Shown here: positions 1 to 64,000 of the stretch, piece by piece
Layout of the letters: every line of letters begins with the position of its first letter
Position numbering within the stretch: the stretch's first letter is position 1
NCBI GenBank assembly: GCA_963969395.1
Contig: OZ017798.1
Coordinates: 18,902,173-18,966,172, forward strand
DNA: 64,000 bases
Reading direction: 5' to 3'
From: Pseudoscleropodium purum
Taxonomy: Eukaryota > Streptophyta > Bryopsida > Hypnales > Brachytheciaceae
Translations under genes and position numbers: made by a program
Notes under the pieces: generated by a model
What the model was told of the DNA's origin: nothing
What the model saw: only the letters and a program-made list of their open reading frames with translations
Databases searched by the model: none

Positions 1-770
1 CATATCTTAGAGTCTTTGAATTATAGAACATTTACAAAAAAAAAGTCTAAAGATTTATATTGAACATATAAAAGGGAACTCAATAATTTACAAACAATTT
101 TGATGAATGAAAATACGAAGATTTTATGTACTTGTAAAATGTTTGCATTCATCCATTGTTCAAAATTTGAATGTTTGATCTTCAATTATATAATATGGAT
201 AATTTTATAATAAATTCATAATTTAAAACTTTGAGTACTTATCAAAATTACTTAATTACATATTCTATAAGAATATTTTTGAATTTGAAATGAGTTGGAT
301 TAAAACCTAAAATTACAAGAAGTTATGAGAACGTATAATTTTTCATTTCATTTGATATTACTTTTTTATACTTGAATATATTGTTTCCTATTATTTATTT
401 TGCTATAAAACTACTACAACTTTTGTCAAACTCTACCAAATGCATCTTTTGTCAAACTTTATCACATGTAGCTTTTTATTGAACTTTCTTAGATGCATCT
501 TTTGTCAAACTTTCACAAATGTAGATTTGTAAGATTTATTTGCATTCAAATTCTAACAATTCAAAGCCTTTATTAAACCTCTCTTTAGGTTTCTTTTGGC
601 CAATGGCAATGACGTCACTAGGTTGTATTTTATCTTTCTCTTACAATTTAAACTTGTTTTAATTTAGACCAAAGAAAAAAATTAACAACTAAAATAAAAT
701 CCTATATACTAGCAAGTCTAAAGTGTAAGGAAAAGTCTCAGTTCTACCTTACTTTGGTCACAAATTTGAC
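1..770. other. AT-rich stretch, no gene seen
   Basis: No credible coding frame is visible. Around 415-540 a short phrase of the form CTTTTGTCAAACTTT recurs about three to four times, which suggests a degenerate minisatellite. The stretch ends at the first hAT-type terminus at 779. Confidence 0.5.
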
Positions 771-778
771 AAGCCATG

Positions 779-990
779 CAAGGTTGACAGGACGTCCGGA
801 CGTGGACGTTGTATCTGCAGCGTCTGCTGACATTTGTGGTCTCGGCGGACGCAGCATCCGCCGAGACCGCCTTGTCCACCTGCCCCCCCGTCCACCTGTC
901 CGCTCGTCTGCCCTGTCTGCCCCGTCTGCTTTGACGGCTCTATTTCCCCCTACCGCCCTACCCAAACTGCCTCGCGGTCACTCCCTTAAT
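779..990 (+). repeat. hAT-family end B with GC-rich subterminal region
   Basis: The terminus CAAGGTTGACAGGACGTCC agrees with end B of the complete small elements at 19393 and 4772 (reverse strand there). It is followed by CGTCC/TCCGCC words up to about 990. A perfect 12-bp stem with a 7-base loop lies at 838-868 (arm GGTCTCGGCGGA). No matching A end or target duplication is found just downstream, so this is either a truncated small copy or the left end of the large composite. Confidence 0.6.
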
Positions 991-1162
991 CTTTAAACAA
1001 TTAAATATTAAATGAAGTGCAATGGTTCGCAATTTGTTATTAAAACAATGTCTCTTATAAGTTGAATGATTATAAAGTTTGACCATGAGTCCATGATAGT
1101 CTTGAAACTATGAAAAAATTCCAATTCATTTTCAGAAGGCAAACTAAAAAAGTTTGTGACTT

Positions 1163-1165
<3 letters not shown>

Positions 1166-1219
<54 letters not shown>
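1166..1219. repeat. (TA)n microsatellite
   Basis: Uninterrupted alternating TA dinucleotides for roughly 50 bases. Confidence 0.9.
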
Positions 1220-1222
<3 letters not shown>

Positions 1223-2468
1223 AAAAAATCGAGATCAACACAAATACAAACATAATCAATATGGGCAAAATGTATTGAATTTAATATAGAATATCATACA
1301 TTGTGCACATTTGATAAATTGTACATATAATTTTTTTCATTCCAACTCTATATTTCTAAACTAATTTTTAATGCCTATATAACCTATTCAACTACTACTT
1401 CTGTACTACCAATCTAATATAAATGGCGGAAATGTTCATCTGACATCGGCCAACGATATGTATTAGAAAATCGCGTAATCACATGGGCCAAACTAGTATT
1501 TTCCTCGTCACTCTTCGAAGAAATGCGCTTCAAGTAAGCATAAAACACTTTTACAAATTCATGAAAGGGAAATTGTGTTGCACTAGGTGTTTTAAGTAGC
1601 AAGTTGAAATACGCCTTTGACATGTTGTTTCTATTCATTCGCCGAGCAATTTTTCGAATGGTATACTCTTCCGACTTACGTGAATACATTGGAATGACTT
1701 CCACATCTGCACCTGCTTTATACAAATATGCAATACGTGGATCCACCCACCATCTCCTTTGCAAAGTCTGTTTCATCTCATCTGCTAATGTGAATGTATA
1801 CAAAGACTTCATTGGCTGAGAAGCTAAGGTGGTCATGCCCCAATCGCAAACTCCAATGTATACACGTGACTCATCCTTTGGAAAATGTAACAAGATGTTG
1901 TCCGGAGAAAGATCATTGTGCAAATGTCCAGCAAGATGCACTGCATACATTATATGCATAAAGGCCCATGTAAGCTCTGTGCACTTCTTCCGATATCGCC
2001 CTAAATGGTGAGCTTTTACAACCTCCTTTTCGATTGGATTCGTATACATCAAACGGATTTGAATGTTGTCTGGATAGTCCTTATCCATATTCAACATTTG
2101 TCGAAGAGTTCCACCATTCCACCAATACGCATAACCTTCACACGTTGTTCCGTGCACCGCAGCAAACCGTATCACACCCGCGTGTGGAATTCGAACAGCC
2201 ATTGATTCGTTTTGATGTTCTAACTTTGCAAGATCGGATCGAGTTTGGTGGTGAATGAATTTTTTTGCCGCAAACTCCCAATAAAGAAGTATTCTTGGAC
2301 ATCTTTCAATACGGACCTTTCGAATCGTTGCATATCCACCTCTCATCGTTTTATCATCAACAGCAATCACGCGTGTTGTATCTGGAAGTGCTATCAGATG
2401 CCGTTTGGTCTTTTCCGCTTCAGCAACTTCATCATTGCTTTTCCACCAAGCAATCGAACCAACTCGAT

Positions 2469-2809
2469 TAGGGTTGACGAATCTCAATGTCCGCCCCAAA
2501 ATAGCGTCCGTTTTCCGGACGTCCGGACATCTGAACGTAGTGTCCCTCCCGCCGTCGGAAGGCGGACGGGCGGACAAACGCGGGCGGACAAGGGTGGACA
2601 CGGGCGGACGGGGGTAGATGGACGGGGCGAACGGAGCGGACGGGCGGGGGCGGATGGGGCGGATAGAACGGGACAGGGCAGGTGGAGCGGACGGGCAAAC
2701 AGATGCAGGCGGACGAGGGCAGACTGGGGCGGATGGGGCGGACGGCATTCGCGAATGTCAACGGACGCTGCGGACACAGCGTCTGCGTCTGGACATCTTG
2801 TCAACCCTG
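2469..2809 (-). mobile_element. Non-autonomous hAT-family element, complete copy 1
   Basis: The element runs from TAGGGTTGAC to GTCAACCCTG (imperfect terminal inverted repeats of the YAGGG hAT type), 341 bp. It is flanked by a perfect 8-bp target duplication AACTCGAT at 2461-2468 and 2810-2817. End A is on the left (CAAAATAGCGTCCG follows) and end B on the right. The interior is a run of CGGACG/GGGCGGA words with no coding capacity. It lies inside the kinase-like gene, in the opposite orientation to the next element. Confidence 0.9.
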
Positions 2810-2839
2810 AACTCGATTGTACCTTTTGGCGAATGGAGC

Positions 2840-3108
2840 TAGGGTTGACAGGACGTCTGGACGCGGACGCCGTCCGCCCTAGTCCGTCCGTCCATTTGCC
2901 CGTCCACCCGTCGTGTCCCGCCGTGTCCGCCGTGTCCGCCCGGCCCTGTCCGCCCGGCCCTGTCCGCCCCCGTCCGCCCGTCCGCCCTCGTTCGCCCGCA
3001 TCTGCCCGTCCGCCTTCCGACGGCAAGAAGGACGCTGCGTCCGCTAGCGTCCGGACGTCCGGAAAACAGACGCTATTTTGGGGCGGACGTTGAGATTCAT
3101 CAACCCTG
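2840..3108 (+). mobile_element. Non-autonomous hAT-family element, complete copy 2
   Basis: 269 bp, from TAGGGTTGACAGGACGTC (end B) to TTCATCAACCCTG (end A), flanked by a perfect 8-bp duplication AATGGAGC at 2832-2839 and 3109-3116. The interior is CCGTCCGCC-rich. It inserted 22 host bases away from copy 1, with the B ends of the two elements facing each other. Confidence 0.9.
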
Positions 3109-3750
3109 AATGGAGCACATCGCCCCCTAAATAAGTCCGCTTTCAGAATCACTTCTTCAAATTGGACGTCATTGGGTCGATATTCCTTGCCATATTTAAC
3201 CAAAATGACTTTGGAATTCCGCAAAGCGTCATGAACCTTGTTCTTCAAACATTTGGTGAAGTGCGCTTTATTCATTTCGTCATGCCACTTCGGAACATTC
3301 AATGCATCCAACAACATCTGTGTCATGTCTACCTTGAATTTAGACACGCACTCCTTTTGATATCTGATGTACTTATTGTCTAAAGACAATGTTGTTTCCA
3401 ATTCATAAAATTGAACGATGCGCTCGATCATGAATTTTTTACATTCTTCCGAAGGACTTTGGCGAGCTACCTCCAAGTTTGATGGTCCCTCTCCATGTTT
3501 TAGCTTTGCAAACTTCTTCTTCCCCTTCGTCATCGTGACAAATGAAACTGATATAGATGAAATTTTTTAATTTAAATGTGAATTCCACTCGCAAATGTCA
3601 AAAAAATTGGCAACAAGGGGGCCCCAATAAACCACTCTTGCCTTGCCTAGGAAAGGAGCCAATGGAGGATGAACCACCAAGCTCTCCGCTCCACCTTGCA
3701 TTCACAAGGGGCAAAGCAAAAGTGACAATGCGGATGGCCCAACTGCCCCT

Positions 3751-4165
3751 CTTATAAGGGCGGACGGCCCAAAACCGTCCACCCGATTGGACGGGCCGGA
3801 GGTGGTGGACGCATCAGCCGTCTGCTTCCCTGAAACCCTAGAACCCCATCCGCCCGATCGGACGGCTACGGGCGGACAAATCTGGTGTCCGTCCGATCCG
3901 ACGAGCAGGGCCGGACAGCCCGTCTGCCCCATTGGACGGCTCCAAACTGTCCACTCGATCGGACGGGCCGCGGGTGGCGGACGCATCGGCCGTCCGCCTC
4001 CTCGAAACCCTAGAGCCCTGTCAACCCGATCGGACGGCCACGAGCGGACAAATCTGGCGTCCGCTTGATCCGACGGGCAGGGACGGACGGATTAGGTGTC
4101 CGCCCAATCCAACGGCCACGGGCGGACAAATCTGGTGTAAACCGATCGAACGGCAAAGGACGGAT
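3751..4165 (-). promoter_or_regulatory. CGTCCG array plus TATA-like box upstream of kinase-like gene
   Basis: On the minus strand the array reads toward a TATA-like word (CTTATAAG, 3751-3758) 218 bp before the ATG at 3533. The array itself is an imperfect tandem duplication with a period of about 172 bp; landmark words such as CGGACAAATCTGG and AAACCCTAGA recur. Three other genes in the block have the same arrangement, which suggests a shared promoter or transposase-binding module. The function is inferred. Confidence 0.5.
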
Positions 4166-4771
4166 TGCTCTAATATATATATTTTTTATATGAGTTTCGA
4201 ATTTGATTTTGTTTTCAAATCTTAAGGCAGGCTGGGAGTCTAAAAAATGGTGCATCTGAGAACTGATCCGCTTTTTTCATTTATTTCTTTAGATGGGAAT
4301 ATTTTTTTCTCATTTTTTAGACAAAGAGAAATTGATGAGGAATTAAAATCAAGTGGTTTTGTATTTTTTCAAAGATTTGTAATTTATTTATAAATTTTCA
4401 AATGACTTGCGTCATAGGTTCCTATTGTGACCGTAGGTCTTTCATAAATGGTGCACTTGCAATTTTAAATAAAAATGGAAAAGATAAAGAGAAGGATTAA
4501 CTCTTGTATTTAATAATGTTTTTTTTTTCGGTGCATTCTATCAATGTACTTGTCAATTAAAGAACCATAAATAAACCATTTCAGTGAACTTTCATATTTG
4601 AAAATAGAATCTAAAGAGGAACCACTAATTGTCTAATTTGGACATTTTTTCATACCAATAAGAAATCATTTTAATTTTTAGCAATCGTTGAATGAAGAAT
4701 AAAAAAATTTCAAATATTCAAATAATTCAATATTTCATAAATTAATTAAAAATACATTTAAACCATTTATG

Positions 4772-5076
4772 CAGGGTTGACGAATTTGAACGTCCGCCCC
4801 AAAATAGCGTCCGTTTTCTGGACGTCCGGACGCACGGACGCTAGCGGACGCAGCGTCCCAACCGCCGTCGGAAAGCGGACGGGCGGGGCGGATGGCTCGA
4901 GGCGGACGCCCAGATCGTGCGGACGAGATCAGTCCGCGCGTCAATCGGACGACCGTAATCGGGCGGACGGGGCGGACAAGCGGACAGGGGACTGGCGGAC
5001 GCAGCGTCCGCCAGGACGCGAATGTCAGCGGATGCTGTAGACACAGCGTCCGCGTCCGGACGTCCTGACAACTCTG
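4772..5076 (-). mobile_element. Non-autonomous hAT-family element, complete copy 3
   Basis: 305 bp, starting CAGGGTTGACGAATTTGAA (end A) and finishing GACAACTCTG (end B). Target duplications are CATTTATG (4764-4771) and CATTTACG (5077-5084), 7 of 8 identical. Near end B a perfect hairpin lies at 4992-5014 (arm CTGGCGGAC). Its interior contains a segment around CCAGATCGTGCGGACGAGAT that also occurs in the 19393 element and in the array upstream of the GSY-rich gene. Confidence 0.88.
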
Positions 5077-5491
5077 CATTTACGAGTTTCTAAATGTAAT
5101 AAACACACAACAATAATTTCAAAATACACACCATGCTAGTACATATTTAACCTCGAATGCTAAATTTAGAAATAGACATAATATGGCTCTTACAAAGTTA
5201 CATTTCTTCTTCATATTTTTATTATTTATCAAAGTCGCTTATAGCCTTATACATCAACGCTATTATAAAATAATACAATGATGTCTTCAACAATATGCTT
5301 GCCTACATACATACTTGGTGTCCACTATTACACAATACTTTTTGAAAAAGTGAACAAAATTGTTGTTCAAAATTGTTCTATTCATTTAAAATTTTGTACT
5401 ATTTCTACCAATCTAGTGCTCTATACTTGTCGTGAGAGTAAAAATGAGAAAATTGAGCAAATACATGCTCACTATATACTTGCATGTTTTT

Positions 5492-6747
5492 TTATTTGGA
5501 ATCTGAATCAGACTCAAATTGTTGACCGGTGCCTTTTTCTTGTACTCCAATGAACAGACCACCTCCGTAGTTTCCGTGATATCCACTCGGTGCACCTCCT
5601 TGTCCATAATTTGAACCTCCAAAAGTGGGAGGAGGAACCGGAGTAGTAGGCTCTGATCCTCTTTCATTCGAAGCCTCGTAATAAGAGGCCCCATGATGCC
5701 CATATAAATCACTTCTAGTTGATCCCGGAAAGTATTGGGCGCTTCCGTGAAGAGAGCAACTATATTGCGGGGTTACATGGCTTCCTCTACTACTTTCAGA
5801 GCCCACTTGAGTGTGCATAGTATAATATGAACCAGATCCACTAGACCTACCATAGTGCGTGCTGCCATAGCTACCTATTCTACCTTGAGAGCCAATTTCA
5901 AGGGGAGTGCCATAATAAGAACCAATTGCACTTGAACCACCATAATGCATGGATCCATAGCTCCCTCTTCCACTTTCATATCTATTTTGAGGATCGTAAT
6001 CAGAGTATGAACCACCTCTTCTTTGTTCAGATCCTCGCGTTTCATGTTCACGTCAGTAGGATCCACCATGCCTATCTTGTTGTCCACGATCTTGAAGGCT
6101 TCTGCGTGTTGTCTCTTGCAATTGTTGTTCGAATTCAATTCGTTCTCGTTCTTCTACCCGCTCGTGCCTAACTCCAAATGTGACAGGCGCTTGCATATTA
6201 TTGTCATCATCGTCATCTGTCCACGCATCTTCAGCATCTCGTAGAACAATTGAAGGTTGTTGTAGATAACCTCGATTGGACCACTCTAACATGCAATCAT
6301 TTGCGCCCCTGCACTGTGTATTTATAACGGCATCTGTGCGCGTATAGTTCTTCACATTGCGATCTGTAGCGGTACGCCAGTCCACATCCTTGTGGAGTAC
6401 AATCTCTACCCAAACCATTGCCATAACATTATAATTCATTATATTTGGTTTGGCGCTTTTAATACCAAGAACTCGATGCACTTGTGTGTATTGTTGTTTG
6501 AAGTGCTCACTTTGGCACGTAGACATTTGTTCTTCCCAACGTGGCGCTTGGTGCTCTACACGTTCACGTGGCCAAAGTTTTTGAATGTGAGTCATTTTCA
6601 CATACTTCTTGTACATTGAGCAATCCCACGTTTTTGTTGGTTCTTCTTCCCATCCCGGTTCACCCACGCACAATGGATCGGCCCAAGCATCCAAATCGAA
6701 GTACTTCCCTTTCGACTACTTTTTTGAAGTGTTCTATCTTTCGGCAT
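5492..6747 (-). pseudogene. GSY-rich protein gene remnant, N-terminus related to the RING gene
   Basis: The likely start is ATG 6747 (MPKDRTLQKSSRKGST). A one-base shift near 6705 leads into the long frame, which has one in-frame TGA at 6053-6055 and ends at 5492. The N-terminal part (YVKMTHIQKLWPRE, then RVLGIKS and a VDW motif) aligns by eye with the same region of the gene at 10439 (YVKMYHIDKLWPQE, RVLLGNK, IDW). The two are therefore paralogous over about 110 residues. The middle has an acidic DDDDD stretch and a charged, probably helical segment rich in E, R and Q. The last ~190 residues are low-complexity and rich in G, S, Y and H (repeated GSYG/GSYY), like a disordered or prion-like tail. 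No family is recognised. A CGTCCG array and TATA-like box lie upstream. Confidence 0.6.
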
Positions 6748-6970
6748 GATGAAGCCGAAGCAAAGAGAATGAAACAATTAGAAAGCTTAAGAACCAAAAT
6801 TTTGATTTAATCAATTAATTAAAATTTAACAAGCGTGAACTTTGTGAAAATTTGTAACAATGCCACAACAATCGTTCACTCAAAGCGGATGGGGCATGCA
6901 GAGCTTCCAAGGCACTGGTCCGCCTACTCCAAAAGAGAACGATTGTTTGGAATGAGCCGTTCGCCTCCCC

Positions 6971-7190
6971 ATATATATAGGCGGACGGCCCAAGGCGGAC
7001 GTCCAGATCAAGCGGACCACATTAGTCCGCGTGTCAATCGGACGGGGCGGACAGGGCAGATGTCGAATCGAACGGACAGGGCGGACGACGGACAGGTATC
7101 GGGGCGGACAGAGGTCTAGGCAGATGGAGGGGACGGGTATGAGGGCGGACGGGTATGAGGGCGGATGGGGCGGTTTGACCCTGAAGCGCT
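6971..7190 (-). promoter_or_regulatory. CGTCCG array plus TATA-like box upstream of GSY-rich gene
   Basis: On the minus strand a CGTCCGCC-rich stretch (7190 to 6980) abuts a TATATATA word at 6971-6979, 224 bp before ATG 6747. Part of the array (around 6990-7045) matches the interior of the 4772 and 19393 elements. No terminal repeats bound it, so it is not simply an inserted small copy. Confidence 0.5.
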
Positions 7191-8033
7191 CCGACGTCCA
7201 TATTTTGCACAATAAACAGAGGTCTTCATGGCATTGTATAGTCCAACTAACTTTTCATTCATTCAATGTAAAATTTGAAATTAAAAAAGGTAGCCTTCTT
7301 TTATGACCAAATTTATGAATTCTTGGTAAATGATATTTTTGTACAAAGATATGAGCTAAAATGTACAAAAATTCACGAAAGGATTGCGAGGTTTAATATA
7401 TGTACTCAAATATTCATATTACATTGTGTATAAAGCAATTGTAAAAAGGTAGCTGAATAAAAATTCTACTATTAAATTGAATTAGTTGACGTCTAATCAC
7501 TTAGTAAACCGCTAAATGTCCAAGTCCTTGCAAGTGTGTTTTGGCTATCAAAAAAGAGCATGGACTTATAGTTATCCCCAATGAAGCAAATTGTTCTTTT
7601 TTCAAAATCTAATGGTATAGATGTTTAACCCCTAAAGTTCTTTTCACTAAAAACACTTCAAAACTGTCATTAGTAGTGCAAATACCAAGTCTTAGAAGAA
7701 AAATACTTTTGGGCATATGTAATCATAGGATCTTGTAGTAAATTAGTTGGAAAAGATGTGGAAAATTTTTTAGACAAATCCACCATTTGGATTGTAAGAT
7801 ATTAGATATTGAATGTTTCATTTAAGGGGGCTACTCAATTATGTCTATTAATGAACAATTGGTAGACTAACAAACCTAACTTAGCATGTATTTTAATATT
7901 TGTTGCAATTGTTTTAGGAATATTATAACATAACACTATTATAATATTCTTATAAATGATATAATACTAAATCATTTCAAAATCAACAACATTTGAACAC
8001 AATCTGTCAATCTTGTCTTCCATACTCCTTTAA

Positions 8034-8082
<49 letters not shown>

Positions 8083-9995
8083 TATATACATATATAAAAT
8101 ATATTAGATAAATCAACATGAACAAATCAATGATTATATATTTCATAAATCTATTCTTCATCAATCAAATAAGAGTGCATGTTCAAATATAGACAAGGAT
8201 GGTTTCTCCATTTGTTCCCAAAAATTAAATAAACAAATAAAGAAAGATATGAAGTGAATTTTACTTGGAGAATTGAAGGGAAAGAAATTGAAGTACTCAA
8301 TTGCATTTTATTAAATTGAAAAATTGCATGTGGATGACATGAATTAATCTTCATAGATGCTAAACTCATACGAGTTGCATTTCAACATTTATGATTTATG
8401 CAATTGATTGAATTGAAAGCTCTTGTAATTACATTTTCAAATTTTTGATTCAATCATTCAAATTTGCAAGAGTGATTTATGATATATTTATAACTTTAAA
8501 TGTGAAAGCATTGAATGCCTTTATGCGTTTGTTCATCAATATATTAATTTTAAATAAATAATATATATTTTTTATAACATATGCATAAACCATTGTATTA
8601 AAAAAAAAAAAAAACTAAGAGCCAAGCCAAATAGATTGGTCAAATGAAGAGAACAAGAGAACAAGAGCCCTACGAGAAAACAAAGGAAAAAAAAGAAAAT
8701 ATCAAAAGGATTCAATGGAAGGAGCAAGATGCATTCTTGCAAGACCGTAGAATACATAATGATTTCAAAATCCAAACACAAATATATTTTCTATTTCAAT
8801 GAGAGCCAAAAATGAAAAAGAACTACCCTGCTTTCAAAGATTGTACAATGTACACGTTATACAAAATGAACATATAACAAAAAGAATAGAAGACATCGTT
8901 TATCATGATTGAAAACTGAAATGATTTTTTCTTTCTATGTAGAATATTTTATGAAATGTAACAATGTATTTAATTATCATAGTAATTGGTAGAAATCTTT
9001 GTGCAATCCATAGAAACATTTCATTCATGTGGAGTTTTTTCATTTATTTAGAATTAAAATTGAAATATTATACTCTACAAAGTACAAACCGAAAACAATA
9101 CCATATATCTAAGTTCAAAAGTTTGCAATTGTTTCGTGAATTCATTTTGAAAACTCAAACGAAGAAATATTTTATAATCAATATCTTGTTCATTTGAATC
9201 ATTTCAAAATTCGAATTTCGAATTCGATTCCTATTTATAATAGAAATTATGTTTGTCTATTTTTTAGATCTTTAAACAATGAACCCTCTTTTTTAAAATT
9301 AATATTTAAAAACATCTGAAATAAGAATATTGGAATTACCCTTCAAAATAAATATAGCACATGTATAAGTGTATAATGTATTCTACTCGACCAACTCAAG
9401 CAACAAATTTTTCTATGTTTTTAAGGAAAAATATAGCCATACATGATTTGAAAGTAAAAACATTGATTCTTTTTCTTTGTTTTCAAATCTAATCAAAATT
9501 TCATTGAAAAATATGAAAGACTCAATGTTCATTTGAAGATCGTGATGCACTTCTAATGAGAAATCACAACCTTTCATTAAATATCATGAGGTTGAAATCC
9601 AATAAATTGTTATTCTAATTATGTATTAGGGCCTTTTTTTAAAATTTCATTTGCTTACAATGAAAAAGGAATTGATTATTTCTACAAAACATTTGATTTC
9701 TTAATGAACTTTAAAAATCCCCACCATCTTCAGATCTTCTCAAAACCTATTTAGAGGGATAATATAAGTAAATAATCCAAATATATTCAACTTAACCACA
9801 TTCCCCTCATTCGTAAAACAATTTAGGGAAAAAAGAAAAGGTTTAGGATAATTAGGGTATAGGGTTTAGGGTTTACATTTTTTTAAAAAAATGATAAATC
9901 AATTACATTGATCCTCATTTAGCACTGATTATTTATTATTAGGTTGTTTTTTTCGGAAATGTTACCGCTCTTTTTGAGTAATAATGGCCTCATAG
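7191..9995. other. AT-rich non-coding interval with a (TA)n tract
   Basis: No gene is supported. It contains a TA-rich microsatellite at about 8035-8098 and a short run resembling plant telomere repeats (GGGTTTAGGGTTTA, about 9863-9876). In the composite-element reading this is the central spacer between the divergent gene pairs. Confidence 0.5.
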
Positions 9996-10004
9996 GATGC
10001 TCCA

Positions 10005-10208
10005 ATGGACAGTTGGGCGGATGCCGTCGGCGGTCAGTGTTTAAGTGGGGCGGTTGGCGTGTCCAAAGCGCGGACGGTGTCGGAAGGCGGACAGTGCGGA
10101 CAGTCCGGGTGGACGGCGCGTCCGCTGCCGAAGTGGACGTTGTTGGTCCGGGCAGCGGACGCGAGGTTCGGGGCCGCTTCGCGCAGTCCGGCGGCGGATG
10201 GCTATAAG
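10005..10208 (+). promoter_or_regulatory. CGGACG array plus TATA-like box upstream of RING gene
   Basis: A GC-rich stretch (10005-10200) with repeated GCGGAC/CGTCCG words ends directly at CTATAAG (10202-10208), 231 bp before ATG 10439. The order array, TATA, ~230-bp leader, ATG is the same as at the other three genes of the block. Confidence 0.5.
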
Positions 10209-10438
10209 GGTGGAGTGACTTTTCATTTCTTCTCACTTCAATTCTCCTTCGGTGCCAAGTTGGATGTGCTACTATTGCTTTATGCGCTAGTTGCTCATAC
10301 GGGGTGGAGAGTTGGGGTCCTCTATCTTTTGTTATTGGATTACGGTTGATGCCATCACTTTTGACTATCACGTGAGATTTTTTTATTTACTTCAATTGAT
10401 TATTGAATCCAATTGACTATTGAATCCAATTGACAATC

Positions 10439-13400
10439 ATGAACGGCAAAGGTGATCGAAATATTGATGGGGTGACTCTGGGAAGCTAAGCCAAGAAAAA
10501 TAGCAAAGTGAAGGGGGCTACACATGACCTTCGGCTTGACATTTTAAATGACCCTACAATTAAAGTAGAGAGCGGGTGGGAAGATGAAGATGCGGAGTAT
10601 TGGACATCAAAAATGTGCAGGACCTATGTTAAAATGTACCACATTGACAAGTTGTGGCCTCAGGAGTCGTACAAGAGTCATATACGGGATTTTTGTTGTA
10701 AACCATGAACTTGCAACAACAAACATTTTGTCCATCGGTCTGCGGAGATGTGGCGTGTTCTATTAGGAAACAAGGTCAGAAGCAAAGGCTATATTAATTA
10801 TAGCGTGGCATGTATGGTTTACGCCAAACTTATATTAGAGCGCAAGATTGATTGGAGCACGTTTTCGACAACAACAATTTGCCCACTTCTACTTGAAGCC
10901 AATCAAAAGGACATTCCCGACTTGTACAATTTAGAGGGAGAAACAGAAAAAGTATTAAAAAATACTATAAAGGTGAAAACAGATGGTGTGGAGAAAGCCT
11001 TAAATGTTGAAGAATTACGGTCTGTACAATCTCCAATAAAAGCAATCAATGAAAGTTCTTCGAAAAATGTGGAGAAAGATGTAGAGGCGCAGGAGGGTGA
11101 AGTCTTTTCCACAACTCCAACGCATTTGACCTTTACACCAAATGTTGCGGCATAAACGCAAACGGAGTTTGTAAATGAAAGCAATGTTTGCACGGAACGC
11201 GGGGAAACTTCAAAAAGTAAAGTAGACGAAGTCTTGGCGGAGAAAGTGGCAAAGGCTAATGCTACAATTGATAGTCTGATAGCCAACAATTGTTTTGATA
11301 GTTTGGTCTACAAATCTCCGCCTATGCATCAAGGCGCTGAATCTAGTCTAGCGTTAAGTTTAGAAGACAAAATACATACGCCTCGTGGACAAGGTGTGGA
11401 GTTTGATAATATATCCTCATTATGGAGTTCCGAGCGTAAAAAGCGGGCGGAGGAGTTTCCGTTTACAATGTCATTGCCGAGTCCTCTACATCGAACCTTG
11501 CAAGACATGTCCAATCCAAAACAATTGGAAAATCTTTTGAAGCTCTCGGTTCAGTTTGGTAACTTACATGAAGAAATAGGTGGATCGTCTAACCCCGATG
11601 ATGGTGCCACTGCTGTTCCAATAAGTCCACTTGCAGATCCAAAGAATGTTGGACATATACTTGATACAGCTTTCAAGATGACGATGTCAACTGAATTTTT
11701 ATCGGAAGTTGCTCCGTCTTTTATGAATTTGGCCAAGGAGTTTTCTTTAATGGCACCAGAGATGTTGAAAGGTGCTATAGCATTTCAGAATCTCACGAAG
11801 ACTTTCGAATTACTTTTCGAAGAAAGAGATGCTCACATACTACAATTGCTGAAATATGAGAAGAAAATTGCTGACCTTGGAGGAGTGGAAGCAAGGTGCA
11901 AAATGTTGGAGTTGAAATTAAAGACTTCGGAGAGTGAGGTTGAACATTTAAATCAACAATCATCGAGGCAAATGGAGGAGTTGATGAAGATGCGTAAACG
12001 GATTGCAGAATTACAAGGGACCTCCAAGAATCCGAATGAGGTTGCAATCTCACCACTGATTGTACTCGGAGACAGTCAAGAGACTCAAGAGAGTGAAGAT
12101 AAGCTCTCTCTTCCTTTTGATAAGGCCGAAGTAAGCGACAACCTTGCTATTGTGAATGTACAAGAAAGTCACGACATGAGCATGTTAAAAGCGACACAAC
12201 AACCATCAATGGAAAAGCTTTCATCCGTTTACGTGAATGTGGAGACGCAAACGGAGAGTTGTGACTTTGAAGAGTTGAAGCATAAATGGGAGGAGGCAAT
12301 TGAAGCAAAAAGAATTGTTGAATCCGAGTTGAATCGATTGCAATTGTGCTTGGATTTGGAGAAGTTTATGCCATCTAGCGGCTTGGAGTCTCGATGATTA
12401 GCATGGGTACAAAGACTCCAAGACAGACTCTCTGTAGTATCTCAAGCAATGGTAGGTCTTCAAGCATTGGCAATGGAGTTGAATGAAAATTGCGATGCCA
12501 TTCAAAGCTTTTTGAGTTGGTTCAAGACTATGTTTGACCAACATCCTTCTAAGGGATATACGGAGATCATATGTTGGGGAGACATGGATGCCATGTTTGA
12601 GCGGTTAAACCACACAAAGAAGGACCAAGCTCCACCCATCAATTGGGCCTTGGAAGTAGAGGAAGGATGGGTCTCTTACAACACACTTTCAACACACATC
12701 AATGTGAAAGACAAGCGAGTGGTGCATGCTTGTGATCCAGCCTCTCCAATCTTGGATGGTTGTTGTAGCCTTTGCCAAGGCCTCTTCGGACCAGAAGGTG
12801 CGGTAACCATGGGCCAATGTCGCCACACTTTCCATGTCACTTGCATTGTGAAAGCATCACTCATTCATTCGGTGTGTGCCAAGTGTCGTAGTCCATTGAG
12901 TGCTAGGTTCTACGAAATGTTTGGTATCTTGGAAGCTATGCTTGCAGGCCACGAGTACAATCGTTGGAATCTTCCTCTTGATCAAGCGCCGTACAAATTC
13001 CAAAATTATCAACATTGAGGGAAGCCAATCCGATGGAATGCAAATGAACAGAGGCATGATTTGTACGAGGAATCTCAGCAACCATTGGATTTCGATGTGT
13101 GGATGACTCATAATAGAGAGGTGGAATTGCGGGCTCAAGGAATCGTAGATGACATGGCCCGTGAAATGTTTTGTCGCAACATGGGGGGACATTGGAGCTT
13201 GCAACACGAAAAGTTCTTTCGTTTTCCAGATAAAAAAGTGGAGAGAGGACCAGAAGATAGTTGGGTGGAGGTGAACCATGGAAAAGAGTTCAATGAGTAG
13301 TATAAGGCATACGACCACACCCTCGTAGGTAGGACCCTTCTATTGTCGAAGTTGGAAGAGGCTGCAAAAGTTCGTGCTGTCTATGATACAAATGGACAAA

Positions 13401-13825
13401 CAAGCACAAGACATTCATCTGTAGATGTGGCAGCAGCATTTGATAGGCGCATTGGCAATATTATAGGGCATTGGAAGGCTTTCCTATTGAATGGAGACTG
13501 CCTCACAACATGGCAAGGGAAAGGAGATGATGAAGTTGTTCAAGCGATGATAGATCGTGTGGAGAGCAACTTGAGAACCTTGAAGGCAGACAAAGTTGAT
13601 TTATCACCGAAAAGAAAACAAAAGAGGAAGCGTGAAGAGGACGATGACTTTTCTCCGGAAACCAAAAAGCAATTTCATAAGGTGGATATCGAAGTTGAAT
13701 CTGGAGGGCGAATAGTCCGTGCAAGTCAACAACGGTCAACTCGTCAATCATCTGCTAAACTCCTCGGTACAACAGATTTTCCTTTTGTTTTGGGAGAAGG
13801 TAGTGGTCCATCTGGTAGAAAGTAG
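10439..13825 (+). pseudogene. Coiled-coil / RING-H2 protein gene with six in-frame stops
   Basis: One frame runs 1129 codons from ATG 10439 (MNGKGDRN) to 13825 with no frameshift but six in-frame stops: TAA 10487, TGA 10706, TAA 11153, TGA 12395, TGA 13016, TAG 13298. Each could come from a single C-to-T change in CAA, CAG or CGA. Residues ~35-150 match the N-terminal region of the gene at 6747. A likely coiled coil lies near residues 485-540. Residues ~776-816 form a RING-H2 pattern (C-x2-C-x14-C-x-H-x2-H-x2-C-x10-C-x2-C), typical of E3 ubiquitin ligases. A basic run, KRKQKRKRE, near the C-terminus could be a nuclear localisation signal. The overall family is not recognised. It lies between the GSY-rich gene and the transposase, so a role in the element's life cycle is possible but inferred. 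Confidence 0.65.
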
Positions 13826-14127
13826 GATTTGAAGAGAATTTTGTTTTCTAAAAACAATGGTCCTTTCATTGTTTAAAAACAAAAAAGAATGTGAAAGATT
13901 TAGATCTTAAAAAGATCGTATAGGATTCAGTAGTGATATTGGAACTATGTTTTCATGTATTTTGTTTATACATATATATTTATATATAAAGATGCTATAT
14001 TTTCAATTGCGTATAAAAATATTTTTATATGTACATTTTATTTTACGTGGATGCATTCATTTGTGATTGTGTAACTTTCAAATTACATAACAATATAAAA
14101 TTTTCTAATGACTAATGGCAATGCGAA
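13826..14127. other. AT-rich spacer between RING gene and transposase gene
   Basis: No coding frame. It presumably holds the 3' untranslated region of the RING gene; a TATATATTTATATATA run lies near 13973-13988. Confidence 0.4.
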
Positions 14128-14341
14128 GTCCCCCCCGTCCGCCCCGTCCGCCCTGTCCGTCCGCCCCGTCTGCTCTGTCCGCCCGACCGCCCTGTTCGAC
14201 CGCCTCGTCCGTCGCGTCCAACCGTCCGTTGGACCCGTCCGGCCTGTCCGCTCGTCCGCTTTAGCCCCGTCCGTGCCGTTGGTTGTTTTTGAATGTTAAC
14301 CCTAAAAAATGAACCCTAAATTTTCTGGAAGGGATTATAAA
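14128..14341 (+). promoter_or_regulatory. CCGTCCGCC array plus TATA-like box upstream of hAT transposase
   Basis: CCGTCCGCC words fill 14128-14275. They are followed by GTTAACCCTA near 14295, which resembles a degraded terminus, and by ATTATAAA at 14334-14341, 249 bp before ATG 14590. The array could be a promoter module or a truncated small element; the recurrence at three other genes favours the former. Confidence 0.45.
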
Positions 14342-14589
14342 TGTTAGATGAGAAGCTTTTATATTCACTCTCAAAAAACCAAACGCTAAGATTACCAAGG
14401 GCTATGAGCTTCAATTTATTATGTTTCTTGCATGGTAATGCATAGTTCGGTGGACGGGGGGGCTTTGATTTTCAAAGCTTTGTGTGACTAATTTCATTGA
14501 TATTGTATACATTGTCACGTTGTGGGTTTCAAATTTAAAACATTCTATTGGTTTCTTTTGAAATTGAGGTAAAACATACACTTGTCAGT

Positions 14590-17500
14590 ATGGGGGCCAA
14601 ACGGATGGGGGATTTTTCTCCTTGGTATAGTCTGCCACAGGATGGTAAAGTAGAATGTAGGCTTTGCAAGGCGGTCATGGTAAGGAGGCTCGGCCGTATG
14701 TTGAGCCACTTAGGCTATCCTGGGCCTGAAGGTATACGTGATAAAGGGGTGAGCCTTTGTCTACGATTACCAATGGCAGTTCAAGATTTATTTCGGCATT
14801 GCGAAGGAGTTTTTTCCAAAACGCGTTGTAATGGACAATGTGGATGGCAACCCTGGCCCTTCAGATGTCCAAGAGTTTTCAGCCGGAAAGGTTGTGTCGC
14901 ATTCTGACTACGAAGACTCTTGTCCAGCGTCCAAAGAATTGGTATCAATGGTATGTGTCATAACTGAAGTGACTTTGAGCACAGAAGCTTCTAGTGAACG
15001 TAAAACCCTGAGAGCATCAAGTTCTAGGCCTCAGAGGCAAGGCAGCTTAGTGAATGGGTTTGAAGAAGGTCATAGACGCAAATTACATTCAGTGTGGGCA
15101 AATTTTTTTTATTCGGCGAACATACCATTTTCCATGGCTTGAAATCCAACTTTTAAAGAAGCAGTGAAGAAAATGGCTACATTCGGTAGACCATACATTC
15201 CTCCCTCATACCACAACTTTCGGTACAAATTGTTGAATGAGGCGAAGACCAACATTCAGACACAGTTGAATGCACGGACCGAAGATAGCATTCGAAAATT
15301 TGAAGCAACATTGTCCATTGATGGATGGAACTCAGTGACTAATCGACCTCTCATCAATGCCATGCTTGTATCATCCGCAAGTGAAGAATTTCTTGGATTT
15401 GTGGATACAAGTGGTTGTGAAAAAAATGCGGAGTATTTGGCAGCTGTGTTGGAAAAGTTCATTGAACAAGTGGGGTCCAAGAACGTCGTGTTAATAACTA
15501 CGGATAATGCTCCCGTGAATCCGTCCGCATGGGATCTAATATCTACAAAATATCCTCATATTTTTTACCAAGGATGCGTGGTACATGCATTGAATTTGTT
15601 GTTGAAGGATTGGGCTGCATAGAAATGGACTGCTTCCAAATTGGATAAAGGAGTTCTTGTAGCTAAATTTATCAGGAAGAGACATATGTCGCTAACTCTA
15701 TTGCGAAAGTATTCGCCAAATCTTGGTCTCTTGATGTCTGGGGATACAAGGTTCGCCTCTAAATTTATCATGATGGAGCGTTTGACAAAATTGAGAGGAG
15801 CATTCGAACAAACGGTGGTAGATCCGCAATGGGTTGAGTATGTACATACTCTCAAGAAGAAACGTGGAGCCAAAGTCCAACCAAAAGACTTGGCCTTAGC
15901 GGTGAAGAAAAGTGTTCTTGATGACCATTTTTGGAATCGGTCCATCAATTATGTGGAGATGGTTGAACCAATCATATGTGTACTCCGCGATTTGGATTCA
16001 AAATCACCATGCATGGAGAAGGTGTTGCATATCATGAGGAAGTTAGAGAAGCACGTGAACGGATTACAAAGTCCACCATTTTATTTGCTAGAAGAACTTG
16101 CAATTCCATTGGTATAGTCTTTTTATGCCCGAAGAAGAATGGTGGACAACGATCTCCAATCAACTGCAGCTCTTTTGAATCCATACCTTCTTCATAACAA
16201 AGAACTAGCGGATGACGCAGATGCAATGTCAGGATGTAAGAAAGTTTTGGAGAGAATATGTAAACCAGATGAATATGCAGTAGTGGTGAAAGAATTTGTG
16301 GCTTTTTGACACAAAGAACCTCCATTCTACAATATGTTGAATCCGGGAGAACAAATGTTGTCCGCGCATGCTTGGTGGGATTTTGAAGGTGCATGTGGCA
16401 AGTTTATAGCTCCATTAGCGAAGAGGATATTGGCTCAACCGGTGTCATCATCTTCATGTGAACGAAATTGGAGCAACTATTCTTTTGTTCACAACAAATC
16501 TTGAAATAAATTGAAACCGGAGAGAGCAGCGGATTTGGTGTACGTATATACCAACTCCAAAGTATTAAATGTATCGAAGGAAAAAAATGAAAAAAAATGG
16601 TATAATGATAATGTGGATCCGATAGAATCAGAGGATTCAGATAGGCTGACGTTAGAAGACGATGATGACGAGGATTTGGAAAGGGCCCTTTCAGCTACAG
16701 ATGGCGGGGATGACTTCAATCGTGCGACAGCGTGGGGAGATGAAGACGTTATAAAAGGCTTTCTCGATTTAGTGAATGATACGCATGATTATCATCTAAA
16801 CCGCAAGGATGTCGTTCCCGACAATGCAAACGATGCATATACCTTTTGTGAAGACGAAGACAATGTAAGGGTACAAGCGAATCTACCTTCTTTAACTGCA
16901 TATTGCAATGGAATGAGATTCTTGAATAGCGAAAACATTCTATCGGAAAAGGCAAACGCTATTGTCAAAAAGGTGAAAATCAATGAGAATGCTATTGGTG
17001 ATGATGGGAGAAATGAAAAAGTTTTAATTTTTCAATCTCCATCTATAGCATTAAATGTAGTGCAAGGAAACAACAAAAGAAAAGATGCGGTCATGGAGGT
17101 GGACGTTCCAAAAGATGTGGGCAACAGTAGTGGTGATGAGGGGGAACCAAATATTGCGGTACAGAAAAATAGTAATTCAGTTGGGATGGCAGTCACAAAT
17201 TCAGCAATTGTAAAGAGTGATAAAAGAAAGGAGCCAATGAAGTCAATTTTTGAAGTACTGAGATCTAGTGCTCTTCCACCAATACCGTTGAAGTCTATTA
17301 GCACACGATTGGATGATTCTCAGAGCTTTGGATATGGAAAATGCCTAATGAACATTTCCAAAGAAATTTCTATAGGCGGTAATCTACGGAAAGTAGCGTC
17401 ATCACCTACAAACCTAAGTGATACGGATAATGATCGGATGCCATTGGCATCTTTGCGAGCTCGCATTTTAGGAAAAGGAATGGCGCAAGAACCCATCAAA

Positions 17501-17968
17501 TTAACAAACGGCACTCTATTACTTCAAAAGAAAGCCAAAGTGAAGATAACCGTTCATGGACATGTCGACCCTATATCGAGATTGATGGTTTAAGAATCGA
17601 GTAAGGTGAAAGCGAAAAGAGAAATGCAACCTTTTGTTATATTTCCAGTGAAGAATAGGACCCCTCTTGATGAAAATGTTGCTACTTTGTCAAATAGAAA
17701 GAAAAGAAAGGTTCCTATTCAAAAAGCCTTTAATTGTTTTGTCAAAGTAAAAAAAGAAAAATTAAATTCAAAAGAAGGGAGTAAACCTACTTCGAGAGAA
17801 AACTTGAAGAAGACAACGATATTTGATTTCAACAACGAAGATGACTCCAATAATGAAGATTTTGAACGAAGAGCTGCAAGAGAGAGTAATGGGGCTGAAG
17901 TTAAAGGAGATGTGGATTGGCGTCCATATGAATTGTGGAAATGTGAATTTAGATGTTTGATTGTTTAG
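14590..17968 (+). pseudogene. hAT-superfamily transposase remnant with long C-terminal extension
   Basis: A BED-like zinc finger opens the protein (VECRLCKAVM, then LSHLGY, from ATG 14590). A one-base shift near 14810 leads into one frame that reaches 17968, interrupted at 15140 (TGA), 15620 (TAG), 16115 (TAG), 16307 (TGA), 16502 (TGA) and 17591 (TAA). A DUF659-type core lies at about 15150-15620 (LSIDGWNSVTNRPLIN, TTDNAPVN, CVVHALN). The C-terminal hAT dimerisation domain is at about 16370-16560 (SSSSCERNWSNYSFVHNKS, then NKLKPERAADLVYVYTN). The stop at 16502 sits where the family normally has arginine, consistent with CGA to TGA. Beyond this domain about 470 further residues follow, acidic then lysine-rich, which is unusual for a hAT transposase. 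It cannot make full-length protein as read. Confidence 0.85.
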
Positions 17969-18275
17969 TTGCTTATGATATATGGAGCTCATGTTGACAA
18001 ATGACAATGGTTTCTTCAATCATTTTATTATAAAATTGTTTGTTTATTGATGATATACATCTTACTGGATTTTAAAGTGATTTTGTTTCTAAATCAAAAT
18101 GAAATTCAACAAAAAAATTAAAAATATATTTCATATTTTAGCTTTTACATAAATAGAGATATATAAATCTATTGAATTGCAATTGCAATATAAGAAAAAT
18201 CAAAATCAAAATGACTTCACTCTCAATCTCTCATTGGTGAAAACAATCAAAACAAAAAACCCAAAACGGGTTTTC

Positions 18276-18391
18276 TAAGCCGCCCCGTCCGTCCGCCTTC
18301 CGACGGCGGGAGGGACGCTGCATCCACTAGCATCCAGACATCCAAATTACGGACACTATTTTGGAGCGGATGTAGAGATTTATCAACCCTA
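18276..18391 (+). repeat. hAT-family end A (right terminus of the composite, or truncated copy)
   Basis: The stretch contains CCGTCCGTCCGCCTTCCGACGG, the spacer GACACTATTTTGGAGCGG and the terminus TTATCAACCCTA. This matches end A of the complete elements with several C-to-T type differences. No B end lies close by on the left. It sits 308 bp after the end of the transposase frame. Confidence 0.7.
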
Positions 18392-18393
18392 CA

Positions 18394-18552
18394 CAATATA
18401 TCATACATAGTACATCATACAAAATAGACCACATATAATACATCATATAAAGTACACCATATACCATATATATTACATCATACAACTACACCATATAAAT
18501 ATACAAGATATCATACAAGTACACCATATACTGTACAAAATACACCATATTT
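18394..18552. repeat. Degenerate minisatellite (ACATCATA / ACACCATATA units)
   Basis: Short phrases such as ACATCATACA and GTACACCATATA recur about ten times with drift. Confidence 0.7.
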
Positions 18553-18589
18553 GACAACTATGTTACATAACTTCAAAGGCCACTTGATG

Positions 18590-18850
18590 TAAATAGTCAT
18601 GCCTTGAGAAGACAAGATATTTATAGAAGTGGGGTGGTAGGAGGTATGACAAATGATATGGGATATGTAAAAGATAGGAATTATATTAAAATAAAATTTC
18701 AGACTATATTTAGGCATGGTCCATTGGCTTTTTAAAAAACTTGAAACTAAAAAAAGTTGGGATAACAAACAATCTTTCATTTCCAAAAATTTATTTGAGA
18801 TTTCAAGCCTTAGATCTAAAGTTATAAAGCCAATATTGTCTAATAACCAT
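18590..18850 (+). repeat. Half copy (one arm) of the foldback repeat family
   Basis: Landmarks in order are GTGGGGTGGTAGGAGGTA, ATGGGATATGTAAA, TTTCAGAC, TTTAGGCATGG, AAAAAGTTGGGA and TTTGAGATTT. They match single arms of the foldback elements at 39.2-39.7 and 45.4-45.9 kb. The second arm is absent here. Confidence 0.65.
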
Positions 18851-19392
18851 AAAGTGTAGAGGTCAAGGAGATCCTATTCATATCTCCTTGTGAAGTAGTG
18901 TCTAAGTCACAGTGGAGTTACATGTCAATCTTCTTTAAGCCAATTTCTTGTTGCATGACTTCAATGTGACTGAAATGCAGTGATACAAAAGTCTTCTTTG
19001 TAGGATGCATGTGCATTCCATCTTTTGAGAGTTGTTTGTAGGCATACACATATATAAAATGTATGCTTCTATTGATAATTATGTTCAATAAACAACTCAA
19101 AACTAAGTAAACAACCCTACTTTGATTATTTTGAAAAATAATGTTGAATTATTCAAATTGTATACCACTATAATTTACTAATGTAACAATTTACCAAATA
19201 AATAACATGATGGATATGTCAATATAAAATTTAAAAACTAAAGTAGTAGATATTAAAATCATTATAAGGATTTATCCTATTACTGTAAGTGACACTAGTG
19301 TTTCTAAATCATAATAATTTTAGTTATTACAGTTTGAAATATTCTTGTAATGCACTATTTTCTACAAAATGTATTTTTCAGAGGTGAGAGTC
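18851..19392. other. AT-rich stretch, no gene seen
   Basis: No coding frame or repeat of note up to the element at 19393. Confidence 0.4.
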
Positions 19393-19664
19393 CAAGGTTG
19401 ACACGACGTCCAGACGTGGACGCTACGTCCGTAGCGTCCGCTGACATTCGCATCCGCCTGTCCGCCCCGTCCGCCTGGTTACGACCGTCCGATCGACACG
19501 CGGACTGATGTGGTCCACACGATCTAGGTGTCCGCCCCATTCGTCCGCCCCGCCCGTCCGCCTTCCGATGGCAAGTGGGACGCTGCGTCCGCTAGCATCC
19601 GGACGTCCGGACGTTCGGAAAACGGACGCTATTTTGGGGCGGACGTTGAGATTCGTCAACCCTG
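19393..19664 (+). mobile_element. Non-autonomous hAT-family element, complete copy 4
   Basis: 272 bp, beginning CAAGGTTGACACGACGTCC (end B) and finishing GATTCGTCAACCCTG (end A). Target duplications are TGAGAGTC (19385-19392) and TGAGAGTT (19665-19672), 7 of 8 identical. The B end is the closest match to the terminus at 779. It has no coding capacity. Confidence 0.9.
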
Positions 19665-21640
19665 TGAGAGTTAAGTATTATGAAGTAATTTCCTAAATTC
19701 AAATTTTAAATCAAGAAAATCTACATAATTGAAGTTTCAAATGGTTCTAGGATTCCTTGGCTTTGACTTTTGTTACACAATCCATACTTTGAAAGTTTCA
19801 AATACATTTATTTTGAAGAATACAAGGATAAATATTTTAAGAAGGTAATTTTAAGGTCCTTTGATTATTTTCCTAATTTTTCATATTTTGGGATTTCGGT
19901 AAAAAAATATTTCTACAACTATGATGAAGCAATTGCTTTTCTAATATTTTATATTTTGAAGTTTTAATAAAAATGGTTCTACAACTATGATGAAGGTTGT
20001 ATAATTTTATCAAAATATACCACCGTCTTTTTCCCTCCCCTTAACTACACTCCCATGTATGTGACAAATATACTAGTCACGTTTTAGTCGATAGGATAGT
20101 GCAGCCTTGCTTGTCTGGATAGAGGTAGATACTAAAAAAATTTTACAAACTGCGCATGATCCTACTGCAAGTAACAATTGAATTGTGTCTTGTTGCGTCT
20201 TAGTGCACACGTTCAATTTGTATGACTTCATGTTATTGCAACATAACTACAAGAAGTTTGTAATCTTGAACCACAACAAGGAGCTAGCCACGTCATCACA
20301 CCGCTTTCTAAGTCAGCCACCCTAAATCCAATAGTTAGTTGTGCATTAGTCAGCAGGAGTCATGTTTAAGTGACATATAGATGAGAGGAAGTCATCTTCC
20401 GTAACTAAGTTCTCCATGCCGTTCCCTACATTCTCCGGTTGACGACGCTGTCAACAAAAAACTATAGATGAATAACAAATGTCATTGCTGGTTCATCTTG
20501 TAGTTATAGCTTCCACTGCAGAATGATTGGGATGTTGTAGGAAGCAAAATTTTAGTGCAATTATGGAGGGACCAATCATAGTGGAGTCATTTCGGACACC
20601 TAGTCACATATACCCTTGATTTCTTGTAGTATCTCAAGCAAAGCCAAAATTTGGATGTTTGCAAAGATGGAATTTGACATCACTCAAGACATCAACATGC
20701 AGAATTCCCATATTAAAAAAACATTGTTTTCTTATAGTGACTTAATCACCATAACTACAAATCCACAACAAAAAAGTTCTATCTCTAAAAAAAACACAAA
20801 GCTAACTTGACTAGAATAAAAAATCAAAGAAGCCTCAAAGCCTAAGTATCCCAAACTCTAGTTGACAAGAATAAATAGTCAACTCCTACATGGGGTTCTT
20901 AATTGACTAAGGTCTCCATAATTGTCCTATTAATTATCAAAATCAACAAATTTTCACGTTTGATGAAATTACTAGTCATATGGACTTTGTCATTGTCAGG
21001 TGGTAGTAGTGATACAGGTATTTTGAACATTTGTGTCATTTCTTTTAAACATGTATATTTGGTAGTTGTAACACACGTCATAAGCCACCTATCATGACTC
21101 ATGGTGCTCTAGAGTCTTTCCACAAGTTAGTATTCGGGCCATTATCAAGCGTTGTGTCATAGTAGTAGACTAGTAGTGATGCATTACCTTGCAAACCATC
21201 CAAATTGAATGCAATTGTGTGCATTTTAGTTTGTATTGGGGGTTAGTTCTAACTCACTTGTGTGCTTAATTTGTATGTAAGGAGAGTGTTAAGACATTGA
21301 TGAGGTCATTGGCGCATCATTTGTAATTCATACTTATGCTTTGGCACATGTTGACATGATATGATATTGGTGAAATGCACTTTTGTATGACATACAATTA
21401 CACATTGAAGAGAATTGCTATGATTCAATGACTCAATACTCTTAAATAGAAAATGAAAATGAAATAAGAATAATACACATCATAATTATACTTGCAATCC
21501 AAATAACCAAATTACATAAATAATCCTCAATAGATTGCAATAGATTGTCTATACAATCCAAAGTTAAGTCATATACTATACATTAAAACTTCCTACTCAC
21601 CACTATTATAATTTATCAATGGCTTTAATTTCCATGGATA
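19665..21640. other. Intergenic stretch, no gene seen
   Basis: Short AT-rich open frames only, none with recognisable motifs. It lies downstream (3') of the minus-strand NLR gene. Confidence 0.45.
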
Positions 21641-21643
21641 GCT

Positions 21644-21830
21644 TCAATTTTGTAGAACACTTAAAACACAAATCATAGTCAATTTTGAAGGAGCTTTTGC
21701 CTTAAAGCATGGCCCCATTATAGGGGTCACTTTGCATTCATCACAAACCACTTCATCATGATCACCTTCAAGACTGGCCAAAGAAATAGGTGATAACAAT
21801 TCTAATAACATATAGGGTTCTAAATTTGGA
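21644..21830 (-). pseudogene. Damaged ZZ-type zinc-finger segment 3' of the NLR gene
   Basis: On the minus strand a frame reads HDEVVCDECKVTPIMGPCFK. After a one-base shift near 21690 another frame reads KIDYDLCFKC. Together these resemble a ZZ finger (HxxxxCxxC, PIxGxRFKC, DYDLCxxC) with the expected arginine and at least one cysteine codon altered. It could be a terminal exon of the NLR gene that has decayed, or a separate remnant. The link to the NLR gene is inferred from position and strand. Confidence 0.45.
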
Positions 21831-22140
21831 CCACTTTTCAAAAAAAAAATCTATATTGAAGGAATGTACCCCGATTCTTTGGGAAAAAACTTAAAGAAAT
21901 AAACCCCACCAAATTAAATTCATCCAAATAATATATCTTCTCCACATCTTCTAGAATTGTAACCAAGCTTGAACATCCACTTCAAATCTAGAGTGATCAA
22001 AGAAAATAAAATCACTCCATCATTTCGCAAAGCCACCAAACCTAAACACTCGCTCAAATCTAGAATGGTCAAAGAAGACAAGTTCTCCACTTCATTTGGC
22101 AAGGTTGCCAACCTTGAACACAACCACCTAGAGAAATTGG

Positions 22141-25100
22141 TCAAGGAAAACAAGTTTCTACTTCATTTGGGAAGGCCACCAAGCTTGGACATTCTTTCAA
22201 TTTGAGAGTGGTCAAGGAAGACAAGTTCCTCACTTCATTTGGCAAGGCCACCAAGCTTGAACACTTCCTCAAATCTAGAGTGGTCAAGGAAGACAAGTTC
22301 CCCACTTCATTTGGTAAGGCCACCAAGCTTGAACACCCTTTTAAATTTAGAGTGGTTAAGGAAGACAACTTCCCCACTTCATTTGGCAAGGCCACCAAGC
22401 TTGAACACAGCCACATATAAAGAGTGGTCAAGGAAGACAAGTTCCCCACTTCATTTGGCAAGGCCACCAAGCTTGAACAGCCACCCAAAGATAGAGTGGT
22501 CAAGGAAGACAAGTTCCCCACTTCATTTGGCAAGGCCACCAAGCTTGAACACCCACTCAAATATAGAGTGGTCAAGGAAGACAAGTTCCCCACTTCATTT
22601 GGCAAGGCCACCAAGCTTGAACACCCTTCTAAATTTAGAGTGGTCAAGGAAGACAAGTTCCCCACTTCATTTGGCAAGGCCACCAAGCTTGAACACCCTT
22701 CCAACTCTAAAGTCGTCAAGGAAGACAAGTTCCCCACTTCATTTGGCAAGGCCACCAAGCTTGAACACCCTTCCAATTCTAAAGTCGTCAAGGAAGACAA
22801 GTTCCCCACTTCATTTGGCAAGGCCACCAAGCTTGAACACCCTTCCAACTCTAAAGTCGTCAAGGAAGACAAGTTCCCCACTTCATTTGGCAAGGCCACC
22901 AAGCTTGAACAGCCACCCAAAGATAGAGTGGTCAAGGAAGACAAGTTCCCCACTTCATTTGGCAAGGCCACCAAGCTTGAACACCCACTCAAATATAGAG
23001 TGGTCAAGGAAGACAAGTTCCCCACTTCATTTGGCAAGGCCACCAAGCTTGAACACTCCCACAAAGATAGAGTGGTCAAGGAAGACAAGTTCCCCACTTC
23101 ATTTGGCAAGGCCACCAAGCTTGAACACCCACTCAAATATAGAGTGGTCAAGGAAGACAAGTTCCCCACTTCATTTGGCAAGGCCACCAAGCTTGAACAC
23201 CCTTCCAACTCTAAAGTCGTCAAGGAAGACAAGTTCCCCACTTCATTTGGCAAGGCCACCAAGCTTGAACAGCCACCCAAAGATAGAGTGGTCAAGGAAG
23301 ACAAGTTCCCCACTTCATTTGGCAAGGCCACCAAGCTTGAACACCTATTCAATTCGAGAGTGGTCAAGGAAGACAAGTTCCCCACTTCATTTGGCAAGGC
23401 CACCAAGCTTGAACACCCACTCAAATATAGAGTGGTCAAGGAAGACAAGTTCCCCACTTCATTTGGCAAGGCCACCAAGCTTGAACACCCACTCAAATTT
23501 AGAGTGGTCAAGGAAGACAAGTTCCCCACTTCATTTGGCAAGGCCACCAAGCTTGAACACTCCCACAAAGATAGAGTAGTCAAGGAAGACAAGTTCCCCA
23601 CTTCATTTGGCAAGGCCACCAAGCTTGAACACCCACTCAAATTTAGAGTGGTCAAGGAAGACAAGTTCCCCACTTCATTTGGCAAGGCCACCAAGCTTGA
23701 ACACTCCCACAAAGATAGAGTGGTCAAGGAAGACAAGTTCCCCACTTCATTTGGCAAGGCCACCAAGCTTGAACACTCCCACAAAGATAGAGTGGTCAAG
23801 GAAGACAAGTTCCCCACTTCATTTGGCAAGGCCACCAAGCTTGAACACCCACTCAAATATAGAGTGGTCAAGGAAGACAAGTTCCCCACTTCATTTGGCA
23901 AGGCCACCAAGCTTGAACACCTATTCAATTCGAGAGTGGTCAAGGAAGACAAGTTCCCCACTTCATTTGGCAAGGCCACCAAGCTTGAACACCCACTCAA
24001 ATTTAGAGTGGTCAAGGAAGACAAGTTCCCCACTTCATTTGGCAAGGCCACCAAGCTTAAACACCAATTCAATTTTAGAGTGGTCAAGGAAGACAAGTTC
24101 CCCACTTCATTTGGCAAGGCCACCAAGCTTGAACACCTATTCAATTCGAGAGTGGTCAAGGAAGACAAGTTCCCCACTTCATTTGGCAAGGCCACCAAGC
24201 TTAAACACCAATTCAATTTTAGAGTGGTCAAGGAAGACAAGTTCCCCACTTCATTTGGCAAGGCCACCAAGCTTGAACACGAAGTCAAATATAGAGTGGT
24301 CAAGGAAGACAAGTTCCCCACTTCATTTGGTAAGGCCACCAAGCTTGAACACCCATTCAAATCTAGAGTGGTCAAGGAAGACAAGTTCCCCACTTCATTT
24401 GGCAAGGCCACCAAGCTTGAACACCCACTCAAATCTAGAGTGGTCAAGGAAGACAAGTTCCCCACTTCATTTGGCAAGGCCACCAAGCTTGAACACTCCC
24501 ACAAAGATAGAGTGGTCAAGGAAGACAAGTTCCCCACTTCATTTGGCAAGGCCACCAAGCTTGAACACTCCCACAAAGATAGAGTGGTCAAGGAAGACAA
24601 GTTCCCCACTTCATTTGGCAAGGCCACCAAGCTTGAACACCCACTCAAATATAGAGTGGTCAAGGAAGACAAGTTCCCCACTTCATTTGGCAAGGCCACC
24701 AAGCTTGAACACCTATTCAATTCGAGAGTGGTCAAGGAAGACAAGTTCCCCACTTCATTTGGCAAGGCCACCAAGCTTGAACACCCACTCAAATTTAGAG
24801 TGGTCAAGGAAGACAAGTTCCCCACTTCATTTGGCAAGGCCACCAAGCTTAAACACCAATTCAATTTTAGAGTGGTCAAGGAAGACAAGTTCCCCACTTC
24901 ATTTGGCAAGGCCACCAAGCTTGAACACCTATTCAATTCGAGAGTGGTCAAGGAAGACAAGTTCCCCACTTCATTTGGCAAGGCCACCAAGCTTAAACAC
25001 CAATTCAATTTTAGAGTGGTCAAGGAAGACAAGTTCCCCACTTCATTTGGCAAGGCCACCAAGCTTGAACACGAAGTCAAATATAGAGTGGTCAAGGAAG

Positions 25101-28100
25101 ACAAGTTCCCCACTTCATTTGGTAAGGCCACCAAGCTTGAACACCCATTCAAATCTAGAGTGGTCAAGGAAGACAAGTTCCCCACTTCATTTGGCAAGGC
25201 CACCAAGCTTGAACACCCACTCAAATCTAGAGTGGTCAAGGAAGACAAGTTCCCCACTTCATTTGGCAAGGCCACCAAGCTTGAACACTCCCACAAAGAT
25301 AGAGTGGTCAAGGAAGACAAGTTCCCCACTTCATTTGGCAAGGCCACCAAGCTTGAACACTCCCACAAAGATAGAGTGGTCAAGGAAGACAAGTTCCCCA
25401 CTTCATTTGGCAAGGCCACCAAGCTTGAACACCCACTCAAATATAGAGTGGTCAAGGAAGACAAGTTCCCCACTTCATTTGGCAAGGCCACCAAGCTTGA
25501 ACACTCCCACAAAGATAGAGTGGTCAAGGAAGACAAGTTCCCCACTTCATTTGGCAAGGCCACCAAGCTTGAACACCCTTCCAACTCTAAAGTCGTCAAG
25601 GAAGACAAGTTCCCCACTTCATTTGGCAAGGCCACCAAGCTTGAACACCCTTCCAATTCTAAAGTCGTCAAGGAAGACAAGTTCCCCACTTCATTTGGCA
25701 AGGCCACCAAGCTTGAACACCCTTCCAACTCTAAAGTCGTCAAGGAAGACAAGTTCCCCACTTCATTTGGCAAGGCCACCAAGCTTGAACACCCTTCCAA
25801 TTCTAAAGTCGTCAAGGAAGACAAGTTCCCCACTTCATTTGGCAAGGCCACCAAGCTTGAACACCTATTCAATTTGAGAGTGGTCAAGGAAGACAAGTTC
25901 CCCACTTCATTTGGCAAGGCCACCAAGCTTGAACACTCCCACAAAGATAGAGTTGTCAAGGAAGACAAGTTCCCCACTTCATTTGGCAAGGCCACCAAGC
26001 TTGAACACCCACTCAAATATAGAGTGGTCAAGGAAGACAAGTTCCCCACTTCATTTGGCAAGGCCACCAAGCTTGAACACCTATTCAATTTGAGAGTGGT
26101 CAAGGAAGACAAGTTCCCCACTTCATTTGGCAAGGCCACCAAGCTTGAACACTCCCACAAAGATAGAGTGGTCAAGGAAGACAAGTTCCCCACTTCATTT
26201 GGCAAGGCCACCAAGCTTGAACACTCCCACAAAGATAGAGTGGTCAAGGAAGACAAGTTCCCCACTTCATTTGGCAAGGCCACCAAGCTTGAACACTCCC
26301 ACAAAGATAGAGTAGTCAAGGAAGACAAGTTCCCCACTTCATTTGGCAAGGCCACCAAGCTTGAACACCTATTCAATTTGAGAGTGGTCAAGGAAGACAA
26401 GTTCCCCACTTCATTTGGCAAGGCCACCAAGCTTGAACACTCCCACAAAGATAGAGTGGTCAAGGAAGACAAGTTCCCCACTTCATTTGGCAAGGCCACC
26501 AAGCTTGAACACTCCCACAAAGATAGAGTGGTCAAGGAAGACAAGTTCCCCACTTCATTTGGCAAGGCCACCAAGCTTGAACACCCACTCAAATATAGAG
26601 TGGTCAAGGAAGACAAGTTCCCCACTTCATTTGGCAAGGCCACCAAGCTTGAACACTCCCACAAAGATAGAGTGGTCAAGGAAGACAAGTTCCCCACTTC
26701 ATTTGGCAAGGCCACCAAGCTTGAACACCCTTCCAACTCTAAAGTCGTCAAGGAAGACAAGTTCCCCACTTCATTTGGCAAGGCCACCAAGCTTGAACAC
26801 CCTTCCAATTCTAAAGTCGTCAAGGAAGACAAGTTCCCCACTTCATTTGGCAAGGCCACCAAGCTTGAACACCCTTCCAACTCTAAAGTCGTCAAGGAAG
26901 ACAAGTTCCCCACTTCATTTGGCAAGGCCACCAAGCTTGAACAGCCACCCAAAGATAGAGTGGTCAAGGAAGACAAGTTCCCCACTTCATTTGGCAAGGC
27001 CACCAAGCTTGAACACCCACTCAAATATAGAGTGGTCAAGGAAGACAAGTTCCCCACTTCATTTGGCAAGGCCACCAAGCTTGAACACCCTTCTAAATTT
27101 AGAGTGGTCAAGGAAGACAAGTTCCCCACTTCATTTGGTAAGGCCACCAAGCTTGAACACCCTTCCAAATCTAAAGTCGTTAAGGAAGACAAGTTCCCCA
27201 CTTCATTTGGCAAGGCCACCAAGCTTGAACAGCCACCCAAAGATAGAGTGGTCAAGGAAGACAAGTTCCCCACTTCATTTGGTAAGGCCACCAAGCTTGA
27301 ACACCCTTCTAAATTTAGAGTGGTCAAGGAAGACAAGTTCCCCACTTCATTTGGCAAGGCCACCAAGCTTGAACACCCTTCTAAATTTAGAGTGGTCAAG
27401 GAAGACAAGTTCCCCACTTCATTTGGCAAGGCCACCAAGCTTGAACACCTATTCAATTCGAGAGTGGTCAAGGAAGACAAGTTCCCCACTTCATTTGGCA
27501 AGGCCACCAAGCTTGAACACCCACTCAAATATAGAGTGGTCAAGGAAGACAAGTTCCCCACTTCATTTGGCAAGGCCACCAAGCTTGAACACTCCCACAA
27601 AGATAGAGTGGTCAAGGAAGACAAGTTCCCCACTTCATTTGGCAAGGCCACCAAGCTTGAACACTCCCACAAAGATAGAGTAGTCAAGGAAGACAAGTTC
27701 CCCACTTCATTTGGCAAGGCCACCAAGCTTGAACACCTATTCAATTTGAGAGTGGTCAAGGAAGACAAGTTCCCCACTTCATTTGGCAAAGCCACCAAGC
27801 TTGAACACTCACTCAGATCTAGAGTGGTCAAGGAAGACAAGTTCCCCACTTCATTTGGCAAGGCCACCAAGCTTGAACACCCTTCCAAATCTAAAGTCGT
27901 CAAAGAAGACAAGTTCCCCACTTCATTTGGCAAGGCCACCAAGTTTCTACAGAAACTGAGATTGAGTCTCAATAAGGAATGACTTGATGCAAAGTTGTTG
28001 GGTAATTGTTCAAGGAATTCAAGTCCCATTAGATCAAGAATTTTCAATGATGCATGAGTGCTGCAAATATCTAATATTCTCTTCTGCAAGTTATTTGCAA

Positions 28101-28389
28101 TATGTGTTGGAAGTGTTTGTGGCCATTCAATCGATTGTCCATTGGTTCCTATTATAAATGCTTCCAACCGAGAACATTGTTTAGATAGTTGAAGTAATAA
28201 ACCCAAGTTGTCAAGATGTACTTTAGAAACACCCAAAGCGGTCACCAAAATCAAGACACGAAGTTTTTCAAAATCAAAGCTTTTGACTTGTTTTACTACA
28301 TTTCCTTGTCCACAAATGCCTTCGAGAGCTTCAAAGTCTTGTTGAACCCTAGTCCCTTGCAAAGAAATACCTTCCAAAACCTCAACATC
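22141..28389 (-). CDS. NLR exon 3: linker and ~80 leucine-rich repeats
   Basis: The acceptor AATGCAG|GATGTT lies at 28390/28389 and 2082 residues follow. After a linker of about 150 residues come about 80 units of 24 residues of the form LVALPNEVGNLSSLTTL followed by a short variable stretch. The 72-bp DNA unit is almost invariant except for about 12-15 bases per unit (solvent-exposed positions such as DLSGCSS, SLWECSS, KLNRCSS, YLTSCSS). The exon ends at a TGA at 22141 caused by a one-base deletion within the last units. Fewer than 40 LRRs is usual for plant NLRs, so this array is exceptionally long. Confidence 0.85.
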   Translation of the reverse strand, partial: DVEVLEGISLQGTRVQQDFEALEGICGQGNVVKQVKSFDFEKLRVLILVTALGVSKVHLDNLGLLLQLSKQCSRLEAFIIGTNGQSIEWPQTLPTHIANNLQKRILDICSTHASLKILDLMGLEFLEQLPNNFASSHSLLRLNLSFCRNLVALPNEVGNLSSLTTLDLEGCSSLVALPNEVGNLSSLTTLDLSECSSLVALPNEVGNLSSLTTLKLNRCSSLVALPNEVGNLSSLTTLSLWECSSLVALPNEVGNLSSLTTLSLWECSSLVALPNEVGNLSSLTTLYLSGCSSLVALPNEVGNLSSLTTLELNRCSSLVALPNEVGNLSSLTTLNLEGCSSLVALPNEVGNLSSLTTLNLEGCSSLVALPNEVGNLSSLTTLSLGGCSSLVALPNEVGNLSSLTTLDLEGCSSLVALPNEVGNLSSLTTLNLEGCSSLVALPNEVGNLSSLTTLYLSGCSSLVALPNEVGNLSSLTTLSLGGCSSLVALPNEVGNLSSLTTLELEGCSSLVALPNEVGNLSSLTTLELEGCSSLVALPNEVGNLSSLTTLELEGCSSLVALPNEVGNLSSLTTLSLWECSSLVALPNEVGNLSSLTTLYLSGCSSLVALPNEVGNLSSLTTLSLWECSSLVALPNEVGNLSSLTTLSLWECSSLVALPNEVGNLSSLTTLKLNRCSSLVALPNEVGNLSSLTTLSLWECSSLVALPNEVGNLSSLTTLSLWECSSLVALPNEVGNLSSLTTLSLWECSSLVALPNEVGNLSSLTTLKLNRCSSLVALPNEVGNLSSLTTLYLSGCSSLVALPNEVGNLSSLTTLSLWECSSLVALPNEVGNLSSLTTLKLNRCSSLVALPNEVGNLSSLTTLELEGCSSLVALPNEVGNLSSLTTLELEGCSSLVALPNEVGNLSSLTTLELEGCSSLVALPNEVGNLSSLTTLELEGCSSLVALPNEVGNLSSLTTLSLWECSSLVALPNEVGNLSSLTTLYLSGCSSLVALPNEVGNLSSLTTLSLWECSSLVALPNEVGNLSSLTTLSLWECSSLVALPNEVGNLSSLTTLDLSGCSSLVALPNEVGNLSSLTTLDLNGCSSLVALPNEVGNLSSLTTLYLTSCSSLVALPNEVGNLSSLTTLKLNWCLSLVALPNEVGNLSSLTTLELNRCSSLVALPNEVGNLSSLTTLKLNWCLSLVALPNEVGNLSSLTTLNLSGCSSLVALPNEVGNLSSLTTLELNRCSSLVALPNEVGNLSSLTTLYLSGCSSLVALPNEVGNLSSLTTLSLWECSSLVALPNEVGNLSSLTTLSLWECSSLVALPNEVGNLSSLTTLDLSGCSSLVALPNEVGNLSSLTTLDLNGCSSLVALPNEVGNLSSLTTLYLTSCSSLVALPNEVGNLSSLTTLKLNWCLSLVALPNEVGNLSSLTTLELNRCSSLVALPNEVGNLSSLTTLKLNWCLSLVALPNEVGNLSSLTTLNLSGCSSLVALPNEVGNLSSLTTLELNRCSSLVALPNEVGNLSSLTTLYLSGCSSLVALPNEVGNLSSLTTLSLWECSSLVALPNEVGNLSSLTTLSLWECSSLVALPNEVGNLSSLTTLNLSGCSSLVALPNEVGNLSSLTTLSLWECSSLVALPNEVGNLSSLTTLNLSGCSSLVALPNEVGNLSSLTTLYLSGCSSLVALPNEVGNLSSLTTLELNRCSSLVALPNEVGNLSSLTTLSLGGCSSLVALPNEVGNLSSLTTLELEGCSSLVALPNEVGNLSSLTTLYLSGCSSLVALPNEVGNLSSLTTLSLWECSSLVALPNEVGNLSSLTTLYLSGCSSLVALPNEVGNLSSLTTLSLGGCSSLVALPNEVGNLSSLTTLELEGCSSLVALPNEVGNLSSLTTLELEGCSSLVALPNEVGNLSSLTTLELEGCSSLVALPNEVGNLSSLTTLNLEGCSSLVALPNEVGNLSSLTTLYLSGCSSLVALPNEVGNLSSLTTLSLGGCSSLVALPNEVGNLSSLTTLYMWLCSSLVALPNEVGKLSSLTTLNLKGCSSLVALPNEVGNLSSLTTLDLRKCSSLVALPNEVRNLSSLTTLKLKECPSLVAFPNEVETCFP

Positions 28390-31380
28390 CTGCATTCAAA
28401 AAAACTTTGTTTAGGATGTATTACATCGTTCTCTAGAGGCTTAAAATGAAAATTGATTTTGTTCGCACATTTCCAAACTCATGATTCTTGAAAGAATTTG
28501 GATTTGAATGTTTACAAATTGAATTCAAAAGTATACTAATGAGCACATATATCATGCCCACATGGACTATTAATAGATTACCTTGATTGTAAGTCCACTT
28601 TTTAGAATCATGGATGCCTTCCAAACTCTTGAACCTTCAGCAATCCTTCGTCCCATGTCGCGGAGTTGGTCATGCATTTCAAGAATGTTACCATCTTCGT
28701 TCACCTTCAACAATGACATGTCGATCAATCTATCCAATTCTTTCATTGGAAGGATGCCGTTCTTGGACCACATGTACAAAATAGTCTCTTTTGATATGCC
28801 AGATGGATACACATCTCTACAAAAGAAACAAGCCACGTCCAAAAACATATTCTTCTCCACACCATCGTTCAATCCATCATAGCTTATTTTCAAGGTGTTC
28901 CAAATTTCTTCATCACCATCCAAATTCCTCCCTCTTGCCATCCTTTGCAATGCACGTTCCCAACTTCGCAACTTGTCTTTATTGCGGAGAAATGAACCCA
29001 TGACTTTCAAGCTCAAAGGCAAGCCGTTGCAAGCTCTCACAACATACTTGCGATAGGACTCAAAGTCTAGTGATAAAGGACCGACACCCCAAGAAAGGTG
29101 ACTGGTGAAAAGCTTTGTTGCTGCCTTTTCATCCAACAACTCCACTTCCAACCTCCCTTCAATGCCCACAAATGATTTTATTGTACTCCATTTGCGTGTC
29201 GTGAGAATGATTGTGGTACCCTTGCTAGCTTGTACAACACAGACAGGTACAATATCATGCACCAAGGCTTCTTCCTTGACATCATCCAATATTAAGAGAA
29301 CATTCTTTGCAACCAAGATTTCATTCATCATCCTTTGTGCATCTACCAAATTCTGGGGTTTCTGATCATTCCCGAGTTTGGGTAAGATCTCACACAACAT
29401 GTTGTATGAACTTTGACCTTGACTTTCAGAGATTGCGGATTGTGAAACAAAGCATGAAGCATCATATAGGGATTTTACTTTGGTATCACCAAGTATTGCT
29501 TTTGCTAGTGTGGTCTTGCCAATTCCACCCATGCCGATGATCCCAATATAATTTAGTTGCAAAAGCGCTTTGGCTTTAGACAATTGATGTTCCAAATCAA
29601 TAAGATCTTCTTTTGGAAATGGAATTCGCTCTTTCACCTATACAAATACAAAAGTCATATTACTAAATTAGTCTCAAATAAATCAAACATTACTTTGAAA
29701 ACCACAATGTCAAGTATCAAAGGAAAGTACAAAAAGCACACATTACTATATGAGTTTTGTACTTAAGTAATCTCATACCTTTCGGACATGGTCTACAATG
29801 GGCTTGGAATCTCTAAAAGAGCAAGGTGGACCAAATTGTGGGACCATTTCACATGAAAATGTTCCCTTCCAAAAAGACTTCTTTAATTGTATGAGCCTTT
29901 CACAAATGTTGGAAAATGTTGGTCGTTGAAGAGGTTCTTGAGACCAACATTCTTGGATTAAGTTCATGAGTTCTTTGCAATTGTTGGGTAGCTCCGGTCG
30001 CAAGCTTTCACGACTAGTACTACCATGTGAAGGTGCAACTTGAGCACGAAAATCTTTTGGTTCCAAACCATAATAAGGAATTTTTCCGGATAGAATCTCA
30101 GAACATATCATGGCAAATGACCATGCATCAGCTCGAAATGGATGCAATGGAGTTTGGCTTCCTTTGATTATTTCAGGAGACATATACCTTGGTGTTCCAA
30201 TTGTATCTTTTGTTGGTTTTGGATTCTTTGCATTGCTATACACTTCCAATAGAGAAGTTCCATAATCCATGACCTTAAATATGAGATGAGAATCCAAACC
30301 CTCCATCGGTATTGAACTTGACAACACATTATCAGGTTTCAAGTCAAGATGAGCAACTTGCATGTCGTGAAGATAATACACACCCTTTGCAATTTGGAGC
30401 ATGATGTCAATTGCAAGACTATAAGGAATAGGTCTTTTTGCTCTCTTCAATATGGTAGACAAGCTGGAATCCATCAACTCCATCACCAAATGCATCTCAC
30501 CAATTTCATCACTTGTTTGGGTAATCCCAAAACCAAAATATTGAACAAGCTTTTTCAACATTTGAAACACGCTTGATTTCTTCAATTGCATCACCAAATG
30601 CATTGCACCAATTCCATCTTCCTTCATATTCTCATCAATTCTTTTGCTCATCCCACAACCAAAAAATTGGACAAGATTTGGGTGACTCAAGCCTGCCAAA
30701 ATGCCAGCTTCTTTTCGACAATTCAAGAGATATTCAAGGTCACCTTTTAAAACTTTCGTAGCACATGGAAGGCCAAACCAATTTGATCTATACACATCTC
30801 CATAACTTCCAATTTTTTGGATTAATTTTGGTGGTTTGAAGTCATTAGGAACTTCCAAAGCATCCAAGTCTCCACCATCAACTCGATCCAAATTTGTCAA
30901 TCTCAACAACAAATGTTGCACCAATTCATAGTCCTTAGAAACTCCGCCTTGAAGTGCAAGTTCAAGTTTTTTCTTGAGTTCTTCTCCATCTTGAAGGACT
31001 TGCTCATAGGTACATGCATCAAATTGAATAGGAAGAATATCATTTGATGGATTCAAATGGTGGAATAAGTATATATCCCTCGCCGTATCATAACAACACT
31101 TCATTTCTAAAAGCAACTCACGAAAAGTCTCTTTGTTGTGAAGTTGAAATATAGCCGAATGACACCATTGACCTTGCTCAATGCAACTTCTTCCCACAAC
31201 CTCCACTTTCTTTTGGAGAAAACACAATCCATCAAAAACACATTGGAACTTGAGATCCCCAGTAGCACTTGACAGCATTTTGTCAATCCCCTTCATGGCC
31301 GATATGAGTTTGCCAAAAAGATGAATGCATTGATTTTTATTCAAGACTTTTGTCTTTGGAGATGCTTCCATATCCTTCAA
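22141..31380 (-). CDS. Kinase - NB-ARC - LRR immune-receptor-like gene (three exons)
   Basis: Three minus-strand exons (29779-31380, 28582-29637, 22141-28389) join with phase-0 GT-AG introns at 29638-29778 and 28390-28581, giving at least 2968 residues. The order is an N-terminal helical region, a protein kinase, NB-ARC, then about 80 LRRs. Kinase-NB-ARC-LRR receptors are known from bryophytes and are expected to act in the cytoplasm as pathogen-sensing switches. Kinase and NB-ARC motifs are mostly intact. The true N-terminus is uncertain: the frame stays open, with coding-like sequence, to about 31505 and may begin in an upstream exon. The stop at 22141 follows a one-base deletion in an LRR. 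Two more degenerate LRRs continue in another frame to 21920, so the present C-terminus looks truncated. The gene may be functional or a recent pseudogene. Confidence 0.82.
22165..27960 (-). repeat. 72-bp LRR tandem array with higher-order structure
   Basis: About 80 head-to-tail 72-bp units. A block of 11 units (792 bp) starting at 23704 is repeated at 24496, and a partial third copy starts at 25288, with the same order of variable segments. Other unit types occur in runs, for example consecutive near-identical units at about 22,690-22,880 and 25,570-25,830. This pattern points to unequal crossing-over or gene conversion. An assembly collapse or expansion is also possible. Confidence 0.93.
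28582..29637 (-). CDS. NLR exon 2: NB-ARC domain
   Basis: 352 codons, phase 0 at both ends (acceptor TATAG|GTGAAAG at 29638/29637, donor CAAG|GTAATC at 28582/28581). Motifs in order are P-loop GMGGIGKTT (35-43), kinase-2 LLILDDV (114-120), RNBS-B TTIILTTRKW (141-150), GLPL (205-208) and MHD (MHDQ, 321-324). Kinase-2 ends in D rather than W, as in TIR-type NLRs, although the N-terminal domain here is a kinase. This is the nucleotide-binding switch of the receptor. Confidence 0.88.
29779..31380 (-). CDS. NLR exon 1: N-terminal helical region and protein kinase
   Basis: 534 codons. Residues 1-170 are helical in character and not confidently assigned. They could correspond to the four-helix N-terminal domains of plant NLR or MLKL-type proteins. 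The kinase runs from about residue 187: glycine loop GSYGDV (191-196), ATP lysine K209 in CATKVL, catalytic loop HLDLKPDN (344-351), DYG in place of DFG (372-374) and TPRYMSPE (396-403). The block LVQFFGCG...HLVMQL (about 236-277) is followed by a diverged second copy LVQYFGFG...HLVMEL (about 278-312), so the N-lobe has an internal duplication. The donor AAAG|GTATGA lies at 29779/29778. The listed start is a TTG codon; the true start is probably upstream. Confidence 0.8.
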
Positions 31381-31509
31381 GAATGTTTCAAGACTTGATA
31401 TAACATTGCAAAGTCTCTTACAATGCTCACTTTGAACTTGTAAGAAATCCTTGTCTTTTCTGCAAAGTGCTTCAAACCTTTTGTCAACAAGATATCTTGA
31501 TAGGATATA

Positions 31510-34220
31510 AAGTCATAGCAATTCCCTATAATATAGATATAAATAACCAAACATGACCTTCAAACATTGTTCAATAAGAGAGTGATCTTCCTAATGCATC
31601 TTACATACATATTTTTGTGTTTGGTCATTAACATAAATGCTTAAAACTCAAAATAAATCAAATAGAAAACTATACAAAAAAACTTTGTGATTTGAACACT
31701 TTTGTATTCTAAAATGCACTTTTCAATCACCAACACTTGCAAGAGAACGTTTATGCTCACCTGGTAGACCATGCAAAACCCATGTATTTCCAAAAGCTTG
31801 CCATTGTGAAGAAGCTTGCCATCCACATCAAGAAGCGAGCCATTTCTTACCACAAATGGAATAAACTACCAATATTCTACACTGGCTTCAAAAACAATCC
31901 AAAAAAAGTAATTAGAACACAACATCCAAATATGTTAATATAGCAAGGTCCTAAGAAGATTTCAATTAGCTCATACATTAAAAAGTATCTCATATAAAGA
32001 ATTGTATCAAATCCATTGTGTGTTTATGATGCAAATCGAATATCACCCAATAAAATTAAACTAAAAGATATTATTTTTTCATTGAATATTTGTCAATATT
32101 GCAAGAGCAATATGGTGATGAACATTATCCATTGAAGGAAATTTAGAGAGCCATGTCTAGGACATTGTATTTGTCTCATAGAATTCAAATTATTATCTAT
32201 TAAACTACAATAAGACATATACTAATGGATGGAAATTAAACAATGATCATCTATTTTTTAATTTCATTTCAACATGTAAATTTTATGATGCTCAAATACA
32301 CCACCATAAACAACAATCAAGTGCTAATTTTGTGACTTCTTAGACATGTTGGAGGTGCAAAATTAAATCAAATTGGGAGTTTCAAGAATCATTGGACCAA
32401 TACAAGTATAAAGATAAACTTTTGCAACTAATTTATTTGAATCATCAAACTTCTATGTCAAATAAACAAAAAAACACAACATTATGAATGTAATCAAAAG
32501 ATTGGCTTTCAAGAACTTTACTAGAGAATGTTTCATGTTTAAAAATATACAACTAAGGACAATAGAAATTAGATTACAAACAAAGACAAAAAAGAAAGTC
32601 ATCATTATAGCATTAGTTATGTTCAATGTCCTTGACCTAGAATCATTCAACTTCTCAAATCTTGAAAACTATATTGGTTTTTACCCATTCAAAAAAATCC
32701 TTCTCCAATTGGGTCAAACCACACTCAAAGATACCAAAACCATTATTTTTGTATGACTAAGTTTACAATCCTTATCGAAACTTTTAAAGCTCTAAATTAC
32801 TTTCATGTTGTCATTTTTCAATACATTTAAGGATGAATACTATTGCAATACTCTCCATTAATAAATTAGAGAAAGAATTACATCAATAAAATCCTCTAAA
32901 GGACATAAATCAATAGCTACAAGGCTAAATATAACACTATAAAAGGATACTTTAATCCAATTTTTTTTAATACTTTCTCAATATTAAAATAATAAAAAAT
33001 ATTTTTAATGATTTAATTTTAGACACAAAATAGTGTAATTTTTTAATTAATTGATTGATTTCTGAGAAATTATTGATTTATTCTTTAAAAAAACTTAAAC
33101 ATTCAAATCCAAAAATAGTTTACATACAGACCTTGAAGTGAATAATATATACATTTTTTGTTTGAAGACAATCCTCATTTGGATTATTTTTTATACTAAA
33201 AAAAATGATCATATGTTCTTACTTCCAAGTATTATAAAAAATAGAAAAGTATTCAAATTATAGCAAAAGAGTCCTTTTCTACTATATCATATCATTATAA
33301 ATACATGAGAATTTTTAGATTCAATCACATTATTATTCAGTAAAAATTAAACCGCGTTTCTACTAGCACAATGAATGTACCTTAAGTCATAAACACATGT
33401 TCAAATTCAAACACCAAATACAAACAAAATCATTAAAAAAAAATGATGAGAACAAAGTTGGGCGAAAACAAGTACAATTTGCTATATAAAAGGACCTACA
33501 AATTCATTTCAGACATTGTGTTGATTGATAATTAACCTTGCAAAGACATTGCAACCAAAAAGTAACCAATGGATAACTTCCCAAATCACTAAAATTGAAG
33601 AATGCACCTAGAGCTCCAAAAATCAAAACATTATTGAAAAAGTACCTTGGTAGTAAGTCTCATTTCTAGGACTAAACATGAATATGAAACTTCAGTCATA
33701 GATACTACTCCTCATTAAAATTTCAAACTATTATCCAACTCCCTTTCACCCCTTGTAGTAATTAACAATACACATGCATTTAAAAAAAAAAGATTTCAAG
33801 TCCCTTGATGACAATGGACTTAATTTCAAGGTAGTTGTAAGATTGAACATGGTACCCTTAGAAAAAATCAAGTCCATCCTTCAACCTTAGTTTATATACT
33901 AATCAATATTAACTTACAAAGTCATGACCACCTTCGGACCTCTACTATTGCCCTTTTTCATTAGAATGTATGCACCAACACATGACACTCAAAAGATTTA
34001 TTATACATGCAATGATGTGACTTCTTAAATACTTCAAGTCAAAGTCAAAATGATGCCCCTAGGAACCAATATTTCAATAGAATGCAATAGGATTCAAACT
34101 TTATTGGTAATTAACATTAATCAATACAAACCCAATCAAACAAGATTTTCAATTAGAACATAGAGTGTTTTTGGATCTTATCGTACCTTATAAATAATAA
34201 GACTTCCGATCCCAAGCCCC
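31510..34220. other. AT-rich interval upstream of the NLR gene
   Basis: Probably contains the promoter and perhaps a 5' exon of the NLR gene (about 31,500-31,860), but no start or TATA box can be chosen with confidence. The rest is AT-rich and no gene is seen. Confidence 0.4.
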
Positions 34221-37200
34221 GTCAAAGATCACTTGACATCATGAGAGACTCCAAATAAATGAAATATGAAGTCTAGCTTTCTCCACCACTCTTCCCAAGA
34301 ATTCAAAGCCAAATGTGTCCTAAACTCATCAATGTCCACTCCTTTGGCCCACCATTTGGTGATCAATATAAACCCTTTGTTTTTCCAATCGTTCCGAAGT
34401 TTGATCATCCCTGTAGCATTGCAACCATCCATTCATTCAACCAAATTCTTCCACGAATTTGCCAATCATTGCATACTCTAGGGTTCAATGTCAGACATCC
34501 TCTATTTAAGAAATTCACCCATGAAAGAGCACCAGCCTTCTATTGAAGAATTCTTGGTAGACTCTTCCCATGTCAACCTGGATTTCCTCTTTCCAATGGA
34601 AAGGACTCTTACCACACAATAGCCACACAACATACAAACTCCATAAATGATTGCAAGGTTTGGAACGCTGCAGTAGGAACGAATGTAATTTAATTGGATG
34701 ATATATTGTTCAATTCTAAAGGATATCTGATTAATTTGGATTAGGAAAAGGAATTTCTTGGATACAGATAAAACCCAAATAATCTCTGAATGAACGATTG
34801 GATGATTTCAAGAACCGATGAAGTGTTGGACATTGTGATATACTCGAAAAGGTCATTTTCAGCACATCAAGGTGAGGACAAGCTGCATGAAGCGGCTTGC
34901 AAAAGAATTGTGGAGCTTCATTTTCGGGCTACTTCAAACGCTTTCAAGTGTTGGGAGATTCATGGATAAACAAGGTAACTGTTCCACTCAGCTGAATATT
35001 CCAATTACATTTAGCACATTCTCTGAATCAGTGATAAGCAAACAGAGAAGACGAACAATTTCCAAATCCCCTCAAGTTGAATTGCCTATTTAAAGTGCGC
35101 AAGAGCGAGATAGAGCACCAATAGTCCAATAGGTTGATGAAATCCCAAGGTCAGAAGGAAATAAGGAATTAGCCATAAACCGTGGGACTTATATCGGCAT
35201 GGCAAATTTTAGACTTACGAACTGTTCTAGTGACGGGATTTGAATCTGAGTGAGTGATTAGCAATCAATGATCAGGAAATTATGCCAAAAATGTATTTTG
35301 GACCACATCACCCCACTCCCCTTCTAGATTCAGCACGACGTCATTACTCAGGAACCCACAACATGCTAGTCTCATACACCCTGAGTCAAGGCCATTGTGC
35401 ATGAAAGCTTACCAGGAGCAGGACCTCTTCCGCTTTGGGCCATCCAGGAAATGCCTGCACAAAAGAAAAATAGGTGCAAAACCAAACTTGAAAATTTAAA
35501 GCCCGAGAAAGAGAGTAAAGCAGTCATCGATGTTGCACAATGCGGCAGCCCAGTACAATACTAATAGAACGTAGCGACTCAACGCACAACATACCACCTC
35601 GCGCGAAAACAAAAAAGACAGAAAGCTTGAAGCGAAACCTAAACCACTAACATTTCAAATGACAACAAAGCTCACTCTTCAATGAATCCCAACCAGGATA
35701 CTCGTCAACAAAAGGCCTACTTCCAAATCACAAGGCTCTTTCGTCATCACATTGGAATCCAGAAACCTAAATCACTAAATTATTAAATTACACCAAAAAC
35801 TTTCCAAAATATGCCAGAGAAAGAATAAGAAATACAACTGGAGCTCCTATAAAATGGAAATGGGAACTCACCATGATGAACAACAAAAGGAGGACGCAAT
35901 CAAACGCGGAAGACAGCTCGACGAGGCTGACAACTTAAAACAACATACAACAAAACCTAACATGCAAAGCCGCCACCTTGGAAACCCTAGTCGTCTAGTC
36001 TTGGTCCTAACCTGAAATATCATCCAAAAAATAAACATTCATCCAAACATTTTTTGGGAAAGAAAAGGAAACAAATGGAATCAAAGATTAGTGTCATTGC
36101 ACAATGACTGCACACTATGCGGTGAAAGGGCTGCAAGGAATGTTTAACTACATTTCAGTCTCATTGCCTTCAAGTTGCAATAAAAATTGTAAGATGAAAC
36201 CTTTTTGCATACTGCTTTTTGAAGGTGAAGCACCACATGCCATTTGATAATCATACCAACTTTCAGAGCATGCAAATATTTATTTATTGTGAAGAAAGAT
36301 TTCAATTTTCTGCATGTGATGATTGGCAAGTTTACTCTATTCCTAATTACAATACAAAAGCCAAACACAAGACCCAAGCACAAGAGCCTACCAAACCTCG
36401 GAACAGGTAGAAAAGCACTTTCAACATGCAAAAGTCATTCACACAGTATCCCAAAATAACACACTGAGATGCTACCCAAATGCTTGTTCACTTGCTACCA
36501 AACCCAACCAAATCTAGAGGCAGTATGACCAAGGGAACCACACTCAGTCTCTCACTTGAACGCATTCCTACAAGCAGATACCTGACTGCCGTGAGGATCC
36601 AGGAGCATTGAGGGTCGTCTCTCTGGCTTGTAAGACACTCCAGCGACGAAATGACGCAGCAGAGAAGAGCTGAACAGGGCAAATACAACGTCACATGACA
36701 GCAAGGCCTCGTCTTATCCTCCTTGTGTGCATAAGCTCGGACGACGAAGCTGCACAGACGCCATAGCTCGAGAACTGCCAACTAACAGACACAAGTAGGA
36801 CGAAGAGAAGGCAAGAGGAGCAAAGTTGACAAGGCCGAGGTCTGGAAAAGTCGATGCGGTCGCCAGTTGGTGGAGTGACTGGGGTTGGGCGGGAGTGTCA
36901 TTAATGGTACCATTAAGGAGGTGTCAGCCGTCCCACGTGAAGAACACTGTGGAACGTGGACGACGTCAGCGAGAGGACTGTTTCCTGCTGCGTGGGATCC
37001 GTGTGAGCCAGGGCTAGGCAGAGCTAGCCAGAGCTTATCTCGTGATTCGGGTCTGGCGTTTCCTTCCACGCGGGGGAAAACGTAAGTTACTTCAAGAACC
37101 TTCAATTCTGTCAGAACTTTGTTGGGGACTCTTGCTGCCCGACATCTCCATTTCCCCCTCATTCTCCTTCATACTGCACAGTTGATGCATATTTATTAGA

Positions 37201-37610
37201 TGCACATTGCTAATTCATATGAAGTTCAGATTAATTGAAATTGAAATTTTACTGAACTTGTAAAAGAAGCCCTAATATAATTTTTTTAGGGAAATTTTAG
37301 CTTGCATTCTTTTCTAAAAGCAGAAAGGCACATTCAATTAATTCGAAGTTCATTAGCATCAAAGGCAGTATTCACACATTTGAGGTCATAGGAACTTCAT
37401 ATGGCAATGACAAGCAGCTTCACTCCTTGATATAATCCCCAAACTGTCATCACTTCACTCCACGTGTTGTCACATGTAAATGCATAAATTTAAAGTTGGA
37501 ATAAACCTTTTGGGAAGCTCTAAAAAAGATACCAAAATGCATCCACTGAAAGCAGAATCCATATCGAGACTGTCTACAATTTGAGTAATAGAATGATGTT
37601 GCAAATGTTA
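34221..37610. other. Mixed-composition interval, no recognised gene
   Basis: A minus frame at 34229-34432 (tryptophan-rich, KNKGFILITKWWAKG) looks protein-like but is short and unrecognised. A distinctly GC-richer block lies at about 36,520-37,160 with unrecognised frames on both strands. It may be part of an old repeat or a promoter region. Confidence 0.35.
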
Positions 37611-37611
37611 C

Positions 37612-39570
37612 TATAATTGACTGTAATTGACGGTGCCCAGCTAACTCCTGGCGATCTGCATAGGTCGACCAACGTTCTCAGCCGTTCGATGACCATCCAA
37701 GTACCCCCACTAAGGCTCAAAACATGACTCCAACCCGGTGACTGGCCGTGTGTGCCCAAGTTTAGTGCCACGCAGCAAACACTGCCCAGCTTAAAAATTG
37801 ACCAACCAAATTCTTAGCCTTGTTTCCCAGGTGTTGATTCTTGAGCTGGCCAGTGAATAGCTAGTCTTCAAACTTGGAATACCTACCTAGTTGTAGGGCC
37901 AAGTTAAGAAATATAAACATCAAATGCCAAGATTGATTCCCAAATTGACTAATTAAAAAATTCATTGGTCCAATGGCATAAATGATTTGGTAGCACTTGG
38001 TCAAGAACTAGGGAAGAGAGCTTGTTCATATAGTGAAATCCATAAGTCACCAAGAACTTTTAAAGAGTATGAGACAATTTGAAGATGAGAGCTTGCTCAC
38101 TAATTGTCAAAATGTAGGATTTGTGTTAAAAGTAGAATTTTAGACCTCATTTAGGCATAGTTGAAGAAATTATTTCAAAATACTTTGGACTAAGAAAAGT
38201 TGGGAATTTAAGACAATTTTCATCTCCAAAAATCATTTTGAGATTTAGAATCTCCAATCAAAAGTTATGAGCTAATTTCAAAAGATGTTTTAAAATGTCA
38301 AAAAATTCCCTTCCAACTCCTCTTTGACATTTGTTCATAACTTTTGACTCGTGACTCAAAATATCAAACGGATTTTTGGAGATGAAAATTGTCTAAAATT
38401 CCCAACTTTTCTTAGTTCAGAGTTTTTTGTTTTTCTTTAATTCTTCAACTATGTCTAAATGAGGTCTGAAATTCTGCTCTAAACATAAGTCCTATGTTTT
38501 CACTTAAAACGATGATGCAAAAATTGACTGTAATTGACAGTGCCCATCTAACTCCCGGCGATCTGCATTCTGGACAGACGAAAGACGGGGGGCAGGTTGA
38601 CGAGAATGCAGCCATCAGAGGAGAATTGGGGCCACAAGGGGACTGACTCCCTTTGTTGGAAGAACCCGATGGTCCAGAGTTCTCAGCCATTCCCAACCAA
38701 TGTTCTCAGCCATTTGATGACCATCCAAGTACCCCACTAAGGCTCAAAACATGACTCCAACCCGGTGACTGGCCGTGTGAGTCCAAGTCTAGTGCCACAC
38801 TGGCCGTGTGAGTCCAAGTCTAGTGCCACACAGGAAACAGAGCCAGGGCTACAAAATTGACCAGCCAAATTTTTATCCCTGTTTCCAAGGTGTTGATCCT
38901 TGAGCTGACCAATGAATAGCTAGTCTTCAAACTTCGAATACCAACCTAGCCGTAGGGCCAGGTTAAGAAGTATAAACATCAAATGCCAAGATTGATTCCC
39001 AAATTGACTAATTAAAAAATTCATTGGTCCAATAGCATAAATGATTTGGTAACACTTGGTCAAGAACCAAGGAGGAGAGCTTGTTTATATAGTGAAATCC
39101 ATAAGTGACCAAGAACTTTTAAAGAGTATGGGATAATTTGAAGATGAGAGCTTGCTCACTAATTGTCAAAATGTAAGATTTGTGTTAAAAGTAGAATTTT
39201 AGACCTCATTTAGGCATAGTTGAAGTTCTTTCAAAAAACTCTGGACTAAGAAAAGTTGGGAATGTAAGACAATTTTCATCTCCAAAAATCAGTTTGAGAT
39301 TTAGAATCTCCAATCAAAAGTTATGAGCTAATTTCAAAAGATGTTTGAAAATGTCAAAAAAATTCCCTTCCAACTCCTCTTGGACATTTGTTCATAACTT
39401 GAGAGTGGTGACTCAAAATATCAAATGGATTTTTAGAGATGAAAATTGTCTAAAATTCCCAACTTTTCTTAGTTCAAAGTTTTTGTTTTTGTTTTTTAAT
39501 TCTTCAACTATGTCTAAATGAGGTCTGAAATTCTGCTCTAAACACAAGTCCTTTGTTTTCACTTAATGAT
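37612..39570 (+). repeat. Tandem segmental duplication (~0.9-1.05 kb units)
   Basis: Unit 1 (about 37612-38516) and unit 2 (about 38522-39570) share the order TTGACTGTAATTGAC, CGATCTGCAT, GACCATCCAAGTACC, CCGGTGACTGGCCGTGTG, TGAATAGCTAGTCTTC and then a foldback element. Unit 2 has an extra ~100 bp near 38570-38690 and a short internal duplication of about 35 bp near 38765-38830. Confidence 0.85.
38060..38520. repeat. Foldback element, copy 1
   Basis: The left arm (about 38,095-38,290) has CTCATTTAGGCATAGTTGAAG, AAGAAAAGTTGGGAATT, TTTCATCTCCAAAAATC and TCAAAAGTTATGAG. The right arm (about 38,330-38,515) carries the reverse complement of each in reverse order. The two arms of about 170-190 bp would form a long hairpin. 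Confidence 0.82.
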
Positions 39571-39665
39571 GAGTTCTTGAGTTCCTACTAATTCTAATTC
39601 ACATCTCCCACGTGGGTTGGTCTACCTCCTACCACCCCATGTGCATATATAAAGCTTCTCTTTCC
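39120..39665. repeat. Foldback element, copy 2
   Basis: Same arm landmarks as copy 1 (left arm about 39,150-39,340, right arm about 39,390-39,560). The right arm extends through CCTCCTACCACCCCATG (about 39,630), the reverse complement of the outer arm seen at 18.6 and 45.4 kb. Confidence 0.8.
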
Positions 39666-39669
39666 ACTA

Positions 39670-42600
39670 CAACTCCATATGAAGATGAAACTACATGTCA
39701 TCATGTAAGAAATTGAGCTTCTTGTCCCTTTTTGGCTGGGCCGGGCTGCCGTAGGGCACAAGAGCTTGCTGCTGGCTGGCACAGAGGCACATGGCGGATT
39801 GTGACTTGACGAATGAAAATTTTGGCCACCTCATCAACTATTGTTTATGGCTTCAAAAAGAGGGAACGACCAGAGAGCATCCAGGGAACTCACGGCTCAG
39901 TTCAGGGACCAAATCTCCTCTAATGTAGATCCCCCTTGAAGAAGGAAATGCTATTTGAATTATCGTCCAAGTAAGAAGAAGAAATGCAATGGAGAGCTCC
40001 ACACAATGGAGAACTAGAATCGCTGTCAAAATGCAACTACCGCTGGAGTGGGTTCTATGGGGTCAATTGCTGATGGTGGAAGAAGAAAGATGAAACAAAA
40101 AAGTGCAAGAAAGACCCAATTTCTACACATGTAGAAAAATCATCAAAGACTGTAACACCTCTATTGTTTCAAGAAATACTCATGTGCTGCAAATCAAAAC
40201 CCTCAAACACTTGGCTGAGTGAAAAGAAACAGGGGAGACTAAACTCAAATTCTAAATACGAAGCAAAAAAGTTCAAGTATGCAATGACAATAGGTCGCAT
40301 TCTAGAGATAATTAACTACGCTAACAGACCTGTGTCAATTTAGTAATACTAGTTGCCATTTTAGAGTGCTTTTTGCAATAATTTGACAAGCTCATGTTTG
40401 CTAAAGATGTTGGACATTCTAAGCAGTCTTGAGTATTTCTAACTTGCATGTGTGTTTGATGTAGTGGCTTTAAGTTACATGGTTCTTAATGACATTTGTG
40501 GTCATAATTTAAAGTGTTTCAAATCTACAGGCTACTATGTGCATCATTGAAAGTTACATTCTCCTTGGAGGGGTTGATTTTGTGAGGTTGCATGCAAGTG
40601 ATGTGGTGAATATCTTTGAGATTGTTGTTGGGAATGTAAAAGAGAGGGGAATGTTGTGTACTTTCCCTGTTATCTACTCCCTCATTTAGGTTCAATATTG
40701 AACCACTACTTTGTCTTTTGGTCTGTTCAATTTGTGAAGACCTGGTTTATCATACTGATGAATGAACAGTCATGGAAGTATCCACTTCTAGTGTATGTAC
40801 TGTACAATACTGGTGTACTTTGCATTTACCTGAAGTTTAGTTATGGAGGTGTGAAAGACAGTGTTTCTTATGTCTGATTGTGTTGTACGTGTTCGTAAAA
40901 TATCATGTGTCGTGGTACAGTGTTTTTCCGTAGATGCACCTGCCTTTTCGGAGGGAACTTTGCAAGTACAGGTTTTAGGCCATTCTATGGTTTAGATGAG
41001 ATTAAGGGGTTGAGGAATTGACACCCTCCACTTCCTGGACGTTAATGAAATAGAGTTAATCTTTTTCAAGTGGAATCTTCTTGTTTACAAGTGCAACCGA
41101 ATCACTGTTAATATTTTGTGATGTTCACAGTTTGTCATTCATTTAAGGGAGAATTCATATCAAGCTTTCACTCATCGTAAATGTTTTGGAGTGTGTTCAA
41201 GAGTTTCTTCTCAAAAATTATGAGCTTGCAAATTCTGTCAACAAATTATGAACTTGCTTTGTCACCGCAGCATACATTTGGATGCTCAAACTTAATTACA
41301 AGAGCAAGAGACGCACCTGTAATGCTTTTGATAAGGGTGAATGACACCCTGAATGCTAGATTGTGATCAGATTCTAGCGTCCTAACCAATAGGTGGAGTT
41401 CTGGAGAAGACGCATCAAAGGCAATTTGCATTCTTTAAGTTAGTCTCGCATTCTACTAACTTATGCCATTGTGAGAATTGAGATCCATTACAGCTCCCAG
41501 CCTCCCCAAGTCCTAGGCCAATGCTTTTTACAGGGACCCACTGGATCTGAACCTCCAGTTCTATACAGCAGATGAGACGAATTGCAAAAATTTGTTGTTC
41601 TATCAGGATGATGACCTATTTTCAACCACTTAAGCAATGCAACCTCTCTGCAGCCAGGGGGATGTTGAGGAGAAAATTTTCACATATACAGAAATAGATT
41701 TAAGAAGGATTTCATAATTTTTGACATTTTTTCCCACAAAAACAAAATTATCATAAATTTTTTTCATGAAGATTCTCTTTGTCCCATTCTCAATCCGTAG
41801 GCAAACATAGGCTGGTTACAAAATTGATGGAGGTGATTGTTTTGGCTTTTTATATACATGTTGGGATCATTTTATACTTTCATATACACCTCTCACACAT
41901 TTTCACTGCTCTTGCATTTGTGAGTTGTCACCTACAATACAAGTGATTGGAAATGCAACAGCCTAAGTTGTGAGAATGGGATGTTGGTCAAAAATGGGTG
42001 GTCTCCTTCAAGGTTTCGTTGTCCTATGTAGATCTTGAATGGTGGTAGTCTGTCCAAATTTACTCAAATTTGCTCCAACTTTATAAATTTATTAATTCAT
42101 GGATGGGATCCTTGGGCAGTTCCATGAATTGTCCAAAAATACTTAGTGGGTGATGGATGGAAGTGTACAATAGCAACTCCTTTGCCCAATCATCAAATGT
42201 CATTTTTCATTTTTCTAATTCAAAAATATTTCTAGAAAATGTAGGTGTTCATTCATAGAGAGAACCAAAGTGATGACTTTGAAGAACTGCCATTTTTTGT
42301 CTACTTGATGCAAGAATGCAACACTTTGCTAGGGTTTGGACATTCATGTTGTGCTCATAAAATACTAGATATAAAGATTAATCCTAGAAGGATGCCAATC
42401 ATGCCATGAATAATTAGTGTCTCATGGATGAAAGAGAATCCTTCTACATAAGACAAAAGTACAAATGTTTTTCTTGGAATTTTGTATGAAAAGGAGAGGT
42501 TTTGCATAATATTTTGACATTCAGTGAATGTTCTTGGATTGTTTTAAGCAAACAATTCACACAATACCCAAAAGAATGATTTCCTTCTTAATTGACTTGT

Positions 42601-44900
42601 CTATTTAAGGTTAAGGATTCAAGATTCAGTGCCATTGTAAAAGGTTTGTAGAAGTGCAGTTATTCTACAATACTACGGATTATTCCACTAAATTTTCAAA
42701 TACATTCGTTTTATAAGGTGCATGTGAGAATTCAAAACAAATATTCATTTTCAACTATGAACCTTCACATTAATATGGCCTCTTGCAATTTATGTAGTTT
42801 ACAATATACTCTATATTTTGTGAGGAATTTAACTTTCTTCAAGTGAAAGTATATCATTGGTCTATTAAAACTAGTGACTACTACATTAATGTCCATTTTA
42901 TATTTATATTGCATAAAAGATGACCAATGATTAATCATTTAGTGTTTATTATAATAGCTTGAAACTCCACAAAATAGAAAAAAATAAAATATTATTATTA
43001 TTATTATCATTATTCATGTCTTATAAAGCAGCTTTGTCAAAACATTATTAGTAATTAGGTGGATGTTCCCCATTGTAAATATCTAAATGAATTTCTTTTT
43101 TACACTTGTCACACTCTTAGATAGAAGCAAATAGTAACCAACAAATTGCACATGTTTCAATGGCATTGCTCACTAAAGATACTACACCTATATGAGTTGG
43201 AATTGTTTTCAAGTAATTGCAACTAATTGTAAGACCTTTTTCTAAAATTGTCTTCTAGATATTCTTGCCAAAAATGTACAACCTCTACTCATAAGAGTGT
43301 AGCTAGGATTGAAATTGGGAATTTTTGTTTTCAACACTTTGAACACTCATAGTTTATTCACAATAGGTCCAAATATTTCATTTTAAGAAAACATAGCGTC
43401 CTCTTTTTGACTCTCAAGAAGACTTTTTAGAGTTCAATAATAGAAACGATGCTCAAATCCTTATTTTGACTATTTGAGGTTTTACTTCAATGAAAGTGAT
43501 GATTCTTAACATTTTTGTCAACAACATGGTGATGCCCTTATTAAAATCAGAGTGAAAGCCACATCCATCTTCTTCTTTTTTCTCTTTTCTTCTTTTCATT
43601 CTAGAAAGCCATCTTTTCCTAAAAAGACATTGTCTTGGAGTAAATGACTTGAACAATTTTTAATTAGTGTGGGTTTATAAGTCAAATCCTAGTTGTTCAA
43701 AAGATTCACAAGTTAGTAGTTTTAGGATACCAAGCTTAGATCAAAATCACCCAATGAAACACAAATAAGTGTGAGACAAATCCTCCATCAATTTTTGACT
43801 TCCATTTCCACTTTCATTCTATGCCATCATCACTCTATTTGATTAAAAGACTGTATATTTGATACAAGGTAATAAATTGAAAAAACTTATTTCTGTTTAG
43901 ACCATGAAAGTACATTGTCTCTTCCTTTGTTGGATTTTGGTACAAATGTGGATTTTGATTTTTTATAAAGTAATGTATACAATCTATTTCCGACTAAGGT
44001 TCCATTTGTGCAATACAAAGTAACCTATTTTCGACCAAAGAAATATGATGTGGTTTTAGCAACTTCGAGATGTCTAACAAATAATACATTGACACCTAAT
44101 GAAGTTGTTAAGATTAGTTTATAGCTTTGCGTTTCTTAAAAATAGGTTTTTTAATACATTGAGAACGGGTTGGATTGTCATCTATACTTCTTTAATTTCT
44201 ACTACTTCCAAACTTGATGAAAAATTAGCAAAACATAGTGCAAACTTCATTATTTCTCTTCCCTTCACCATTCTATGATTAGACATATGTAAAAATGCTT
44301 GACGTTGTTGAAAAAGATTGTTTACTTTAACCCCTAAAAATCTTTGAATATGTGTCACCAAAAAAAAGTCAAAATAGGCCCCCCCAAAAGTAAAATCTTG
44401 TTCCATTTAACTATAAGATCTAGTATTAGACTATTTCATTATATTGTAGTAAAAAAATGGGAGGTTTTGACTGCACAAATTGTATGATTAAAGCGTTTGA
44501 AGTTGGAAAAAGTGTTTTTTGTGGGGCATCCAAATTCCAAGTAGCTTTTATTCAAGCAAACTTTTGTACAAGTTAATTTCACTTTTTTACTTGAATTTTT
44601 TTGCTTGAATTTTTTGGTAAAGTTGGACACATGTTCAAAAAATTTCATAACATTTCAAATTGGGGAATACATACCAAAAAATTCTAATAGGGAACTAGCT
44701 TCAAAAAAAGTCACATAGAAAGCCCTTTTTTCAACAATTTATGGCTTGCACATTTAGTAGTTTCTTCAAAATGTGAATGGTGGAGTTCTAAATTTCAACT
44801 AGATTTAGAAGAGGAAAAAATGAAAGTAAAAATCTCCCAAAATATCAAAATTTTGCAAGCTTGATCAATTTGTGTCCAAACTAATGTAAAAGATAGTTAA
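39670..44900. other. Intergenic interval, no recognised gene
   Basis: Short open frames only. The part at 40,400-41,650 has more balanced composition and could be old transcribed or non-coding sequence, but nothing is recognisable. A TTA trinucleotide run lies near 42,989-43,010. Confidence 0.4.
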
Positions 44901-44904
44901 GAAT

Positions 44905-45170
44905 CATTAGAAGAAATTTGAGGGCTCCGGAAGCCCGTTTCGGGCGTATTCCCCTGTAGTTATTCCTTGCAGCGAGGAGAACGGCTCGCTATTAGAATTT
45001 TGAAAAAAAAATTTAATCTCCAAATGCAAAAAGAATTGAAATTTTTTTGAGAGGAGATGATGATGTGGCAAGGTCTCGACCATGTTAGTAGTCCAATTCC
45101 GACATTGCACCGGTCTTGTTCCCAACTTGATAACTCATGGACTTTCGGAGCCCTCAAACTTCTTCTAATG
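44905..45170. mobile_element. Small TIR element (266 bp), MITE-like
   Basis: The left end CATTAGAAGAAATTTGAGGG continues CTCCGGAAG, and the right end is its reverse complement with two mismatches (CTTTCGGAGCCC continuing to TTCTTCTAATG). That gives about 29-bp terminal inverted repeats. No coding capacity. The target duplication is unclear because the tips are themselves AT-rich and symmetric. Superfamily not assigned. Confidence 0.75.
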
Positions 45171-45419
45171 TTAGGCCCAACATGAGAGGAAGTTGGATCA
45201 AGGTTAGCAAAGCTTGGCTTATCACAAATCCCTAACATTGGATCAATTTTTCTTAATTTTAAAGACGTTGCCTTTTCCCCCAATTTTGAATATATTCCTC
45301 TCTCCTTGAACTATAATTTTAGAATATTCAACATTAAATTTTAAGAATATTCAAAATGTAGGCTATGGGTCTCCCATAGCTTGCATAACAACAAACATTG
45401 ACAGCTTTCACATAGGAAG

Positions 45420-45960
45420 AGAAGATGCTTATACAAGTGGAGTAGTGAGAGGAAACAAATACTTGTGTGGGATATGTAAATTAGAATTATTAGGAGCTCA
45501 ACGACTCATAGTTAAGTGAAAAATAGGAATTGTGCTCAAATTAGAATTCAAACCTCATTTTTTCATAGCAGAATAACCTTTTACAAAAGCTTTTGAACTA
45601 AAAATAGTTAGTTAATCAAGATAATTTTCATCTCGAGAAATCTGTTGAAGATTTTGAATCTCTAATCAAAAGTTATGGACAAATTTTAGAGAGGGTTTGG
45701 AAGAGACATTTTCATTGACATTTTCAACTGTTTTCTTTGAATTTTGTCCATGACTTTTTTTGGAGGCTCAAAATCATAAATGGATGTCTAGAGATGAAAT
45801 TTATTTAGATTTCTCAAGTTTTTTTAGTTCAGAGCCTTTTGCAATAAGTTATTGTACTATGCTAAAATGAGGTTTGAAATTCTACTTTGAACATTATTTC
45901 TACATTTTGATAATGAGTGGTCAAGCTCTCATCTTCAAATTATCCCATACCCTTTGAGGA
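45420..45960. repeat. Foldback element, copy 3 (diverged)
   Basis: The left arm (about 45,420-45,680) includes AGTGGAGTAGTGAGAGGA, GTGTGGGATATGTAAA, AACCTCATTTTTTCATAGC and TCAAAAGTTATGGAC. The right arm (about 45,745-45,960) carries the complement, for example GCTAAAATGAGGTTTGAAAT. It is related to copies 1 and 2 but more diverged. Confidence 0.75.
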
Positions 45961-46214
45961 GTCATGATGGACAATAGATTTGATTATAAAAACCACTTCT
46001 CCACCTTATCTTCCAACAAATGGCTAAGAAAAAATTGTGTCATTTTACTTTCAATTTTTTCTTTGGATGGTAATTTGTCCAATGATAAATTGGTAATGGA
46101 TTTCTTGAAATTCTTTTACTCTCTTGTTGCAATTCGAAGTAACCTCCTTAGTAGGCAAAAGAAAGCTATAGAGCAATTGCCTTCCTTCTATCACCTTATA
46201 AGTGCCCATTTCGT

Positions 46215-46540
46215 CACTTGGGACTCACTCTTTTTTTTAAATTTATTTGTTAGTATTTTGAGTGAAGTTATTTATACAAAAATCCCTAAAAATAGGTATG
46301 TTATATGCTATTATTGTACTTGTTCCTAATTAACTTGGTTTTCCCTAAAACATAACCCAAATCCTACATGTAAATAGGGTAGAAACCCAAAAGTTGTACA
46401 TATTGTAGTCATTTAGTAGAATTGTCCCAAACTGGCTAAACTTGCCTTACATGCAATAGAATATGGCTAAATTGGTCCAAAGGAACCTATGTGAGAACCC
46501 TAAGTCAATGCTAGAGAGACGTTTCAATTTCCCCATCGTA
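46215..46540 (+). repeat. Dispersed repeat, copy 1 (LTR-like fragment)
   Basis: Shares ordered landmarks with 58,195-58,520: TTAGTATTTTGAGTG, ATAGG(A/G)TAGAAAC, CAAAAGTTGTA, GGAACCTATGTGAGAA and CCTAAGTCAAT. Same orientation. The TATA-like ATAAATAGG in the other copy suggests an LTR or promoter origin, which is inference. Confidence 0.7.
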
Positions 46541-48055
46541 TCAACAAAATAATAGAAATCTCAATTGTGAGCCTCCAGGTGAAGAAAACTCAAGATGATC
46601 CAAAAAAGGGCATCTACAACATAAGTATGATGGATCAAGGTAAAAATCATGCTAGAAGTCCAATGGTTAAATTTGTTCACCAAGATTCCCCTTTGTGAGA
46701 AAGATTCTCCATTCACCACAAATTAAAGGAGATAGCAAGGTTTGATTCTCCTTCATCAAATGTGCAAAGTAAGAATATTGGCCTGCACATCTTTTGTAGA
46801 ATTCCATAGAAGGTTCTACAAAAAAATTTGGGATTTTCTAGTGATTAGAAGATATTCTTTCAAATGGTCAATCGTCAAATTTCACAATGAGAAATTCATG
46901 GAAATTACCCGAGTGTGAGCCCTATGAATATCACCTAGGTCTTGAAGTTTTCTTTTTTTTCACTTCTACTCATTTTTATGGATAATTATGGTCATAAAGA
47001 CCGAAAAAGTGGGTTTAAAGAATAATTGAAAGAAACCCCTATATGTATAGGTTAATGTTTCAAGAACTTTGGAAGTTCCATAAGCATTTCCTTTTGTTAG
47101 TTTTAAGAGTCTAAATGGATGTTTGACTGTCAAATTAGGGATTGGGAGTAGTTTCCAACTTTGGCAAAATATTGTAAAAACACTTAGTTTGGATTCCATG
47201 TAGGATTTTGCCAATCAAAGTGCATGTGGCAATATTGGCTAAATTTAGCAAGGTTAGGATCAATCTAACTTCCCTAGTGTCATAGAAAATTTATAGCAAA
47301 AGATTTGGTGAAAATCACATTTCAACTACGAGAATTGAAAATTTGCCATTATGGGTAACTTTGCAAGCAAAATCCATGAATACTATATGCGGCGATTGCT
47401 AGAAGAGACATGTTCTTAGCACAAAAACCTGCCAAAAATGTAATGATGAAGCCAGACTGCCAAGATTCCCTTATATGGGAATGATTCATCTCTTGAGGAA
47501 TTAAATCAAGAGAAGTAAATTTATTTCTCTTTTGAAAAGTGCAATTTGGACTTGAAACTTTGCATAGAGGATTTGGGGACTTCCTAAAAGTTACTCAAAA
47601 AGTTTTGTAATTTTTCAAATTATACAACATGACTCCATAAAAAGTCAACCAATGTTATCAGGAATGGAAAAATTCATGGAAATTCATTTGGTGATTGTAA
47701 AATTCCACGAAAAATTAGGATAGTTTGTTTAAGTCTAAATAATCACTTAATGAAGTTTTGCAACATTTCAACAACGGTAGCTACCCAAATTGGTGGCGCC
47801 AATGGGTTTTAATAGAATTTCAAAACATTCCACAAAAATTGACCATCGAACTATAAGCATAAGAAGGTCAAATTGAGTCATTTTGGACTCTTTCCTTGCA
47901 TTCTTGGACCTTCCGGACAACTTTGGCTAGTCAAAATTAGCAAAAATCACAAACTCCAAAACTTAAGTTTTTCACCTTTTTCACTAAGATGGAAAATGCT
48001 GTCTTTTGTGACGGTTTGTGATTGGAAAGTTTGGGGTTAGGGAATTTCTAGAGTA
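46541..48055. other. Intergenic interval, no gene seen
   Basis: No supported frame or repeat. Confidence 0.4.
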
Positions 48056-48059
48056 ATTG

Positions 48060-48560
48060 GGGTCTTTTGAAGCCAATGGTGTAGTTCCTTTCTCATTTGG
48101 AGTTTTCCTTCAAAAGATATAGGAAAATAAGTTGTATGGTAGAATTAGGCGTAGTAAAAGTTAGTATCAATAGTTTTTTATTTACTTAGTTAGTTTTAGA
48201 GTAAAAGGAGGAGGCGAAGGCCCTTGGAAATGTATAAAAGGGCTCCCACTGACTTCCTTTGCACCCCTTTTCTTGTTTTTGTTAGGCCAACTCATGACCA
48301 CCTCGTTCTTCATTTTGTTTGTCTATCGATTGAGACCAAATCTTTTTGCTTTTATTCTTGTTTGGCTGCCACAAGGCCCATGTTTTGTATTTTGGCCAAT
48401 TCGTGGCTTTGTTAGTGAAGCTTTGAGCAGTTAGTGAAGCTCTGAGCAATTTGCCAAAGTCTCCTTGCATTCTTTTTGTGAACCTTGCCTTTGCCTTTGT
48501 GTTTTGAGCTTATTCCAAAGGACGTGGGGGGCCCTTTGGTTTTGCTTGTTTTTTCCATTT
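48060..48560 (+). repeat. LTR-like promoter repeat, copy 1
   Basis: Contains GGCCCTTGGAAATGTATAAA followed by GGGCTC, a TATA-like core. About 250-330 bp later comes a region with TTGTGTTTTGAGCTT and GGACGTGGGG. The same order occurs at 52,100-52,570 in direct orientation. The pair could be degenerate LTRs about 4 kb apart, but no retroelement coding sequence is recognisable between them. Confidence 0.55.
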
Positions 48561-48884
48561 GAATACTAATACTAAAAGAGACTGAAGGGTGTGGCAAGCA
48601 ATGGCCAATTTTTGGACAAACTGGATTGGCCCAGTTTGGTTTTTAAAACCAACAAAGGACCGGAAAAGGAAACCAACAGTTGGCTCAAAAGGGCCTGTCT
48701 GAAGCCCAACACGGGACTGTATACGTGGTTGGTCAATAGCCGGCCACATGGGGGCACTTGATTGACTCATACGGTACTGAATCAACTCATTATCACATAC
48801 ATCAACTGATATGATGCCTTCGGGCCCCAACTAATTTTGACTTTTTATTTCTCATTTATTTTTCCCATCAAAATTGAGTGAGGG

Positions 48885-49290
48885 AAGGAACCCAAGTCCA
48901 GAGAGGTCAGTCCGTAACCAAAAATCTAATTTTTGAACCAAACAAAGAGGAACCCAAATCCAGAGAGGTGAATTCATCACAAAAATCTAATTTTTGCTTA
49001 AAGAATCAAACAAGAGTAAACTGAGTTCAATGAAGAAAGGAACCCAAGTCCAAAGGGGTCAATTCACAACAAAAAATCTGATTTTTGCTTAACAAAACAA
49101 AAAAAGAGTAACCCAAGTCCAGTAAGGCTTACCAAACCAGGAGGAACCCAGTCCAAAGAGGCTTACCAAACAAAAGTAATCCAAGTCCAGAGAGGGCAGT
49201 CCACAACAAAAAAATCTGATTTTTGAACCAAACAGGGGGGAACCCAATTCCAGAGAGGTCAATTCATCACAAAAAAGTTGATTCTTGCTT
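48885..49290 (+). repeat. Irregular minisatellite (GGAACCCAAGTCCAGAGAGG units), block 1
   Basis: The phrase GAACCCAAGTCCAGAGAGG, with variants, recurs about eight times at irregular spacing (30-65 bp), alternating with AAAAATCTGATTTTTG. Confidence 0.85.
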
Positions 49291-49854
49291 AACCCTGGAG
49301 TGCTCCGACATCCAATTTCTGGACGACAAACAGATTGAAATTCAGATTTCTTTCTCAGTTTTGTTTGGATGAAAGTCATCTAATTTGTAGAGGTTCCTTA
49401 TCAAGTTCTTGTCCTATCCAATGGTTGGATTTAGTTTTATTAGAGTGCATATTTTTCTAAAATTACAAATGTGGAAGAGTGTCAAGCCAAAAATTGCATT
49501 GATTTTAGTTCAAAACTTGATTTGCAAAAGTGAGGTCATAGATTAAAGAACCCAAGGATTTCAAAATATCACCATATCAAGAGAACCTCATTTCAAATCC
49601 ATTCCAACAAGTTTTACTCAAAAAATGATAATATTTTGCTTGTAATTGAATTTTGAAGGAATTTTGAAATTTCCCTTTCAAAATTTATTAAAAAAAATAT
49701 TGGTGATAGCACTAGTGAATCTAACCATGTAGATAGAATCTACAAATCAATATCTACAGCTTTTATTTGTATTTCAATTCCAAACTATTCTTCCACATAG
49801 CACTTTCTAACAGTTTTTCCCAAATTGTCAATTTTGGAAATGGATCCAGACGTT

Positions 49855-50115
49855 TAGGGGTTAAAGAATCAAACAAGAGTAACCCAAGTCCAATAAGGCT
49901 TATCCAACCAGGAGGAACCCAGTCCAGAGAGGCATACCAAACAAGGGTAACCCAAGTCTAGAGAGGTCAGTTCTTAACAAAACAATCTTATTTTTTCTTA
50001 AAGAATCAAACAGGAGGACCCAAGTCCAGGAAGGCTTACCAAACAAGAGGGAACCCAAGTCAGTGAGGCATATACTGATTAATTAAAACTTTGATTGCTT
50101 ACCAAACAAGAGGGA
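49855..50115 (+). repeat. Irregular minisatellite, block 2
   Basis: Same units as block 1 (AACCCAAGTCCAATAAGGC, GAGGAACCCAGTCCAGAGAG), five to six copies. It probably duplicates part of block 1 (compare 49,110-49,200). Confidence 0.85.
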
Positions 50116-51639
50116 AGGAAGATCAGTCCATACCTTCGGTCAACCTGAGTTGACCAAGAAACTTGGAGCTCCCTCCCTCCAGAGGCCTTGCAAGCTCAGC
50201 TGGCTCCAAAAATTCCTTTGCAAACTGGACACAGATTGAGGGAATTCACGTTTTGGTTCCATACCAAAACAAATGCAACAATCATAATAGGATTGAAGAG
50301 ATCCTTTGAGTAGTTGGGAAGAAGAGAGAATTGTCAACGGGAATAGAAAATTCAAGATGAAGCAATAAATTGACTTTCTTGCCATAGTTTAAAATTGAAC
50401 TCAAAGTCAATCTAAAAAAACGAAATAAAGAATCATTTGACTTAATAGAGGTTCTAGAGGTTAACGAAATTAGAGAAAGGGTAGGAAAGCTTAGTTGGGA
50501 TAGATTTGACTTCAAAATACGTTAGCAATACTTCAAAAGAATTAGATTTTCAAGGATTTGATGTAGAAAATTAGGGCCTTCAAAAGAGAAGGAAAAAACG
50601 TAGAAAGAAATTGGAAAAAATCAACTTGGAACAAGCAAAAGGAAGCTTGGAAAGTAGACGCAACCACAATAAGTCCAATTACCAAGAATCAAAAATACGT
50701 GAAGAAATACAAAGACAATGGAAAGAACACACACTCAAGTGATGGAGTTTGAAGTGCCAAGTGGAGAAGAAAAGATCAGCAACGTTGAGGTTATTGCTTA
50801 AATACAAGCCCATAATTATGTACCATTTCAATTATAATTTCAATTTCACCTTGCAATTAGGACTATAGGTATAAATTAGAGTCAAACCATAGAATCACTA
50901 GGATAGCTGAATTAGGATTTAGATCACATAGAAAATTTCTGTAGCTCTCCAAAACTATATTACACTTCAAAATCCAAAAAAAACTCCCCAAAGTGTGCTT
51001 GGATGAAGCTTAATTTAATTTTGGATGAAAAATCAAAAGGAAAGGGAATTTAAAAGAAAATTAAAGAATTAGAATATAGTGAAAGCAAGAGAGGAAAAGA
51101 ATAATTGAACCAAAAGAAAGAAAATAAATTAATCAACCAAAGTAGTTGAAATTTATTCCAAAATCAATTTAAAAACATTAAAGAACCATAGGATTTTATT
51201 TTATTGAAAGTCAAAGTCAAAAGCAAGTGGAATCAAAGTAACTTCAAGGGGACAAGTAAAAAGAACTAGTAATAAATTTTGATGAATCGGTTAACAATCA
51301 AAATTTACTCTTTAACTCTTTACTAGGAATCTTAAATAGGAAAATTGACTTTTATCTAGGGATAAATGAAAATCTTGAAGGTAAAATTATTTAATGATAA
51401 AAATAGAAGTAGAATTAAAATAAAATTATCTTGAATGAAAATTGTAGTAAAAATAGATGAAGGATTAAAAGATCACTCAAAAGAATCTTATAAAGAATTT
51501 AGAATATAGAAAAAAGTAGAAACTCAAGGATAAAATTAAAAGCTTAGAAAAATAGAAGATAATTCAAAAATTCATAGTCAACTCCAAAAATTAGAATAGA
51601 ATTAGGACCCATAAATTTTCATCATTTATCCAAAAATCT
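50116..51639. other. AT-rich interval, no gene seen
   Basis: A-rich sequence without a supported coding frame, possibly the decayed interior of the LTR-like element. Confidence 0.35.
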
Positions 51640-51810
51640 ACCAATCTAGGATTATAGTTAGGATTTAGCAAAAAAATTCCATTGCTTAAAAGGCAACTCA
51701 TTTACTACAAACCAATCACCCATAGAATTTGATCGATAAACATAGAACCCGGTTGTGCATGTTTGGTCTTGAGGGTGGAGATTAAAACACTCACACTGAG
51801 GTGCAGTAAA
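51640..51810 (+). repeat. Dispersed repeat pair with 54,520-54,700
   Basis: Shared order: TTAGGATT, TCCATTGCTT, CACCCATAGAATTT, AGAACC(C/T)GGTT and ACACTCAC. Direct orientation, about 2.9 kb apart. Possibly sequence adjoining an LTR. Confidence 0.6.
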
Positions 51811-52099
51811 ATCTCACTAAAAATTACACCAGCTTCTTTTATGCTAATAACATGTTTCAACAAGTTTCAAGACATTTTGATAGCCAAAAGACCCCAAATT
51901 AGCAAGATCCTTCCAAGACTAGCAAAATAAAGATTACGGTGGAGTTGACCGGTGTACAAGGAGTGTACGAAGTTGGAATGGGTCCCAAATTAGGTCTTTT
52001 TCTACTCCCTCATACCTACCTAAGACCGTAGGTTAGTAACTTTCTACAGAAAAGTCAACCTCCAAAAGTTGGGGTTTTTAATCCTTTGGGAGTTTAAGT

Positions 52100-52570
52100 T
52101 GTTGCTAGCTTTTGAGAGTTTTTTAGTGTAAGAAAAAGGGGTGATGAAAAATTGTGGACAAAAAATGGCCTTCTAAAACCAATGGCATAATCCGTTTGGA
52201 ATTTGGAATCTTTCTCCAAAAGCTAGAGTTTTTCACCAATATAGAAAGTCAGAACTTATGGATTAGGTTGAAAATTTTAGTTGATAAGATTACTATTTAG
52301 GAAAAGAGGGAGGTAAGTGCCCTTGGAAATGTATATATAGGCACTCATTTCCCTCTTGAAACACTCTTTGTAGCCATATTTTGGCTACTTTCACTCTATT
52401 GGATTCTTTTATTTGGACTTTGGCCATTTGGGGCCACGTTGCCAAGTTTGCCTTGTGTTTTGAAAGCATTTCAAGCTCCGTTGTTGGTGTTTTTTAAGCT
52501 TTCCTTGAAGGACATTGGGGTCCCTTCAACATTTGCTTGTATATTTAATTGTTGGTGTATTTGTTATTCA
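52100..52570 (+). repeat. LTR-like promoter repeat, copy 2
   Basis: Contains GCCCTTGGAAATGTATATAT and, downstream, TTGTGTTTTGAAAGC, TTTTTAAGCTTTCC and GGACATTGGGGTCCC, collinear with copy 1 at 48,060-48,560. Confidence 0.55.
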
Positions 52571-53304
52571 TTTGTTTTGTTTTGGTTTGAGTTTGGTTTG
52601 TTTATATTAATCCTAGAATTATCCCTCACCGTACCTTGGTGATGCCACTTTGGAGGGCCTCTAGTTCATGTTTATAAAATTCTAAATTTCTAAGTGGAAA
52701 ATTCCTTGATTGCAAAATCCCTTATAGTTTGGATGTTATTGTACTAACTTTTATGTATTGATTTTGAACTAACAAATATTGGTACTAATTCCTTGTTCTA
52801 ATGTGATAATGTGGATTTTGACACTCTAACTTTTTTGGGACTATTTTGTGTATTCATGGTTTTGACAAATATGACGAAGCTTTGATTTTATAGGTTCTAA
52901 AATCCTTATAGTAGTTGGTAAAAATCCAAAGTACATCAAAGCTTTGACCTTGAGTATAGAAGGAACTTCCCCCAAATTGCATGTTGGTTGATATTTGGCC
53001 TTTTCAAGTTAAATTTCCAAATCACAAGTTTTGGACATCCAAGTTTAACATCCAAAATAGTTAAATTCCTTGCCTAATCTTCGGCATGGGGTTGTAGTAG
53101 TTGTCTTCTCTCTTCTCTTAGAGGTTACGCTTGATGTTCAAAATTTCCCCAAGGGAAGGTTGAAAGCAATTGAGAAAAATTTCAAGACTAAAGGCTCGAA
53201 GGCAAAGAATCAACGATTTCCAATAACCCCGACCCCCCAATACGCTAGATCCTTAGCAGTTGAACCACAGTAGCTGCCACGTACGAGCCAGCCAAGAAAG
53301 TTGG

Positions 53305-53466
53305 GTACGAGATCAGGTATAAGGTGCCGGATTCGAAGCCCGAGTATGGGTTGAGTATGAGAGATGGGTAAGAAGCCGAGTATGAGATCGGGTATGAGGT
53401 GCTGGATACGAAGCCCGGGTATGAGTTGAGTATGAGAGATGGGTAAGAAGCTGGGTACGAGTTGCT
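53305..53466 (+). repeat. 75-bp tandem duplication
   Basis: Two units plus a partial third. GTACGAGATC at 53305 and GTATGAGATC at 53380 begin collinear units, both containing GAGTATGAGAGATGGGTAAG. The period is divisible by three, but no coding context is seen. Confidence 0.9.
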
Positions 53467-54519
53467 TCTCTAAGGCCAAACCATCGCTCAAGGGCTTGGG
53501 ACACAATTATTTGGAACTCAACCAAATCTCGTGGGACCAAACAAGGTGAGTTACTAATTCCTCCAATTTATATTCAAATTCCACCTTTAGCTATTTTCAT
53601 GCTTAGCCAGACTTTAAGTGCAAGTTAGAGTGTCAATATTACGTTTTTTCAACTTCTAGATAGAATATCTTGTAGAATTTTTTTCGATGTTTCCAAAAAC
53701 ATATGATGCTTAGAAATTGGAGTAAAATCAAGAAAGATACTAGAGGATGAAGTTTAGGAGTTGTAGTGGATGAAAATTAGACAATTTCATCCAAAAAGAA
53801 CAAGAATGGAAACTTAGATAGATTCAGAAAAGTAAAGGTCGAAAGTGAAACCAAAAATAAATTTCAAGTTGTAGATTAGTAGAAAACCATGGATGAAGTT
53901 TAGAAGCACTAATTAGTAGTCAAACTTCATCCATTCATAACTTTCACTAGGAAAGTTCAAAATTGGAGTTCTTTATCAATCTGGATAGTTAATCCTAGCC
54001 CCTACAGGGAACCAAAATCAGAAGGTTAAAAGTAGTAAATTGAAAGTTGAATTCTCCACCTTAGAAATGAAGTAGGAAGTAAGTTAGAATCTTTTGAAGA
54101 CAACCAAGTAAAGAATTAGAGGTAGCATTAGATAAAAAAAGGTTAGAGGAATCCATAACTCCAACCTTGAAAAAATACCTAAAACTTCAATAGTTGTAAG
54201 AGGATGAAAGGAATGGATGAAGTCACTTGATAAACGTCCAATCAAGTGTAAACTTGGAACTTGAGTTGAAATTAGTAGTGTAGAGCTAGGGTCCAAAATT
54301 TGTAGCCCGTTGAAATAGGAAAATTGTCAAAAAAGGTGGATGAAGTTTAGATAGCATCTTAAAAGTTTCAACTTCGTCTAGTCATAACTTCCTATAGGAA
54401 TCTCCAAATCTTACAAGATTGAGGTTTTTGAAAATGGCATGAGCTGAACTACAACTTCAATGAGGTAAAATTAGATTGTAGATAACAGCTCAAAGACCTA
54501 GTGTTTAGAATTAATCTTT
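53467..54519. other. Intergenic, no gene seen
   Basis: No supported coding frame. Confidence 0.4.
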
Positions 54520-54700
54520 GGGATTAGGATAGTTTTTAGTCATTTCTCTAAATTTTAAAAATTAAGAAAAGATCCATTGCTTGGAAGGCACAACAGACCG
54601 ACGTGAGGCACCCATTAGAATTTACATTTGAAATACTAGAACCTGGTTTTGTATGTATATTTTCCAAAGGTGGGCAAATAGGTGTTCACACTCACGTCTA
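54520..54700 (+). repeat. Dispersed repeat pair with 51,640-51,810
   Basis: Second copy of the repeat described at 51,640-51,810, more diverged, ending GGTGTTCACACTCAC. Confidence 0.6.
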
Positions 54701-55689
54701 TGGATACAACATCTAAACATTTGGACAACCCTAGATCAAAAGTCACCAAGTTGGTGTAAAACAAGCATGCACCATTCATGATTAGAATTGAGGACAACTT
54801 CAGGTCTTCCTTTAACTCTAGTCTTATGCAACATGTTGTGTTGTTCATTATTTTTGCCAATTTATTTACTTTTCCATTAGAGAGGGTTTTGGGTGGTGTG
54901 GATCTACATTTTGACCTTTGAACACAAGGCATTCAAAAAACTACGAAATAGTTTGTATGCATATGAGCATTATTCGAAATTTTGCATGGCCATATTGCCA
55001 ACTTAACATGCGTGAGTGACGTTTTGTTGCTAGCTGTATTGCTCCATATTGAATGAGTTCACCAATTTTATTTGTACAATGTGCTTGATTCACCCAAACT
55101 GCAGTTCATTATGATCGACTTGTATTTGCCTATATGCAATATAAGAGGAAAAAAATATCGCCAACATAAAACCTTGAAAGTGTGGATGATTGCCACTTGA
55201 GAACTATACAATCAATCCACAAATCACCACTTCAACAATAAGCCCCAATGGATTTTCACCTTTTCATCTATTTTTTTTAAAATGAAAAAGAAACCTTGGT
55301 GTTTGGTTGGACACAAAATTTCTCCATACTTGAAACTAACCACACCAACTCACACCATTATAGATTCAAATTCTATTCAAACTAAGATAGACCAACTATA
55401 GTATAGTTTTTCTACAACAAAACCAAGGCAATTCCAAAAAGGTTTGTTTAAGGGGAAAGCTCAAATTAGCTTAGTGTTTTAATTAACTAATGTCACTTTG
55501 TATGTAAATCTCTCTTTCTTTTAATTTCAAACATATTATTTGTTACCACATGTTATGTTAGTAGGGGATGGAAGAAATGGCTTATCTCTATTTCCCTCAC
55601 ACTAGTAGTCCGTCAATTAGTAATTTCTAGGTTTTATCCCACTATGTCTGTAAATCTATCTTCTCAAACAAAATCTAAATAAAAAAAAA

Positions 55690-55810
55690 AAAATCAATAG
55701 TCAAATTCAATTGTCATATTCAATAATCAATTTTTAATAATCAATTTTCAATAATCAATTTTCAATAATCATTATGTTAGTATTCATTTCCAATTGTCAT
55801 TTTGCAATAG
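55690..55810 (+). repeat. Short tandem repeat (AATAATCAATTTTC units)
   Basis: A 15-17-base unit related to AATAATCAATTTTCA recurs about six to seven times. Related words continue sporadically to about 56,290. Confidence 0.85.
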
Positions 55811-58190
55811 TCATTTTTACACATACAAGAAAGAAGAACATTTAAGTTTAAAATTGTATAACGACAATGTAGAGTTCATAGAAAGGAATGTATCACAATC
55901 TATAGAAGTTCAAAATTGGAAATATACGTGCAATAACTTGACTTTAAATGGAAATACAAAAACTACACACAAAGTATAACAACCGATTTCATAACTTCTA
56001 ACTTTAAGTTCCAAAGTTCAAAGCTAGAGAAGTCTCATGTGAACTACTACTACTATAACATAATAGTTTCTAAATTGCCAAAATCTATAATTGGTTGAGG
56101 TAAGGATTCTATCCACAACAAAAGTTCTCAGTCTTCTCTACAATTTCAACCACTTAGAAAATGTTAAGCACTAATGTACTTTAGCAATTGGCAAAATCAA
56201 TAGTCGCATATTCAATGTGATCTTTTCAATAGTCAATTTAGTAGCGTGGCTATTCAATGATCAATTTTTCAATAATCTTTAATGTATAGAAACAAGTTAA
56301 CATAGCAATAATCGTTAAATCAAAAGTCTTTTATAACCGGCTCAAATTATATTTAAAATTGTTCTCCATTAACTCATACAATCTAAGTCTACTAGTCCTG
56401 AAGGACCAATAGATTCCTTCACTTCATCTTCACATGTTGAAATTCTATATTTGTATCAACTTATATGTAATAATTAATTTCTTATTTTCACAACCTCTCG
56501 GCAATAATGCTTCAATTAATTTAATTCTCTTCACACTTTTAATTTATTATGTAATTAATTTACCTTACAATTTCTCTCGGAGTTGATAAATTATACATAA
56601 AATTAAACTCTCAAAATTATCACACAATGCTCTGCAGTTATTCTCTTTAATAAAAAATAGAATCTATATGTGTTCTAAATTGCTCACAATTAATCCCTCG
56701 GCAACAAATGTTAAGAATCAATTATTATTATTAAGGAATTGGCCAACCGGCTCTTTCTTTAAATTCCAAAATACTTATAATAACTTAATTAAAAATAATA
56801 CTTAAATTGCTTCTATAACAAAGTATAATTCTCCGCTTTAAGTAATTATTTGTATTACTTAATTTCATCAACAAAAACATCAAAAGATTACAATAAATGA
56901 TTTTCCAATATAACTCTCTTAAAAATGAACAATTAATTCCTTAAGCAATTACAAATTTCTCTTTATACTCTAAATCAATAACCAAGAATTATCTCTCCAA
57001 TTAAGAATCAATTTATAAATTAATTCCTCACAATTAACACTCAACGATAAAGCTTCAATTATGTTAAATTGCATTATCCTTCACAAATAACACTTAAAGA
57101 ATGACAAGTGATAACACAAAAATTATCCTCCACAATTATTAATAAATTTTAATTGCTCTTCAATCTTCACTTAAAGTTATAAAATTATCAATCACACTTA
57201 ATAAATTAATACACACAATTGCCCTCACGGCAAAGATATTAAAATTCACATAAAAATACTTAGCCTAAACTCAAGCTATGAACACTCAAGAAAGATGCAA
57301 TAAATTCACACAATGACACATGAAAAAAATAATGAATGAGAGAGAGAGCAAAACAAAGAAAAAACAAACACTTATATAAAAATCAAGATTTGAAATGACA
57401 TGAGAGACAACCTCCCAACTACAACTACCTTAACTAATTTTAATTTCATTCATTCAAAATAAAAAAATAAAAAACTTCATTCATTTCCATTCTTTTAAAT
57501 TATCCCTTTAAAATTTAACCACATTCACACAATAATTGCAAAAATGAACAAAATATAAAGTTAAGAGTCTCACACCAACCTATAGCCACCGTATTCCTAT
57601 TGTTTCCATCCTACTTTTGACTCCATTACTACCACAAAACTCATTTTCATTTATGTACTTTTTTGACAAAATCAATGCATTAATTTCAACTTGGGTAATG
57701 TGTCAATCTTTGATTGGTGGATATTCAAGTGCTAATAGATACACCCTAAGGTGATTATGGGTTGTTAATATGACATTTTTGACTCCAATCCATGGATGGT
57801 TTTGTAATTTCAAAGTAGACTACTTCAAAAATTCACAAATTTTTTAATTTTAATCGAAAAATTCTAATTCACTTGGCTTTGATTAGTGAAACAAGCGAAA
57901 ACTTGTGAAAAATATCTATCCCTCTTGAAGTTGTCCCTAAGATATTACTATTGCTAATTAGGGTGGTAATAGGTAGGTCCATTTTAATAAGTTAGCAGTG
58001 GCCCAACTCATCTGAGAAGAATGAGACTTCCTACCCTCTTTTTTATTCAATAAGATTCTCCATGTACTTTTAGTAGTCAATGGTTGGATTGTAGGACTCC
58101 AAGGTCCTATGTTCACCATTATTTTTGTTTGGACAATATATATATAATTCATGATTAGTTGGTCCCCATGTGAGTGCCTAGTTCATCACC
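55811..58190. other. Very AT-rich interval, no gene seen
   Basis: Dominated by AATT-rich sequence with recurrent CTCGGCAA and AATTAATT words around 56,500-57,250. No coding frame is supported. Confidence 0.4.
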
Positions 58191-58194
58191 TATG

Positions 58195-58520
58195 ACTCAT
58201 TATTTTTTTTCATTTATTAGTATTTTGAGTGTGAATTATCATACCAAAAACCACAAAAGCGTATAAAGCCAAAATAGATATTTCACATGCTAATAAAGTA
58301 TTTGGTCCTAATCAGCTTATTTTTCCTAAACTTGATCTGAATGCCACATATAAATAGGATAGAAACTCAAAAGTTGTATATATTATAATATTTGAGTAGA
58401 ATCATCCAAATTGTTTAAACTTGTCTTGCATGTGACAAAACATGTCTAAATTGCTCCAAGGGAACCTATGTGAGAATCCTAAGTCAATCCCAGAGAGAGG
58501 TTTCAGTTTTCATTTCATTC
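58195..58520 (+). repeat. Dispersed repeat, copy 2 (LTR-like fragment)
   Basis: Collinear with 46,215-46,540 (TTAGTATTTTGAGTG to CCTAAGTCAAT) and includes ATAAATAGGATAGAAACTC. Confidence 0.7.
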
Positions 58521-58945
58521 TCTCACTTGAGTTGTTCTTGGTTTTTTCTTTGGTTACTTGTCTTGAACACTGCTCTGGCGCCAGTTGACAACTTATAGTT
58601 TGTGATAACATTCTTAGTGACTATGTTTGTGGAAATAGTAGCACCAAAGCAACTTCATTACTATCGGCTTCTCATAAGTTGATTTCTTTTATGCTCGTTT
58701 TTGTCACTTCTAGTTCCTATAGTTTTAGTAAGTGCAATTTATTTCAGTAGGACTACGTAGTGCTTAGGTGGTTGGATCCCTATAGAAGATGTCCTTCATT
58801 TAGAATTCATTGTGATGCTCAAATCCATGATTTGCATTTCACGTAGTGCTTCTTTTTCAATGTATGTTGGATTGTGAGTTCTTAGCGATCATCACGCCAT
58901 AAATTCCGGAAGCATTGCAATATTGACTTCACTCATAGTTTCAGA

Positions 58946-60036
58946 TTATCTTCAAGTCAAGGATAAAATTCCTTCATGTACTAATGATAGGTGTCCAAAG
59001 GATAATAAAATATAATGTGAGAAAAACTGTTAAATATTTACTATATTGACTTTATCTTTGAGTCCAAAATAACTTGTGAGTCTAAGAACACTCAATGTCT
59101 TCAAAGATATGAATATTAATATTTTCAAAATTCCTAACTATGTATATATCTCCGAGTAATAGTATATTTTATTTTAAGCAATACTCCTACATGTTTTGTA
59201 TATCAACTTTATCTTTGAAGCCAAGATAACTACAAAAACTATAAAGACTTATAAACAATAATTTTGCAATAAAATATTTGAATATTTTCATCATTTCTAT
59301 GACATGAGACTCACTAGATTAATAGGAAAATCAAGAAGTCTATATTATGAATCAGAAAAACAAACCACATGAAACATCTTAGATTCTTTTCTAATGATTG
59401 TTTTTTTAAAAGTAAAGTGATTTTATATTTATCTTTGAATCAAAGATAATATGAAGGTTTAGAGTTCCTAAATATTTGAATAATTAGTGTTTACATCTCT
59501 AGTTATATTTTGAGGTTCAATATTTATGTCCTGACTTCAAAATTATCGTCAACTCAAAGATATTATATATATTAGACAAAGAGAGTCCAAAATGACAACT
59601 TATGATAGTATAATATGAATTGAGAGAACAATGTCTCAAAAACTTATTGAAGTAGTTGGTTTTATCTTCAAGTCAAAGATAAGTTTGACTTGTCTAATTA
59701 TTCATCGTCAACATGAAGTCTATTTATTTTAACTATATACTTAATGACTATTGATACCAATCAGAAGTTGTCTCCAATTTCAACAGCATTTTTTGTTGAG
59801 TCGAGGATAAATTTGGAGTCATAATGTCAGTCTTCTTGCTTGGCTTCGATTTCTAATCTTCATGATCATTTTTGTATATAAAACCCTTTTAACTATATTG
59901 TAATGGGTTTTTTTTGTCTTTTATTGTCTTGTAGTTATTTTCCATCCATTGATCTTAGAGTTCTTGTTAGGAGGGTTCAACTAAGGTTCGTGTATTTGAG
60001 ATTTTAATATATATTTATCTTGGAGTCGAGGATAAT
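58946..60036. repeat. Series of eight imperfect palindromes related to TTATCTTTGAGTCAAAGATA
   Basis: Imperfect 18-21-base palindromes start at about 58946, 59052, 59209, 59429, 59543, 59662, 59790 and 60015. Examples are TTATCTTCAAGTCAAAGATA at 59662 and TTATCTTGGAGTCGAGGATA at 60015. Spacings of 106-128 bp, or 157-225 bp, suggest a decayed tandem repeat of about 110-125 bp in which only the palindrome is conserved. The series ends just before the transposon-like coding remnants. Confidence 0.7.
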
Positions 60037-60062
60037 TTATAATTTGAAATAATTTCTGCTTT

Positions 60063-60362
60063 TCTTTTGGCAAAATGGAGAGACGTGTTGTAGACGACTT
60101 TGCAGTTCTAGTGCCAGTTTTACCAACAAGTGTGATAGCTTGCGATGGCATTCTTTGTACTTTTTGGAATATGAAGTGTATAACATTTATAAATGAGGAC
60201 GGAGTAGAGGTAGCAAAAGGGATATGCCATAGTGTTGATGTTGACCTTGTCATTGACATGGACATGATGCTATTGGGTGATGATTGGGTTGCAATTCAAA
60301 TTGCGGAGTCCTTATATGAGGCTAAAGTTCCATCGTCATGGATGTGGTCAATGTGCTCTTGA
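60063..60362 (+). pseudogene. Short coding remnant next to the DUF7869-type gene
   Basis: A frame starting MERRVVDDFAVLV has a middle portion EDGVEVAKGICHSVD that resembles C-terminal segments of plant DNA-transposon proteins. It overlaps the presumed start of the next remnant in another frame. It may be a truncated exon of the same element. Weak assignment. Confidence 0.35.
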
Positions 60363-62929
60363 TACATTTCAAAGATCTATCTTAGCAATGCTAGCTTGTA
60401 TAATCACAATCAAATTTTTATGCACAAAGCGGCTCTCAACACATCTAGGCGACGCATTCGGGCCGAAGTTCGTTGATATGAAACCTCTCAAGAAAGGAAG
60501 GAGATTGACAACCCTCCCAAGCAAAAAGCCCTCCTAACACTCCAAACAATCATAGAAGTATTTGCGATAATTTATTGCCGCTTCAACTGCCTTCAAGCAT
60601 TTTCACACAATGAAATTCAAGCCATTCAGTCCCTAATTCACGTGGATGGTGGAGTATTCTAGTGTAAATCATATCTACTTGACATGCACAAGCAAATTCA
60701 CCGTGATGAATGTGAAAGAGAAATGATCACCTTAGCACATCGTGATATTTGTCCCACTACTTAATGGACTATCCATGGACTTTCAAGAGCTACCTTTTAT
60801 AGATACAAAGAGATGGCAAAAAATGATATGCAACCAGAGGAGTATGGTAGTTTAGGCTTGAAGAAACTACGGACACATGCACTACAGGCAATGGCCATAC
60901 TACGAATGCTATTGGAAAACACTTCCAACAAAATGCCGCACAAGTCAAGGATCCTTCAATCGGGGGAGAAAGTTTCGTCTATAGTCCTACCATCTGCATT
61001 CCGGTGGAGAGACAAGTTGCTTGAGATGAACATTGTGAATTTATCCTTTCAACTACAACATATTTCCGCAAGCAGATTGAATAGGATCCGACGTGATTTT
61101 TTTTGAGAATATATTCCAAAGGCTCATGGAGATAGTTTTGCTTATTGTAGTGCGTGATAAACTCAAGCAACTTAGGAGTGCTTGCACTTGACATTTGAGG
61201 GCACAGTAAGTATGGACTAACAAGTTAAAAGTTCACCTTGAAAGGCACAAAGCACATAAGGAGCTCTACTAATGATGTACCTTCACAAGGTTGTCTTAGA
61301 TGTATCCTCACAAGGTTCTAACCATCATACACGACAAAATGGATCACTCAAAGATAGCTTCTCCACATTTCTCTCACAAAAGCAAGCAAATGATTGTTTC
61401 ATAAAGTTGCCCGTCGCTATGACGGGTATGATTGTTCATGGTCATGAAAACATGCAATATGCACACTATAATTTAGACATGTTTTCAATGGACTCCAAGC
61501 ACACCGTGGGATCCATTGCAAAATTGTTGCGAGATCTTGAGTTTAACTAAAGGTTTTTTCGCGTCAATTATTTGATATGGAGGATATGATTCATCCATTA
61601 TTAAAAGCCATACTAGAAGGCTCAAAACTTTGTGTTGAATTCCTACCGACTCGCCCTGAGGAGGTCGTTGAACCTCAACCTTTCCCTCCAACTTTGACTC
61701 TTCAACTTGATAATGCCTCTGGAGACAACAAAAACCGATGGATTTTTGCAATTTGCTCTCTCCTTGTATATAGAGCCATTTTCTACGAGATATACATCAA
61801 TTTCCTCATTGTCAGATACACTCATAAGGACATTGATGCTCTTTTTGGTCATAGGAGCAGCAAGTTGAAGACAAATGACTACCCCATGCTTCTGAGGTTG
61901 ATGAAGTTCTTCATGGATTGTAAAATACAACTTGTGATCCTTCATTTTATTGAGGAGGTTCCTAACTTCAAGCGATTTGTGAAAGGATACTTGCATATAA
62001 ATGATGATTCTCTGTAGGGCAATTCTCAAGCTCAACAATTCAAGTTTTACAAGGATTCCAATGAGTGGCCCTTGATGCAATATAAATTTCTTTGTACGGA
62101 TGTTGATTAGTTGCCCAAGGAAGGTGGGGGAATTCGCTTGTAGGAGACAATAGATGGGTGCCCTAAAGTACTAAAGGGTACTCCTCAACCTTTGGCTCTG
62201 CACCTTATGCGTTGCTTTGATGAAGTCTATAAGGGCTTGGACAAATACATTGCATTGTAGGGTACAATGGTCAATTAGAACTTATCTAGAGATCTCTAGA
62301 GGAAGAATGAACTAGTGAAGCAATATTGGGAAGGTGTAAGAAGTGCTCTCAATGAACCTCTTATGAGGTGTAAGGCATTGTAGGATGGATTTCGACCTTA
62401 TTCAATAGTCGCCAATGAGGTCAAAGATCAATTCCTTGATGATGGTACAATACGTAAGGAGTTTGTGGAAGATGCATCTTTTGTTGGTTGAAAATGTGAT
62501 CGTCCCGCTCCTTCATTCAATGTTTACTCTGATATATATGCAAATTACTTTCTTGTGGTGCATCTTGTTGATAGTGACCTCCGTCTATTTTGGCTTGCTT
62601 CGGCACTCACAAACCCTAATCCAAATGTAGAGCATGTCAATTCCATTCAGTTGTAGTATTGGACTCCTACATCTTTTCAACACATTGAGGAGGACACTTA
62701 TTCAAGGTGGAACATTAAATAGGAAAATTCATGGTATGAAGACAAGGCTATCTCCCTTAGGTGGATGTATACAGATTGTATCATGATTGCCTAGAAGCCA
62801 CGTGTTAGAGTAAAGACTTTGGATTCGAGAATCAAAATTCTGAAAGCACAAATTGTTATCATCAAGTCATGGGTGGAGTCCTCGGTGTCTGATAAAAGCA
62901 ACAATGCATCTTTGGCGTGAAAATGAATA
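60310..62929 (+). pseudogene. DUF7869-type transposon protein remnant with many TAG stops
   Basis: Coding similarity runs across several frames. From about 60,395 a frame reads SLYNHNQIFMHKAA; 60,760-61,106 includes WTIHGLSRATFYRYK; 61,140-61,390 includes LKQLRSACT, WTNKLKVHLERHKAH and IHDKMDHSKIASPHFSHK after small shifts. From 61577 one frame carries the DUF7869-like core (LTLQLDNASGDNKNRWIFA, YTHKDIDALFGHRSSKLKT) and continues to 62929. That last part has eleven internal stops and no frameshift: TAG at 62015 and nine further TAGs, plus one TGA near 62,489. Many lie where tryptophan fits (for example after GIRL and KYIAL). Earlier stops (60474, 60659, 60762, 61104, 61548) fit CGA, TGG or CAA. 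DUF7869 proteins occur in mobile-element-related genes of plants and oomycetes. Non-functional as read. Confidence 0.65.
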
Positions 62930-62989
62930 TTTTGTAGGCATAGGAAGTTATTAGGGCTTTCCGAAGTTTTACAGTTTCTTTTGGAAATA

Positions 62990-63190
62990 GTATGGAGATA
63001 TGAAAAAAATAGGAAAAAATAGAATTTTTTTTTAAAAAGAAAAAAAAGGAGTTTATGGAGTTTTTGAAGTTGATACTTAGATTAGTTTTATTATAATATG
63101 TTTGAAAAATTGGAAAGGAAAAAAAATTAGAAAAAGAATTGTAAAAGAAAAATGGAAATTAGAAATAGATTTAGTTATCAAATTCTATTA
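62990..63190 (+). repeat. Direct repeat, copy 1
   Basis: A-rich segment with GGAGTTT, GAAGTTGATA, AAATTGGAAAGGAAAAAAA and AAATTAGAAATAGATTTAGT in order, repeated at 63,810-64,000. Confidence 0.75.
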
Positions 63191-63809
63191 TCCATTTTTG
63201 TTTGTTGATCATTTTTTATATTATTTAAAAATTCAATCCTTTTTAAAGTTATTTGGATTGACTACATGTTGGACACTAATGTATTAAATTTGTATTGTTA
63301 TTAAGAATACTATTTTATGTATTTAGCTACTTCTTTATTATATTTTCATGGTTCATGTTTGTTTATTTTCTAAGAATACACAAGTACTAGAGGCACTTAT
63401 GTAGCTAAGAATTTGTAATCCTAAACACATGCCAGATCATGTACTTCAATGTTTTAGTTAATTACTTATTTTGAATGATGGTTCAAGTTTGAATCTCGGG
63501 AGACTCCTTAGAATGTACTATAGTATAGTAGTGCCATACAAATCAACCTAAAGATCAACTAAAAAATTATGTGTACTTTGTAATGAACCCATATAGGAAT
63601 ATGAGACATAGAATGTATAGAATAAAAAGTGAAAAGTGTTGGTGTTGGTTCTTATGCTTAAGAAAAATTTACAATTCTCTTGGCACATGAAAGTTTCAAT
63701 TTATTAAAGTGTTTCAAATTAATCACCTCTTTTCTATACTAAATTTAGGATCATGATTAAAATGAGACTTCAGATTCTCTCATTTTAATGAATATGGGCT
63801 TCCTTAAAA
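63191..63809. other. AT-rich spacer between direct repeats
   Basis: No gene seen. Confidence 0.4.
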
Positions 63810-64000
63810 AGGTAGAAAAAAAACAATATAGGAAAAAGAATAGAAAAAAATAGGAAAAAAAAGAGTGTAAGGAGTTTTAAAAGTTGATAGGTTAGTTTTT
63901 TATAATAGGTCAAAAAAATTGGAAAGGAAAAAAATTTGGAAAAAAAAATTGAAAATTAGAAATAGATTTAGTTAGCAAATTCCTTTATTTTTTTTAATGT
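63810..64000 (+). repeat. Direct repeat, copy 2 (runs off the window)
   Basis: Collinear with 62,990-63,190 at an offset of about 820 bp and truncated by the window edge. Could be a tandem duplication or terminal repeats of an element. Confidence 0.75.

Follow-up and report, generated by a model that had tools for sequence, protein, structure and literature searches.

A degenerate four-gene locus in a moss genome, probably from a family of large multi-gene hAT transposons

Organization of the locus

The window analyzed here, a stretch of 64,000 nucleotides of contig OZ017798.1 from Pseudoscleropodium purum, contains a segment of 17,613 bp (779-18391) bounded by a hAT B end and a hAT A end that face each other (Table 1). 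Between these ends lie two leftward genes, kinase-like and GSY-rich, and two rightward genes encoding a RING-H2 protein and a DUF659 hAT transposase. This layout, the gene directions and both ends had been proposed in a sequence-only reading and were recovered by the end scan and the reading frames. The termini are short inverted repeats of the hAT type, CAAGGTTGACAG at 779 and ATCAACCCTA at 18391, which resemble the ends of the short elements e1-e4: the B end shares 79-93% identity with the short-element B ends across 27-115 bp and carries four CGGAC/GTCCG motifs at 794-902, and the A end matches those of e1-e4 at 76-82% identity across 102-119 bp. No Rfam family matched the window at gathering scores.

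The scan used a B-type pattern of 23 bases with up to 7 mismatches and an A-type pattern of 28 bases with up to 8. It yielded ten ends: B-type at 780, 2841 and 19394 on the forward strand and at 2808 and 5075 on the reverse strand, and A-type at 2470 and 4773 (forward) and at 3107, 18390 and 19663 (reverse); four further B-type matches, at 6-7 mismatches and inside the short elements, were left out of this count. Eight of the ten pair into the four short elements; the only ends found without a partner, 779 and 18391, flank the four genes. The interval from e3 to the A end at 18390 contains no further hAT end within these mismatch limits.

Table 1. Features of the 779-18391 segment and of the adjacent short element
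Feature	Position	Strand	Remarks
hAT B end with CGGAC-containing subterminal region	779-990	+	22/23 bases of the end consensus
Kinase-like gene	1414-3533	-	split by two short hAT elements (e1, e2)
e1, short non-autonomous hAT, inside kinase-like gene	2469-2809	-	target duplication AACTCGAT, 8/8
e2, short non-autonomous hAT, inside kinase-like gene	2840-3108	+	target duplication AATGGAGC, 8/8
CGGAC cluster upstream of kinase-like gene	3761-4127		15 motifs; overlaps a 172-bp tandem duplication; TATA-like box at -223
e3, short non-autonomous hAT	4772-5076	-	target duplication 7/8
GSY-rich protein gene	5492-6694	-	one internal stop; start uncertain
CGGAC cluster upstream of GSY gene	6918-7150		12 motifs and a TATA-like run
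CGGAC cluster upstream of RING gene	10071-10190		8 motifs; TATA-like box at -236
RING-H2 gene	10439-13825	+	1128 codons, six internal stops; RING-H2 finger and an N-terminal domain in common with the GSY protein
CGGAC cluster upstream of transposase gene	14137-14273		11 motifs; TATA-like matches at -254 and -230, apart from the cluster
hAT transposase gene	about 14590-17968	+	one frame (14590-14907) encodes the BED-type finger, a second (14834-17968) the DUF659 core and a long C-terminal part
hAT A end	18280-18391	-	23/28 bases of the end consensus
e4, short non-autonomous hAT, outside the long unit	19393-19664	+	target duplication 7/8 (8/8 with a one-base shift)

The short elements demonstrate that this end family generates the 8-bp target duplications typical of hAT transposons (8/8, 8/8, 7/8 and 7/8). 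At 779/18391 such a duplication is absent and the flanking octamers, as had been noted, do not match (1/8; 5/8 at best over 49 shifts, which is the commonest value for random pairs), which speaks against a clean insertion of this copy. Positions 6980-7044, upstream of the GSY gene, are similar to the interiors of e3 and e4, in an orientation that is inverted relative to the B-to-A axis. The short elements therefore are not simple internal deletions of the 779-18391 copy, and the origin of e3 and e4 by an internal deletion that kept the GSY upstream region was dropped.

The four genes

DUF659, the hAT transposase core, is found in the window well above the Pfam cut-off (E 3.4e-28), in agreement with the assignment of one of the four genes to a hAT transposase; the BED match stays below the cut-off (E 0.012). 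The gene contains a frameshift or an intron near 14.83-14.91 kb and six internal stops in the 14834-17968 frame. PF05699 (Dimer_Tnp_hAT) scores above the cut-off in the relatives P0002 and P0010, and the corresponding stretch of the window sits between internal stops; both DUF659 and Dimer_Tnp_hAT occur among the transposase relatives. Unlike the hAT superfamily at large, these relatives have a long part beyond the dimerisation domain (9 of the 10 aligned) and the motif GAE[VI]KGD near the C-terminal end (13 of 27). No PDB chain was matched by the transposase profile at E up to 0.1.

The pieces of the kinase-like gene that were read, 1414-2466 and 3109-3533, are both free of internal stops; the 30 bases at 2810-2839, between e1 and e2, lie outside both pieces. 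Its identification, which likewise goes back to the sequence-only reading, is sustained by a Pkinase match below the Pfam cut-off (E 1.1e-4) and by the protein kinase fold in the structure model of a relative, which, together with the HxD...N and DxG motifs, places the protein in the protein kinase superfamily. The best E value of the model was 6.2e-8 against PDB kinases and 2.8e-7 against viral kinases; a viral origin is not argued here, the viral matches being about as generic as those to PDB. A protein database search retrieved 79 relatives, among them proteins of 491-499 aa with 44-45% identity. Two relatives carry Ceratodon names, one of these being Ceratodon purpureus KC19_VG055000, in whose tag we take VG to denote the V chromosome. 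One C. purpureus cluster comprises 126 member sequences, which need not be separate genomic copies and would fit a repeated gene. The window also includes a kinase/NBS/LRR gene, a gene type linked with mosses, which together with the Ceratodon-named relatives points to a moss.

The RING-H2 and GSY-rich genes are both borne out by their reading frames. RING families match the window below their Pfam cut-offs (best E 6.8e-6), zf-RING_11 exceeds its cut-off in the relative P0028 (27.9 vs 27), and the eight zinc ligands of the C3H2C3 pattern, that of RING-H2 fingers, are invariant in five aligned sequences. The protein search scored the 7993 candidates sharing most words, so that more relatives may exist than the four recovered; three of the four are 1120-1140 aa long, two of these with 44% identity. 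Together with the kinase relatives at 44-45%, such full-length proteins argue for selection on the gene products.

For the GSY piece scanned there was no match in Pfam. The N-termini of the GSY and RING proteins are homologous over approximately 108 residues (38% identical in a pairwise alignment of 104 residues, E 9e-21; hhalign probability 98.8%). Compared with 110 retrieved proteins, this shared domain matched the four RING relatives with E values of 8.5e-13 or lower; the protein ranked next had E 1.7. The structure model of the RING/GSY alignment (six sequences, mean pLDDT 37.5) is too poor to use, and the domain accordingly is left without an assigned fold; a PDB sequence search with the same alignment gave a match to the RING finger and a weak one to the stretch 398-530, and none, at E up to 0.1, within the shared domain.

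Internal stops are unevenly distributed, with 12 in the RING and transposase genes, one in the GSY gene and zero in the two pieces of the kinase gene that were read, so the two halves of the segment may differ in age.

CGGAC clusters and upstream regions

Outside the ends and the short elements, the window holds four clusters of the CGGAC end motif, each gene being preceded by one (P 2.8e-5 by simulation, with criteria set post hoc). The unit, short elements included, accounts for 111 of the 134 CGGAC/GTCCG motifs in the window and e4 for another 15, that is, 126 altogether. The TATA-like boxes of all four genes were scored without a control, and matches of this kind are common in AT-rich DNA; the region upstream of the transposase gene has three. 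The raw CpG observed/expected ratio, coding content included, is 0.71-1.04 in the genes compared to 0.37 at 32-62 kb.

Possible linkage in divergent relatives and the probable nature of the locus

The transposase relative P0002 and the RING relative P0030 are each a single sequence from a single contig of 17,649 bp and show similar divergence from the window (46% and 44% identity, respectively); the transposase relative P0010 and the kinase relative P0081 each come from a single contig of 27,639 bp. The putative linkage in both pairs is deduced from equal contig size, not from contig sequence. Across the transposase, RING and kinase relatives, these two cases are the only ones seen and both exceed 10 kb, compared to an expectation, with sizes jittered by -20 to +25%, of 0.0025 above 10 kb and 0.11 at any size. 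Among the retrieved relatives, no RING and kinase proteins were seen on contigs of equal size, and eight of the ten transposase relatives on contigs above 10 kb share no size with a RING or kinase match. Pattern-based scans of viral contigs with the transposase, RING and kinase alignments, and of genome contigs with the kinase and transposase alignments, confirmed no relatives.

We consider that the segment 779-18391 is probably a decayed member of a family of large hAT transposons with several genes, likely one of mosses. The best reading of the four-gene copy itself is that it carries rearranged flanks. The earlier proposal that the four genes form one unit is supported with respect to a single multi-gene family, to which the equal-size contigs, the domain common to the GSY and RING proteins and the CGGAC clusters all point, but not with respect to one clean insertion, given the missing duplication.

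An unlikely alternative is that two or more related hAT elements lie side by side, the left one with the kinase and GSY genes and the B end at 779, the right one with the RING and transposase genes and the A end at 18391, each missing its other end. The lack of a common target duplication, the uneven stop counts and some 2.8 kb of AT-rich DNA without a CGGAC cluster that separates the halves are all compatible with such an arrangement; however, a kinase relative and a transposase relative come from contigs of equal size, 27,639 bp, the common domain links the left-half GSY protein to the right-half RING protein, and the interval from e3 to the A end is free of extra ends within the mismatch limits. 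It is distinctly improbable that a single-gene hAT captured host genes, as Pack-TYPE elements do, or landed among them, the kinase, RING and GSY genes being passengers of one copy: equal-size contigs recur for relatives that are only 44-58% identical to the window and a cluster of the element type precedes every gene, although host-gene capture is known for plant DNA transposons, kinases and RING proteins belong to common host families, and the RING and kinase matches, nearly all unnamed, may include relatives of host genes. Scarcely plausible is an immobile host gene cluster with a domesticated transposase and unrelated remnants as ends, which would agree with the unmatched flanks, the decay of the genes and the nearby ends of the same family but is at odds with the 126 kinase sequences (not necessarily separate genomic copies), the element-type motif clusters and the raw CpG contrast.

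Proposed mechanism of the multi-gene element

In the favored multi-gene family, the DUF659-type transposase would bind the ends, which are rich in CGGAC, and mobilize the element in cut-and-paste fashion, duplicating 8 bp of the target. The elements e1-e4, which have the ends in common and duplicated their targets, would be moved by the same machinery, putatively by the transposase encoded at 14590-17968. Since the end motif is clustered upstream of each gene, binding of the transposase there could couple expression and mobility. Given the unmatched flanks, this copy was probably rearranged once it had inserted; recombination of two copies is one way in which this could have happened.

The kinase-like, RING-H2 and GSY-rich genes would be long-standing accessory genes of the hAT family, and judging from their domains, the products most likely control the host or the transposase: the kinase would phosphorylate its targets, the RING protein would serve as a ubiquitin ligase, and the GSY protein would be a partner or competitor of the RING protein via the common N-terminal domain. 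Tentatively, the locus might represent an old moss lineage of large hATs equipped with a host-control module, comprising a kinase, a RING-H2 ubiquitin ligase and a GSY protein that shares the N-terminal domain of the ligase, with the transposase's own binding motif serving in the control regions.

Relation to known elements and implications

The hAT superfamily of DNA transposons includes Ac/Ds, Tol2, hobo and the plant DUF659/BED type, and its elements normally carry one gene. The present locus resembles them in the terminal inverted repeats starting with YA(A/G)GG, the 8-bp duplications of the short elements, DUF659 and the clusters of subterminal motifs; it would be unusual in having four genes, kinase-like, RING-H2 and GSY in addition to the transposase, because the class is typically single-gene. 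Accessory genes are known from other plant elements, such as mudrB of MuDR, VANC of VANDAL and tnpA of Spm, some of whose products bind element repeats or counter silencing; these elements are similarly endowed with accessory proteins but are not hATs and are not known to carry a kinase or RING protein. Pack-TYPE transposons consist of captured gene fragments and have no transposase of their own. Like the locus described here, they have hAT and other ends around non-transposase genes, but 779-18391 has its own transposase gene, its RING and kinase proteins have full-length relatives, and it falls outside the Pack-TYPE class.

Styx of the fungus Zymoseptoria, a DNA transposon of the IS3EU superfamily, is described as 7927 bp long with four open reading frames, two of the accessory genes having GATA and CCHC motifs and a third DUF3577 (PMC10853768). 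On that description, it is comparable in combining a transposase with accessory genes in four frames and differs in superfamily, accessory genes and host. According to a 2018 survey, the moss Physcomitrella yielded no hAT sequences (PMC6027215). No multi-gene hAT of this kind was found among the matches listed in the open-licence literature.

If real, a lineage of hATs that carries both a kinase and a RING protein would mean that the hAT superfamily, too, can gain lasting accessory genes, and would provide a testable case of how a transposon may manipulate signalling or protein turnover in its host. Kinase genes that are annotated as ordinary in moss genomes, such as KC19_VG055000 of C. purpureus, might also find their explanation in such a lineage.

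Genes and termini of the long unit

A consensus scan of the window recovered ten hAT-type ends of a single family, all within the first 20 kb. Eight of these pair into four short non-autonomous elements (e1-e4; 269-341 bp) with 8-bp target-site duplications that agree at seven or all eight positions; in a chance control of 20,000 draws, random pairs at fixed positions agreed at 8/8 twice and at 7/8 18 times. The two ends without a partner, a B end at 779 and an A end at 18391, point towards each other across 17,613 bp, and the genes between them diverge from an AT-rich middle of ~2.8 kb, two leftward and two rightward. The genes, directions and ends of the sequence-only reading, which had placed two outward-facing gene pairs between these termini, were all found. 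The two transposase frames are separated by either a frameshift or an intron. CpG observed/expected ratios, uncorrected for coding content, are 0.71-1.04 in the measured gene pieces (1414-17968) and 0.37 at 32000-62000.

Features of the long unit (779-18391), short elements and other parts of the window
Feature	Coordinates	Strand	Remarks
Kinase-like gene	1414-3533	-	split by e1 and e2
e1	2469-2809		duplication 8/8
e2	2840-3108		duplication 8/8
e3	4772-5076		duplication 7/8
GSY-rich (GSY) gene	5492-6694	-	one internal stop; putative start only
RING-H2 gene	10439-13825	+	single frame, six internal stops
Transposase gene, BED-type finger	14590-14907	+	one frame
Transposase gene, remainder	14834-17968	+	frame different from the finger's; six internal stops
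AT-rich imperfect tandem array	18390-18549		begins right where the long unit has its A end
e4	19393-19664		duplication 7/8; 8/8 after one-base shift
Gene combining frames of kinase-like (29773-31380), NBS-like (28570-29637) and LRR type	22141-31380	-	putative identities, named by eye; in the LRR part, a 72-bp unit present 83 times (92% matches) within an open frame of 2084 residues
Tandem repeat	38768-38831		31-bp unit, 2.1 copies, 100% matches

Relatives and linkage of the four genes

The protein search yielded 27 relatives of the transposase, including a distant one in Vicia villosa (30% identical), 79 of the kinase and, among the matches listed, at least four of the RING protein. Ceratodon purpureus has two kinase relatives (51% and 44% identical), the latter a cluster of 126 member sequences; these make a moss the probable source of the window. 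A further kinase relative, P0033, shares 70% identity with the piece from the window and carries a Bacilli MAG label, probably through contamination. Nine of the ten aligned transposase relatives have a long part past the hAT dimerisation domain, and a GAE[VI]KGD motif lies near the end of 13 of the 27.

Linkage was assessed by comparing the longest contig behind each hit across gene families (27 transposase, 4 RING and 78 kinase hits, one kinase hit with no contig figure being excluded). A transposase relative (P0002, 46% identical over 1054 columns) and a RING relative (P0030, 44% over 1148 columns), each a single sequence, both have one contig of 17,649 bp; for another transposase relative (P0010, 54% over 551 columns) and a kinase relative (P0081, 58% over 216 columns), the one contig in each case measures 27,639 bp. 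These are the only cross-family matches among the compared hits; with jittered lengths, the chance expectation is 0.11 matches when all sizes are counted and 0.0025 when only those above 10 kb are. Eight of the ten transposase hits on contigs above 10 kb share no size with any RING or kinase hit. The equal contig sizes are strong though indirect evidence for linkage of the transposase to RING and to kinase relatives.

A domain common to the GSY and RING proteins

The first ~108 residues of GSY align to residues 34-141 of the RING proteins (38% identity to P0030, E 9e-21 in pairwise comparison; hhalign 98.8% against the RING proteins). Among 110 retrieved proteins, the matches to this domain are the four relatives of the RING protein, with E from 4.6e-19 to 8.5e-13, the next best having E 1.7, and Pfam assigns no family to the common stretch in the GSY piece, P0028, P0030 and P0031 (the last three being RING relatives). 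The common domain therefore ties one protein of the left half, GSY, to one of the right half, RING, by ancestry.

CGGAC clusters

Of the 134 CGGAC/GTCCG motifs in the window, 111 lie in 779-18391, counting those in its short elements, 15 in e4 and 8 elsewhere. Apart from the ends and e1-e3, the motif is clustered at four places in the long unit, once before each gene; under simulated random placement, each of the four genes has one cluster at most 550 bp upstream with P 2.8e-5, with criteria picked after the pattern was noticed and the GSY start taken as 6742. Candidate TATA-like boxes, identified as sequence matches, lie at -223 (kinase), -281 to -285 (GSY, counted from TTG at 6694), -236 (RING) and -254 (transposase; further matches at -230 and -496, the box not adjoining the cluster). 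By analogy with the subterminal motifs of other hAT elements, the transposase may bind these clusters. A stretch of 52-65 bp in the interiors of e3 (4887-4951) and e4 (19485-19536) has 85% identity to the GSY upstream region (6980-7045) and is inverted relative to the B-to-A axis.

Origin and possible functions of the long unit

The most economical account is that the long unit is an old, broken copy of a four-gene hAT family. Linkage by equal contigs, the common domain and the clusters favor the view that the four genes belong to one multi-gene element family; that the long unit is one clean insertion is not supported. The main rival, two adjacent elements, would place the B and A ends in different copies. 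As had been noticed, the flanking octamers mismatch, agreeing at 1/8 positions, with a best of 5/8 over 49 shifts, the value most common among random pairs. Simple decay is hard to invoke for the absent duplication because similarity to the short elements' ends has stayed at 76-82% for A and 79-93% for B. For an old four-gene copy, recombination between copies or rearrangement of one flank after insertion would be more likely, and the tandem array at the A end may bear on the absence.

DNA transposons with accessory genes are already known in other superfamilies. Styx has four frames, like the four genes here, but belongs to the IS3EU superfamily (PMC10853768), and a plant hAT survey records hAT as not detected in Physcomitrella (PMC6027215). 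The literature matches listed include no hAT that has several genes with a kinase or RING gene among them. From their domains, the accessory proteins of such a family might act in kinase signalling, in ubiquitination and as a partner protein.
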